The notes under the pieces: generated by a model
Databases searched by the model: none
What the model saw: only the letters and a program-made list of their open reading frames with translations
Told to the model about the DNA's origin: nothing
Source of the DNA: Ariolimax columbianus
Lineage: Eukaryota > Mollusca > Gastropoda > Stylommatophora > Arionidae
Length of the DNA stretch: 64,000 nt
Reading direction: 5' to 3'
Assembly (NCBI GenBank): GCA_036924085.1
Contig: JAVGWX010000007.1
Location: 34,275,953 to 34,339,952, forward strand
Part shown: in pieces, positions 1 to 64,000 of the stretch
Position numbering within the stretch: the first letter of the stretch is position 1
How the letters are laid out: every line of letters begins with the position of its first letter
Position numbers and translations under genes: made by a program

Positions 1-16
1 ATGCATTAGATACTAA

Positions 17-460
17 ATGGATTTGGAAAAGGGAGACTAAAACGGAGATTTATGTACAAATAGTCAAAACAAAGATGAGAGAAGACACCTACCACTCTTC
101 CCCCCCCCTCGCCACCCCCACATATGAAGGCCATATCATAACCAAAGCCCATCCTTACTATACGCAAACCCATCTGGAAGCAGCAGAGGGGATAGACAAT
201 ATACCAAGAAAACTCAGACTGAAAAGGAAAGTAGAGTCATAACCTTGAGATATACAGAGAAGAACTACCCTAGAGCTGATGGGACCCATGCATGAACTGA
301 TGGGACCCATGCATACACTAACGGTTCTGCAACAAATGCAACAGAAAATGGAGGTGGATAGTATTTCTGAGCCTAACAAACGAAAGAAACATAACGTTAA
401 AACTTTCAATCACATAGATAATAGTTAAACATTCAAGCACAGAACAAAGCAGAAAAGAAC
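17..460 (+). mobile_element. Degraded fragment of the (GAA)n-tailed LINE, RNase H entry region
   Basis: The DNA aligns by eye with the segment just before and into the RNase H domain of the intact LINE at 33459-37319. It has the same order of blocks: the KRRNFAEIAKAK-like stretch, the PEVVENIPG-like stretch and the HAYTDGS RNase H start. It carries frameshifts and stops. A 21-bp stretch around gctgatgggacccatgcat is duplicated in tandem near 278-315. Both ends fade out, so this is an old, truncated copy with no duplication visible. Confidence 0.75.
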
Positions 461-527
461 TTTTATTTAACTTTAATAATAGTAATAATAATTCGTCCAT
501 CATCATCGATGAAGACCACCGACATCA

Positions 528-1021
528 TCACGTGTCATAATGCAGCATTGAGTATGTGTGGCGCTCATGACTGATCAAGCCAATTCGAGCTTGGAAAAGT
601 CTGTGACACGACTGGCAAACGTAGTCAGCAGTTGTCTCTGATATTTCCTCTCTCTGCTCTTGACTTCCTGATTGCACGTCTATCCTGGGCGGCCTGGATA
701 CGGAGACCCTCAGTGAGTTCAATGCCATCTGTGACTGTGCTCTTCCAAATTGAGCAATTTTTGAGCCAGGTTAATCAAGCTGTAATTGTATATTTGACAG
801 CACTTAAGTGACTCCTTCAGATTGTCCCTGAAACGCGTTTTTGGACATCCTTGTAATCGTTTCATTTCACCCAGTTTGCTATACAGGAGCCTCTCTAGAA
901 GAGTTTCGTTTGACTTTCGGGCAAGGTGGCCAGCCCATCTGAATTTGGATTTTTGCAAAAGGGCATGAATACTTTGCATGTTGGCTCTGGACAGCACTTC
1001 AATATCTGTGATATGGTCCTG
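528..1021 (-). mobile_element. 3' end of an RTE-like LINE with C-terminal zinc finger
   Basis: Read on the minus strand, the sequence encodes the post-RT tail of an RTE-like element. A KFRWAGHLARK block is followed by a CPKTRFRDNLKESLK block and then a C2H2-like finger, CQSCHRLFQARIGLISHERH. The same order recurs on the plus strand at about 51000-51400. The pieces at 719-997 and 528-728 are in different frames, so it is broken. The reverse transcriptase itself is absent. Confidence 0.75.
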
Positions 1022-1754
1022 CTAGCGTATATGCAGTATAACAGTCATACAAGACAAACAAACCACTTTAATACGGGGCAGATTTAATCCTATCAAGAAA
1101 AATCATTTGAAACAGACTATTTATTTAACATGTAGAAATTGTTGCACGTCCGCAAAGATTCGGGAAACGATATGCAAGTTTTAACATGCACGGAATTAAC
1201 CAATGCCGAGTCATGCCTGTGGAGAACAATGAACTTCTAGCCATGATAGGTAGATGTCTGCATGTGCAACAAAAAAAAGTTGCACCCCCCCCGTTCTACA
1301 TTGTCGATTGCGTGCCGCTGGTTTTTGGGTTATATAAATTAAGGAACAGTACAAGCCAGCATACTCTGGTAACGAATCTATCGTAACTCTGGGCTCCTCT
1401 TTCCACACACTCTTGTTTCATTTTACTTTGTCCAACAATCACACTCTAGCAGAACTTTCACACGCGCCTTCAGTGTGAGGCCCTCCCATTGCACTTTGGT
1501 TTGGTTGACTTCTGAGAGCGCACAAACCCAGCATAGGTACATACAGATGCACATATGCATCCGAGCACTGGTTTATGCGTCTTAATATCGCCCAATTAAC
1601 TACCGTCTAGGGTGGAATAGGCGCGCCTCCGCCAGTAGAAACTAGTGAGGCAAATACATACAATTAAAAAAAATATTTTAAAAGCCAGCAGACAGTTAGA
1701 TTTTGGAGCCCAGAGTGAGAGGAACAATTGCCAGAGAGAGAAAGAGATAGATAT

Positions 1755-1800
<46 letters not shown>

Positions 1801-2205
1801 TTTGCCAAACAATATTTTTACAAGGAGAGTCCAGATGTTCAGCAGCATAGCAAGGGGAGGTAAATAATAATGAAATTGATGTTTTACATAGCAAGTGTTA
1901 GAAACAGATGTAGTAGTGCGTCACGAGGAGCATGCATGAGATAGACATCTTTGATACTATTATTCACATCCCTGCTTAGATTACCAGTGTCGAATTCCAG
2001 CAAATTTCTTTTAACGTAGACAGATTTCATAACAGCTTCTTCAAGCAGTAACCACACAGATTCACATAGTAACAAGTCATTAACCAATTTACCAAGTGTC
2101 TGCGATCTGGTCTGAAAGTAGTGACACATTGAAGTCCGACACGCAGTGGTTGATAAAATAAAGAACTCCTTGTGTTAGACGAGATACCTGAATTGAACAC
2201 AAGCG
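1022..2205. other. No gene recognised; AT-rich spacer with microsatellite
   Basis: I see no conserved protein motif or RNA gene here. The only clear structure is the (GA)n tract listed separately. The short reading frames are low complexity or run through the GA tract. Confidence 0.5.
1759..1797. repeat. (GA)n microsatellite
   Basis: An uninterrupted GA dinucleotide run of about 38 bases, preceded by a short GATA-rich stretch. Confidence 0.95.
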
Positions 2206-3955
2206 TTTAACAGAAGTGTCTCAAGAACCAGTGTCTAACAGAAGTGTCTCAAGAATCCAGTCTAACAGGTGTCTCAAGAATCAGTGTCTAACAGAAGTAT
2301 CTCAAGAATCCAGTCTAACAGAAGTGTCTCAAGAATCAGCATCTAACAGAAGTGTCTCAAGAATCCAGTCTAACAGAAGTATTTAAAGAATCCAGTCTAA
2401 CAGAAGTGTCTCAAGAATCAGTGTCTAACAGAAGTGTCTCAAGAATCAGCATCTAACAGAAGTGTCTCAAGAATCCAGTCTAACAGAAGTGTCTCAAGAA
2501 TCAGTGTCTAACAGAAGTATCTCAAGAATCAGTGTCTAGCAGAAGTGTCTCAAGAATCCAGTCTAACAGAAGTGTCTCAATAATCCAGTCTAACAGAATT
2601 GTCTCAAGAATCCAGTCTAACAGAAGTGTCTCAAAAATCCAGCGTCTAACAGACGTGTCTCAATAATCTAGCGTCTAACAGAAGTGTCTCAAGAATCCAG
2701 CGTCTAACAGAAGTGTCTCAAGAATCAGCATGTAACAGAAGTGTCTCAAGAATCCAGCTTCTAACAGAAGTGTCTCAAGAATCCAGTCTAATAGAAGTGT
2801 CTCAAGAATTAACGTCTAACAGAAGTGTCTCAAGAATCCAGCGTCTAACAGAAGTGTCTCAAGAATCAGTGTCTGACAGAAGTGTCTCAAGAATTCAGCG
2901 TCTAGCACAAGTGTCTCAAGAATCAGTGTCTAACAGAAGTGCCTCAAGAATCCAGCGTCTAACAGAAGTGTCTCAAGAATCAGCATCTAACAGAAGTGTC
3001 TCAAGAATCCAGCGTCTAACAGAAGTGTCTCAAGAATCCAGTCTAACAGAAGTATCTCAAGAATCCAGTCTAACAGAAGTGTCTCAAGAATTAACGTCTA
3101 ACAGAAGTGTCTCAAGAATCCAGCATTTAACAAAAGTGTCTCAAGAATCCAGCGTCTAACAGAAGTGTCTCAAGAATCCAGCGTCTAACAGAAGTGTCTC
3201 AAGAATCAGTGTCTAACAGAAGCGTCTCAAGAATCCTGTCTAACAGAAGTGTCTCAAGAATCAGCATCTAATAGAAGTGTCTCAATAATCTAGCGTCTAA
3301 CAGAAGTGTCTCAAGAATCCAGCGTCTAACAGAAGTGTCTCAAGAATCCAGCTTCTAACAGAAGTGTCTCAAGAATCCAGCGTCTAACAGAAGTGTCTCA
3401 AGAATCAGCATCTAACAGAAGTGTCTCAAGAATCAGCATCTAACAGAAGTGTCTCAAGAATCCAGTCTAACAGAAGTGTCTCAAGAATCCAGCGTCTAAC
3501 AAAAGTGTCTCAAGAATCCAGCGTCTAACAGAAGTGTCTCAAGAATCAGCATCTAACAGAAGTGTCTCAAGAATCAGCATCTAACAGAAGTGTCTCAAGA
3601 ATCAGCATCTAACAGAAGTGTCTCAAGAATCAGCATCTAACAGAAGTGTCTCAAGAATCCAGTCTAACAGAAGTGTCTCAAGAATCCAGCGTCTAACAGA
3701 AGTGTCTCAAGAATCAGCATCTAACAGAAGTGTCTCAAGAATCAGCGTCTAACAGAAGTGTCTCAAGAATCAGCGTCTAACAGAAGCGTCTCAAGAATCC
3801 TGTCTAACAGAAGTGTCTCAAGAATCCAGTCTAACAGAAGTGTCTCAAGAATCCAGCGTCTAACAGAAGTGTCTCAAGAATCAGCATCTAACAGAAGTGT
3901 CTCAAGAATCAGCGTCTAACAGAAGTATCGCAAGAATCGACGTCTAACAGAAGTG
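2206..3955. repeat. Minisatellite array, units of 27, 28 and 29 bp
   Basis: About 60 tandem copies of a unit containing aacagaagtgtctcaagaat. The unit ends in one of three linkers, ccagtct, cagcatct or ccagcgtct, giving lengths of 27, 28 and 29 bases. The classes are interspersed and not in blocks. Because only the 27-bp class keeps the frame, a 148-codon frame at 2713-3159 is an accident of repeat order and shows no sign of being a protein. The array ends abruptly against a LINE relic at about 3957. Confidence 0.95.
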
Positions 3956-3956
3956 A

Positions 3957-5434
3957 CATGACTACCAATGCAGCTGTCTTGGCATACGAGGACTTACAGA
4001 CAAAAGAGGTAGCTGTTGCCACGACGATCGACCTGTAAGATGCCTACAATAGGGTCAACTTTGGCAAACTAATCGACCTATTAGAGGAACTCAAAATTGA
4101 CCTCCGGGTCGTCCGTTGCTCTAAAGTACAGTTCCTGGATGTCAGAGATCAGAGCCATAGCGCCCGGACTGCCTCAAGGTTCTCCTTTGTCTTCTGTACT
4201 TTTTAATGTGCATACTTGCAAAATTGCACAGATGGAGTAGTCTGGGCCTGGTAGGATCCTCACAAATGCGGACCACATCCTATTATACAATCAGGGCAAA
4301 GACAGGAATGAAATTGTCGCGAGTGTGCGGAGCAAGCTGGGAAACTATCTGAATCGACTACAACGCCGAAATCAATCCATCTAAGGTCAAAATTGTCTGG
4401 TTCTCCCTAAACAATAGGTTGGTATCAGATACACTACCAGGGGCCACCTGCATGTGCACCAACATTGAGATAGGACATGGCATGAAATACCTGGGTATCA
4501 CATTCGACAGAAGTCTATTTCAATAAACATGTTAACAATATGATTCTGAAAGCAAAGAAGGGTATCAATGCAATCAAAGTCATGGTGGCCACAGACATGC
4601 AACAATGGCTTCTCTTCCTGTTGATGAAAGTACTGGTTTTGTCTGTTCTGGACTACGTCTTGGGTTACTCGCGGTATCGCAGACACAGATAGATAGATTG
4701 GAGAGAATCCAGAACGAGGCATGAGAGAAGTTCTGGGATGCACTAGAGATACTCCCATTACTGCCATGAGATTCCTGCTTGATTTGCCAAGCATCAAGGT
4801 GCAACATCAAGTAGCGCAGGTAAAGGCGTACGCCAACATTGCCAAAAATGAACACCACCCTTTGCACCAAGACTTGGATTCACTCAAAGGCAGACGCATT
4901 AATCAAGAAAGGTCGTGGATGGCAGAGGCAGAAGACTCCCTGATGAGGGTATGTGCATTGGATGAAGTGGGAAGAGGTTAGATGGTTAGAAATGGGCAAC
5001 AAGAGTCCCCTGACAAGGGTGGTGATACAACTGAGCAGAGAGTGTCACGAGTGGGGCGGCACTAGCGCAGAAGCTTCAATACAGCAACACTCAGGACCAC
5101 AAGACCCAATTATGTACACAGATGGATCCGCATGCACAGATGCAAACAAGTGCGGTTGTGGCTTCATCAGCTACCAAAATGGCAAGAAGGTGGTGAAGAA
5201 ATCAGCTGCCTACACTACGGTCACATCGAGTGTGAAGATTGATGCGGTAAAAGCGGCCCTGACTTGATAGGTGACGCAACCGGTGATACATGCAGTGATA
5301 CTGTCAGACTCACACTGCATGCTCCGTAAGATAGAACACCTGACTGGGACTCTGAGTTGGCTTGGATGGCTGCTTGAACGGAGAACGGAGCACTTATGGG
5401 AATGTCCACTGTATGATGATGTTGGTTTCTAGAA
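3957..5434 (+). mobile_element. Jockey-like LINE relic: RT and RNase H pieces
   Basis: Plus-strand translation shows decayed reverse transcriptase motifs: a TIDL.DAYNRVNF block near 4030 and GLPQGSPLSSVLFNV near 4165-4210. Next come a KYLGITFDRS block near 4490 and an RNase H start, MYTDGSA, near 5115. A further ILSDSHCMLRKIE stretch follows near 5300, then a short HLWECPLYD-like tail. Stops and frameshifts are frequent and much of RNase H is deleted. The left edge coincides with the end of the minisatellite. Confidence 0.75.
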
Positions 5435-6899
5435 TAAAGAATCAACGAGTATATTGCTTTCCGTGTTGATTATTATGGAACAAGTTAGTTAATAGTATGA
5501 AGACTAGCACTTCTGCGTCTAAATATACACTGGTATCTGCTGAAGGCTGAAATTCTAAAAGGAAGGGGCAGAAACTTTCCAACAGGATTCTAAAACACAA
5601 AAAGAATTTATACACATAGAATGTTGCCTAGTTTCGCAAGAACTAGAAATGTGTCTGCTGGCTGGCATAGGAGCTTTCATCGTTTTAGAAGTGTAAATCA
5701 AAACTGAAGCTGTGAAACGGTACAATCTTTTAAAGAGCATTATCGATGTTGTACTCTTCTGTAGGGAGCGTGGCCAGATTCTAAATTGTTCACAATGAAA
5801 GGTCAGAAAAGTTCTGTTACCGGTAACTTTATTTTTTACTAACAATTATTTCTTCTGCTGATCTGCATTGCAATATTAAAGTATGTTTTGATGTGAATTC
5901 TCTCTCCTTATCTGTATTGTAGCATACACACAGTAGTTCAAATCAAATGTATTCTTCTCTTTGATCCTCTTTTATTTTTATTAGTAAAAATGTATCATAG
6001 ATGGAGTATAGGAGCCCAAAGTCTCAAATTCATACAATAAACAGGGTGCTCAACTCCACCTCTCTGTCATCTGACACACCCTTTTTGACCGTACACCATG
6101 CAGCTCATGGCATAAAACATAGTGGATAAAAACAGGTTGAGTAATTGGTACGAGAAGAGGGTCTGAAAGAAACTTTGTACCCCCTGATATTATTTCTTTT
6201 GCAGGCCCTGTAGCCAAAAATGAAATTTAATATATCTCTCAATTATAACTATAATTCGTTCCAAAATTCGTGTCAATACCTCTCCATCAATTTTCTCGAA
6301 AATGACTTGTATAGCAAGTAATTTTTTGCAGTTCAAAATTTCCATTATCTTTTTTTTTTTGATTGATCCAATGAATGAGATGGTGCGCTTAAAGTCTTAA
6401 CCAGTCTCATACAGTTTATCATGCAGGGTCCCTTCCCAGGGCCAGAACTGGGTTATTTGGTTTATGTATGTGGGGCAACGATGAAGGAAAAGATGGGAAC
6501 GAAGAAATTCGGACATTCACGAAGGAAGTGGCTACCCCGTTTCTAGAGGTACTATCCCTCTCTTCACCGACACCGCTAAATGAACAGAAATGATTCATAA
6601 CCATATTGTGGTGGATTTAGTAAGGCAATTGATGCGATGGAGGTGTCATCAACAAATATTGGCATGTAGTCTATTTTATTCCAAATATGATCATTCTAAA
6701 AGATTCACAACTGTTAATGGCTGGAGAAACTGCACTACATCTTGTTGCCAGTATACTTCCTTCTCTCATTTCTTCGAGTCCTCAATGTCTATTTTTGAGA
6801 AGGCATAATGTGTAAGTCTTAAATATCTCACAATTGAAAGATGTGTTCAATTTGGCAACTTGCTTGTCCACACAAGTGCTATGAGGTTGGTTGTTATTA
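5435..6899. other. No gene recognised
   Basis: An AT-rich stretch with short homopolymers, for example a T run near 6350. I see no conserved motif on either strand. Confidence 0.45.
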
Positions 6900-7690
6900 T
6901 TATCCCATAGCTGCTGAGTTATTTGCTCTTGGCAGCCCAATGCCATTCTAATATATATATACAGGTCCTCTTCATTTGTGTCATCGCTCCGTATAGTGTG
7001 TTGGTAATTGTCGGCAGTGCTTGTAAGAATCTTTTCCTCATGTCCGCAAGCGCCTTGCACTCAATGAGCAGATGTCGAACTGTTTCATCATTATGAGAGC
7101 AATTTCTGCACAGGGACATGTGCTGGGGATTGATGCGTTTCAAGTGGCTATTGACTCTGGTATGTCCTGTTCGGAACTAATAGATGAGACTTTGATCTCT
7201 TCTGTGTTGTTTATTTATGTCATCGTTACTTTTTGGCTGTGACATTTTGCTAAATACACTGCGACCTGTTGTTCCCGTCGCCCACCTGTTCATCTAGATT
7301 TCCAGAGTATTATTCTTAATAATTTGTTTTACTGTGTGGTTACTGCAGGGTTTATCCAATTGTTGTTTTGAGGCTCCTGTTTTTGCCAATCTGTCGGTCA
7401 TCTCGTTCCCTAGTAGCCCACTATGTCCATGGATCCATTGCAAGGTTACATTCATCCCTTGGGCAGTGATGATGTTGTTGATCGCTCTACCCACCAAGAA
7501 TATCTCCTTTTCTTCTATTTTACTTCAACGTGTCTATTTGTACCCTTTCTGGATGGTCATTTTCTTGTCTCTTGTATGGGGTTAATGTGTGAATCGAAGA
7601 GAAGTGTGGCCATGTTCTGCAACGATTTTGTCAATAAGACACATCCTAGTCTGTCCCACAAGCTGCAATAACTCAGGTTTTAAATGAGTA
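6900..7690 (-). mobile_element. LINE 3' relic: RNase H end plus C-terminal Cys/His region
   Basis: The minus-strand frame at 7294-7497 contains LQWIHGHSGLLGNEMTDRLAK, the last part of a LINE RNase H with its final acidic residue (TDRLAK). The frame at 6919-7143 continues with HMSLCRNCSHNDETVRHLLIEC, a CxxC...H....C region typical of Jockey-like and I-like C termini. The two frames are separated by frameshifts. No catalytic RT remains. Confidence 0.75.
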
Positions 7691-8856
7691 TTGTAAAAAA
7701 TGATATTTTCCTTTGCAAGCCACATCATGATTTGATGTTTTGTGATTGATGAAGTTGCAATTTCATCCTCCTTCGCTACAACATTATGATTTGTTGTTGT
7801 TGTTGAATGCTCCGAAAAAGACGTGGTCGGTTGTAGTAGCTTTCCTCACATCGCAAGCATGCTAATGAAGGTGGACCATGGTCCTTCAGGTGTTGTGATA
7901 ATAAACAGCATAGTCAGTTAAACAAACCTGACAATCCATACACATGCTACTCTAGGTCCTTGAGAAAACAAGTAATCCAGATCTTGCCAAGGCTACAGAG
8001 GAGAAAGAAAAGGTTAGAGTTGAAGCGTATGTCAACAACTGGGAGACAGTAGTAATCACCATAAAGGGACCAAAAGATACCCCAAAGTGATCACCATAAA
8101 GGGACCAAAAGATACCCCAAAAGCGCACACGACTGGCAGGACGGACAAGACAACCACAACTTTTCATCCAGTACTATGTCTGGCTCCTACATTTTTTATC
8201 TGGCTCCTAGATACTAAACATATTTGTTACTTCCTGCTCTGTGCTTCATTAGTGTGACAATAAAATCAACATTAATGACAGCATGAGAAATCCACACAAA
8301 TGTGAAATCCCTTTCACTATGGAGGGATAAAAATGCTATAGCAGCTAATATACAAATAGAACGATAATCCCAACAGATTATCACATGAATACTGCGTAGA
8401 AAAAATTTTGTGACACATCATTAAAGTGGACCAGCAATGGTTAACAAAGAAAAGAAAAAAATATTATAGACCCTCTAGTATTCATTACAGATACTGACAT
8501 CTACCGGAACAAATTACACAAACAACATCACAATGAAATGACAAAAGCTAAAAATCATTACAAATCTAAGAATTTTAATTCATTTTACTACTCATTTTGT
8601 ATCATGGTGCATATCATGTCACTAATTCAGTTTCTTCTTTCTCTGCTCAGCAAAGGTAAAAATATGCCTACAATGTTCACTAATTTTTGTTATTCCATAC
8701 AGAGGAACACAGATACTTGCAGCTGATCCCATGACATCTCAAATCACATTTTTACTTTGATAATGTAAAGAAAGTTTTGTCAACAAAACAGTTTGAAGCT
8801 GAGGTTCATCACAAATTTTGTAAAGCATTATTCACTTAGAGGTACATCCTAGATTT
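7691..8856. other. No gene recognised; local duplication
   Basis: AT-rich sequence without recognisable motifs, apart from a (TTG)n stretch near 7792-7805 and the 35-bp tandem duplication listed separately. Confidence 0.45.
8055..8124. repeat. 35-bp tandem duplication
   Basis: The sequence atcaccataaagggaccaaa and its continuation occurs at 8055 and again at 8090 with almost no change. This is one recent duplication. Confidence 0.9.
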
Positions 8857-8868
8857 AAATCATAACAC
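8857..8868. repeat. Left target-site duplication, aaatcataacac
   Basis: Twelve bases identical to 9826-9837. Together they bracket the 28S-headed element exactly. Confidence 0.9.
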
Positions 8869-9237
8869 TCGAGAGGAATCGCTAGTTGCAGACACTTGGT
8901 TCACGTGCTTGGCTGATAAGCCAATGGTGCGAGGCTACCATCTGAGGGATTACGGCCGAACGCCTCTAAGCCAGAATCCCGCCCAAAATCTCAGCACCAC
9001 TGCGATGTGAGGCTACGATATGGTTGGGACCTGGGGCCCGACCCGGTCGAGCCGCAGAAAGAGGTATATGCCGTCCGCTGATCAAAGCGGGCGGGAAGCT
9101 GCTCGATATTCACCCCATACGACGATGAGGTGTGAAACCAATAGTAGAAGACTTAGTTCTCGGTCGGGGTGTCGTAAGCAGTAGAGCAGCCACCTCACTG
9201 CGAACTGTTGAGACTCAACCCCTGATCATGAGATATG
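8869..9237 (+). pseudogene. 28S rRNA 3'-end pseudogene (retrocopied)
   Basis: Contains landmark 28S sequence: cgagaggaa of the sarcin-ricin loop, gcttggctgataagccaatg, acgcctctaag followed by cagaatcccgccc, and the terminal ctcggtcggggtgtcgtaag with gcagtagagcagccacctca. Several conserved positions are changed and the loop flank is altered. It is not a working rRNA gene, because it starts in mid-molecule and sits inside a target-site duplication. Confidence 0.9.
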
Positions 9238-9825
9238 TACGCACACCAGGCGAACATCATCTCTGTGCCACGGCCAGGCTTGTCCCCTGGTTAAATGCAC
9301 TCCTGCCTCGCTCTTTACCTCTGCTATCAGTCATCCCAATGGACGCAGAAGAGATGCAGACCAGTGGACATTGCACCTCTGCCCTATTGTGACAACCTCC
9401 CAGGTGGCGGGGAATGCTAGGCGTGCCATCACTGCAGATGTGCCGAGAAAATAAAGGGAGCAAAGAGATACCCACTCACATGCATATGCTACGTTTCTGG
9501 CAAGACATGACGATCCTGGGACACAGACACATTGGACTGCCTCTCTTCCGGGATAGTACAAACTAGTACATAGTCCATCATGTAATATCATTGCCACACA
9601 CTATAGACACGAGTGGGGAAGACTCGATAGTCCTGCAAGACAACTTCCCTAAGAGACAACTCTGACCAAAAACAACTGCTGCCTTGCAGATAGGCTGCGG
9701 ACAGCCAAAGGCTAAGGAGGGCATTCCTACAGAAACCCCTGTTGAAATCGTATGCACTGGGCCACAGGCTTAACAAAACAGTGCAACGTATATAGCTGTA
9801 TGAAGAACAGCATACGAAGAAGAAG
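8869..9825 (+). mobile_element. Non-autonomous 28S rRNA-headed retroelement
   Basis: A 957-bp unit bounded by a perfect 12-bp duplication and ending in a (GAA)n tail. Its first ~370 bases are the 3' end of 28S rRNA, beginning inside the sarcin-ricin loop (tcgagaggaa). The next ~550 bases match the leader at 32896-33450 of the rDNA-LINE composite, up to the gtgcaacgta block. The match stops just where the LINE ORF begins. A short piece then leads to catacgaagaagaagaa, which resembles the LINE 3' end. It has no RT, so I infer it was mobilised in trans by the LINE. It could be an internal-deletion derivative or an independently formed chimera. Confidence 0.85.
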
Positions 9826-9837
9826 AAATCATAACAC
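9826..9837. repeat. Right target-site duplication, aaatcataacac
   Basis: Identical to 8857-8868. It directly follows the (GAA)n tail of the 28S-headed element. Confidence 0.9.
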
Positions 9838-9879
9838 ATGCATCTCCAACATAGATTTGCTTCTTCTTTTTTCTTTTCA

Positions 9880-11061
9880 CTTATCATGTTTTGCCTTTCA
9901 ATGTCAGGTTATGAAGAGATCTCTAGAACGAGCCTCACTGTGTGCCTCACGCACAGTGGCAATCACCGCTTCAGATATTTCTGTAAGCCACCTTTTTTGT
10001 GGTCTGCCTTTGGCCTTGAATCCATTGTATCTAAATTGGGATAGCAACAAAAATACAACACTCCACAGATGTCAGAAGTGAGGTTAACATCATGCACACA
10101 TGTGTGACTCATTACACATATCAAATGAGCTCATTACTATTTATTTGTTTTACATTTAATTTTCAATTTCTATGAGTTTGTTCTCATTTTGTTATTTATC
10201 TTTTCAACTACTGTAAAAAATTAATAGTCCATTGTTGTGCTGATCAGCCAGATTCATTTACATTTGAAAGAAAAGGTTATACGTTGCACTTGCCTGCTTT
10301 AAAGCATGAAATTAACAATATAAATGTTCAGTTAAAAGAAAATAGAATCTACAGTTGAATGTCAAACTGGAGCAGAAAGGCTGAATAGAGGCCTAAGGTA
10401 TCTGCTTGTTGTGGAGTGCTGTGTGGTGATAAGCTTGTTATGTGGCCAAACCATTTCAATTGATGTCTTTTGATGTAATCTAATACTGGTGTTGTTCCCA
10501 CTAGTCTTCTGATGTCATTGTTTCTGATCATGTCTCATTGTTACACTCAATATTTTTCACAGCTATTTCATTTCTGCTGTTACGATATGTCATTTTTCAT
10601 TTGATGTTAGTGTCATGGTTTTGAATTTTGATAGAATAGTTACAAAACGAAAATAGTGTTGTATTAAGATCTTTTGGTAGTTATTGTTATGTGCTTGCAA
10701 TTAAGTATTGGAGTTAATTGTCCAATGATCTGATTTGCCTTATTGCATCTTTGTTGGATTTCTGCTGTAATTATTCCGTCTGTCGATAATGTAATGTGAA
10801 ATCTTTCACCTATTTGATTTACTGTTTTTCAAGGAAGATATTGATGTCTTAAGATATTCTAGATATTTTCATGACCTCAATTTTTTTACATTGTATTTCA
10901 TGCTGTTTTCTTTACATGTATTTAGTTGATCAATTTGTTGTTGCAATTGTATTTCTGAAGTTGCAATGACTGCTTGATCGTCTACGAAAAGAAGTTCATT
11001 TAAGAGTTCACCAATGTTGCTACCTTCATTTGGGTTAGCTGTTTTACAAATGTTTTACATT
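9880..11061 (-). mobile_element. LINE relic with FVDD reverse transcriptase box
   Basis: On the minus strand, 10990-11050 reads NELLFVDDQAVIATSE, the catalytic box of a non-LTR RT, followed by a palm/thumb stretch. Near 10349-10531 a LKWFGHI block appears, and near 9900-10030 a KGRPQKRW-like tail. The frame is broken in many places. A shorter LINE fragment is inserted next to it at 11076-11464 in the opposite orientation. Confidence 0.7.
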
Positions 11062-11075
11062 GATTTGCTTGTTTC
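11062..11075. repeat. Left target-site duplication, gatttgcttgtttc
   Basis: Fourteen bases identical to 11465-11478. They bracket the 3' LINE fragment exactly. Confidence 0.9.
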
Positions 11076-11464
11076 GGCTTATTAGAGCTAGATACATGAC
11101 CAAATGGGAAACCGAACATACTGGCTACACCAAAAACGATGCCTATTACAAGTTGAACAGAAGAGAGCAGATCGTGGTCTTCAGACTTCGCACTGGACAC
11201 AATAGACTGAGGTACCACCTATTCAACAAATTGAAGATAGGTGGCACCGACGAATGCCCGTGTGGTATCGCTAAAAATGACCGCTAAGTATTTGCTGCAA
11301 AACTGCCCGACATACGAGGATCAGAGAGAGCAGATGTGGCCATCACCAGTGGCAACACTAGACAAGCTCTACAGCAGTGTCGACAGCCTCAGGATGACGG
11401 CTGCTTTTTTCGAAAAAATAAATGTTACTGTCTGACTGCGTACGATGAAGAAGAAGAAGAAGAA
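11076..11464 (+). mobile_element. 5'-truncated copy of the (GAA)n-tailed LINE
   Basis: A 389-bp insertion matching the last ~370 bases of the LINE at 33459-37346, from the RLIKARYM region through the CPCG...H....C motif to the (GAA)n tail. A perfect 14-bp duplication flanks it, so this is a genuine severely 5'-truncated retrotransposition product. A small indel in the TDECPCG region shifts the frame. It landed in an older minus-strand LINE relic. Confidence 0.9.
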
Positions 11465-11478
11465 GATTTGCTTGTTTC

Positions 11479-12129
11479 AATTAAGCCTAGTAAATCACGC
11501 TGCTAACAAATGTGCACTGGATCAGGTTCATATCTCATTTATAAATGTAGATGCCACGTATTACCAACATTCATGGTAAACTTAGTTTTTAAACTTAAAT
11601 TGTGTCAATAAATATAAAATATGTTTATTAAAATATTAACATAGTTGCAAATGCAGGCAGATCAATTTCACAGAGTAATTTAAAAAGGATTCAGTTTCCC
11701 CATCATCTGCATCTTTACTCCAGATGTTGTTTTTATGTGTTTGTTGTATCATATACAGTAAAACCTGACCTCTTAATGAATTAATCTTTGCAAAAATTGT
11801 ACATATTTCAGATAGCAGTTGCATATTAATAAAGAAATCACATAGTCCAAGCACTATGCTGATGTCTGTGTCAGTAGTCAAGAATGACTTGTTTACAGAT
11901 CTTGTATCATCTCATTAAAGATTTAACAGATAATAACAACCTTTTAGAATACTCCACTGATAAATCACATGTCACAATATTTAACTGAGTAAATAAAATC
12001 AGAGCATTATAGTGAATATGATGGAAATGAGTGAATAAAACCAATCAATGCCAAACAAAAAAACATACACTCTTTAGATTTTAGACGTGAATGAATTTAT
12101 ATATGCAACAGTTACAGCACTTTTTCTTA
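11479..12129. other. No gene recognised
   Basis: AT-rich sequence with only short frames. No conserved motif seen on either strand. Confidence 0.45.
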
Positions 12130-12560
12130 TTAGATCCTTGATGAATGACAGACAAAGCAGTCATTGACCATAATGCTTAGGGGCATCTTTAAGGATAGCA
12201 ACAAACTCACTACGGTTCTTCACCAAGTTAGGTCAGCTTTTTTTCCCCCCCTTCCCTCTGAGATCCATAGCGTGGTGGATGTGGTGATAGTGTCAGCTTC
12301 TCTTCTTAGGAACAGGCCAATTCAATATCCGATTTGGCCTGCTATGATACTCTGCATATCTTCCTGCTTGCTTTGGGCACAGAGATCTTGATTGGTGTTA
12401 TTGTTGACAGATGACAATTTGGACATTTCTTTTTGTTATTCTCCAGCACTTTGCACCGTACAGAAAGTACACAACTCTTATATATTCTTAGTTTAGCATT
12501 TATGTTGTTATTTTAAAGTTTCAGAATATTGATTAAGCAAGCAAAGGCTATTCTGGCTTT
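12130..12560 (-). mobile_element. LINE C-terminal relic
   Basis: Minus-strand translation shows a decayed post-RT tail. A VYFLYGAKCWRITK-like stretch near 12440-12480 is followed by pieces resembling PNRILNW and then VKNRSEFVAILKDAPKHYGQ near 12180-12230. The order fits the end of a non-LTR RT protein, but it is badly frameshifted and the family is uncertain. Confidence 0.5.
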
Positions 12561-12599
12561 GTTCATTCTGCTTTTGATGTCTTTGCCTGATCATCTTCC

Positions 12600-13278
12600 T
12601 TTCCTATATTAAGGACAGAAAACTGATGGGGAGGGCAGACAAGCGGGACTGGAGATGACCAAAGTATTGCACAATCATTTCACCAATTGTGATCGACTTC
12701 CTTGACAGGTGCAACTAGAGGATGTCAATGAGTACATTTATTTTGGGCGCCTCCTCAATATGGAGACTGATCTGGAACCTGAATTGACAAGACGTCGCCG
12801 CACGGGCTGGGCAACCTTCTCGTCTATTAACACGGCCCTGGATGGTTGCCGAGACCCGAATCTATGTGCCTCTCTCTTTAATTCCACTGTGTTCCCTGCT
12901 ATGTGCTACAGTGTTGATATATGGACACTAACAAAATCACTGAGGACAAATTGAGAGTGACCCAGACATCTCTTGAGAGATGCTTGGTCGGAATCACTGT
13001 TCGGAATTAATATATACAAAAGCTCCACAATTCATTCGAGGATTGTCCTTGGTGAAAGATGCGGTAACCTATGCAGACAAAGCAAAACATAGATGGACAG
13101 GTCACATGTTGCGATGAAATGGTAAATGGAGCAAGGCGACAACAATCTGGTACCCCCGAGGTAAAAAAAGACCATGGGGAAGACCTTCAATGCGTTGGTC
13201 AGACTCCCTTGCTGTACACAACAACATCCGAGACGCCTCTAGAGGAGGGCTTTGGTGGCCCGGGTCATTAAGATCAAG
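12600..13278 (+). mobile_element. LINE 3' relic, DVNEYIYFG family
   Basis: The frame at 12709-12954 reads QLEDVNEYIYFGRLLNMETD followed by the RRRTGWATFSSIN and FPAMCYSVDIWTLTK blocks, the C-terminal part of a non-LTR RT. Downstream a GHMLR-like and a KRPWGRPSMRWSDSL-like stretch can be traced through frameshifts. The same family occurs at 20860-22490 and 52740-53330 on the minus strand and at 26565-28275 on the plus strand. Confidence 0.7.
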
Positions 13279-13671
13279 ATAAAAAAACGGAGTCTTTGCT
13301 GGTGATCAGAATCTTGCAACTTGAAAGCATTTACATGTACAGCTTAATACCTACTTAAATCTGACACCATTAACCTAAAAACTGTATATCTACTGAATCT
13401 TCTCCTATATCTTTAAAAAACATATTCTGCTGCAGCTAAAAAAAGGGCATTATTTATTCTCCAAGTGCTCTTTTCCATAGAAATTACAGACTGCTAAAAC
13501 TTTTGTTTTCAACTCAAATTATTTCTTGTACATCATTGACACAATGTGTTTGGAAGCATACATTTTTGAATGAAAAAACTTTCAGATCAATGTATTCTAC
13601 ATTTCAACAAAAGAACAAAATTTTCCCTTCAAATTATTTGAAATTTCAGTCCTGCTAGCATCATTTTTCAG
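13279..13671. other. No gene recognised
   Basis: AT-rich sequence with no conserved motif. Confidence 0.4.
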
Positions 13672-14402
13672 AATTCGGTTCTTGTGCGTTAATTCACATA
13701 TTCTGAAATTTTATACCATTCAATGACCACACGGGTTTCCGTACAAAAATAATTATAAGTGTCTAGTTATCAGGGTGCAGCTTTGATGCTGGTTTGTGGG
13801 TTTTGTGGGCCCTGAAAAGGGCAGTGAGAGGAACAGATTACCAAAGATCGCTGAAGCTATGCACATATTAGGACATACACATGTTGTTCGTTCGTACCTG
13901 CACAATTTAAAGAGGAGGCCAAAATTCTGCGATGTTCCGCAGAATATTGTCGAACGGGTCTAACTGACGGACTTTATTCCAATGTCGCCACAGAAACTCA
14001 CACATGTAGGAATCTATCATGTGTCTGTGTGTTCCGTTTTGGTTAGGGTTAGGGGCCCTCTAACCATGTGCCAGAATGAACAGGAATGTCCTGCTGACAT
14101 GTGCGACATCTCTAATGATCTTGGCGAACTGTGAGAGACAAAGTCATAACATGATTTTTAGCACACAGTTGGACGGTGTGTATAATTCATCTTTCCTGCA
14201 AAAACTGCACACAATTTATTTTCTTGCGTGTCAAGTGTGACAACTGCAAGAAATCCATCTTCCACGTACGGTGTTAGATCTGATAATAACATGGACATAG
14301 GTTTACCACGCGAATTGAAAAGTATGGTGCTTCGTGTGGCTACATTCTACTAAATTTGACCTATTATAATCTGTGGGTGAATTAACGCACAAGTACCAAG
14401 AA
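13672..14402. mobile_element. Candidate terminal-inverted-repeat element (MITE-like)
   Basis: A perfect 17-bp inverted repeat, cttgtgcgttaattcac at 13681-13697 and its complement at 14377-14393, lies just inside gaattc at both outer ends, with a small mismatch zone between. The ~730-bp interior is richer in GC than its flanks and encodes no recognisable transposase. I could not find a convincing target duplication, so the exact ends and the class are uncertain. Confidence 0.45.
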
Positions 14403-14850
14403 TTCTTGCTCAAGTGAATTATTGTTATTTTCAATATATTGTGATGTGATAATGGTGCAAAATTTTGGAAAATGTATCTGTTGTTTTAAGTCATCTCAAG
14501 TGCGCCAATATTATCAACAGAAATTTATATTAAGAAAACATTTATCACTCAGTAGCTGCAGCTAATTATTCCAGAATATTATTGCATTTAAATGTTATAA
14601 TTTAAAAAACCTCTCTGTGCAGTATAAATGTTCTGAATTCCAATAAATATTTTTTATTGGTTATGCTAATCCAATTCACAGATCAAAATGTTGAAACTAC
14701 ATAATTTCAATCATGTTTGATTATTAAACTGGGTTACCATTGTTTCTATACATCACAACAATTCTCATAAATGAAACAGTATTTTCAGTACAAAATCAGC
14801 TATGAAACCATATACATATGATTTTAAATTAATGAACAGTTTTATTATTG
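14403..14850. other. No gene recognised
   Basis: AT-rich sequence without motifs, leading into the 59-bp repeat. Confidence 0.4.
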
Positions 14851-15028
14851 AACAAATGATACCAACATTTTATGATATGACATTTATTTAATAGAAATGG
14901 CTAAGTGTGAACAATTGATACCAACATTTTATCATATGACATTTATTTAATAGAAATGGCTAAGTGTGAACAATTGATACCAACATTTTATCATATGACA
15001 TTTATTTAATAGAAATGGCTAAGTGTGT
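14851..15028. repeat. Three tandem copies of a 59-bp unit
   Basis: Unit starts at 14851, 14910 and 14969, beginning aacaa(a/t)tgataccaacat and ending in ggctaagtgtg. Copies two and three are almost identical. Copy one differs at a few positions. Confidence 0.9.
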
Positions 15029-15119
15029 TATGTTAATTATCTGGTTAACTACATGTTTACACCCACAAAAAACAGCTAAATAAAATATATCTAGCAATTT
15101 TCTCATATTTCTACTTCCA

Positions 15120-17150
15120 TGAATTAGTCACAGATAGAGATACATAAACTAAAATATTCAGAAATTGCTGAAAAAATAGAGGAAGAGGTCAAAGCTTCCT
15201 GTAACACTCTAACAAGTACAAGCAATATAGAAGGTGAGTGGCAATTTTTCAAAGTTACAATTCTAAACATAGTCAAAGAGGAATGAGGGCTAAAAAAGCT
15301 TGGCACACATACAAAGCACACAAGATGGTGGAATGGAGAAGTCAAAAGTTCCATACAAGAAAAAAATAAATGTTATCACAAATGGCAGAAATAAAAAAAA
15401 ACAAAGGAAGATCGCAACACTTACAGAAAAGCGCAAGAGAAAGCAACAAAAATAACAACAAAAAACAGTACAAATTGCAAAATCTGATTCATGGACAAAA
15501 TATGAAGAGCAAGTAGCGAACATGTACATCATCACCTAAAAATTTTTTACAGAAACATCAAGGCAATGAGAGAGAGAGAGGAAAAGTTAAATCCATAGAT
15601 AATTATCAACAATAAGGCCAAAGAATTACTCACCAACAGTTAAGACATAAGGAACAGATGGAGAGAATAATTTAGCCATTTGATAAACCCAGGACAGTAT
15701 TAACCCGCACAGCACCAGATGGAGAATGAAACAGAGCTTAGAAATATTGAAATCGTAAGTCGAGCAGCCTTGTGAGATAGCAAGAAAAATAAGGCAGCAG
15801 GCATAGATGGTATCACAACAGAAATACTACCAGCCTGCAGGACAACTGCAGTTGACTGGCTGACCAGAATATGTAATGTGACCTGGAAGTCGAGAAAGGT
15901 ACCGACAGACTGGCAATGAGCAATCATCGTTCCTATTTGAAAAAAATAAAGGCGACAAGTGAGAGTGTGAAACGTATAGAGAAATATCTCTACTAAGCCA
16001 CATAGGCAAGATATATGCAAAGATACTAGAAAGAAGAGCAAGACTGATACTGGAACCCCAACTAGAAAATAATCAGTTCGAGTATAGGAGAGGAAAGAGC
16101 TGCACAGACGCAATATTTACATTGAGACAAATATGCCTTATATTGATAGATCAAGAAAAGGTGTTCGATAGAAACAGAAGTAAACTATTAGAAATCCTGG
16201 CAGATTATTGACTACAATGTCCTCTCCTTACTAACATCATAGCTCTGTATCAGGACAGTCAGAGTGCAGTAAAAACAACAGAAGGTATGTTGAAGTGGTT
16301 CCCAATTTCATCAGTCAGACAGGGTTGTGTTCTCTCACCACTCCTCTATGTCACTTATATGAATAAAATAACCCAAGAGGCAAATACAGAACAGGAAAGT
16401 ACCAACGAATTGCTCTTTGCAGATGACCAATGTCTGATCCACTCCAATAAACAAAACCTACAAAGTCATATTGACTCACTCTACTTGAACTGTCAAAAGT
16501 AGAATATGAATATCAACACATCAAAAACAGAGGCAATGAATATAGGTAGAAAGCACACTACACTTGATATTTATGTGAATGAAACATAAAGCAGGTACAA
16601 GAATTTAGGTATTTAGGAGCTGATTTTACTGAGGATGGCAGACTCGACAAAGAGGGCAAACGCTGTCACCTACCAGCTGTCTCCACTACTAAGACACCCC
16701 AAGGTTTCCCTTCAAGCAAAACATCAAATGATAAATAGTATCTTCATTCCAACCCTGTGCTACAAGTGCCAGACATGGGCATTAATAAGGCCCAGAAATG
16801 AAACCTGTGAAATGTGGTGCCTACGAATATGAGTATTCGGGAGATGGTTGGAACAATTCCCTGCCTACAGTACATAGAGCAACAGAGAATGAATTGGTTT
16901 GGCCACATTCTGAGAATGCAACCAGACCATATTGTTCATGCAACCTTCTACAGGAGAACATCAAGAAGAAGGGCTAGAGGTAGACTGAGGAAAAGATGGA
17001 TAGACAGCGCAAAAATGACCTGCTGTAAAATGGGGAAAAATGTCGAGCCATGAGAGGCGAAAGACAAATACATGCCACGACACTGGGCTACAACCCGGTA
17101 GAAAGTGAGACGACAAAAGAAGAAGCTGAAGAGATACATAGACTTTGATA
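15120..17150 (+). mobile_element. LINE relic with RT and C-terminal tail
   Basis: Plus-strand translation gives a degraded but ordered RT. SVRQGCVLSPLLYVTYMNKI (near 16310-16370) is followed by ELLFADDQCLIHSNKQNL (near 16408-16460), the catalytic FADD box. Then come blocks resembling RNWFGHILRM and RRRARGRLRKRWIDS near 16890-17000. Upstream, 15700-16290, carries the remains of the RT fingers (an NKAAGIDGI-like stretch near 15790) with many stops. No endonuclease is recognisable. Confidence 0.75.
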
Positions 17151-17827
17151 AACTAATACGACCCTAAAAATATATTGCTTAAACAAATGTAAATAGTTTA
17201 ATATCAGTTTCACAAAATTACTCATGGGGTAATATGGTACAGTTAAAAGTACAGATGGTTTTTAATTAAATGTTTTAACATTTGAAAAAAAACTGACCTC
17301 TGTACCAACACAATTTTTTTTTTCTTAGAATTTTTTAAAGATATTAATGTTTCTTTTAGTTATCTTTTGCTAGATGCTCCTAATTATAAATTACATTTGG
17401 TAATTGCAATTTTTATATTTGTTTTTATTGGAGTTTTTTCTCACAAAGATTCAAATAGATCTTAAATTTGCTGCCAATAATTTCAAAGTGTACATTTTAA
17501 AATATTGTATTTCTTCGATTCTAAGAAACAACCTTGTCCCCATTCAAACACCTATAAAATGAGGATACATCTCTCAATATAAGGTGTCTTACAATTGCTG
17601 CTAAAAGAAAGTTGTTAACGTCAGGTAGATAAGACTTCAGGCAATACTGTCATCGAATAACACAAGCACAAATTTAGCAGTGGACCTTACAGTGTTAATC
17701 ATGTTATAATATTGTTGTATCCTTTAAGTTTCATTAAATTGTATCCGTTATTGCTTCTATCCCTTAATTCTAAATGCTGTCAAAAAGATTGCAATACAAA
17801 GCCCTGGTGAAAAGAAATATTATTGTT
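17151..17827. other. No gene recognised
   Basis: Very AT-rich spacer. No motif seen. Confidence 0.45.
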
Positions 17828-18962
17828 CATGAAGTCAACGGCAATTGTAGAACTGGAAAAGATTACAAATCTGCAATCCATGACCGATAGAAGAGACTGC
17901 AGAGCCCAGCAGCAAGCAGAGAAACTCAGAAGACTGACAGACCATCCAATGGATCAGAGACTAAATAATTTTGGAAATGGGAAACTAAAGCGAAGAAACT
18001 TTGCAGAAATAGCCAAAGCAAAGATGAACGAAGACCCTATGAACGCATTAACAACACCAAAGCCCATCCCTACTGTACACAAACCTACCTGGAGGCAGCA
18101 TATATTTCCAGAGGTGGTAGAAAATATACCAGGTATTGGAAACAAGAACAGCCAGACTGAAAAATAAAGAAGAGACATAACCCAGAGGTACATAACGGAA
18201 AACTACCCAAGCATGGACTGGACCCATGCATACACCGACGGTTCTGTAACAAACACAACACAGAACGGAGGGACAGGGGTATACCTGAGCCTACCAAATG
18301 GTAGAAAAATAACACTGTCAGTGGCAACTGGAAAATACTCAAGCAATTTCAGAGCGGAGGCAGAGGCACTAAGAGCTGCAGTAGAAGAAATGGTGACATG
18401 CAAAAGAAATGAAAGCCATATAGTCCTGTTTACAGATGCCCTGGCCGTAGTCACAGCACTAAAAAGCCAGAAAAATACTGAACTTAATGACTTAAGAGCA
18501 GTACTCTGTCAACTATGCCAGCAGTCCGCACCAAAAAGAGTAGTGGTTCAGTGGGTTCCATCCCACTGTAACATCCAAGGCAACGAGGAGGCAGACATAC
18601 TGGCAAAAGAAGATGCAAGACTACCACAACCAGATCCTAGTGTGACATACGAAGAGTCAAAACGGCTTATTAGAGCTAGATACATGACCAAATGGGAAAC
18701 AGAACATACTGGCTACACAAAAAACGATGCCTATTACCAGTTGAACAGAAGAGAGCACTGACGAATGCACGTGCGGTACCGGGAAAATAACCGCTGAACA
18801 TTTGCTGCAAAACTGCCCGACATACGAGGATCAGAGAAAGCAGATGTGGCCATCACCAGTGACAAGCTCTATGGCAGTGTCGACAGCCTCAGGATGACCG
18901 CTGCTTTTTTCGAAAAAATAATGGTTACTGTCTGACTGCGTACGAAGAAGAAGAAGAAGAAG
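17828..18962 (+). mobile_element. 5'-truncated copy of the (GAA)n-tailed LINE
   Basis: Homology to the intact LINE begins abruptly at catgaagtcaacg (LINE position 36125) and runs to a (GAA)n tail. It keeps an RNase H with DWTHAYTDGS, a RAEAEALRAAVEEM block, LFTDALAVVTAL and QWVPSHCNIQGNEEAD. One stop (taa near 18165) interrupts the linker. A deletion of about 90 bp at 18757 joins the NRREH region directly to the CPCG region. No target duplication is apparent. It is close in sequence to the intact element, so fairly young. Confidence 0.9.
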
Positions 18963-20859
18963 ATCGTAGCTAGCTCAATTTGTTCAATATTCATTAATTT
19001 TAATTTGGAATAAAACTTAAACATATGAAATTCTGGTACTTGATCTGGACTGAAAAACACAAATCTACAAAATTATCAAGGACTATAAAGGCTTAACTTT
19101 CAATGACATGTGATCAAAATTAAGGAAAAGAATAAACTTTGAGGTTAGTAAAATTAGAAACAATGATGAAACCTTTTTTGCTATGCCTTGAAATTTCACT
19201 GTCATCTCTAAAGGTTCTAAAGAGTTAAAGATTATAAGTATGGGCTAAAAAAATCAGCGTATTACTATGATGTTATGCATTACTGCCATGGTTGAAAGTT
19301 GCTGTATTATTACATTTTAAACTGTAAAACCACACAGAAAAATATTTTCCATAAAAGATCTTATTGTGCATGCACACAAAAATAGATGGATGATGACAGA
19401 GCTTATGGAAGACTGGATAAATGTTGTATGAAATAGACATCATGGCAGTCTTCATAACTCATCTAACATGTTAGTACTTTATGCATTTTGTTGACATTTG
19501 TCTGAACTGTAACAAACAAAACAAAAACTAAAAAAAACAGCATGGTGACATTTTTGCTATTCATGGTGACATGAACTAACCAACTCAAGATTTCAGTCAA
19601 CAAACTATTTAAGGATTGCTTGAAAAAAGAATATGAATCAAGGCTGTTGACTGACAAATCCTCCGTTTACAATTCCATAAAAATTAAAAAAGCAGCCACA
19701 TAAAAATTGGCAGAATGGGTATAAACGACTTGGAAGAAAATCCTAGATAAAATAGTGCAGCATTAATTTCATAAATATGTAATAACAAATGCTGATATTG
19801 TAAATTGATATCATACATTTTTGTGTGGATAATTGAGCATCATAGAATTGCAGATTTTAATTTGTTGTGTTCATGGTGCTGAAATTAATTGGTGTATTCT
19901 TGCAAACATTCTTAGAATTGAAGAAATATGTTATTTCACTTTTTTTCTTTTATTGGCTAGTAAAGAAATACTAGCCAATAACTAAATCAATTTATGCTCT
20001 ATCCATTTTTACTGTGTTCCCCTTACTGATAGTTCAACTACTATTTGTTTAGTATACAAGTTTACATGTATGAACTTAAATGTAGAGCTTCTACACTGTT
20101 AGAAACCTCCCCACTGTCCTCAAAACTGAAATAAATTGCTGTTTTCTATTTAATACTCTATTCTTCTATTAAGTGCAGTGATCTACCTAATCTGAAGGGA
20201 ATTTGTTTTGAAATAAAACCTGCCTACTTCTCAAAGAATCGTTCGACGATAATCCCTTTCAATTTCATGAGGATATTGATTAGAACTGTTAATTGTATTA
20301 CCTTTTTTGTTTTATTGCAATCACATATTTAAACATTTTTTTCATTACTTAGTAATAAAAATTTGCTTGTCATCGCCAATGTGCAACAGTATAAATTGAA
20401 TGACATACAAGTGTGACAAATGTAGATAATTATATTTAGTATTCATATATGTTGGGCATGAGCATGCAAACAAGTATGTGCAATAAAACACACATAAAAC
20501 AAAAATATACATTACAACTGTTTCAGTCTTCTAAAATGAATTTAAAATAATTAAAATATTGTTTCCTTGCTTACATGATGGAAATGTCATTAGTTAGGCT
20601 TCTCTTTTCGAAAGGACAGGGACTTGAGGATGCTGCCTGTACGTCGCTTATGACATTGATAAGTTTGATCATAAGAAAATGAAATCTCTAATTCAACACC
20701 TTTGCCAATCTGAATCCATTTACAGCCATTGTCTGCATCTAAGAAATATTAAAAGTGAAAAAGTAAGTTCAACAACTATATCAAACTAGAACAACATTTT
20801 TAAATGAATAATTAAAAAAGTAGGGTACAACTGCAAACTTACTGAGTCACCCCTATTCG
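18963..20859. other. No gene recognised
   Basis: About 1.9 kb of AT-rich DNA with no recognisable coding or RNA motif. One perfect hairpin at 19950-19981 is listed separately. Confidence 0.45.
19950..19981. repeat. Perfect 13-bp inverted repeat hairpin
   Basis: The stem ttattggctagta pairs with tactagccaataa around a 6-base loop, aagaaa. There is no T-run context that would suggest a Pol III terminator and no adjacent gene. Confidence 0.7.
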
Positions 20860-22490
20860 ACCCTAGGAGGTATAGTTATGGCAAAAAAGGTACCAGACCA
20901 TTCTATCAGCTGTCTTCCTCTTAGCCTAGTTCTAGTCTACTCTACAATCTCTAATAGACTGTTTTATGTTGTCATTTTTGCTATCTTTGGAAGATTAGGA
21001 TCTTGTTTTTTTTTGCCTGTTCTTCAGTGTAGTTGCGGGTCCCAACTTCATCTCCAGTGGACCCTGCCTTTAGCCACGGAAGTCCAGTGCGTGGTAAGTG
21101 CTCCTCTAGAGGTATCTCGGATGTTGCAGTGTACAGCAAGAGAGTCTGACCAACTTGGTCAGCATTGGAGGTCTTCCCTATGGTCTCTTCTTATTTCGGG
21201 GGTACCAGACTGCTGTTGCTGTGCTTCCTCGACCATCATTCCGTCGCAACATGTGACATGCCCATCTGTTTGCTTGTCTGCATGGATTCCCACATCTTTC
21301 ACGATGGACAATCGTCTTATGTCAGAATTGTGGAGACCTTGCATACGTTGGTTCAGGAGAGTGATTCCGACCAAGCGTCTCTCAAGGGAGGCCTAGGTCA
21401 CTCTCAATTTGTCCTCTAGTGATGTTGTTAGTGTCCTCGTCTCGGCACCGTAGAATAGACGAGAAGGCTACCCAACTCGCGCGGCGACATCTTGTCAGTT
21501 CAGATTCCAGGTTATTCTACATATTGAGGCGACATTCAAGATAAATGTACTCCTTGACATCCTCTAATTGTACCTCGCTAAGGAAGACTGGATCACAAGT
21601 AGCGAAGCGATTGCGCAACACTTTGGTCTTCGAGACATTCAGATTTCCAGACCCGCTTTCTTGCCCTCTCCATCGAGTAGCTGCATCATTTGGTTGTCTT
21701 CTGCCGCGGACTCTGTGATGAACACTATGTCGTAGGCAAATCGAAGGTGATTGAGGCGTCTGCTGTCAATAAGGATCCCAAAGGTGTCCCAGTTGCATCA
21801 GATAATGACTGATTCCAAGCATGCAGAGAAGAAGTTCGGTGAGATAGGATCACCCTGGTGGAGCCCCTTTTGAATTGGTACCACAATTGGGCGTTGGAAG
21901 GGATGAAATGTGGTAGTGCAGTTCGTATAACTGTTGGTGAGAACTCTGATGTAACCAGGATCTACAATTTGTTCTAACAGTGAACGCCAGACAAAATGTG
22001 GTTCTACCGAAATCAAATGTCTTTTTATAGTCGAAAAAGGTGAATATTAAGAGCGTCTGGAACTCTCAGGCTGCCTCAATTTCAACAGGTTGAAATATGG
22101 TCCATTGTGCTGTATGAACACCGAAAACCTGCCTTTTCAATTGGTTGCGATTCTTCGAGAGTGGTGGGGACTCTGCTGGCAATGATGCATTTTGTAAACA
22201 CTTTGAGGAGAGTAATTAGACAATAATTTCCTAGATCCTCTTTGTCTCCCTTATTGTGCAAGAGTATTGTCCTCGAGTTGTGCCAGGCAGCAGGTGTTCC
22301 TCTCGAGTGAAGATAGCGTGTAAAATGTTGCATGGTAGAGGGGTAGACCGCAAGCCCGGATGACCTCTGGCTATGTACAACTTCGAAAACGTCCCTAGTC
22401 TTCTGTAGTCCATATCTTCTAATCGGACTCAGACTCGCCACTCCATATGCTCTGCACCACATCTGAGTCACATTATTGACTAGAGTAGCA
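20860..22490 (-). mobile_element. LINE relic, DVNEYIYFG family, RT to 3' end
   Basis: The minus-strand frame at 22082-22471 holds an RT finger region with LLHNKGDKEDLGNY and EKAGFRCSYSTMDHI. The frame at 21798-22016 holds VPIQKGLHQGDPISPNFFS. The frame at 21159-21374 holds the GHVTCCDGM and tail region, matching 13100-13270 closely. The order along the minus strand is RT to tail, so this is one element broken by frameshifts. The FADD region near 21730 is damaged. Confidence 0.75.
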
Positions 22491-22494
22491 AAAT

Positions 22495-23151
22495 GAGTTA
22501 TGACATCATTGGCATCTCAGAGACAAAACGAGAAAAAGAACTATTAGCAAATTGGAATGACGGCACGGGAGTTTACATTGGCGTCCGCAAGGCTAACTCT
22601 ACATCTTTGAAAGAATGGGACAAAAACATGAAAAAAAACTTGCAAAAGTTGATTAAGGTTGAGTTTAACCAAAATTTAAAAATGGGTCAGATACCGCACC
22701 GAGAAAAGAACACAAACAAAACCTACGGTACGACCAATAGGCCTTCATCAGGGACAACAATACTGAACTAACAAATCAACATATAAGAAAAAATGGTCAA
22801 CTCATCTGTTTCTGATAGTAGACCCAGTCTGTCTAAGCGACCGGTTGGGCCAGATGCTTTGAAAGAAGCACTGCAAAATCCAATGATTGGTTTGAAGTCA
22901 AAATAAATGACACAACACCCATTATCGAAGCAAAGCGCACTGCTCTGATTAACTGATCAAGTGTTTTCCAAATGAAGTTACTCTGGAATCTCTCAAATCC
23001 GCCAGGAGATAAGTTCAGCAAATAGCTCACTGCTGTGCAAATGAATACTGGTTCCACCTCAGTGAAAACATCCAGACTGTGGCACAAACAGGCAATATCA
23101 GAGAAATGTATGACGGCACAAAAAAGCTATTGGTCCATTGCACAGGAAGAT
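22495..23151 (+). mobile_element. RTE-like LINE relic, part 1 (endonuclease to linker)
   Basis: Begins with YDIIGISETKREK and GTGVYIGVRK, an endonuclease-region fragment. It continues near 23050-23110 with STSVKTSRLW and an NIREMYDGTKK-like stretch, the linker before the RT. At 23152 it is interrupted by a minus-strand LINE and resumes at 24853. The aggaagat sequence at 23144-23151 is the left copy of the insertion-site duplication. Confidence 0.75.
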
Positions 23152-24852
23152 CAGTTCAGTTCAGTTCAGTTCATCCCATAACCCATCAGGTCATAGTGGC
23201 ACACATGAATACACTCCCAAAATCCCACGCCATCCCTCTCTGTCTGTCGCCGCCTGTCGTATCTCACCGGGACGAAGGCCTGACCACTCAGTGATTTGTC
23301 CACCCATCTCTTCCTTGGACGTCCTCGCCCTCTCTGTCCCAGTACGGAACCAAAGAGTATCAAGTTGGTAATTCCGTTGGACCTCGCGACGTGCCCGCAC
23401 CAGGCCATCTTTCGTCTTTTGATAGCTGTGAACAGATCTTCAAAAGGACCAATAGCGTCAACATCCTCTGGCTTCGATCCCTCTTCACTGATCAGTGATC
23501 CCAGATATTTGAAACGTTTTACCACCTCAAGTTCCTGCCCATTTGCCTCTATTACAGATTTAAACCCTGCTATGTTATTGGTCATGAGCTTTGTTTTATC
23601 TGCATTTATTTCCATACCAAAACTCAGGGCCGCTATATCCAAGCTACCAATCAACTCCTGGAGTTCCCTTTCTGTGCCTGCCAAAACATCAATATCATCA
23701 GCAAATCAGAAGTTTGTGATAAGCCTGTCACCCATTTTAACCGTGCCAACATGTTCTTTTAAGGTCGTCTCCATTATTCTCTCCAAGAATATATTGAAGA
23801 GTGTTGGGGAGAGTATACATCCCTGTCTCACACCCACCGTCGTATGGAACCAATCGCCTAGCGTTCCCTCTACAGAGACTGCGCTTGTCGCCTGCTCATA
23901 AAGGTTTGCAATTACCCTCACAATATCACTGTTGAGCTTATAATGCGTCATTGTTGACCATAGCCCCGCATGCCATACTCTGTCAAACGCCTTTCTAAAG
24001 TCAATGAAGGCATGGTAGAGTTGTTGATACTCTGAGTACTTCTCAATCAGGAGCCGAAGATTAAATATCTGCTCGATGGTACTCCTTCCCGCTCGAAAGC
24101 CCGCTTGTTCTTCGGTAATGATATTCTCTGCCTGTGGTTTCAGTCTGTTAAGTATTATTCTCAAGAGAACTTTACTTGGATGACTTATCAGACTGATTGT
24201 TCGATAGTTCTGACACACATTTAGGTTTCCTGATTTAGGCAGTGGTATAATTACTGATTTTGTCCAGCTGGAGGGCCACTCTCCTGTCTGCCAAATTCTA
24301 TTGCAGATGTATGTCAGGGTATCAATTGTTGCCTCACCTCCCACTTGTAGGAGCTCTGCTGGGATATTATCCACACCTACAGCCTTCCCTCTCTTCAGCA
24401 TTTTCACGGCTTCATATACTTCTTCCCTTGTTACCGGTTGATTTTCCTCTATCGGACTCACTTCAGGAGACATTGCATTTCTGGGGTCACCTCGACCTTT
24501 ATGCTTATATAGTTCTGAACAGTACTCCGTCCAGCGCTCACGAATGTCTTGAGCTTCTGTGAGACATTTCTCACTCTTGTCCTGAATCGTTGTATTTCGA
24601 CTTTGTACAGGTCTTACTTAGTCCTTGACTAATTTATATGCCCCCTTGGCATCATTTCTTCCTAGATTTTGTTCGATATCTGCACACTGAGTCGTTATCC
24701 ATTCCACCTTGGCCTGTTTCATCTTGGCCTTTATGTTACCATTTATCTCTCTATATTGCTGAATCCCATCTAGTGTTTTCTTCGCTCTCTTCATTTGTTG
24801 TCTCTTGTCACATAAATCCAATATTTCACTCTTGATCCATGCTTTCTTCTTA
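23152..24852 (-). mobile_element. Nested 5'-truncated LINE with near-intact RT
   Basis: A 1.7-kb minus-strand insertion flanked by the 8-bp duplication aggaagat (23144-23151 and 24853-24860), with an (AGTTC)n tail at its 3' side near 23153-23173. One frame runs almost throughout. It has LPKSGNLNVCQNYRTISLIS, EEQAGFRAGRSTIEQIF, FIDFRKAFDRVWH, VGVRQGCILSPTLFNIF, FADDIDVLAGTE and RGRPRKRWVD. Only stops at 24618 and at 23706 (directly before FADD) break it. An in-frame deletion removes sequence between SEEGSKPEDVDAI and GPFEDLFTAIKRRK. The endonuclease is missing because of 5' truncation. Confidence 0.9.
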
Positions 24853-26560
24853 AGGAAGATGGTGCAACTCAAATCCATTAGTGTCGAGAAAATAACTGAC
24901 AAAGGAAGGCAGGTGGAGCAATGGGTAGAGCACTACTCTGAGCTCTACTCATGCGACAGTATGGTCATTCCCACAGCCATTGTTGCTGTTCAAGGCTACC
25001 CAAGAATGGAAGAGCTAGACGTCAAACCATCTTTAGAAGATCTCAATACAGCCATTGACAACTTAGCCCTGGGCAAAGCAGCAGGCAGGCATCTGATCAT
25101 GCATTGTACAAACGCACCCTTGAAACCACTACACTTGCTGCTATGAGAGAGTAGGAAAAAGGCCATCATACCTCAAGATATAAGGGATTTACAAATTGTC
25201 ACATTATACAAAAATAAAGGTGATAGAAGTGACTAATAATTACAGAGGCATCTCACTACTCAGTGTTGTTGGCAAAGTCTTTGCCAGAGTGATCTTACTG
25301 CGGCTACACAAACTGACTGAGCGTGTGTACCCAGTCAAAAATGCCGATTCCGATTTGGAAGATCAGTGAACGACATGATCTTCTCTCTACAACAGCTACA
25401 AACAAAAATCAGATGAGCAGACAAGCCCTTTTATGGCGCTTTCATCGATCTGAAAAAAGCATTTATTTTGGTTAGCAGGGCTGAACTCTTCAAAATCCTC
25501 TAAAAATAAGCTGCCCTAACAAACTGCTGCAGCTAATAGTGTCATTTCATGAGCATATGAAAGGAACAATCCAATTCAACGTTAATACATCATGACAACC
25601 ATTCAGTATTCTATGTGGCGTCATGACTGAGGACACTATTTGGAATCTTCTTTGCGCTGCTACTAAAGTACGCATTTGGTAATGCAACAGAAGTGATTTG
25701 CCTTCACACTAGATCAGATGGTCGTATGTTTAACCTTGTGAGACTCAAAGTTAAAACCAAGATCAGGAAAGTTAATGTCTGGGACTTGTTATTTGCTGAT
25801 CACGCTGCAATTGTAACTCAGTCAGCATGGACTCCAGAGACTGATAGATCGCTTCTCCCAGGCATGCGTAGGTTTCGGCCATACAATAAGCTTGAATAAA
25901 AGAAATGTGCTGGGACAAGACATAGATATCACATCTGCAGACCAGCTCCCTTACCTAGGGTCTCTCATCAATGATAAGCTATCCATAGACCCTGAAATAG
26001 GCAATCGCACGACACATGTCTGGGAAAACCCAAACTTACAGCCCAGACTAAGGCCATGGTCTACAATGCCTGTGTCATCAATATGCTTCTATATGGCAGT
26101 GAAACGTGGACATCCTATGGCAAACAAGAGCTATGGCTCAACACTTTTCACCTAATGAGCCTGAGATCCATCCTTGGCGTCTCATAAGAGACAGGGTGAC
26201 AAATGTGGAGGTGCATTCTCGCACCGGTCTTCCAAGTATGTACACTCTCCTTCGCCAACAAAGTCTGTAATGGCTTGGTCGTGTAAACAGCTGGTCAATA
26301 ACAGCTGCGGCTCACAGATGCATGTAGGAGGTACATGAAGGCTTGGATATCGATCTGACATCTTGAGAAGACATAGCTGCAGACAGATCCAAATGGAGAT
26401 GCAACCTGAAGAACCACCTCAGGCTGGACAAATGTAAGCTCATGCAACACAGGGAAGTGAAGAGACAATGCCGAAAGGAATACGGTTGCTACGCCAAGGT
26501 CGCATCAAGCTATAGTCAGACATGATTGAAAAGGAGCTACTACTAGTCTCGACCTGTTGA
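24853..26560 (+). mobile_element. RTE-like LINE relic, part 2 (RT to 3' end)
   Basis: Continues the element interrupted at 23152. Removing the insert joins the frame as HRKMVQLKS across the site. It shows QWVEHYSELY, LALGKAAG, a degraded YKNKGDRS...NYRGISLLSVVGK block and a decayed catalytic region near 25780 (LLFADHAAI, with the second Asp replaced by His). DQLPYLGSLINDK and a C-terminal tail to about 26540 follow. Stops and frameshifts are common. Confidence 0.8.
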
Positions 26561-26564
26561 ACCT

Positions 26565-28275
26565 TCATGAATGTTGAAAAAGTCACATCCTTTGTTACAG
26601 GGAGCGACCACCGCCTGGTGCGTGCATATTTCAGTTTTGACCTAAACTAAGCATGAAAGAATCAACATTGATACAGAAGGCCACTTGCTTCCACTGAAGA
26701 TATAACATCTGCTAGAACGCTCACAGCGCAAGAAACATTTAGGACAGCAGAAAATCGAGGTGAGGATCATGTGAACCTTATCAGCACCATCATTAACATA
26801 CAAATAACCAGCCAAACTCCTGCGCCAAAACCGTATAACCGGCTGCCTCTACCCAACCACCAAGAATCTCCATGACCAGCACCACAAAATGGACTTAACA
26901 CCAGCAAACAATAAGGTGTTCAATACACTCAGCAAACTCTATCAGCAAAAGATCAAAGAAGACAAGGCCAGTTTCTCATCTATGGCTTCTAACCAAACTT
27001 ATTCAAGTCATTGCTTTCTTCTCTCCAACCAAATTCACCTCTATACCATCACCCTTCCTGACCTTTGAGATCCAAAGTGCTATTGAAAGCATGCCATCTG
27101 GCAAACCCGCAGGCAAGCACAGAATCACGGTCAAGATGCTAAGAGCTTGTGACCACCCACTCTATACAGTTCTTGCCTACTGATTGCCTTGTTTTCTAGA
27201 AGTGAAGGAAATCCCATCAGCGTGGCGAAAGTCAAAGATTGTCTTACTGTACAAGAAAGGAGACAGAGAGGACCTGGCTAACTACAGTGGTATCACCTTC
27301 CTCTTAATATTGTACAAAGTATTCACCAAGTAACGGAAGGTGAGGATCCACAACACCCTTGAGGAATCCCAATCCATAAAACATACTAGGTTCAGAAGCA
27401 CCTATAGCACGATGGACCACACATAACCACGTGTTGCCGAATGGATTGAAACAGCAAGATAGCACCACACACCATTATTATTGACATTCATCAACTACAA
27501 AAAGGTGGTGGACTCGGTCGAACCAGAATATGTAAAACGTTCTGGAAGAGTAGGGAGTTGAATCTGGCTACAACACAGACATGTTAAAATGTTGCTATGA
27601 CAGAAGCACCACCAGCATATTCGTCCATTCATATCGCTACAGAACAAAATTGCGACTGGGATGAATATGGCATCAATGTAGATGGGCGATTACTCAACAA
27701 ATAAAATCACACTCATCACAGAGACATGAATGCAAACAGAACTGGAAGCGGTGTGCAAGAAAGCATTAACATAGGAAAAACCAAAGCGATTACCTAGCCC
27801 CGTGCCCGTAAACAAAACACAGCTAGATGATGTTGATGAATATATCTACCTCTGTTGTTTTCTCAACAGGGAAAATAACCTGAAGCCTGAGATTGGCGGA
27901 CACTGCTCCGCCTTGAATTTGATCAAGATGGCAACAGATGCCACAAAAAACACCAGACTATGGGCAGACCTATTCGATTCAGTGGTCCTACCAGCACTAT
28001 GCTATAGACGTGAAACCTGGTCTCTGATAACAACCACGGAGAACCAGCTAAGGACAACATATGCTTAATTTGAGTGCGGTCATGTGAGCAACACTTCAGA
28101 CGACAGTGATGTCCGGGTAATTTCACTTGTCAAGGATGTCCTACAGCTTGCCAATAACACCAAACACTGATGGGTGGGAAAATGTATTCCAGAAGGAAAG
28201 ACAAACGCTGGAGTACAGCAACCACTCTGTGGATACTGCATGTCAAAAATTGACCTCCTGGAAGACACCCCAGGT
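26565..28275 (+). mobile_element. LINE relic, DVNEYIYFG family
   Basis: Starts with VTSFVTGSDHRLVRAYFSF, the last part of an endonuclease domain (the SDHRLV motif). RT remains follow near 27230-27430, with a KKGDREDLANY-like stretch, then DVDEYIYLCCFLNREN at 27826-27870. The tail blocks AADLFDSVVLPALCYRRETWSL-like and WENVFQKERQTLE end near 28240. Many stops. Confidence 0.7.
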
Positions 28276-28352
28276 CCTCAACTGTAGTTATTTAGCTTTT
28301 GTTTTGTTTGTCACATTTCTTATTGTTCCTTATTTGTTTAGATTCATCATCA

Positions 28353-28700
28353 GGGATCAAGAAGCTGAGCAGCGCATGACCTGCAGTGGTCAGCGACCCA
28401 TAGCTGACTGCTAGCGTCAGGGCCAGCGAACCAGAGCTGCCAAGACCCTTCTATACCTCCACGTGGTGATACTGGATAGCAGGATCTGCAGCAGGGCAGA
28501 CTGGCTAAGGAGAAGGGATCGTAGAGGGAATGCTAACCCGGTACTAAAAAAATGCTTGCTGAAGTCGGATGTGTTGGACTGAAAGGTGCAAATATCGCAG
28601 TCAAGCTGTACACTACGACACAACGCATTCCGTTTTCTGGACTACATTCGGCTACTTAAGCCCTTTCAGGGTTTGGTAATGGGAGATTGAGAACGAACGC
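28353..28700 (+). mobile_element. SINE-like element, full-length copy
   Basis: A 348-bp unit starting gggatcaag(a)agctgagcag and ending gattgagaacgaacgc. It is flanked by a 13-bp duplication agattcatcatca (28340-28352 and 28701-28713). It is the reverse complement of 61464-61826 over its whole length, and both begin at the same base. A 5'-truncated third copy is at 60386-60545. I see no clear tRNA A and B boxes, and the source of its head is unknown. Confidence 0.8.
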
Positions 28701-28719
28701 AGATTCATCATCATCATCA

Positions 28720-29470
28720 TCATCTGAATAATCAGTTCTAAGACCAGTTGTAAGGTTGTCTGAGCACATCTCTCTGTTTGAACCTATCCACTGCAGCTTT
28801 CATTTAAACAAAGGCTTACATTTTAATGTATCTACCATGACTGAGATATAAAAGTAAGTCTTGGTTTCCCTCTTCCTCATTTCCTCGGGATCCTGCCATC
28901 TAGTATCTTTTGTAGAAGACTTTTATGTCGCAAATTGTGACCCAGCCAACTCAATCTTTGTTTCTGTATCATTTTCAAAATTTGCCATTGACATTGGATT
29001 GTCTTTATGTCCAACTCACTCTTTCCATTCAACAATAGCACCACATTTCAAGTGCTACCAAGCTTTTTTTTTTAATCCTTCTTTGCCAGAGCCCATATTT
29101 CAGCCCCATACAGTGCAATTGGTCATATATGAGTGGTGATTGTTATTTTCCTCAGTTCTATCCTGATATAATTTGAGGTTAGCAATTTCTGTTTTTCTCT
29201 TAAAGCCTTTTTTGCTACTGCAGTTCTTGCCCTAATTTTTGTTTCACTGCGAGAATCTTTTATGATGTGTTTAGGTTATCTTCTATTTTATTTTTTCTGT
29301 ATTTTTCAGAGCTTTACATATTAGTTGCCCTTTATCTTTCAACGAAAGAACCTTTTTTTGAACTTCCTTTGTTTTTAATTTTGTTGTTTGTATAACAGGT
29401 CCTTGTGGAGCATAAGCGTTTAGAGCAGAAGAAATTGGGGCAGACGACTGTCTTCTATGAGAGTAAAAAA
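28720..29470 (-). mobile_element. LINE C-terminal relic
   Basis: Minus-strand translation over 28860-29160 gives NFENDTETKIELAGSQFAT and a following WQDPEEMRKRETK stretch. Upstream on that strand is VWG.NMGSGKEGLKKK, which fits a decayed LINE tail. The arrangement parallels the minus-strand sequence at 54230-54560. No catalytic RT remains. The family is uncertain. Confidence 0.45.
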
Positions 29471-29948
29471 TTGCCTGCGTAATAGTTAGCGAAGTCAGGT
29501 CAACCCAGGGTCAGCACAACGCCTTTGCGCAGACCGAAGTGAGGGTTTAGCATTTACTATAAATTTAAACTTGTCTGGATTGGGGGTAGGTCTTAGATCT
29601 AACCATTTCTAGTATCAGACTGGTACCAGACATAGTGGTTGGGGAAGATTCATGACAAGGAGTCACACATCAGCCTGTCCCATTTAGAATGAGAGTACAT
29701 GTAGAGATTTGAGTAAATAAGACTGCAGAAGGGAGGGGCCAAATGAGATTGATGGCTAACTAGCCAGCTGGAGAGGACCACTTGACAGCCATTTTGGGGT
29801 TCCAGGACTAAATAAACGGTCGATAAAAGAGATAGTAAATGGGAGACTTGGGATTCGGGAGAGAGAGCGTTTACGGGGTGGTTATCCCATCATATACCTT
29901 GAGTCATGCATTTCGCTCAAAGGTGTGAATGATGGAAACCCTGTAATC
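29471..29948. other. No gene recognised; moderately GC-rich spacer
   Basis: Richer in GC than most spacers here, with an aataaa-type signal near 29810 and a purine-rich stretch near 29860. A worn LTR fragment is possible, but I found no paired repeat, primer site or coding part. Confidence 0.35.
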
Positions 29949-29961
29949 AATATGAAAAAGG
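29949..29961. repeat. Left target-site duplication, aatatgaaaaagg
   Basis: Thirteen bases identical to 37347-37359. The two copies enclose the whole rRNA-plus-LINE composite. Confidence 0.92.
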
Positions 29962-29990
29962 ATCTGGGGTAGTTGTCTCGCCGCGGCGAC
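29962..29990 (+). promoter_or_regulatory. Putative pre-rRNA transcription start, used as element 5' end
   Basis: The element begins atctggggtagttgtctcgc. The copy at 63498 begins at the same base after unrelated flank. Shared 5' ends of independent insertions usually mark the RNA 5' end, here lying 634 bases upstream of 18S. I infer this is the Pol I start point. No promoter upstream of it is carried along. Confidence 0.4.
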
Positions 29991-30595
29991 TCAATTTCAA
30001 CCAGTGTTCGTAAAGCGATCTCAGTCCCGCCAGGCGGAGCGATAGCGCGGGCTTGCGGAAAACGCTCGCCTGCCTTTCCCCGTAGTGCGAATTGGGTGCG
30101 GTTTGTGGTAGTGGCTCCTCCACCGAGGTGCGCTAGTCTGGTCCGTATCAGGAAACGTGGTCCGTCCGTGGTGATTTATCTAAGACTTATAGCAGAGCTC
30201 GACAGTACGTCTCGCTGGTGGTCCGACTCTCGCAAAGAGCTTGTGACCGGCAAATGGAAAGCAGGAATCGTTGCCTCGAGGCCCTGCGTTCTCCCTACGG
30301 AGAAGAAGGGCAGGCCAAATTGTGTCTCTAGTCCCAGTGAAATTCGTCGCCGAGGTCGTTGGGATCCGTTCTGCACAGAGCGCTGCCATCCCTCCTCGAG
30401 CGAGCCCGGTCGGTCGGTCGTCTGCTGGTGCGTGTGGGAGGCCCCTGTCAGGCGGTCCTAGGTCGACGGAGTGAGGGACGGGTGGAACAAACCGTCCGTC
30501 CCGTCAGTCGGTCCCTGCGGCCGTCGTCCCAGCGAGGCTTTTTACACACCCTTCCTCCGCCGACCGGTGTGTGCTGTACGTACGTCTCCGACAGA
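29962..30595 (+). other. 5' external transcribed spacer-like leader of pre-rRNA
   Basis: GC-rich sequence with tcggtcggtcg-type simple repeats, directly abutting the 18S 5' end. It is about 95% identical by eye to 63498-64000, differing by scattered substitutions and small indels such as around 30290-30320. Frames of 120-160 codons here are open only because of base composition. Confidence 0.75.
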
Positions 30596-31763
30596 TATCT
30601 GGTTGATCCTGCCAGTAGTCATATGCTTGTCTCAAAGATTAAGCCATGCATGTCTAAGTTCACACTGTCTCACGGTGAAACCGCGAATGGCTCATTAAAT
30701 CAGTCGAGGTTCCTTAGATGACACGATCCTACTTGGATAACTGTGGCAATTCTAGAGCTAATACATGCTTACCAAGCTCCGACCCTCGCGGAAAGAGCGC
30801 TTTTATTAGTTCAAAACCAATCGTCGTTTCCCCTCGCGGGGTTGCGGCGTCCCCGCTGGTGACTCTGGATAACTTTGTGCTGATCGCATGGCCTCATGTG
30901 CCGGCGACGCATCTTTCAAATGTCTGCCCTATCAAATGTCGATGGTACGTGACATGCCTACCATGTTTGTAACGGGTAACGGGGAATCAGGGTTCGATTC
31001 CGGAGAGGGAGCATGAGAAACGGCTACCACATCCAAGGAAGGCAGCAGGCGCGCAACTTACCCACTCCCGGCACGGGGAGGTAGTGACAAAAAATAACAA
31101 TACGGGACTCTTTCGAGGCCCCGTAATTGGAATGAGTACACTTTAAACCCTTTAACGAGGATCTACTGGAGGGCAAGTCTGGTGCCAGCAGCCGCGGAAA
31201 TTCCAGCTCCAATAGCGTATATTAAAGTTGTTGCAGTTAAAAAGCTCGTATTTGGATCTCAGGCGCAGGCGGGCGGTCCGGCTCGCGCCGGTTCACTGCC
31301 CGTTGTCTCCTGCCCTACCGTCTGCCGGCTCTCTCCCACGGGTGCTCTTCGCTGAGCGTCCTGGGTGGCCGGCGCGTTTACTTTGAAAAAAATTAGAGTG
31401 TTCAAAGCAGGCCTTGGCTGCCTGAATAATGGTGCATGGAATAATGGAATAGGACCTCGGTTCTATTTTGTTGGTTTTCGGAACTGGAGGTAATGATTAA
31501 CAGGGACAAACGGGGGCATTCGTATTGCGGCGTTAGAGGTGAAATTCTTGGATCGCCGCAAGACGAGCTACTGCGAAAGCATTTGTCAAGAATGTTTTCA
31601 TTAATCAAGAACGAAAGTCAGAGGCGCGAAGACGATCAGATACCGTCGTAGTTCTGACCATAAACGATGCCGACTAGCGATCCGCAGGAGTTGCTTCGAT
31701 GACTCTGCGGGCAGCTTCCGGGAAACCAAAGTGTTTGGGTTCCGGGGGAAGTATGGTTGCAAA

Positions 31764-31812
<49 letters not shown>

Positions 31813-31868
31813 GCGGCTTAATTTGACTCAACACGGCCAACACTGAAATGATTGACATGCCGAGACTA
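30596..31868 (+). pseudogene. 18S rRNA, 3'-incomplete retrocopy
   Basis: Starts at the canonical tctggttgatcctgccagta and follows metazoan 18S through cgaatggctcattaaatcag, the 530 loop, V4 (31255-31380), aggtgaaattcttggatcg and aaaggaattgacggaagggc. It decays after gcttaatttgactcaacacg, where about 20 bases are missing before a caacactg...attgacatg stretch. The last ~600 bases of 18S, including the decoding helix and 3' end, are absent. The universally conserved ccgcggtaa of the 530 loop reads ccgcggaaa, and other conserved sites are changed. Lophotrochozoan-type sequence. It cannot supply a functional rRNA. Confidence 0.93.
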
Positions 31869-32420
31869 CTCTTCTGGGGCCTAATATGGAACTGGTGCTG
31901 GACTTAGACCCCCAGAAATCTGGGGCTATGCCCCCTGTGGCTCGGTTTTGTCTGCATCCAGTGTTTGATAAAGGAATTGACGGAAGAGCACTATCAGGAG
32001 TGGAGCCTGAGTCCTAAGTTAACTTACCGCGCCAATACTGCAGAATGACTATCAAAAAGTACACCTTCGTGGGGTCTAATAGAGAACATGTGCTGGAATT
32101 AGACCCTCGAAAATTTTGGGGCTACCCTCTAAGAAACTTGATTGTCTCGCTAAGGGAATTGACGGAAGGGCACCACAAGGTGTGGAACCTGCGGCTTAAT
32201 TTGACTGAACACGCCAATACTGTAGAACAACTGACAAATCGAGAGCACTGCCGTTTGGGTCTAATAATGAACGTACGCTGGTATTAGACTCACGGATGAC
32301 AAGTCAGCTCTCAAACACTCAAATGAAAGAACGCTACGGAAATCGTGTTTAACTCCGCAGAAACCGCAGATTTCAAATACCTGGTCATTGACAAACAAAA
32401 GCCCTCAATAAATTCGTCTG
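31772..32420 (+). repeat. Tandem 18S-core/28S-core chimeric units
   Basis: The 18S segment aaaggaattgacggaagggc...gcggcttaatttgact occurs at 31772, 31971 and 32153, spaced 199 and 182 bases apart. Each is followed by a short 18S remnant (ccaa(c/t)actg...attgac) and then a piece of 28S around taatagggaacgtgagctgg. That piece reads ctaatatggaactggtgctg at 31882, ctaatagagaacatgtgctg at 32075 and ctaataatgaacgtacgctg at 32260. A fourth 28S copy near 32425 continues into the genuine 28S 3' end. The units diverge from each other, so the array is not recent. Confidence 0.8.
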
Positions 32421-32895
32421 ACCAAATAGTGAACGGGTGCTGGAAATAAATCATCTGAAGACAGGTCAGTTTTATCCTACAAATGACAGGGCGTTGCTAC
32501 GGAAAACCAGCTCAAATCGAGAGGAGCCGCAGACACTTTGGTTCACGTACCAGGCTGATAAGCCAAGGGCGCGAGGCTACCAGGTGGGGGATTACGGCCG
32601 AACCCTTGTAAGCCGCAATCCCGCCCAAAATCTCAGCACCACTGCAATGGGAGGCTCCTACATGCTCGGGACCTGGGGCTTGCGCCCCAGTCCTATCAGG
32701 TAGAGCCACAGTAAGAGGTTCTTGCCGCCCGCCAATCAAAGCGGGCGGACAACTGCTTGATACTCACCCTATACGGCGATGGGGTGCGAAAAAACACCAA
32801 CAAAAAACTTAGAACCTGGTCGGGGTGTCGAAAACAGTAGAGCAGCCACCTCACTGTGAACTGTCAAGACTCAACCACTGACCATGAGAGTTGCC
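32421..32895 (+). pseudogene. 28S rRNA 3'-end pseudogene
   Basis: Carries gacaggtcagttttatccta, the sarcin-ricin loop core cgagagga in altered flanks (the conserved agta before it is changed), ctgataagccaagggcgcga, gccgcaatcccgcccaaaat and the terminal ctggtcggggtgtcg block with cagtagagcagccacctcac. It matches 8869-9237 along its 3' part. Substitutions at highly conserved positions show it is not a working gene. Confidence 0.88.
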
Positions 32896-33458
32896 CGCAC
32901 ACCAGGCGATCAACATCTCTGTGACATTACCAGGCTTGTCCTCTAGCGAAATGCACTCCGGCTACGATATCTACCTCTGTACGTTATCAGCCATAACTAT
33001 CATGCTGGACGCAGAAGAGATGCAGACCAGCGGATATTGCACACCTGCCCCACTGTGTCAACACCCCAGGTGGCGGGGAATGCTAGGCGTACCATCCCTG
33101 CATAGAAGCCAAGAAAATAAAGGGAAAAAGAGATACCCCACTCACATGCAAATGCTACGTTTCTGGCAGGACGTGACGATCCTGGGATACAGACACACTG
33201 GACTGCCTCTCTTCCGGGTAAACCAGTCCATCTCATATATCATATCATCATTGCACCCTATAGACACGAGTAGTGAAGACTCGATAGTCTGGTAAGACAA
33301 CTTCCATAGGAGAGAAAACTCTGATCGTAAACAACTGCTGCCTTGCAGATAGGCTGGGGACAGCCAAAGGCTAAGGAGGGCATCCCTACAGAAACGCCTG
33401 TTGAAATCGGATGCACGGGGCCGCAAGCCTAACAAAACAGTGCAACGTAAATCACAGT
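32896..33458 (+). other. LINE 5' leader, shared with the 28S-headed element
   Basis: About 550 bases that match 9238-9790 along nearly the whole length, with blocks such as gacgcagaagagatgcagac, aggtggcggggaatgctagg and ccttgcagataggctg. The match ends at gtgcaacgta, 9 bases before the likely LINE start codon. It may combine 3' external spacer of the rRNA unit with the LINE's own 5' UTR. I cannot separate the two. Confidence 0.7.
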
Positions 33459-36400
33459 ATGATGGCAGCACAACCTATTCGAAAAACGTATGGCGCTCAT
33501 CCTGAGGAGACCCGCCAGGCAGCGATAGCGCCGGGCCTCACGCCTCGAAGGGGCCCACCCTTGACTACTGGTGGTCACCCACCCATGTGTCGTGGAGTCA
33601 AGGCACATGGCTATGGGGTAACGTCTATTGGCCAAAACCTCAAGACCCTCAAAATACTACAGTGGAATGCGGAGGGAGTCATTAACAAAAAACTTTCCCT
33701 AACACACCACCTGCATGAAGGTAAGATTGACGTGGCATGTATCCAGGAAACGCACCTCAACAATAACCATAAATTCTCAATCAGAGGATACCAGACCTTC
33801 CGTCTAGATAGAGAAGGCCACAAAGGAGGGGTCCTGATACTGACCAGAAACAGCATACCGAGTAGCGCGGTACCTGTCAATCACACCGGACAAGCAGAAA
33901 TTGTAGGAGTTGACATAATGGCTCAAGAGACGAAACTCCGCATTTTCAATCTGTACGGACCACCAAACAGAGACCTATCGCTCTCGAGTATGGAGGTCAG
34001 AGACTCCAACTGCATAGTAGTTGGAGATTTCAACAGCCACTCGGAGAGATGGGGATACTCTGACACAGACAGTAGAGGTGACGAAGTGGAAGATTGGGAG
34101 ATAGATGCAAATCTCTCCCTAATCAATAGGCCGGAGGATAGCCCTAGCTTCTATTCAAGAACATGGCATACCACCTCGACTCCAGATTTGGCCTTCTCCA
34201 CACAGGACATACACTATAAAATAGACCGCCAGGTGCTGAACCAACTGGCAAGTAGCGACCACAGGCCGATCAGGCTAACCATTGACATGGAAGTAAGCCC
34301 ACAGGAAACAAAACCGCTCCCACGTTGGAATTACAAACGAGCCGACTGGGACAGATTTGCAATCCTGACAGATGGGCTGTGTGAAACCATCAACACACGA
34401 AACACCAAAATGAAGCCCATGGTGGAGAGCCTAAGCAAGGCAATAATGCAAGCCGCCACTGAAACCATCCCAAGAGGAGCTAGGAAAAACTATAAGCCCT
34501 ACTGGAATGATGAGTTACAGAAAGTGGAAGATGCAGTAACAAATGCTAGGAACATGGCAGAACGAGAAAAATCCATGGAGGCAAACATCGCCCTCAAAGC
34601 CGCCGCGGCGAAGTACAAACACACTCTCAAGCAAACAGCAAGAGAAAGTTGGAAAAATAAAACGGAAAGTCTGAACCTGGACAAAGACGGGAACAAGCTA
34701 TGGAAGCTAGTCAGAGCCATAACCGACGAAAGCCCGTCAAATAAACAAATTACTATCAAGCAGGGCGAGAACTTGATCACAGGTAAGAAAGCCGCAAACG
34801 CCTTTGTCGATCACTATGCCAGAGCAAACCACATCGAGGTCCCTGCAGATAAGCATACAGACATTAGCGAAGAGCTAAAGGGACACGAAAACATAAATAC
34901 GGCTCCTGAAGAGCACATGATGGCCAAACTAACAATGCGCGAAATGGAAGAGGCTATGAGTACACCAAAGAAAAGGAAATCTCCCGGAAAAGACGGGATA
35001 ACAAACGAAATGCTGATGGGGCTGGGCCAAACAGCGAAGAAGAAACTACTATCAGTCCTGAACCAAAGCTGGAAAAGGGGTATTGTACCCCAGGCATGGA
35101 AAGATGCAATACTGGTACCAGTACCAAAAACAGGGAAGGACAAAACAGATCCAAATGGATACAGGCCCATAAGCCTACTGAGCTGTGTTGGCAAGCTGAT
35201 GGAACGGATGATAAACACCAGACTGATGTGGCATCTGGAAGAAAAACGAATACTAATTCCACAGCAAGCCGGCTTTAGACAGCACAGATCCACTGAGGAC
35301 CAGGTCATCCTCATAGCCCAGGAGATAGAAGATGCCTACCAGGCACAGAAACACACAGTAGCTGTTTGGGTGGATCTGGAAAAGGCATTTGACAAAGTCT
35401 GGAAGGATGGACTTAGAGTCAAGCTAAGAAGAAGTGATGTCTGTGGGAAAATGTACAAGTGGATCAACCACTACCTCAAACAAAGAACGGCCAGAGTCCA
35501 ACTACAAGGGCAGATGAGCAAAAAGGTGACACTCGAGCAGGGAGTACCCCAAGGGGGAGTATTGTCACCCACACTCTTCCTGGTATATATAAACGATATT
35601 ACAGAGAATATACCAAGAAGAGTCCATAGCTCAATGTTTGCAGACGATCTGGCTATGTGGACCTCTGAAAAGAATCTCACAATAGCAAGAAATCGGATGC
35701 AGACGGCCCTAACATCGCTGGAAGAGTGGGCGAACTCATGGCTGGTCAAAATAAACGAGGAGAAAACCACGTGCACAATATTCTCGCTCTCATTAAAACC
35801 CCAAAGTACCAAATTAAGTCTGAATGGCAAAATCCTGCAGCCAAACGACAACCCAACCTATCTGGGAGTCACATTTGATCGGCGCATGACATGGAAAAGT
35901 CAGATTGAGAGAAACCGAATGAAAGCCAGAGAAAGAATGGCGATCATGAGGAAACTTGCTGGCACACGCTGGGGAGCAGACGAAGGCATACTAAAGAAAC
36001 TGTACACTGGAAGAGTGAGACCAGTTCTCGAGTATGGCATTGCGGCATGGACAACCGCAGCGAAGGCGAACTTCGATAAAGTTAACAAATTTCAAAACCA
36101 AGCCATGAAAATTATAACAGGTGGCATGAAGTCAACGCCAATTGTAGAACTTGAAAAGATTACAAAACTGCAATCCATGACCGATAGAAGAGACTGCAGA
36201 GCCCAGCTGCAGTCAGAGAAACTCAGAAGACTGACGGACCATCCAATGTACCAGAGACTAAACAATTTGGGAAATGGGAAACTAAAGCGGAGAAACTTTG
36301 CAGAAATAGCCAAAGCAAAGATGCACGAAGATCCCATAAACGCACTAACAACACCAAAACCCATCACTACTGTACGAAAACCTACTTGGAGGCAGGATAT

Positions 36401-37319
36401 ATTTCCAGAGGTGGTAGAAAATATACCAGGTATTGCAAACAAAAACTGCCAGAGTGAAAAAGAAAGGAGAGACACTACCCTAAGCTTCATAACGAAAAGC
36501 TACCCAAGCATGGACTGGACCCATGCATACACCGACGGTTCTGTAACAAACACTACACAGAACGGAGGGGCAGGAGCATTCCTGAACCTACCAAATGGCA
36601 GAAAAATAACACTGTCATTCGCTACTGGTAAGTACACAAGCAATTTCAGAGCAGAGGCAGAGGCACTGAGGGCGGCAGTGGAAGAAATGGTAACACACAG
36701 TGAAAATGAGAGCCATATAGTACTGCTGACAGATGCTCTCGAAGTAGTCACAGCGCTAAAAAGCCAGAAAAACACTGAGCTTAATGACTTAAGAGCAGCA
36801 CTCTGCAAACTGTGCCAGCAGTCCGCACCAAAAAGGGTAGTGGTACAGTGGGTTCCGTCACACTGCAACATCCAAGGCAACGAGGAGGCAGACAGACTGG
36901 CAAAAGAAGGTGCAAGGCTACCACAAACAGATACCAGTATGACGTACGAAGAGTCAAAACGGCTTATCAAAGCCAGATACATGTCCAAATGGGAAACCGA
37001 ACATACTGGTTACACCAAAAACGATGCCTATTACCAGTTGAACCGAAGAGAGCAGGTCGTCGTCTTCAGACTTCGCACTGGCCACAACAGACTGAGGTAC
37101 CACCTATTCAACAAATTGAAGATAGGGTGTACCGACGAATGCCCGTGCGGTACTGGTAAAATGACCACTGAACATCTGCTGCAGAACTGCCCGACATACG
37201 AGGATCAGAGAGAGCAGATGTGGCCATTGCCAGTGGAACTGCAAGACAAGCTCTATGGTAGTGGCGAGAGTCTCAGGATGACCGCCGCTTTTTTCGAGAA
37301 AATAATGGTTGCTGTCTGA
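33459..37319 (+). CDS. Intact non-LTR retrotransposon polyprotein (endonuclease-RT-RNase H)
   Basis: A single uninterrupted frame of 1286 codons encoding the enzymes of target-primed reverse transcription. An apurinic-type endonuclease occupies residues ~60-275: ILQWNAEGV, IQETHL (Glu97), GDFNSH (Asp190) and SSDHRPI (Asp267, His268). The reverse transcriptase has GYRPISLLSCVGKLMERM, AGFRQHRSTEDQ, VWVDLEKAFDKVW, GVPQGGVLSPTLFLVYIND and the catalytic FADD (Asp729, Asp730). RNase H has HAYTDGS (Asp1026), RAEAEALRAA, LLTDALEVVTAL and GNEEADRLAKEG. A C-terminal CPCGTGKMTTEHLLQNC motif follows. The frame is open from 33411, but I chose the ATG at 33459 because homology to the non-autonomous leader ends just before it. 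No ORF1 is present. Single-ORF architecture with RNase H fits the I/Ingi-Jockey group. All catalytic residues are present, so it may be active. Confidence 0.95.
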   Translation: MMAAQPIRKTYGAHPEETRQAAIAPGLTPRRGPPLTTGGHPPMCRGVKAHGYGVTSIGQNLKTLKILQWNAEGVINKKLSLTHHLHEGKIDVACIQETHLNNNHKFSIRGYQTFRLDREGHKGGVLILTRNSIPSSAVPVNHTGQAEIVGVDIMAQETKLRIFNLYGPPNRDLSLSSMEVRDSNCIVVGDFNSHSERWGYSDTDSRGDEVEDWEIDANLSLINRPEDSPSFYSRTWHTTSTPDLAFSTQDIHYKIDRQVLNQLASSDHRPIRLTIDMEVSPQETKPLPRWNYKRADWDRFAILTDGLCETINTRNTKMKPMVESLSKAIMQAATETIPRGARKNYKPYWNDELQKVEDAVTNARNMAEREKSMEANIALKAAAAKYKHTLKQTARESWKNKTESLNLDKDGNKLWKLVRAITDESPSNKQITIKQGENLITGKKAANAFVDHYARANHIEVPADKHTDISEELKGHENINTAPEEHMMAKLTMREMEEAMSTPKKRKSPGKDGITNEMLMGLGQTAKKKLLSVLNQSWKRGIVPQAWKDAILVPVPKTGKDKTDPNGYRPISLLSCVGKLMERMINTRLMWHLEEKRILIPQQAGFRQHRSTEDQVILIAQEIEDAYQAQKHTVAVWVDLEKAFDKVWKDGLRVKLRRSDVCGKMYKWINHYLKQRTARVQLQGQMSKKVTLEQGVPQGGVLSPTLFLVYINDITENIPRRVHSSMFADDLAMWTSEKNLTIARNRMQTALTSLEEWANSWLVKINEEKTTCTIFSLSLKPQSTKLSLNGKILQPNDNPTYLGVTFDRRMTWKSQIERNRMKARERMAIMRKLAGTRWGADEGILKKLYTGRVRPVLEYGIAAWTTAAKANFDKVNKFQNQAMKIITGGMKSTPIVELEKITKLQSMTDRRDCRAQLQSEKLRRLTDHPMYQRLNNLGNGKLKRRNFAEIAKAKMHEDPINALTTPKPITTVRKPTWRQDIFPEVVENIPGIANKNCQSEKERRDTTLSFITKSYPSMDWTHAYTDGSVTNTTQNGGAGAFLNLPNGRKITLSFATGKYTSNFRAEAEALRAAVEEMVTHSENESHIVLLTDALEVVTALKSQKNTELNDLRAALCKLCQQSAPKRVVVQWVPSHCNIQGNEEADRLAKEGARLPQTDTSMTYEESKRLIKARYMSKWETEHTGYTKNDAYYQLNRREQVVVFRLRTGHNRLRYHLFNKLKIGCTDECPCGTGKMTTEHLLQNCPTYEDQREQMWPLPVELQDKLYGSGESLRMTAAFFEKIMVAV

Positions 37320-37346
37320 CTGTGTACGCAGAAGAAGAAGAAGAAG
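37320..37346 (+). other. LINE 3' end and (GAA)n tail
   Basis: Only about ten bases separate the stop codon from a tail of five to six GAA repeats. The same ctg(t/c)gtacg-(GAA)n ending is seen at 11440-11464 and 18930-18962, and a similar one at 9812-9825. A short repeated tail instead of poly(A) is usual for several LINE clades. Confidence 0.85.
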
Positions 37347-37359
37347 AATATGAAAAAGG
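37347..37359. repeat. Right target-site duplication, aatatgaaaaagg
   Basis: Identical to 29949-29961. It begins directly after the (GAA)n tail. The first two bases could be counted with the tail. Confidence 0.92.
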
Positions 37360-37730
37360 GACCTGATCACTTACGAGTAAGAAAATTTGCATTGGTATGA
37401 TTCGAAAGTTGATCTAGAAGACTGTCTGACTGTTCTTCAGTGGCCATTGCATTTATGCCTGTTAAAGGAATGGTGGCCCTTTGATGATCAAAGGCTCGTG
37501 GCTTATGAACTGGTGGTTCAAAAAAGATTTCTTTAGAATCCTGGGATAAAATGCTGAAGGCTTGTGTCTCGAAACTGGTGGTTCAAAAAGGGTTCTTCAG
37601 AATCCCGGGATAAAATCCTGAAGGTACATGATACAAGATAAAAGAGAGGTGAACCCCTACGAATCCTCAGTGAACACATATTATCAGAACAGGTACAGGA
37701 CACGTCCCAATGCTTGAGAACTGGTAAATT
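37360..37730. other. No gene recognised; imperfect 66-bp tandem duplication
   Basis: The sequence starting aaggctcgtgg at 37491 is repeated from 37557 with about 80% identity (ctggtggttcaaaaa...gaatcc(t/c)gggataaaat). Otherwise no motif. Confidence 0.6.
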
Positions 37731-38240
37731 TTATTATCCTCCGACTCATAGATTCCTCAGCAGACTGCTGAAAACATGGCGGGTGTGATATAGAATCCAT
37801 CCAAAGTTGATCAGCAAGAGGTGATTTAGTCTATAACAGCTGAAGGATGTCGACCAGTTGACATTCATCGCAGAATGCAGGTAGTATATGGTGATAAAAG
37901 TGAGGCGAATGTAAGCTGCAGCGATGGTCCACCTGAACTGCTGCATCAATTTGGCGATGGCATCTTCTGACACAACAATATTCTTCTGACCTGGTCTCAG
38001 AAGATCTTTCGTTAACTCACGTCCTTCTTTAAACATCGTTGTCCAGTTCTTCACTGTTCTTCTATACGCTTTTGTCACCATACTACACTGCCTGCATTCT
38101 GCGATGAATATAAACTGGTTGACATCTTTCAGCTGTTAAAAACCGAATCAGCGCACGATGATCAACTCTGGACGGATTCCTTATCACACCTGCCCTGTTT
38201 TAAATGGTCTGCTGAGGAAACTATGAGTCGGAGAATAATG
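37731..38240. mobile_element. Fold-back mariner-like element
   Basis: Two arms of ~170 bp (37731-37900 and 38069-38240) are inverted copies of each other around a ~168-bp centre. Outer ends share ctccgactcatag and cctcagcagac. Each arm encodes, reading inward, a mariner-type N-terminal helix-turn-helix. Plus strand near 37833 gives ITAEGCRPVDIHRRMQVVYGDKS, and minus strand near 38137 gives LTAERCQPVYIHRRMQ. The centre on the minus strand adds NWTTMFKEGRELTKD and QKNIVVSEDAIAK, with no counterpart on the other side. No catalytic DDE/D domain is present. It is non-autonomous and abuts a LINE relic. Confidence 0.75.
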
Positions 38241-38249
38241 ACATTTTCC

Positions 38250-39010
38250 AAACTTGATGGTTGGTATGTGCTGTTTACACGTGAAGTGTCGTCATTGTGC
38301 GCATCATACATATGTTCACTTGGTGCAGTTAGGTCCGGTTTCATTTGAACAAAGAGTTTCTCTTCCAGTGTTGTTTCTATGGGCCAGTGGGATATTCTCT
38401 GTATATAATATTCAGGGCAGTTCTGTAGTACGTGCTCTGCAGTCTGTGGTGCCTGTCCACATGTACATGCGGCTGAGTTTGCCAATATTCAATTTTGTGT
38501 ACATGTGGCTGCGAAGTCGGTTGTATCCTGTTCTAAAGAGCAACACAACAGTTTTTTCTTGTCTGTTCATCTAATGGTAATCGTCTTGTGTTACTGTTGG
38601 TGGCTTTCTGATTGATTTGATCATCCTGATCTTATGTTGGTATGTAACTGGTACATCTGGTTACTTGTCTGCAGCACCCTCCTTTCCCAGTCAGTCTGCT
38701 CTCTCGTTTCCTGGTACTCCACAATGAGAAGGTATCCACTGCATGACAATCTTGCACTGGTTGCTCAGTTCAGACAGTAGAGCCTGTAGATCTGGCAGTT
38801 TCTCAAATTTCAGTGCTTGGAGTGCTGATTGTGCATCTGTCAGAAATACTACAGGTTGTGGACTGATATTGGTATTCAACAGTTACTCAGTAGCCACCTT
38901 GATTGCCTAGATTTCTGCATCATATGTATGACATAATTTCCCGGTTGGTACTCTGACTGTATCCCTAATGTTGTTTGAATATTCTATTTACACTCCCGCT
39001 CCTCCATTCT
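38250..39010 (-). mobile_element. LINE 3' relic: RNase H and Cys/His tail
   Basis: The minus-strand frame at 38691-38879 reads VVFLTDAQSALQALKFEK and then IVMQWIPSHCGVPGNERAD, the second half of a LINE RNase H with its final Asp. Frame 38162-38485 starts CTCGQAPQTAEHVLQNCPEY, the same kind of C-terminal motif as the intact LINE. Stops separate the two. It is related to, but clearly distinct from, the intact family. Confidence 0.8.
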
Positions 39011-39014
39011 TTAC

Positions 39015-39960
39015 TGCAGAGATAGAACAAAAAGCAACCAGAAAACTACCCTTATGAATAAAACTGGCCGGAACAAGCTGGGATGCAAATAGCATCATCC
39101 TTAAAAATGTATTTACTGGCACAGTCAAGCCAGTACGCAAATGTGGCATGACAGCCTGGATCATGGCATCAAAAACAAATACGGAACTCCTAAACAAAAT
39201 GTTTAAAAACTCAGATAATAACAGAAGGAATAAAGACTACACCAATCCAGACGATGGAAACATATACAAATATAAGACCTCTAAATACTAGAAGAGAGGA
39301 AAGAGTGCTAACACGTAGCAAAAAGATGCTATGCATGCCTGATAATTCCATACATATGATACTGAAACACAGTAAAAATATAGGCTTAAAAGAACCAGCT
39401 TCATCCATATAACAAACCACATACACAAAAAATATGGGGGCCTAATACCCAACCAATCTGCAGAAATAGAAGTGCTTATCAACTATGAAGAGCCAAGCTA
39501 CAGCATAAACAACAACACAATAAGTACAGAGATACCAGGAATCAAAACAAAAGAACAATACAGTGTCCACAAGCTGAAAACTTTGGTACTAGCGATGATT
39601 GAGGAGAAAGCTAATGCAAAGAAATGGACACAGGTGTACACAGTGCGTACGTGCGTGGAGGCATATTCATTAGACACAGAAGTGGAAAAATAACAAGAGG
39701 ATTTCCCAACAGGGAAGTGGTCCACAAACCTCAGAGCAGAATCTACGGTCCTCCTGCAAGCACTGAAAATGCTTGAGACAGAAAAGCAACCACCAACAAA
39801 AATAGTTATCTTCACGTACTGCAGATTTTTAATAGAGGCAATACAGAAAACAAACAACAAAAACCGCTGCTTTCAGAAATCAGAGCAGAACTAGGAAAAC
39901 TCCAGAGATTCTCAGTAATAGCGCTCCAAGTTAGTGACAAAAAGGTGACAAGCACATCAC
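39015..39960 (+). mobile_element. LINE relic related to the intact (GAA)n family
   Basis: Plus-strand translation near 39060-39200 gives IKLAGTSWDANSIILK and KCGMTAWIMASKTNTELLNKM. These correspond to the KLAGTRWGADEGILKK and YGIAAWTTAAKANFDKV region of the intact ORF. Further pieces up to about 39900 parallel its linker and RNase H start. Heavily mutated, with stops in all frames. Confidence 0.65.
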
Positions 39961-41148
39961 CTCATACCAAAAAAAATTAATGAAGAGGAATTGATGATAT
40001 GTATGACCCTAGTTGTGGTGAGATACTAATTTTGCAGATTATGTAAAGAGGGATAAAATACACTTAAGCAATTAAGGGGACTTAACCCTTAATATATTAA
40101 GCAGAAATTAGCAATAGAGATTAAGTTCGATTAAGGTCAATAGGAGATCACACATTGTGGGTTCACACGAGGTAAAATAACACAGATTTGAGTTGAAAAT
40201 TATTGTGTGGATATTTAGGTAGAATTAGTGTACAGTTTTATAATGTACAAGTGTATGTGAAAAAGAATGCCATGGTCCCTTACGTAATACAGTAAGGGAC
40301 CAATGCCAAATATTTTTCAGGAGTATGGGAGATATGTGACACGGTCAGTTATTTTGACTGAACTCCCAGGTATGATATCAAACCAAGGGGCCCTTGAACC
40401 TAATTGCAACTTATCTTTATTCTGATTCAAAAAGGTCACTCTAAACCAGGTAGGTGAGAAGCAAGGAGATGATTGAGAAACAATAACCAATGAGTTCAAA
40501 GTTTAACTGTATCAGTTATTTCGTGCAAAGCCGACTTTGTTCCTAAATTTAACTTTTCATTGTCTTAAATCATGTCAATGAAAAGTTGACTAGATAACTG
40601 ACAGAAATTACTATCCTATTACCGACTCTTTTTATGCATAGTTTTTGTAGATGTTCTAAATGATGGACATGTGAACATGGAATTGTTTCAAATCTACTAG
40701 TGTTGTACTTTTGAGTTGTTCAGATAAATGTGGGTGGGGGAGTTTTTGAAGGAAAGAGGGAAATCCAGAAATCATGCTCTAGAGTGTTACTGGTCAGGTC
40801 ATGAAAGCTGTCCTACAAATTGTTCACATAGTGGGAAAGTTTAGGATCCCATGATCACCTCTCATCAGCAGCCATGAAAAGAGGCGGAGCTTAGGAGGCA
40901 GGTTAGAAAGTGATGTGTCAGAGATTGAAGATCAGATTTGGCAGGAAGAGAGACCCAAAGTGCTTGTAGAATTTGTTGCGTTTTATGAGTGGTCATCTTT
41001 GGGAAGCCTGACAGTACTTTCAGTGAGATTGGAACATTGGTGTAGTTAAAAGCTTGCATACAATTGCCTTTGGCCGACACTGTCAAATGTCAGTGTGTCT
41101 CGTTCAGGTCGCAGTTTCGGTATATCTTGTCAGAAACTAGTGTGTATA
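39961..41148. other. No gene recognised; one hairpin
   Basis: AT-rich spacer. At 40274-40303 tggtcccttac and its complement form an 11-bp perfect stem with an 8-base loop. No conserved coding motif. Confidence 0.45.
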
Positions 41149-41345
41149 ACCCACGCCAGAAAAATCAAAGGCAAAAGCAAATGCCGCCGTCCATCGTAGA
41201 CGATGATGGCATAATTTATTTTGCTAGTGCTATTTTTAGTAAGGATTAACTGTGCTACTTTTTATCCTCACTCTCTCGTCTTGTGCCGCCCGACCCCAGT
41301 GGAAAGTCAAGGACAAGACGACCAGGGGGTGACTACGAGATGCAT
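41149..41345 (-). mobile_element. tRNA-derived SINE, 5'-truncated copy
   Basis: Reverse complement of 43670-43815. Shared blocks include gactacgagatgca, caaggacaagacgacc, agtaaggattaa and gccgtccatcgtagacgatg. The tRNA-like head is missing, so the copy is truncated at its 5' end near 41345. Confidence 0.75.
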
Positions 41346-41449
41346 ACAAAAAAAAAAGCATACAAAACCCTGTCAGAAAAAGGTGTATAAAACTCTGAGA
41401 AAAGGGTTTGTAAAATCCATGTCAGAAATAAGTACATGCGCACGAACGC

Positions 41450-41515
41450 TCGCACGCACACACACACACACTTATATATATATATATATATATACACACA
41501 CATATCCATTAGCTC
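41450..41515. repeat. (CA)n-(TA)n-(CA)n compound microsatellite
   Basis: A CA run, then a TA run of about 22 bases, then a short CA run. Similar CA and TA tracts occur at 43519-43560 on the far side of the LINE. Confidence 0.9.
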
Positions 41516-41539
41516 TTTCCGTCTTGTCAGACGATAGTT

Positions 41540-43515
41540 ATTGTGCTTTGAAAAGGTATGCAACTACAGTCCATGACGGTAACGAATGTTACTCGTAAGA
41601 CCAATCCGGGCAGAGAAGCATCTACCACAGTGTGTGCAAGAAAAATTAGGACCGTTTGCGGCATCGCATGGTGTGGCGTGTCTTCTCAAACTCTGATTCT
41701 TTAGTCTATCAGCAATCAATATCTCCTTTGACTATATTCCATGCTTAATCCTGCCCCTCCATGTAACATGATCTATGGCGTCCTGTTCCCATGATTCCAA
41801 ACCGATGCCTGCGTCATTCCTATCCTGCTTGCATACATCCTTGTACTGAAGTAGTGGCCGGCCCTAACCGTTTCCCCAAATGTAATTCCCCATAGAGAAG
41901 ATATTTTGGTATTCTGCCATCATCCATCCTCCGAATGTGTCCCAGCCAGCGAAGCCTTCGATGACTAAGCATGTAAAAAATTGTGACAGTGCCTGTTCTC
42001 TCCAAGACCTCTGCGTTGGTGATCTTGTCTTGCCACCCAACGCCCGGGATTCTGTGCAGGCACCTCATGTGATAGCTGTTTAGTCGCCTCTCCTGGTGCA
42101 TGTAGGTAGACCATGTCTCACTGCCGTAAAGAAGAGTGCTGAGGACACAGGCCTGATAAACAAGTGTTTTTGTTTTAACAGTGAGCTTCTTGTTCTCCCA
42201 GACATTTTTGTTAATCTGCTCATTGATGTTGCTGCCTTTCCTATCCTGATATTGATCTCTTGGTCCAGGGATAATTTACTATTCACTGAGGATCATAATT
42301 ATGTAAAGTGATCTACTACATTGAGAGCTTCATCATCAATTGAGATTACGGGTGGGTTGTTTGCACCCTGGACCATAAATTGTGTTTTCGTTTTGCTGAT
42401 TGTTAACCCAAACTCACAGCAGGCATCCGAAAATAAAGATAGTAGGCTTTGCAGTTCCTCCTCTGAGTGAGTTGTAATTGCGGCATCATCCGCAAAGAGC
42501 AGTTCTCTCATCACCACCCTGTTTATTTTGGTCTTGGCTTTCAGCCTTTGGGAATTGAATAGGCCTCCATCTGTGCGAGAGTGAATACCACCTTCCTGGT
42601 CACGAAATGCATGCCTCAAGAGAAGTGAGAAATATACTCCAACGAGGGTTGGAGCAAGTACACAGCCTTGTTTAACTCCGCACTTAATTGCGAACTCCTC
42701 TGAGGACGCACCATCAAAATTGATGGTGCCTTTCATGTGAGTGTGGAATGACTCGATAATGCTCAGAAGAATCGTTGGGCAACCAATCCTCCCGAGCGCT
42801 TTGAACAGACCCACACGACTGACCAAGTCAAATGCCTTTGTGAGATCTATGAAGGCAATATACAATGGTTGCTTTTGTTCTCTGCATTTCTCTTGCAACT
42901 GTCGTAACGAGAATATCATATCTGTGGTAGACCTATTCCCACGAAATCCGCACTGTGACTCTGTGTAAACCTGGTCTCCTAGGACCTGGAGTCTGCGCAG
43001 AACAATTCTGGCAAGTATCTTCCCAACGGTACACAGAAGCGAAATTCCTCTGTAGTTGTTGCAGTCACTCTTTTCCCCCTTGTTCTTGTACAAAGTTACA
43101 ATGCCAGAATCTTTTAAATCTGCGGGACCTGTCCTTCATGCCAGTATAGAGCTATCAACTGGTGTATCTGTGGAGCAAGTATGTCCTTTCCACTCCTGAT
43201 GACCTATCCCGTGATTCCATTCTTTCCTGGAGCCTTGCCAGAAGCAAGGTCAGCAATAGCACAGTTAACTTCTGCTATGGATGGCAGCGAGTCCAGATAG
43301 TCCAGAGTTGGCATGGTCTCGATGGCATTGAGAGCATCTTCTGTTAGCTCTGTCTCACTTAAGTAGAGTTCAAGATAGTGCTCTACCCATCTGTCTAACT
43401 GCTTCCTATTATCAGTGATGATTTCCCCAGATAAAGCTTTTAGCGGCGCACTCTTTTTCATAGTTCGATCGATGGCTGTCTTTATCCCTTCATACATGCC
43501 TCTGATGTTACCACG
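41540..43515 (-). mobile_element. 5'-truncated RTE-like LINE with long RT frame
   Basis: The minus-strand frame at 42299-43093 (264 codons) is a good RT core: YKNKGEKSDCNNYRGISLL, ESQCGFRGNRSTTDMIFSL, FIDLTKAFDLVSR, CGVKQGCVLAPTL and ELLFADDAAITTHSEEEL, with FADD intact. Frame 43204-43548 gives the linker (NIRGMYEGIKTAI, RWVEHYLELY, LASGKAPGKNGI). Frames at 42080-42286 and 41820-42101 give the tail (INIRIGKAATSMSRLTK, RRLRWLGHIRRMDDGRIPK), and a CTHCGRCFSARIGLTS finger follows near 41600. A few frameshifts separate these. The endonuclease is missing. Confidence 0.9.
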
Positions 43516-43560
43516 CACGCGCGCATGCACGCACACACACACACACACAAATATATATAT
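43516..43560. repeat. (CA)n-(TA)n microsatellite
   Basis: A cacgcacacacac run followed by atatatatat. It separates the truncated LINE from the SINE head. Confidence 0.9.
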
Positions 43561-43815
43561 GGGGATTCCGCTGCGAAGTGGTTAAGCCGTCGGCCTTGTA
43601 TCAGATGGTGTGGGTTCGACTCCGGACTCTGCCATCTTTTTCATGGGTGCTTGATGCGGAGTCCCCTGCATCTCGTAGTCGCGCCCTAGTCGTCTTGTCC
43701 TTGACTTGTCACTGGGGTCGTGCAAGAGAGTGAGGATAAAAAGTACCGCATTAACCCTTACTAAAAATAGCGATAGCAAAATAAATGATGCCATCATCGT
43801 TTATGATGGACGACG
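43561..43815 (+). mobile_element. tRNA-derived SINE, full-length copy
   Basis: The head has a plausible Pol III A box (ctgcgaagtgg, 43571-43581) and a strong B box (ggttcgactcc, 43613-43623) at tRNA spacing. A non-tRNA body follows with gcatctcgtagtcgcgccc, gtcgtcttgtccttgac and tgccatcatcgtttatgatg, ending gacggcctttgcc. It lies between TA repeats, so any duplication is hidden. Frames through it are not genes. The parent LINE and SINE superfamily were not identified. Confidence 0.8.
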
Positions 43816-44085
43816 GCCTTTGCCTATATATATATATATGGCAAAAGCAAGGTCAACGACTGTTCCCTCGGAGTTCAAATTTGAGCTGCGACGATCAGTT
43901 CGCGATGTCAATTTTTTTGATATCTCTGGGTTCATCACTGGAAGCTACGGAGTTCATTCTTGGTGCGATGCTCTCGCCAGGCGGGATACCTTTCTGCTTA
44001 GAGGAACTGAGCCATATAGGGAAACCCATGGCGATGAAGTCGAGCCCTTTAACTTTTATATATATATATCTGACTTGTCAAAAGC
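43816..44085. other. Unassigned GC-normal segment between two TA microsatellites
   Basis: About 215 bases (43842-44057) of non-repetitive, mid-GC sequence lie between (TA)n at 43825-43841 and (TA)n at 44058-44070. No tRNA boxes, coding motif or match elsewhere in the window. It may be a second insertion at the same microsatellite. Confidence 0.4.
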
Positions 44086-44599
44086 GCTCTCGTCTGTGAC
44101 GAGAAACAAAATTAGTTTTTAATTAAGTTTTTAATCGTTACTACAGAACAACTCTCGCACGATTACTAATAATATTTAGGATCAAATAGATTGTACATAA
44201 GCTAGCTTATGATGGTGAATCTAAATGGACTTCCACTGCCACAATTTAAACCTACTAATGCCATCAACAAATGGTACTACATAATACATAAGATATAAAT
44301 GCTAAAACTACTAATGTTCAAGGATGCACATGACATGCCTCTGACAGCACTGGATTTTTTCTTAAGAAAAAATAGACTAATACTGTTTAAGTAATTCAAT
44401 ATATTTTCTCCTTCAAGTCCGTTACTTTGAAATGGTGGTGAAGGAGCTTGCATGTCTCAATCATCACAGGAACTATGATCACGGAAGTGAAAGCTTCCAG
44501 AAGGGTAACCCAAGTTGGGTAAGTCATGGGGGAGGGAATAGACTAAACACAGACAATTCACCTAGAATTTAATAGGTTAAGAATATAACTGGACAAGAA
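44086..44599. other. No gene recognised
   Basis: AT-rich spacer. Nothing recognisable until the LINE tail begins near 44600. Confidence 0.4.
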
Positions 44600-45085
44600 C
44601 ATTAGCCTTAAATCGAAGCTGACTTTAATGTATATAATGGTCACTTCGGAATACCTCTACTCCTGTGAGTCTTGGACGGCTGCCCTAGAACGTAAAATTT
44701 GCGTAATGGAAATGAGATGCTTGCGAAGAATTCTTGGCATTTCATATTTGGATCACGTTACAAACGAAAGTGTTCTTGAAATTGTAAGGATGGAGCTAGG
44801 TCAATATAAAAACTTATTACTATAGTAAAAACACTGAAATCGACATATATCACAATCAGTGGGGCTGACCAAGAACGTACTGCAGGGCACTGTGCCTGGG
44901 AAGGGTGGAAGAGGGAGACCAAAAAAGAGATGGGAGGACAATATAAAAGAGTGGACAGGAAGGTCTATAGCTAAAACTTATACCCTGGCGAAATTTCAAA
45001 ACGTATGGCGGGAACTGGTTCGACAAACTGCAATAACGGTGCCTAAACGACCTTCTAGGTTACGGGACTGATGATGATGATAATA
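44600..45085 (+). mobile_element. 3' end of a LINE related to the nested 23152-24852 element
   Basis: The frame at 44628-44825 reads LYSCESWTAALERKICVMEM then RCLRRILGISYLDHVTNESV. The frame at 44859-45071 reads KNVLQGTVPGKGGRGRPKKR, WEDNIKEWTGRS and VPKRPSRLRD. This is the standard C-terminal order of that LINE type, and includes the part deleted from the 23152-24852 copy. It ends in a short GAT-type tail near 45075. Confidence 0.8.
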
Positions 45086-45099
45086 GGTTAGGTTAGGGC

Positions 45100-48068
45100 T
45101 GACCACCCAAATCTATAAAACAAAGTTGGTTACGAAAACATTGATAACAATGCAAAAGCAAAAGACCTTGGGAAATGAAAGGCCTTCGGAAATGAGAAGA
45201 ATGACACAGTGGAGTGAAAGCCGCAATGAAGCTCCGCGGCTGACTGCCCTTCTGAATACCAATAAGAAAACAAATATAGTGACATGGAATGTTAGAACAA
45301 TTTACCAGGCAGTAAAACAGCCCAGATAGCTAAAGAGATGAGGAATTACAAATTGGCTGTGCGAAACAAGATGGACACAATCAGGAAAGAAGAAACTGAC
45401 TACTGGGGAAATGATAATGTATCTGGAAACAAGGAAACTGATGCCCAACATACAGAGATAGTGGCACTGCTGCTCTTCAAAGGGCGCTCATAAAGTGGGA
45501 GGTTATTACCAACTGAATCATGAGTGCAAGCTATAGAATGAGGAACAAACACATCAATATAAACATCATTCATTGCTTTGCTCCAACTAACGAGGCTGAC
45601 GATGATAAAAAGCAAGAAATCTACAACAAGCTGGAAGAGCTCCTCGACACGCAGAAAAAGAAATATCTCTTAACTTTAATGGGAGACTTCAACGCTAAAG
45701 TGGGAGCAGACAACCTAGGTTACGAACAGATTGTGGGAAGAGAAGGACTGGGATAGATGAACGAAAATGGAGAAATATTTACAGAGCTATATGCGTTACA
45801 CAAAATGATAATTGGAGAAAGCATATTTCCACATAAATTGATCACATCTGTGTCAGTCAAGCGTTCAGGAGTACACTACAAGATGTTAGAGTAAAGCGAA
45901 GTGCAGATGTAGCATCAGACCACCACATGCTGCTGAGGATTTTGCAGCTCAAACTAAAAATAGTACCCAGTACAGAGCGCAAGAAGAACAAGATATAACG
46001 TACACTTATTGCAACATCCGGAGAAGACAGAATTTAGCTTAAAATATAACAGATACCAAGTGCTACAAGACCTGTATGAGAATGAAGAAATAGACATTAA
46101 TAGTATGTGGGACCAGGCTAAAGAGATGTGGAATAAGACATGTCAAGAAACTGCATTCAAGAGAAACCAACACAAAGAATGGATCACAACAGAGACATTA
46201 CATAAAATAGAAGAAAGGAAAAAGAAGAACCTAAGCCACCAAAGCAGAAGCACAGAGTAATTACAGTTACAGAAAAAGAGGTCAAGACATGTATAAGGAA
46301 AAATGAAAGGGAATATATTAACAAGCTGGCACAGGAGGCAGAAGAGAGGAAATATGAAAGATCTCTACTCCTTAACAAAGAAAATGGCATATATATATAT
46401 ATATATATATTTACAGACAGACAAACCAATCAAAGATAGAGAAGGCAGGATATTGACATCATAGGAAAAACAACAGAAATGATGAGTTTGAGTATTTCAA
46501 AGAAAGTCTAAACAGACCTCCATCACAAGAAGCACCAAACATCCTACAGAGGAGACCCTGAACTTGGACGGACACCCACCAAATAAGTTAGAAATCCAAA
46601 GGGCCATATCCAAACTAAAAAAAGGGAAAGCGGCAGGACCAGATGGAATAGCAGCAGAAGCCATAATGGCAGATATAGATAAGGCCACTGATACATTGCA
46701 AGAATTATTCAAGAAGATATGGGAAGAGGAGAGAGTGCCAACAGAATGGGAAGAGGAGAGAGTGCCAACAGAATGGAAAGAAGGACATCTGATTAAACTG
46801 CCTCAGAAGGGGGACCTGACAGATTGCTGCAATTATAGGGGATTACATTGCTGTTCGTGCCAGGCAAGATATTCAGCAGAATCATCTTGGACAGATTAAA
46901 AACTGAAGTAGACAAAAAAGCTCAGAGGAACAGGAGTGATTTCGCCAGGGAAGATCATGCACAGATCATATAGCTACGCTAAGCATCATAGTAGAACAGA
47001 GCATTGAATAGAAATCATCCCTACATGCACATTTTATAAATGAAAAGGCGTTTGACAATGTGGATTGAAGTACTCTATGGCAATTGTTGAGACACTATCG
47101 GATAGCAGAGAAGTATACAACCCTCATCCAGAATATGTACAAAGACACAGTTAGTAGAGTGGTACATGAAGGAGCACTAACTGACAGCTTCGGGGTGCAA
47201 ACAGGGATGAGACAGGGATGCCTGCTCTCACCTTTCCTGTTCTTGTTGGCTATAGATTGGATAATGAAGACATCAATCGAAGGCAAAAAAACTGGTATTC
47301 AGTGGACACTATTGTAACAATTGTAGGACCTGGACTAAGCAGATGATCTGGTACTTTTGTCCCACAGTCATAGTCAAATGCAAGAGAAACTTGATAAGGT
47401 GAAAGAACAACGGCCAAACTAGGACTGAATATCAACATGAAGAAAACCAAGCTCCTTAAACTTAACACTAACAGCGAAGAACCAATCATGCTGGAGGGAG
47501 AGCAGTTGGAGGAAGTGGATACCTTGACCTATTTACCCAGCACAATAAACACATCAGGAGATACAGATGCAGATATAAGCATCAGAATTGGAAAGGCATG
47601 AGGGGCATTCCTGACACTAAACAATAAATGGAGATATTAAGATTCACATCAAAATTAGAATACTCAACTCAAGTGTCAAGTCGATGTTGCTGTATGGAGA
47701 GGAGACATTGAAAACGACCAAGGTCATACAACAAAGACTCCAGTCCTTCGTTAACAGATGCCTATGAAGGATAATGGGCATAAAGTGGCAGGACATGGAG
47801 CCAACAACAGTCATTGAAGCAACAAATTAGGCGAAGAAAATGGGGCTGGACAGAACATACACTGCGGAAGGCACAGTCTAACATAGCCAGACAGGCTCTT
47901 ACATGGAATCCATAGGGGAAGAGAGAGAGAGAGAGAGAGAGAGAGAAGTAAACATTAAATAATTACACCTGGAGAGAGGCAGAAAGAGCAGCTCAGAGCC
48001 GTATACGCTGAAGAGATGTTGTCGATGGCCTATGCACCGAGAGGAGCGATGGGCTTTGATTGATTGAT
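45100..48068 (+). mobile_element. Nearly full-length degraded LINE (endonuclease to tail)
   Basis: An ordered but broken element. Start VTWNVRTIYQAVK (45280-45315, endonuclease Asn motif) is followed by NININIIHCFAPTNEADDD-like and LMGDFNAKVGADNLGYEQ (near 45685-45730). Later come SKLKKGKAAGPDGIAAEA (near 46610), GDLTDCCNYRG, TGMRQGCLLSPFLFLLAID (47200-47260) and a trace of ADDLVLLSHSHSQMQEKL (near 47340). It ends with TTVIEATN and a (GATT)n-type tail. A 27-bp tandem duplication in the RT (46730-46783) and TA and GA microsatellites (46389-46410, 47920-47946) interrupt it. Confidence 0.85.
46730..46783 (+). repeat. 27-bp tandem duplication within RT
   Basis: agagagtgccaacagaatgg recurs 27 bases downstream, giving ERVPTEWEEERVPTEW in translation. 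It is in-frame, so it duplicates nine residues. Confidence 0.9.
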
Positions 48069-48239
48069 CAAATTCAATATATTTTGGTTTGCTATGCACT
48101 GTTGTTTAGAAATAAAGGTGAATTAGTGGCTACTTTAAATGTGTTAACATAAATTGCACGACTGCAGTCTGACCATGCTGACTGGTGACATTTTTGTCTG
48201 ACGTAAGACACGCTACAATTTGACAAGCCCTAAATATAT

Positions 48240-48535
48240 ATATATATATTGATAACAAACTATTGTAACTGTGCAAGGGAAATAATAAGATGATTGTCCA
48301 TAGTGATGCAGAAATTGAATAGTATGCAAAATTAACAAATAATTAAAATTGAAGATCCTCAGAGCATGCATATTCCTGGTGGTAATGTACGGTTGCAAGA
48401 CATGAACGATCACACAAATATTAAGATAGACGATCAAGGCTTTCGAGACAAAATGCTACAGGAGAATCATCAAAATACCTTGGGTAAAGAAAATAACAAA
48501 TAAAGCCATTCTGTAAGATCTGAGTGTCGAAGACA
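48240..48535 (+). mobile_element. Small LINE C-terminal scrap
   Basis: Near 48365-48530 the plus strand shows fragments in the order of a LINE tail: a VMYGCKTWTI-like stretch, a CYRRIIKIPWVKK-like stretch and then a short NKAIL piece, across frames. It is preceded by a TA microsatellite at 48232-48250. Confidence 0.45.
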
Positions 48536-48539
48536 ACTG

Positions 48540-51455
48540 GCTTATAAACCACGTTATGTCTTGGAAACTGAGGTTTTTGCCACATCAAGCGTCATGACGT
48601 ACTGGAAAAAGCAGTTCTGGAGGGCATTGTTCCAGAAAGATGAGGCAGATGCTGATATATATATATGTTCATCACTACAGTCCTCAAATCTGACAAATTG
48701 GTCATCCTCTGTGATTTTAATGCTAGGGTCAGCACAGACCATACATCCTAGGAGGGAGCCATTGGCAGACATGGTATCGGAAAATGCAAGAGTAACGGAC
48801 TGCTCCTTCTGAAGACATGTGCCGCAAATAAACTACTCATTACAAACACAACTTTCTGACTTCCGGTTCGAAATAGAGCCACCTGGATGCACCCAACGTC
48901 CCATCACTGGCACCTCATTGACTACATTATCATCAGACGTAGGGATTGCGTCGATGCTAGGAAAACGAAGAGCATGTGTGGCGCAAAATGCTGGACCGAA
49001 CATCAACTTGTCATTGCCAAACCAAACTTCAAGATCCAGCCCAAGATGCGCCCCCAGGGGGAAAAAACCACTGAGGAGGCTAATTGTCGCTTAGCTGAAA
49101 TGCGAACACAAGAGAAGTGGCTTCCAGGAAGAGCTTGAGGGCAGACTATCTGAGCTTCGGTTTGTAAAGAACAAAATCGAACAGAACTGGACATCCTTGA
49201 GTAACATCCTCTACAATAAAGCAGTTAAACACACTGGCCCACTCACAGGCAAGCATAACCACTGGTTTGAAGAAAACGTTCTGGAAATTCAGGGCCTTCT
49301 CGATGCAAAACATGAAGTGCTTAGAGAACACCAAAGGGACACACCATCTCTATCAGCAAAAGCAGCATTCAATGCTGCTTGCAAAGCTGTCCAGTCCAGG
49401 CTTATAGAGATGCAAGACTCTTGGCACAGTAAAATAGCTGACAAAATCAAGGTGTTCGCAGAGTGCAGTGATACCAAATGGTTTTACGAGGCGCTGAAAG
49501 CTCTCTACGGCCGGTAGCCCTCTGCTAACTCTCCAGTTCGCAATGCGGATGTTGGCTCTGCTAACAGATAAGGCTCAGATCATAGACAGATGGGCGGACC
49601 ACTTCTTCAAAATACTAAACCACCTATCGTCCATAAATGAGAAGGCCATCCAGCCTATGCCGCAGGAGGAATTGAATCTGATGAATCTGATCTGGATGAA
49701 CTCATCACTGAGGAGGAATTCGACAGGGCAATCAGTGCACTATCTATAGGAAAAGCCAGCCCCATGAGCTTATGCAATACCTGCAGAAGTATTAAAGACA
49801 GCTGGCCCATCTCTCACCAGAAGGATCACTGAACTCTTCTGCAACATGTGGGCTGAAGGAGTACTTCTGCAGGATCTGAAGGAGGCCTCAATCGTTCACA
49901 GAAACAAGAGAAAAGGCAACAGGCAGGAATGTGACAATCATCGTGGAATATCGCTACTAGCACACTTACTGCTCAACCGGCTCAACAAACACCTTGAACA
50001 AAACCACCACCTCCCAGAAAGCCAATGTGGATTCAGAGCTGGAAGAGGAACAGTGGACATGATCTTTGCCGCTCGCCAATTTCAAGAGAACTGTCCGGAA
50101 CAAAACCAGGTCCTATACACCACATTTATTGATTTAGCAAAGACATTTGGTACAGTAGACAGAGGAGGGCTGCGGATGATTATGTCCAAATTTGGCTGCC
50201 CCAACAAGTTCATAACTAAGGTGAAACAGCTACATGAACACATGTGTGCTTGTGTACTGGACAGTGGAAAAACCTCTAAAACTTTTCAAGTAATAACTGG
50301 AGTAAAACAAGGATGTGTACTCGCCCTGACCATGTTCAGCATGATGTTTGTGGTCACAATGACAGACGACTTCAGATCGCTGGAGCTTGGCATACCCATA
50401 AAGTATCGCATGGATGGCAAGCTACTCAATCCCAGAGAAATGAAGGCCAAAACCAAAGTGACTGGTGACATAATCAGAGAACTTGTGTTTGCTGACGACT
50501 GTGCTCTGAACAGCAACTCAGAACTGAACATGCAGGTGGGAATGGACTGGTTCTCTGCTGCATTGAAAATTTTGGTCTGACCATAAATGCCAAGAAAACA
50601 GAGGTCATGTAGCAACCAGCACCAGGCATGCCGTACACATAACCAAAGACTACAGTGAGTGGGTAGACGCTGAATGCTGTCGATAAATTCACATATCTGG
50701 GCAGTACGTTGTAGAAATCTATCAGCCTCGATGATGAGATGGCAAGCAGAATAGCAAGGGCCAGCACAGCCTTTGGTAGAATGTGCTCAATGTAGGAACG
50801 TCGTGGTATCAGCGTCAAGACCAAACTCAAAGTCTACCCTGCCACTATCATTCCAACCCTACTCTACACCTGCGAAAGCTGGACTGTATACTCTGGACAT
50901 GCAAGGAGGTTAAACCACTTTCACACAGGTTGTCTGAGGCAAATATTCCCCATTCAATGGCAAGATCGTGTCATTGACATCAAAGTTCTCTCGAGGGCTG
51001 ACATGCTCAGCACCCATGCACTGCTAGAAAAAGAACAACTAGGGTGGGCCGGACACTATTTCGTTTGTCAGAAGAATGGCTCCCAAAGAAGCTCCTCTAC
51101 AAAGCTGAGAGAGAGATGGTGCTAGAAAGGGTGCCCAAAGAAACGTTTTAAAGACAGTCTGAGGGACTCACTGAAAAGTTGCCAGATAGATATCACCACT
51201 TAGGAATGACTTGCGCAAAACATCTGATGGGAGAAGTGCAGTCAAAGCGAAAATCACTGTGTTGTGAAAGCCCAGAGCAGACGCGAAACCTGGAAATCAC
51301 AAACAGCGGGAACACCTTCACTTTCTACAGACCTTGTGTGCCCATTTTGCAGCAGATGTTTGGCCATATGCGCACCCATACCCAACAGGGAAATCTGTGA
51401 CAAGGATGATGTCAGCGATCCTCATCGACAACAATAATAATAATGTTCGCAACTG
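48540..51455 (+). mobile_element. RTE-like LINE, endonuclease end through zinc finger
   Basis: The endonuclease C-terminal part is at 48880-49020 (HHWHLIDYIIIRRRDCVDAR, CWTEHQLVIAKPN). The linker is at 49200-49510 (HWFEENVLEIQGLLDAKH and a KWFYEALKALYG end). The RT frame at 49846-50580 has ESQCGFRAGRGTVDMIFAAR, TFIDLAKTFGTVDRGG, ITGVKQGCVLALTMFSMMF and ELVFADDCALNSNSELNM. FADD is present, but AKAFDTV is changed to AKTFGTV. The tail runs to a C-terminal finger (CPFCSRCLAICAPI-like, H lost) near 51340-51400 and an (AAT)n tract. Stops occur between the pieces. Confidence 0.85.
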
Positions 51456-52739
51456 CTGAGGATTGTCCATGCGTAGTGTGTCGACCGATATCCCTACAGA
51501 CTCCCCAGGTAGAGCCAAATACTCCACTGCCTAAGGATTATGGCAGCGAGGAGTGTGTGTTGGACCAATGTTTGTGTATGGCCTTCTTTGTCCGTTCGTG
51601 TCTGGCTCCCTGTTTCCTCGCGTTCCGCTCCTGAGACCTCTGGACTTTGTCCACCCTCAGGTCCACGTGACTCTTGCTGTAATGAGAATACAAGGTTGAG
51701 AGAGGCATCGTGTAACCTCCGGTGGAGAGGGACAGAAGGAAGGTGGCTTCAGTCCGAGCAGGAAGGCCCTTGAGTAGTGATAACCTGGGCTGGAATTCTG
51801 GTGTGCAGTTAAGCGGAACATAAACACTATCTTGGACTGATTTCCCACGTTTTAAGCCAGGCAGAGCCACAGCATGATGTGGCTATACAAACAGGATAAC
51901 CAATCGAAAGCACACAAATTCCACAGAATAAAGTCCTTGATACCACATGGTGAAGGAGTTGTGAATTATAATCCCAACAGGCCCTTGCAAACATCAGAAA
52001 ACCACACAAACACCATAGCGAGTTGAGAGAGCAGCGATTCAGGCGTATACATACATACACACACACACATACATAATGAAGGTTGATTTGGCAGGAGTAG
52101 TTTTATGTGTAGAAACATGTTAATTGAATGTGTAAGACTGACATAATTATATTCGAAGCATACAAATTAAAATCCACATCATGCACTCCAGACAGACTCA
52201 TAGGTGCCCAGTCTCTATGATCAAACTTGTCTATAAGGTTTGATAAACATGGTATTTAAATGACATGTTGTGTGGAAGTAATATTGTGGAAGAATGTTGC
52301 TTCAAGATATTTCAACCAGTTACATCTTTCAATTACACACACATTAAAGGTAATAATTCAAGGAGGTCAGCCTTTACTATGCGTTTGTTCAAAGAGCACC
52401 ACATCATGCAGAACTTTTTGGGGATTAATCTGGGAGCTGGAGTTCCCACACCAGTCCAAGATTGCTTTTAGATACTGTGCATGTCTTTGATCATTTCATG
52501 CCTATCTGTGTCAGTCATGCTTGTGAGGATTTTACCTGTAGATGTTAACATTCGCTCTGGTCTCATGGGTGGATTTGGATTGCATAATTGGCATTTGGAT
52601 GTTAAAATCACATAACACAACATTAAGTCAGATAATTTTCTAAAGTTGTACAAAAATTACTCAATGTTGTTATTTCTGATAAAAGAAAACTTACATACCA
52701 GCCAATAAAACCCTAAGTGAGAAATTCTTTGCTGTTAGA
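51456..52739. other. No gene recognised
   Basis: 51456-51860 is relatively GC-rich, with two long opposed frames but no motif I recognise. An LTR-like fragment is conceivable, but no partner repeat is visible. A CA microsatellite sits at 52055-52073. 52080-52739 is AT-rich and featureless. Confidence 0.4.
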
Positions 52740-53330
52740 TGCTGTTTATTGGAATGCTTGAGATCAAAGGTGAGGATAGCATCCATTGTTACACCTGCTC
52801 CTCTGTCAACCTGGCATATGAAGACAGAAAAAAAGTATAGCGCAAAGGAGTCTGACCAATATGTTAGATGTCTAACCTGCTGTCTGTTCTCACCTTTGGG
52901 GTACCAGACTACTATTTATGTGCTACAAAACTCATCCTTTCTTCGAAGCATAGATGTTTTGCCTTATTTGTATGAAAAACTGCATCACTCTGCATGTGCT
53001 GATTTCAGAGAGTAAGGTAAACCATGCATCTCTGGACAGAGACCTGGGTCATTCGCGGTCTGTTCTCCATTGCTTTTGTAAGTGCCCATATTTCAGCAGC
53101 ACAACACATTGCAGAGCTGAAGAAAGAAGTGTGTAGTGCCTTATCCTGGCAAATATTGATGACTGTCTGGATGGACAAGAAGCATGTGTGGTAACATCTT
53201 GTTAGTTCTGGATCTAGACTTTTTTGCATGTTGAGGAGACACCCAAGATAGCAATATTCCTATATGTCTTACACGCGCACTGACCCAAAATAACCTATCT
53301 CTTGTCTCAATGGTGTTCATTTCATATTCA
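52740..53330 (-). mobile_element. LINE 3' relic, DVNEYIYFG family
   Basis: The minus-strand frame at 53005-53229 reads KSLDPELTRCYHTCF and SSAMCCAAEIWALTKAMENR, matching the RT-tail segment at 12760-12950. Plus-strand sequence at 52840-52920 (gagtctgaccaatatgttag, ggggtaccagactac) mirrors the 3' tail at 21140-21210, which is the same family in the same orientation. Confidence 0.65.
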
Positions 53331-53379
53331 CAAGCATATGGCCATTCTAAATACATCAACCTTCTAAAAAGGAGAGACC

Positions 53380-53690
53380 AAAACACTATTTTCTGACTTC
53401 ACACTCAACACATACAACTTAAGTCATTTGAACAGAATACAACCAGAAAATATTCCAGAGTACCGGCTGTGCACACATCCCTATGAAACCGTTGAACATC
53501 ATCTTTAGGAATGTCTGCTCGCTCGCCAGTGTTAGGAAAGAGCTTCTTCCTCCAAGGCTAGACAAACAGAATACTTTTGAATGAAACTAAACAACAGTTT
53601 ACAAACACTTGCAGATACCACTATATGGTATTGGGCCAAAGGCGAGGAGCCAATATGCTGCTGGATCAATAACCAACCAACCAATCAAAC
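53380..53690 (+). mobile_element. LINE C-terminal fragment matching 61850-62080
   Basis: Shares acatacaactt(a/c)a..., ccggctgtg(c/t)acac and cacttgcagataccactata with 61850-62080 in the same order. In translation it is the Cys/His-type end of an RNase H-bearing LINE (CRLC...ETVEH). No catalytic domain. Confidence 0.7.
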
Positions 53691-54600
53691 ATATATGATG
53701 TGATTTATCCTGCCTCATAAATGTTGTTACAGTATCCAGACCAAAGTTCTCCCAAGCCTGCAATATTTCACAAGTGATGATATTTGGACAAACATCTTTG
53801 TTTTTCTTCAGATGTTTGAAAGGTTGTTCTACTTCAGATTTAAGAGGGGGTTTCCTTCTTAATCAAATAGTTCATTTATAAATTCTAAGCAGGATTTTAT
53901 ATTTTCTATTACCATTGCATCATTTTTCCCTTGTATGCATTTCCAAGATCTGTATCCTATTTGATATTTTTGTGTATCTCACTAGAGTTTTACAGATTAT
54001 GATGTTCTATAATTTTGCATTCTTTGCTGAACCAGTTCTCTTTTGCTATTTTGCATTTTTCTTAAATCATCATCATGTTTAGTCAGTCCGAGACTGGTGT
54101 TGAAGTCTTCTGATCATGTCACCTTCCTGTCCACTGTTCAAAGCAGACCTCTTCAGCTTAGTATAAGTCTGCACACCGATGTTCTTGCAAGCCTGTGTGA
54201 TGTAATTGTTTCTTGGAGTCCTCTTCCTCTTTCCCCCTGAATTTTGTCTTCTAGTATTTTCAATAATAGGCCTCCATGTCTAATGTTCTGACAAAGCCAA
54301 CCAAGACAATCTACCTTTCTGTATACTCATCCTTAGTTGTGTATGTGACCTTGTATCTTTAAGCTCTTGTTAATTTGACCTTTTTTCTGCCCAGCTCACT
54401 CTTTGCATCCTACAATTGCATCACATCTCAAAAGCTTCAAATATTTGTGCATTCCTTTGTATTTAGAGCTCATCAGGTTTCAGTGCCGTACAACTCAACA
54501 GTCCAGGTATGTGTAGTGAGTATTTGTTTCCAAAGTTCAATACTGATGTCATTTGTAGTTTGAGTTTGATCTGACAGTTTCGCCATTGATTATAATTAAT
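53691..54600 (-). mobile_element. LINE C-terminal relic
   Basis: The minus strand over 54080-54240 gives a KRKRTPRNNYITQACKNIGV-like stretch followed by SALNSGQEGDMIRRLQHQSR, a typical non-LTR tail. Upstream on that strand (54380-54560) is a remnant parallel to 28990-29130. No catalytic motifs survive. Confidence 0.5.
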
Positions 54601-55289
54601 ACCGGCATTTGTGGTGTAAATAGTAGCGAAATAACAAAGACAGTGTATAGCTAGTTCCTCGCAAGTCATCGATTAGCTAGTTTTCACAGATTATCATCAT
54701 CATCGTGATCGGGTTGCAAAACAGACTTACTAGGACGACACAGCGTCTAGGTTCAGTGTTATCTATACAGCGACAAGGAGTCAATTTTCTCCAATTTTTT
54801 TCTCTAATGGTGGTAGTTAATACCAACATTTTGTGGTGTAGGAAGTAACAGTATAACAGATCCAGTGTGTACCAAGTGAGCATGCAGGAAGATTTTACGA
54901 ATCGTCATCAATTGTGTTGTGTTTTCGCTACATAGCTGAATGTGAATTTGAAGACATGATAGGTCGGATTTCACTGTTAACTGTACAATAACGTGACACC
55001 GCAATTAAAATGGCGGAGACAACCGACCACAAACTGAGTAGAGGAGACTCGTTAGCCCCGCAGGCAATTCTTCTAGAAGAAGGAAAACTCTGATGACAAA
55101 CCACACATAAGAGTCATCGCGGGAGCTACAGAGATCGTGCTCTGGCGTCGAAGTCTCCAGCAAATGCAGAAGGAGAGGAAGGGGAGACAAGAGGAGAGAG
55201 AAAGAAAATAGTTGTAAAGAGAAAATGTCAGACACTTAGGTTAAAAAAAATGTACATATAGGCTACTGCCTGGAATTTCCCCAGCGCGA
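54601..55289. other. No gene confirmed; contains an ATGGCGGAG start-like site
   Basis: ATG at 55010 in a strong context (aattaaaATGGCGGAG) opens 27 codons ending at 55093. An overlapping frame continues to 55208 with DDKPHIRVIAGATEIV and a charged Arg/Glu-rich end. I do not recognise a family. A first exon or an old transposon exon is possible. Confidence 0.2.
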
Positions 55290-55860
55290 TCCAACGCGAA
55301 ATCATTCTCCAAAACTTGGTTTGCGATGAAGGTGCAGTACAGTTTCAAATAATTGAAATACAACATAATATGGCTTTTCTGGACAAACACAAGGTTACAC
55401 CACAAACAGAGTTCTGGATGACATATGTTTCTTCTGATGAGTTTCCACACTTATCAAAATGTTGTAAAAAGGTATTGACCATGTTTGGAAGCACTTATGT
55501 ATGTCAGGCTGGATTTTCTGCAATGTCCAACATCATGTCTAAACATCAAAACTATGACTCCCGAACATTTAGAAAATCTAAAGAGGGCAGCTGTTACAGA
55601 CTTACCACCCTGAAACTAAAATAACTGCAAGTGCAATTCAAAGATCTCACTAAAAATGACATTGAACTTTTATTTTGTGCATTGAACTTTCATAAGTTAT
55701 ACATACATGCATTGTTTATTATTATTACACATAAATCTTAATAAAGTTAATAACTCTGATGTATTTTGTTGCTTTAGAGCTTTCTGGTGTGGCCCTTGGT
55801 TTGAAAATTTTTGCGTGTGGTCCAAGGTGTGGAATAGATTGGACAGCACTGCTCTACATT
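55290..55860 (+). mobile_element. hAT transposase C-terminal fragment
   Basis: The 102-codon frame ending at 55624 contains FWMTYVSSDEFPHLSKCCKK followed by VLTMFGSTYVCQAGFSAMSN, the hAT dimerisation domain as seen in ZBED/GTF2IRD2-like transposases. An SKHQNYDSRTF stretch follows. The catalytic core is absent. The downstream tgtggcccttggtttg...ggacagcactgctct sequence is likely the element's 3' end. A single-exon relic, not a host gene. Confidence 0.75.
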
Positions 55861-56779
55861 ATTAAAGTTCTCTAAAGCATCAAATATGTTTTTCTCTGCG
55901 CAACGACTCTCTTATGCTATTATCAGATTTTAATTAAGCAAGATAATGTTGTGTGGTATTCTTTAGTCTTGATCTAATTTCACCTAAATCGGGGATATGA
56001 TCGCCATCACAGTCAACATGAGACAGAGTTTTTACAACGATGAGTGCATTTCTATGTCGCTTGACCATTAGTATATAAATCTACCATATGTTTCACATGA
56101 CCATTTATTATGTTCATAATTTTCTAGAATATTGTTGAAACCAACAGTTTCTATGACTTTTCAATGAAAATATTCTATGAATATAGTCTCTTTTATTTCT
56201 CTGCCCCATAGATCTTCTATTCTCTTCACTCAAACTTTAGAATTGAGATCACTATGTGCAATTGACACCTCATGAAATTTACAATATTTTTTGACATGGT
56301 GAAGTTGTTCATAAACTGAAGTATTAATATCAGAGTAAACATTTCTTGTTAATGTAAATATATCCTTAGATTGCGGAGTATTATTATGAGATTAAATAAT
56401 GCCAGAATACACTTTTCCAGCTACAAAACAGCTACCTGTTTTGGGTAAACTGTTATAGTGAGTATTACAATACAAGGAAATTACACCAATTTGAGAAAAA
56501 AAATAAGTAAAAATTCTGTAAACAGTACAATAATTTTTAACATATAGGAAAATGTATGACTAAGAAATTAAGAAGTCTTCTAATCAGGAATACTGAATCC
56601 CACTAGGGTAGAAACTCTCCAACACATGACATTGCACACCTCAACTACAGAGTGTGGAGTAGCCATCTAATTTGAATGATAGCTCTTTAGTAGTAGTAGT
56701 GCCTTTCAGTCATGACTGTCTATAGGACGATGAGACTTTTGGAGTGGTAACTCTCTACTTAGCTTTTTTGTTTTCTTTC
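55861..56779. other. No gene recognised
   Basis: AT-rich spacer with no motif on either strand. Confidence 0.45.
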
Positions 56780-57260
56780 TCCATGCGCATTGTTTCATTT
56801 CTCCTTATTGCAAGAGCTTATTTTACCAAACATTTTTCAGGGTACATCTTCACTTGGGTTGGTCTGCAACTTCTTCTTCCCAGGATGTAAAACTCGTGTC
56901 CAGGGCCTGCATATCATGCTAGCTCACATCATACATCATATTTGGTCTTCAGCTGTGGTCAGCCGCCTGTTGTCTTGCCAACTGCTCATAGAGGATATGT
57001 TTGGTTTGAAATGTAAGTAATTTCCATGCGTTGAACAGAATACATGCATTGTAAACCATGACCTTGGTTTTAATTCTGAGTTTCATGTTTTCCCAAACAT
57101 GTACTGAGGCGAGCATATGTAGCAGTACCTTTGCCAATGGGACTGTCTATTTCTAGGTATTAGAGAGAGCTTGTCATTGATGAGGCACCCCAAATATGTG
57201 AATTAGTGTACAGCTGCTAGTTCATAATTATCAAAGTTTCTGTCCCAGTTCTATAACTAA
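56780..57260 (-). mobile_element. RTE-like LINE C-terminal relic
   Basis: The minus strand shows an AVH.FTYLGCLINDKLSLI-like stretch near 57170-57230. This is followed by VHVWENMKLRIKTKVMVYNA at 57040-57110. It corresponds to the post-RT region of the element at 41540-43515 (SLDQEINIRIGKAATSMSRL). Broken by stops. Confidence 0.7.
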
Positions 57261-57639
57261 TATATGATTCAGGAACAAAAGAGTAAATAATCCCTTTTCC
57301 TGGGGATAAGAAGAAGAACAGGAATATTAAATGACGTTTTGCTTACCTCAAAGCTGATATTGAAATCTGCCATATTCTCAGATAAAGAAACAATTCGTGA
57401 CTTGCCAATAATTCTACTATGATGAAACAGACTGAGACGATTTCCGGGTCTGCAGAAACAAATATTTAGACAATATTGTCATCAAGTTATCTATCAGCTG
57501 AGCACAAAATAATCTGTTAATTATGAAACACCATCTGTTATTTCAATGCTTTGATCAGCTTCTCGGTTTGAGAAATTCTACCAATTAACATTCCTGTGGC
57601 AGAATGATAACTACCACAACACACTTTGTGTGTACTATA
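57261..57639. other. No gene recognised
   Basis: AT-rich sequence with no motif. Confidence 0.4.
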
Positions 57640-58460
57640 TGCAAGGGAAAGTCAGTCAAAAGGTCACAAATGGCAATTTAAAAAATAATAAACTGAGATA
57701 GAACTTGAAAACTATTTATTACTGCATTTACATTGTCCCTTATTTCTCAACATAACTTCTGCTAACAATTATACACTTATCCCCATCAGTTTATCAGTGT
57801 ACCAAATCCTGCAACATATTAGTCTCTGGTCTGCTGTCTCAGCCGCATTTGCATTTCACGTTAAACCGCTTTGTCATTTGTGAAACATCCCGCCAAGGTT
57901 GGTTTTTAGTGCATCAAACTGGTGGAAATCACTTGGGACAAAGTTGGGGCTGTAAAGTGATGTTCAAGTTGCCCCATAGTTTGTCAATTTTCTCCAGGGT
58001 TAATTGAGCCATATGTGGTCTGGCATTGTTTTGTCAGCAGGCCTGGAAATGCCTTTGAACTGCATCCCGTAGCTAAAACAGAACTTCACAATATGATACC
58101 TCATTCATATTGTAACCTTTCTTTGGTTAATACCACTCTGCGAGAATTCCAAAAACACTGTAAGCATAACCTTCTCTGCTGAAGAAACTTTGAATTTCTT
58201 GGCAGATGGATGTTTCGTTTTCATTGAAAAATGCTTCGATTGAACTTAGTGGTAATGCATCCATGCTTTGGCCCTAGTAACAATCCTTAAGCATGTCTTC
58301 CCCTTCATCTATATAAAAACAGAGATGCTGCAAGGACAGACCCATTCTATTAATTTTGTGTTTGTCAAGCACAACTTTCCCTATTGGAGTCGTCCATTGT
58401 TACTCGTCTTTCAGCTTGAATCATCTTCCGCACCTACAGCATAAATGCTTCTGTTGCAAT
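57640..58460 (-). mobile_element. Mariner-like transposase relic
   Basis: Minus-strand translation shows VTRAKAWMHYH near 58280, a decayed version of the GDETWVHHY motif that holds the second catalytic Asp. Next come KTKHPSAKKFKVSSAEKVML and TVFLEFSQSGI near 58140-58230, then YSPNFVPSDFHQFDALKTNL near 57880-57950, the SPDLAPSDFHLF motif with the last catalytic Asp. The order is that of SETMAR-type mariner transposases. The catalytic Asp of the first motif is replaced and frameshifts occur. It is inactive. Confidence 0.8.
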
Positions 58461-58862
58461 CTAAACAAGTTGAGCTTCACCATAAATTTGTGAGGCTCCT
58501 TGATAAAATGTATAGACCAAGTTATTGTGACAAACACTTCTCACAGTAAACAGGAAGCATTTCTTTATGAATATTCTATGTAGAAAGCCCTTTCGCAAAA
58601 AAGGGGCACAGCAGCACTTTGTTGTTTGATTGTTTTATTCCTAAGAATATAGACTTCACTGGACTCTGAGCATATCCATAGGTGCTCAGTCTATCTCAGT
58701 AAATGTCGAAGGGTGTGCATACTGATGATTCCTACAGCTCGTTGGTTGTACACAATTCTGCTCCTTCCTCTCCTGCAATGTTATCACCTAACAGGTGGCC
58801 ATTGCTAGACTTTGAAATATCCCTCCTATCCATAGTGTACCCATAATTGGATTGTGAAGCCA
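58461..58862. other. No gene recognised
   Basis: Spacer leading into the 47-bp minisatellite. Confidence 0.4.
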
Positions 58863-59562
58863 GAATATCAGGAAGATGATGACTCTGTCCTGTCATGCAG
58901 CAGAAACATGAATATCAGGAAGATGATGACTCTGTCCTGTCATGCAGCAGGAACATGAATATCAGGAAGATGATGACTCTGTCCTGTCATGCAGCAGGAA
59001 CATGAATATCAGGAAGATGATGACTCTGTCCTGTCATGCAGCAGGAACATGAATATCAGGAAGATGATGACTCTGTCCTGTCATGCAGCAGGAACATGAA
59101 TATCAGGAAGATGATGACTCTGTTCTGTCATGCAGCAGGAACATGAATATCAGGAAGATGATGACTCTGTCCTGTCATGCAGCAGGAACATGAATATCAG
59201 GAAGATGATGACTCTGTCCTGTCATGCAGCAGGAACATGAATATCAGGAAGATGATGACTCTGTTCTGTCATGCAGCAGGAACATGAATATCAGGAAGAT
59301 GATGACTCTGTCCTGTCATGCAGCAGGAACATGAATATCAGGAAGATGATGACTCTGTCCTGTCATGCAGCAGGAACATGAATATCAGAAAGATGATGAC
59401 TCTGTCCTGTCATGCAGCAGGAACATGAATATCAGGAAGATGATGACTCTGTCCTGTCATGCAGCAGGAACATGAATATCAGGAAGATGATGACTCTGTT
59501 CTGTCATGCAGCAGGAACATGAATATCAGGAAGATGATGAATCTGTCCTGTCATGCAGCAGA
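58863..59562. repeat. 47-bp minisatellite, 15 copies
   Basis: Unit gaatatcaggaagatgatga + ctctgtcctgtcatgcagca + ggaacat. Starts are at 58863 + 47k for k = 0-14, with no length variation. A C-to-T variant (ctctgttctg) marks units 6, 9 and 14. The first unit has cagaaacat and the last has aatctg and then diverges. Since 47 is not a multiple of three, no frame runs through it. Confidence 0.95.
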
Positions 59563-59689
59563 TTAATGCCAACAGGTTCTGCAGCTCGGCCATCTTTCAA
59601 CTTTTGTAGGATAACATGTACTTCTGCAATAGTGGAGGTGTCAGAATTCGGGTCATCAACAGGGGTTTGTGATATGGTGGTCACTCATT

Positions 59690-60375
59690 GAATGGAGCAT
59701 CTGTTGGACAGTTTATGGCATGTTTGTATTGCTCTGTCCTTCTGTTGATTACCTCTTTTATTTGAGCAACATCTGATTTATTTATAGGTTGGGAAATTGG
59801 CCCTTAGTGTTTTGATCGCACAATAAGTTGGTTGCAAGTTGTTGTAGTCTATAAAGCACATATTAATGTTTTTCTGTGCTTCTATACTTTTTTTTCTGCT
59901 AGAGTCCTTAAACAGAATATTTCTTCTCTTGCACCGCTGTTATGTCAAAATTCAGATTGTTCATCCTGAACTTTGTTGTCGACTCTACGTCAAAATCTCT
60001 CACATATAATTTTTTAGCAGTTTCTGAATAGTGTAGCCCATAAGGCTGATTGTTCTGAAATCAGAACATTTGGTCACAAGAGGTTTCTTAGATAGTATTA
60101 CAAGGATGGATGTAATCAGGTCTCTCTGTTCAAACTCTGTATTATAGGTAACATTACACCAATCAGTGATTTTATCTACACTAAAGTTCTCTAGAGCTTC
60201 TATAAATTCTATATTTATTGGTTCCATGCCTATTGCTTTCCATTTGTTCATTTCTTTTATTGTTTTCTCTACTTCTGATCTAAGGATGCTGGGACCAACA
60301 TTATATAATTATGATGGTTTGCCAGCTATGTTATCGTCAAACAGTTCATCTGCTTGATATATCTTTTGCATCAAG
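59690..60375 (-). mobile_element. LINE relic, RT finger region
   Basis: The minus-strand frame at 60000-60251 reads MNKWKAIGMEPINIEFIEAL, DLITSILVILSKKPLVTKCS and DFRTISLMGYTIQKLLK, the early RT region of a non-LTR element. A SILRSEVEKTIKE-like stretch precedes it near 60260-60290. Downstream on that strand only decayed remnants remain before the minisatellite. No catalytic box. Confidence 0.75.
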
Positions 60376-60385
60376 TAAGATATCT

Positions 60386-60545
60386 TCTTCTCCTTCATAT
60401 GTTCTCAATCTCCTGTTACCAAGCCCTAAACAGGACTTTGCAGGTATCAGGATGTAGCCCGAAGAACGGAATGCGTTGTGTCGCTAGTTTACAGCTTGAC
60501 TGCAATATTTACACCTTATAGTCAGACACATCCATCTTCGGCAGC
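60386..60545 (-). mobile_element. SINE-like element, 5'-truncated copy
   Basis: Matches the 3' 150 bases of the 28353-28700 element in reverse (gttctcaatctcc, agaacggaatgcgttgtgt, cagcttgactgca). It is flanked by the 10-bp duplication taagatatct (60376-60385 and 60546-60555). The tail side is ttcttctccttc, consistent with a (GAA)n-type tail. Confidence 0.8.
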
Positions 60546-60555
60546 TAAGATATCT

Positions 60556-60889
60556 AAATTCATGTCCTAAACACATCCTCCTATTTGAGTCTTCTACCTT
60601 GCATTTCGATTCTATCCAGTGTTCTTTTGTACGTAGGCCTTCTTGCTTTGTTCAGTACCCTATATTTTGGGGTGTTTTTTTACACCTCTCTCTCTCTTTC
60701 TTTTTTTCTTTCTTTATCTTGGCTACTGCGCTCTACTTTAGAATACAACACTCCTGACAACATGCTCACGAACTAACGCAGAATCCCTTACTTATTTGGG
60801 GAGCACTGAGGCCAACACCCACTGCTGGTGAAATTCACATGAATGTTAAATTTCCTGAGATGTGGAGAGATGGTGCTGCTATAGAAGTT
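60556..60889. other. No gene recognised; pyrimidine-rich tract
   Basis: Contains a ctctctctctttctttt-type pyrimidine run near 60686-60718. No motif. Confidence 0.4.
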
Positions 60890-62080
60890 GATTGTCTGCT
60901 TTTAAGGTCACTGTTAAGCGGGATATGGGTTGTCTATATATGGAGTTTCCAGACAAAACATTTGATGAGTTGTTTGATGCCTGTGGGGAGATATGTTCAA
61001 ACTGTGAGGCAGAAATAACAGCAGTGGACATAGCTCTGTACCACTTAGGGACTGTTTTTGATGTCTTCCCGTCAAAAAGTCAAAGCAATGTAATCTTTAC
61101 AGACTCATTATCTGTGCTTCAAGCTCTGGAAGATGGTGGTCATTGTAAGCCTGAACTTACGCAAATATCCCTAGATACCAAACAGCTTATCATATCCCAT
61201 GAAGATTAGAATAGTTATGCAATGGATCCCTGGTCACTCAAATAAAACTGGCAGTGACAAGACAGACAGAATGACTAAGAAGGGATCAAGCCAAGAACAA
61301 CAATACAAACCAACAACGCTACAGACAGTCAAACTACTCAAGACTGTGAACAAAGACTCTTGGCTGAATGGATGGGCAATGGGTAATACTGGGAGAGAAA
61401 TCTACAAACATATGGCCACCCTAAATTCCAAAGACAATGTCAACCTCCTGAAAAGGAGAGATCTTCTTCTTCTTCTTCTTCGTTCGTTCTCAATCTCCCG
61501 CTACCAAACCCTAAAAGAGCTTAAGTAGCAGAATGTAGTTCAGAGAACGGAATGCGTTGTGTTGTAGTTTACAGCTTGACTGCGATATTTGCACCTTTCG
61601 GTCCAACACATCCGACTTCAGCAAGCATTTTTTTTAGTACCGGGTTAGCATTCCCTCTTCGATCCCTTCTCCTTAGCCAGTCTGCCCTGCTGCAGCCTGT
61701 TATCCAGGATCACCGCGTGGAGGTGTAGAAGGGTCTTGGCAGCTCTGGTTCGCTGGCCCTGACGCTAGCAGTCAGCTATGGGTCGCTGACCACTGCAGCT
61801 CATGCGCTGCTCAGCGTCTTGATCCCAAAAGGAGAGATCAAAGCACCATTTTTCTTCACACTCAAAACATACAACTCAACAGTCACTTGAACAGATTCCA
61901 ACTACAACATACTCCAGATTGCCGGCTGTGTACACTATGAAACTGTTGAATACCATTATTTTAGTGTCCAGCCCAGCACTTGACGGTGTTAGGAAAGAAT
62001 TTTTTCCTCAGAGGTCAGACAAATGGAAGTCTGTATGAAACTAAACAACTCACGAACACTTGCAGATACCACTATATGGT
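60890..62080 (+). mobile_element. LINE relic with RNase H, split by a SINE-like insertion
   Basis: RNase H pieces are in order: CEAEITAVDIALYHLG, VIFTDSLSVLQALEDG, IVMQWIPGHSNKTGSDKTDR. The linker ends NLLKRRD at 61463. The element resumes at 61840 with QLNSHLNRFQ and a CRLC...ETVEYH tail. The first catalytic Asp segment (YTDGS) is not recognisable. The insertion at 61464-61826 duplicates aaaaggagagatc. Confidence 0.8.
61464..61826 (-). mobile_element. SINE-like element, full-length copy
   Basis: A 363-bp insertion with the 13-bp duplication aaaaggagagatc (61451-61463 and 61827-61839). Read on the minus strand it starts gggatcaagacgctgagcag and ends gagaacgaacgaagaagaag, a (GAA)n tail like that of the intact LINE in this window. 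It is the same family as 28353-28700. Confidence 0.85.
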
Positions 62081-62084
62081 ATTT

Positions 62085-62690
62085 GGACAAAGAGCAAGAG
62101 TACAAAGGCACATTTAAATACCTGGACACAAACATAACAACTGATGGGAGATGCAATTATGAAATAAGAAACAGAATAGACCAGGCAAAATTGGTCTTCC
62201 AAAGGATGAAGAGAATCTTGTGCAACACAACCCTATGGCTGGAATTTTAGAAAGAGAGTTCTTGGATGCTATGTGGAACCAGTAAATATACAACAGCGAA
62301 TCATGAAAACAAGCATAAAGATCACTAGAAGCCACGGAGATGTGGTTTTACATAAGAATGTTAAGAATTCCATGGACTGAAAAGAATAACGATGCAGTAC
62401 TTAAAGATGCACAGACACAAAGACAACTCATTGCAAAAGTCAGGTCAAGGCAGTCATCCTTTTTCGGGCATGTCATGAGAAGAGGTGGGTTGGAACATAC
62501 TGTGACAATGGGTGAAACAGCAGAGAAGAAAGATAGAGAAAGGCAGAGAGAGAAAATATTGGGCAGCATGAAGAAATGGCATGTGGGACAATTAACAAAA
62601 GAGCTGATAAATGACACATGATAGGAGTGGATGGAGATCCATGATTGACAATGTCAACCAGCAAGATACATTGATGATGATAATGATAGG
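62085..62690 (+). mobile_element. LINE C-terminal relic
   Basis: Frames at 62023-62250 and 62340-62621 give FKYLDTNITTDGRCNYEIRN, then MLRIPWTEKNNDAVLKDAQT, RSRQSSFFGHVMRRGGLEHT and HDRSGWRSMIDNVNQQDT. This is a complete tail after the RT, with one frameshift and a GAT-type 3' end. It is a different family from its left neighbour. Confidence 0.75.
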
Positions 62691-62699
62691 TACATGGGA

Positions 62700-63497
62700 T
62701 GCCATCGGATCATTGTGGTTTCTCTCAGAAAGGATGATCGATCAAGGACGACCACTATTTATCTGCTTTAGTGACTTTGAGAAAGTCTTTGATCAAGTCC
62801 CCTGGTGCAAACTTTTTAAGATTTTGCAACAAATAGGTAGAGAGAGAGACCAATTATTAGATTTTTATCCAGAATCTGTATGAAATTCAAGAGACAAATA
62901 TTTCAATCAAAGAAGAACTAACAGATCCAGTTTCAATAAGACAAGGGATACAAAAGGGTTGCTTGTTTTCACAGTCTCTGAGATGATGATGGAAAATGTT
63001 GTTCGAAGTTGTAATAGCGGTGTCAAAGTCAATGGTATGAAAGTTAATGCCATCAAATTTGTTGATGACCAAGCCATAGTAGGAGGATCAGTAGCAATGT
63101 TGCAAATGCTGCTTGAACAAATTAACAGCAAAGCCAATAAGTTTGGCATGAAAAAAAACACATTGAAGACCAAGACTTTGATAAGAGCCATGCAATATAT
63201 GCAAATGAATATAATCATAAATGTGAAGAAAAAAAAATTGAGCAAGTACAGAAGTTTACATATTTAGGGCAAACAATAACAGAAGATGCCTGCAATAAGA
63301 CAAAAATGAAGACATGGATTGCATTGGCAAAAAAGAGCTTCAGCTCAAAGAATATCAAGACAAAAATTAGAAGAAAAAAATATCACCACTCCTATATGGC
63401 CAATTGCTCTATATGGGACTGAAACATGAACATGCAAAGAAGGATGAAAAAAGTTTGGAAGCATCTGAAATGTGGTGCTACTTTGAATGGAAAGAGT
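62700..63497 (+). mobile_element. LINE relic with RT palm
   Basis: PLFICFSDFEKVFDQVPWCK at 62750-62810 is the first catalytic Asp block. INAIKFVDDQAIVGGSVAML-like sequence at 63045-63110 is the FVDD box. A LYGTET-like stretch near 63410 follows. Frameshifts separate them. It is cut at 63498 by the rDNA-type leader. Confidence 0.75.
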
Positions 63498-64000
63498 ATC
63501 TGGGGTAGTTGTCTCGCCGCCGCGATTCAATTTCAACCAGTGTTCGCAAAGCGATCTCAGTCCCGCCAGGCGGAGCGATAGCGCGGGCTTGCGGAAAACG
63601 CTCGCCTGCCTTTCCCCGTAGAGCTATTGGGGTGCGGTTTGTTGTGGCGTCTCCTCCACCGAGGTGCGCTTCTCTGGTCCGTATCAGGAAACGTGGTCCG
63701 TCCGTGGTGATTTATCTAAGGCTTATAGCAGAGCTCGACAGTACGTCTCGCTGGTGGTTAGACTCTCGCAAAGAGCTTGTGACCGGCAAATGGAAAGCAG
63801 GAATCGTGCCTCAAGGCCCTGCGTTCTCCTCGGGAGAAGGGCAGGCCGGCAGGCCAAATTGTCTCTAGTCCCAGTGAAATTCATCGCCGAGGTCGTTGGG
63901 ATCCGTTCTGCACAGAGAACTGCCATCCCTCCTCGAGCGAGCCCGGTCGGTCGGTCGTCTGGTGCGTGTAGGAGGCCCCTGTCAGGCGGTCCTAGGTCGA
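63498..64000 (+). mobile_element. Second pre-rRNA leader copy, runs off the window
   Basis: Starts atctggggtagttgtctcgc at the same nucleotide as 29962 and matches 29962-30465 at about 95% by eye to the window edge. The left flank is an old LINE, which argues against a native rDNA unit here. The rest (18S or more, and any LINE) is beyond 64000, so the family assignment is inferred. Confidence 0.75.

Follow-up and report, generated by a model that had tools for sequence, protein, structure and literature searches.

A dispersed LINE family of Ariolimax columbianus with host pre-rRNA sequence at its 5' end

How LINEs acquire and maintain complete 5' ends is poorly understood. In a 64,000-nt stretch of DNA from Ariolimax columbianus (the window), an intact LINE stands behind about 1.9 kb of pre-rRNA sequence, which raises the question of where this head originates and whether it is inherited with the element. 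Positions 29949-37359 form a single insertion between perfect 13-bp duplications. The initial annotation had described one 7.4-kb unit and this is confirmed: AATATGAAAAAGG is present at both ends and, on either strand, nowhere else in the window. The insertion contains, in this order, the 5'ETS, 18S nt 1-1237, degenerate 18S/28S monomers, a degenerate 28S 3' end, a leader, the ORF and (GAA)n (Table 1).

Table 1. Coordinates of the window element and of related copies in the window.
Feature	Position	Strand	Basis or remark
Left target-site duplication AATATGAAAAAGG	29949..29961	+	sequence match
5'ETS of pre-rRNA	29962..30598	+	full-length copies have their common 5' end at its first base
18S nt 1-1237, functional sequence with private mutations	30599..31838	+	Rfam RF01960, 930.5 bits
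Three degenerate monomers, 18S-like and 28S-like	31773..32480	+	repeats D1 and D2; first monomer overlaps the intact 18S at its end
Degenerate 28S 3' end	32488..32892	+	Rfam RF02543, 73.3 bits, model 3005-3399 of 3401
Leader, common to aligned LINE copies	32893..33410	+	copy alignments
Intact ORF, 1302 aa: endonuclease, reverse transcriptase, RNase H	33411..37319	+	Pfam
3' end and (GAA)n tail	37320..37346	+	sequence
Right target-site duplication, AATATGAAAAAGG again	37347..37359	+	sequence match
Short ORF-less relative: 28S 3' part, leader, GAA tail	8872..9827	+	inside duplication AAATCATAACAC
5'-truncated LINE 3' end	11075..11467	+	inside duplication GATTTGCTTGTTTC
5'-truncated LINE copy	17828..18963	+	clear duplication absent, best common word 7 bp
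5' end of second, older head-bearing copy	63499..64000	+	ETS start; continues past window edge as L033

The Rfam match to 18S covers 30599-31744 (model positions 4-1116), and comparison with the 18S of the species extends this part to about 31836. Its last one or two bases, up to 31838, can be attributed equally well to the monomer. The 18S of the window copy is 99.4% identical to that of the species and departs from the majority of the copies at seven positions, all seven private to this copy. The first ETS base (29962) is presumably the Pol I start. In the monomer region, three 88-nt 18S-like repeats (starting at 31773, 31969 and 32151) are separated by a 43-nt repeat present in four copies. 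Identity to 18S nt 1174-1244 is 86-89% in monomers 2 and 3. Read by eye, the 43-nt repeat appears to be derived from 28S, Rfam scoring only 32488-32892 as such; this degenerate 28S part ends at most two positions from the end of the RF02543 model.

Other relatives are present in the window. The short ORF-less element is 81% identical to 32529-33462. SINE28 is a SINE with a 28S-derived head, and SINEs with heads of this kind are non-autonomous. The short element is likened to them by description: it has a 28S 3' part as head and a LINE-type tail. 28S-derived SINEs are mentioned in the available part of one report (PMC13174262). The older copy at the window edge continues with 18S, a single monomer, the 28S 3' part, the leader and the ORF start (3,961 bases fetched, the 3' end lying outside them).

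Non-LTR retrotransposons are marked by a reverse transcriptase and an apurinic-type endonuclease, by variable target-site duplications and by 5'-truncated copies with a simple tail. The single ORF of the window element contains RVT_1, Exo_endo_phos_2 and RNase_H, all above the Pfam cut-off, and is thus that of a LINE; the named proteins closest to it come from Littorina and Batillaria. In a genome search with the 5' 990 bases of the ORF, all 40 scored matches have about 100% identity. Twenty of the 39 other best matches listed were fetched (12 full length, eight 5'-truncated and ending in (GAA)n). These loci are young because they were picked as best matches to the 5' part of the ORF, and for the same reason the low variation in the first ORF half is uninformative. 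The initial annotation had proposed a search of the assembly for further rRNA-LINE loci and the scoring of their duplications. Target-site duplications of at least 10 bp are found in 12 of 21 loci (the fetched loci and the window copy) and their sequences vary. The longest common word in 420 mismatched pairs of left and right flanks is 7 bp, which excludes chance duplications. Duplications and flanks differ between the loci examined, all of which lie outside rDNA arrays, and a fixed rDNA insertion site of the R1/R2 type is not seen among them.

The host assembly (2.29 Gb) contains the exact 20-mer of the ETS start at 3,697 places, equally on the two strands (1,848 and 1,849), and the exact junction of 18S and monomer at 4,654. 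On C1 below 47.4 Mb this joint follows 49 of 72 ETS starts, 46 of these 49 at a distance of 1.79-1.88 kb. The ETS begins at the same base in 10 of the 12 fetched full-length copies and at +2 and +8 in the others. Its 5' flank is unrelated DNA in 17 of 20 loci; the other three adjoin rRNA or LINE sequence, as had been expected for one of them (L056) before fetching. Of 100 18S starts on C1 below 44.4 Mb, 45 have no exact ETS start 560-760 nt upstream, and 17 of these 45 possess the standard joint. The LINE family to which the window element belongs as a full-length member is abundant and has recently been active. The first 1.9 kb of the element consists of host pre-rRNA, which extends from the 5' end to 18S nt 1237. 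Two earlier proposals hold at this scale: a dispersed family takes the 5' end of the pre-rRNA along to new loci, and rRNA and LINE are not an assembly misjoin, as they stand as one inserted unit with a recurring joint.

Single LINE-rRNA chimeras are known in mammals, according to the available part of PMC13174262, and independent accidents of this kind, or an assembly artefact, could be considered here. The thousands of dispersed places with equal strands, the distinct target duplications and the unlike flanks make this explanation extremely improbable, and at the level of the whole family it is refuted by the counts. Accidents may still account for the rarer heads described below. As in sporadic chimeras, the head very probably comes from functional RNA and not from the element, the 18S being without shared variants while the bodies diverge. 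An origin in isolated events with separate joints fits the rarer heads but not the standard joint.

The histories of head and body were compared in eight copies taken in map order, namely those that come first on C1 with an exact ETS start paired to an exact joint (C1:4753534 was passed over). Behind the head, the LINE 5'UTR (28S part and leader) differs by 11-15% between pairs of these copies. Common variants are present at 176 of 909 sites in this region versus none of 1,239 in the 18S, of which the search pattern fixes the last 16 bases; all 21 copies together have common 18S variants at two of 1,239 sites. Fisher values for comparisons of this kind assume that sites are independent and serve as no more than a guide. 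The older copies L033 and L034 deviate from the majority by 1.1% and 4.0% in the 18S and by 4.6% and 18.8% in the ETS, respectively. Their 18S differences are additive (14 + 50 = 64), with none in common. The 18S of the compared copies, young and old, is functional sequence with almost only private mutations. Since it lacks shared variants while the 5'UTRs diverge, the head has very probably been re-taken repeatedly from functional (pre-)rRNA and not inherited with the rest of the LINE.

Alternatively, the head was captured once and then inherited, the 18S being kept constant by selection on the LINE, for example for an RNA function. The same joint at 4,654 places does show inheritance of the arrangement, at a minimum for the LINE side of the joint. 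However, the 18S would require stricter constraint than the second half of the ORF (0.8 versus 10.2 shared substitutions per kb), and no 18S change is shared even in copies with an ETS that differs by 19%. Furthermore, ETS alleles reassort against bodies: four-gamete conflicts are found in 145 of 308 ETS-body pairs versus 46 of 231 within-body pairs. A simply inherited head is disfavoured by these variant patterns of 18S, ETS and body and is improbable. L018, L019 and L023 have both body variants and ETS alleles in common, so head and body sometimes travel together.

The initial annotation had concluded that rRNA and LINE were one RNA. In this wording the claim is unsupported, as head and body differ in history; joining may instead occur in cDNA by template switching. 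A LINE family that re-takes its pre-rRNA head in this way is, if only just, the probable explanation overall, and the chances are about even that a switch from LINE RNA to pre-rRNA is the usual route. During target-primed reverse transcription the enzyme would copy the LINE RNA as far as the 18S-like monomers of the 5'UTR, cross there onto (pre-)rRNA, usually in register via 18S homology, and continue to the pre-rRNA 5' end. Rarer crossings elsewhere would generate heads with ITS-5.8S, longer 18S or 28S, or double heads. In place of an inherited 5' end, the LINE would have one borrowed from the host. More tentatively, the reverse transcriptase may use the 18S-like repeats in every round as landing pads onto pre-rRNA, comparable to strand transfer in retroviruses, and the monomers and the 28S 3' end may be fossils of earlier crossings.

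Sense-strand pre-rRNA heads with varied joints are also present, and several of them argue for switching. The head of L063 consists of 18S-ITS1-5.8S, a 21-nt 18S piece, 28S and monomer, in that order. In L036, ITS2 is joined to monomer 2 at a common GAGC (by eye), in L011 the 18S is joined to monomer 3 and not monomer 1, and in L038, L056 and L064 rRNA ends exactly at the ETS start. L034-L039 and L060-L066 were chosen for their rRNA marks, and no rate can be derived from them. L046 and L055, however, may have arisen by insertion into older LINE copies. Other observations also speak against switching. Shared 18S variants lack the increase toward the joint that random crossing within the 18S predicts, and one joint predominates, with 4,654 exact occurrences versus 245 places (100 of them listed) where the 18S runs past it. 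A LINE RNA that starts in monomer 1, with occasional failed crossing, was also considered. The 5' ends it predicts are unsupported in 13 junction copies without exact ETS start: 10 are 18S through all 318 nt read, one has a broken match and two start elsewhere.

The main rival to template switching is that LINEs are joined to 18S in some rDNA units and co-transcribed by Pol I, the chimeric RNA inserting anywhere. This version would fit the one-RNA wording. Exchange with normal units would keep the ETS and 18S of such masters functional-like, and the other heads would be LINE insertions elsewhere in rDNA. This model accounts for the constancy of the 5' end, for the predominance of one joint and for the sharp edge of homogenised sequence at this joint, and a promoter would be supplied. 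Among the non-standard heads a border at 18S nt 1393 recurs, which could equally well be explained as an rDNA insertion site. A precedent is found in full-length melanogaster-type R1 outside rDNA, which carry 7-28 bp of upstream 28S (available part of PMC2718515). On the other hand, many LINE lineages with 5'UTRs 11-15% apart must persist in rDNA behind the same joint, and multi-piece heads such as that of L063 are hard to produce by insertion. The rival is possible but less likely than not. No rDNA-resident copy is seen among the 20 ETS 5' flanks, which means little because rDNA arrays seem to be missing from the assembly.

No functional rDNA unit was recognised in the assembly with 5.8S, 18S-past-joint and 28S marks, although small contigs may contain rDNA. 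The marks found are dispersed, with 40 scored 5.8S matches among 53,434 candidates and 31 places for the 28S mark. A close pair of 28S marks on C14, 9.5 kb apart, was inspected as a candidate array and belongs to a LINE chimera. An 18S 3' pattern matched only the old copy L034, because the 18S of the species departs from that motif. Nothing usable came from scans of viral contigs with the LINE protein, an 18S motif and the ETS start, or from one of genome contigs with an 18S motif.

Related systems are compared here as described in the available parts of the respective reports. LINE-1 forms sporadic chimeras with U6, 5S, 28S and other RNAs, for which template switching or RNA ligation has been proposed in the case of 28S (18 chimeras, median segment 269 nt; PMC13174262). 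As in the Ariolimax LINE, the foreign RNA is mostly sense and located at the 5' end within one target duplication. The Ariolimax family differs by thousands of places with one long head and joint, and by diverged 5'UTRs with the same fresh 18S. In Drosophila, R2 with a U12 snRNA or tRNA head likewise results from a template jump that leads from the 5' end of the LINE to cellular RNA, and it is suggested there that a subfamily may descend from a single head of this kind (PMC3414825). R2 sits in 28S, its heads are short and the U12 form stems from a single jump, whereas the Ariolimax heads are pre-rRNA, re-taken and dispersed. R1 outside rDNA also moves upstream rRNA sequence along to non-rDNA sites, although it takes 7-28 bp (PMC2718515), compared with about 1.9 kb, beginning at the 5' end of the pre-rRNA, in Ariolimax, where no rDNA home site is seen. 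The tripartite chimeric retrogene of Magnaporthe, formed by double template jumps of a LINE reverse transcriptase, resembles the multi-piece heads, but its parts copy other transcripts and are not the standing 5' end of a LINE (PMC2104539).

In Ariolimax columbianus, the thousands of dispersed, near-perfect 18S/ETS stretches can cause errors in the assembly of rDNA, in mapping and in 18S barcoding. In addition, past alleles of the rDNA spacer are preserved in the heads as a dated record. With its first 1.9 kb continually replaced by host pre-rRNA, this LINE family would use recombination with cellular RNA as a regular step of its life cycle, under either mechanism.

The LINE copy in the window is enclosed by a perfect 13-bp duplication with no further occurrence in the window, which bears out the single inserted unit proposed in the initial annotation. 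Read from the left flank, the unit holds an ETS-like leader, an 18S scoring 930.5 bits, three degenerate monomers of 18S and 28S sequence, a 28S 3' end that is likewise degenerate and scores 73.3 bits, and a leader that precedes the ORF and (GAA)n. The ORF comprises 1302 aa with endonuclease, reverse transcriptase and RNase H. Among the best 120 of 256 related proteins, its few relatives with a named source belong to two gastropods, Littorina saxatilis and Batillaria attramentaria, which makes a gastropod host probable. A short ORF-less element, built of the 28S 3' part, the leader and a GAA tail, is a SINE-like relative of this LINE. On visual inspection, three further ORF pieces resemble reverse transcriptases from different LINE families.

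Coordinates of the features in the window and on contigs C1 and C14 of the host assembly
Feature	Position	Strand	Flanking duplication
LINE copy of the window	29949-37359		AATATGAAAAAGG (29949-29961, 37347-37359)
ORF-less element	8872-9827		AAATCATAACAC
ORF piece	23706-24473	-	
ORF piece	42299-43093	-	
ORF piece	49846-50580	+	
28S piece, L039 region	C14:16910438		
28S piece, L039 region	C14:16919947		
Two ETS starts, L064	C1:27730268-27732300		

The search for further rRNA-LINE joins suggested in the initial annotation returned 4,654 exact copies of the 18S-monomer junction (the standard joint) in the 2.294 Gb assembly, of which the window occupies C7:34275953-34339952. The exact ETS start is present 3,697 times and the exact 18S 5' start 5,278 times; the reversed control gave 0 for each of the three. 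All 40 scored matches were printed as 100% for the ORF 5' part (1,213 candidates), and all 40 lie at 99–100% for the ETS (1,673 candidates) and for the joint (2,460 candidates). Over the first 47.4 Mb of C1, an ETS start is followed within 4 kb by a standard joint in 49 of 72 cases, at a distance of 1.79–1.88 kb in 46 of these, and 51 of 100 standard joints lack an exact ETS start. On the same contig below 44.4 Mb, no exact ETS start is found 560–760 nt upstream of 45 of 100 exact 18S starts. The mature 18S end could be the starting point of these copies; alternatively, their ETS may be cut off or mutated. The family inserts by target-primed reverse transcription: target duplications, also proposed for scoring, measure at least 10 bp in 12 of 21 loci (20 fetched LINE loci and the window copy) against a maximum of 7 bp in 420 mismatched flank pairs. 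Twelve of the 20 fetched loci are full length and eight are 5'-truncated. The full-length loci begin at the first base of the window copy in ten cases and at +2 and +8 in the other two; three (L018, L019 and L024) have no clear duplication. The ORF is free of internal stops in 12 of the 21 copies. Of 20 ETS 5' flanks read, 17 match neither one another nor LINE or rRNA, and in three, sense rRNA or LINE sequence adjoins the ETS start.

The 18S part of the head (5'ETS and 18S nt 1–1237) very probably stems from the functional rDNA line and not from the LINE lineage. In a set of 13 full-length copies, the 18S has 0.8 shared substitutions per kb, against 14.3 for the ETS, 38.9 for the monomers, 9.7 for the 28S part, 7.7 for the leader and 10.2 for the second half of the ORF; the figure for its first half, 1.0, carries a bias from the choice of loci. 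Singletons per kb are alike in the 18S (21.8), leader (27.0) and second half of the ORF (26.1) and higher in the ETS (33.4), 28S part (53.4) and monomers (65.4). Thus, the 18S has decayed after insertion about as much as leader and ORF, and its inherited variation is almost nil. All seven departures of the window 18S from the majority of the copies are private. A second round of the test used eight copies chosen by their order on the map among the listed exact ETS starts and exact joints. On average, pairs of these copies differ by 3.8% (ETS), 1.1% (18S), 10.8% (monomers), 14.7% (28S part) and 10.6% (leader), and shared variants occupy 12 of 620, 0 of 1,239 and 64 of 457 sites in the first three parts and, for the 28S part and leader combined, 176 of 909. 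Across all 21 copies no more than two 18S sites are shared, each by two copies. Along the element, shared variation is absent from the 18S from 30770 on and climbs behind the joint.

Two older head-bearing copies were compared with the young majority. L033, which begins near the right edge of the window, differs by 1.1% in the 18S, 4.6% in the ETS (a second alignment gives 5.6%) and 3.7–8.0% in the other parts; L034 differs by 4.0% in the 18S and 18.8% in the fetched part of the ETS. Their 18S differences sum exactly (14 + 50 = 64) with none in common; 14 ETS changes are common to both. Coding regions of rRNA are almost constant and their spacers drift. The steady 18S and drifting ETS of the older copies therefore point to the functional rDNA line.

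Heads and joints of other kinds are present. The 18S is joined to monomer 3 in L011 and continues to about nt 1793 before the monomers in L034. All four 5.8S loci fetched (ranks 1, 2, 3 and 6 among 40 scored) are chimeras: ITS1-5.8S-ITS2 is followed by the 28S 3' part, leader and ORF (L035), by monomer 2 (L036), by the 28S 5' end, after which come stretches resembling the 28S 3' region and the leader (L037), or by a complete ETS start that leads into 18S (L038). In L039, 28S precedes 18S from nt 886 and a full LINE. Of the 245 places with 18S running beyond the standard joint, the seven fetched (L060–L066) have borders at nt 1372 (L060), 1393 (L061, L065), 1575 (L062) and, against an ETS start, 1290 (L064), or continue into ITS1 (L063, L066). 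The border at nt 1393 (...TAGTTCGCC) is common to L056, L061 and L065 and, as judged by eye, to a short piece of L063; it may mark an RNA end or a favoured rDNA site. L064, with ETS starts 1.9 kb apart and intervening 18S to nt 1290, reads as a head dimer. In these loci the rRNA and LINE parts lie on one strand; for L038, L056 and L064 the sequence read is that of the head. Around the L039 chimera, two 28S pieces 9.5 kb apart have 82 identical bases, which may go back to a duplication or to the separate insertion of two similar RNAs.

Multi-piece heads and joints at the ETS start are best explained by template switching, to which about an even chance is given. The reverse transcriptase would cross from the LINE template to pre-rRNA, with the 18S-like monomers possibly serving as landing pads. 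Template switching has been described for R2 (PMC3414825) and L1 (PMC13174262). Master LINEs resident in rDNA units that supply the head would best account for the dominance of one joint and for the abrupt edge of the homogenised sequence; this explanation is more doubtful and has a precedent in R1 (PMC2718515). No functional rDNA unit or tandem rDNA array was recognised in the assembly, where 5.8S, 18S and 28S marks are dispersed; rDNA may be absent from it or lie on small contigs.

Older layers may be preserved behind the head. The degenerate 28S 3' end runs to within two model positions of where mature 28S ends, with the leader directly behind it, and looks like an earlier end-to-end jump; the 18S/28S monomers look like later ones.

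No account of a LINE family whose pre-rRNA head is renewed was recognised among the open-access papers searched. LINE-rRNA chimeras are known as sporadic events (PMC13174262); in contrast to these, the pre-rRNA-headed LINE forms a dispersed family with the standard joint 4,654 times in the genome.
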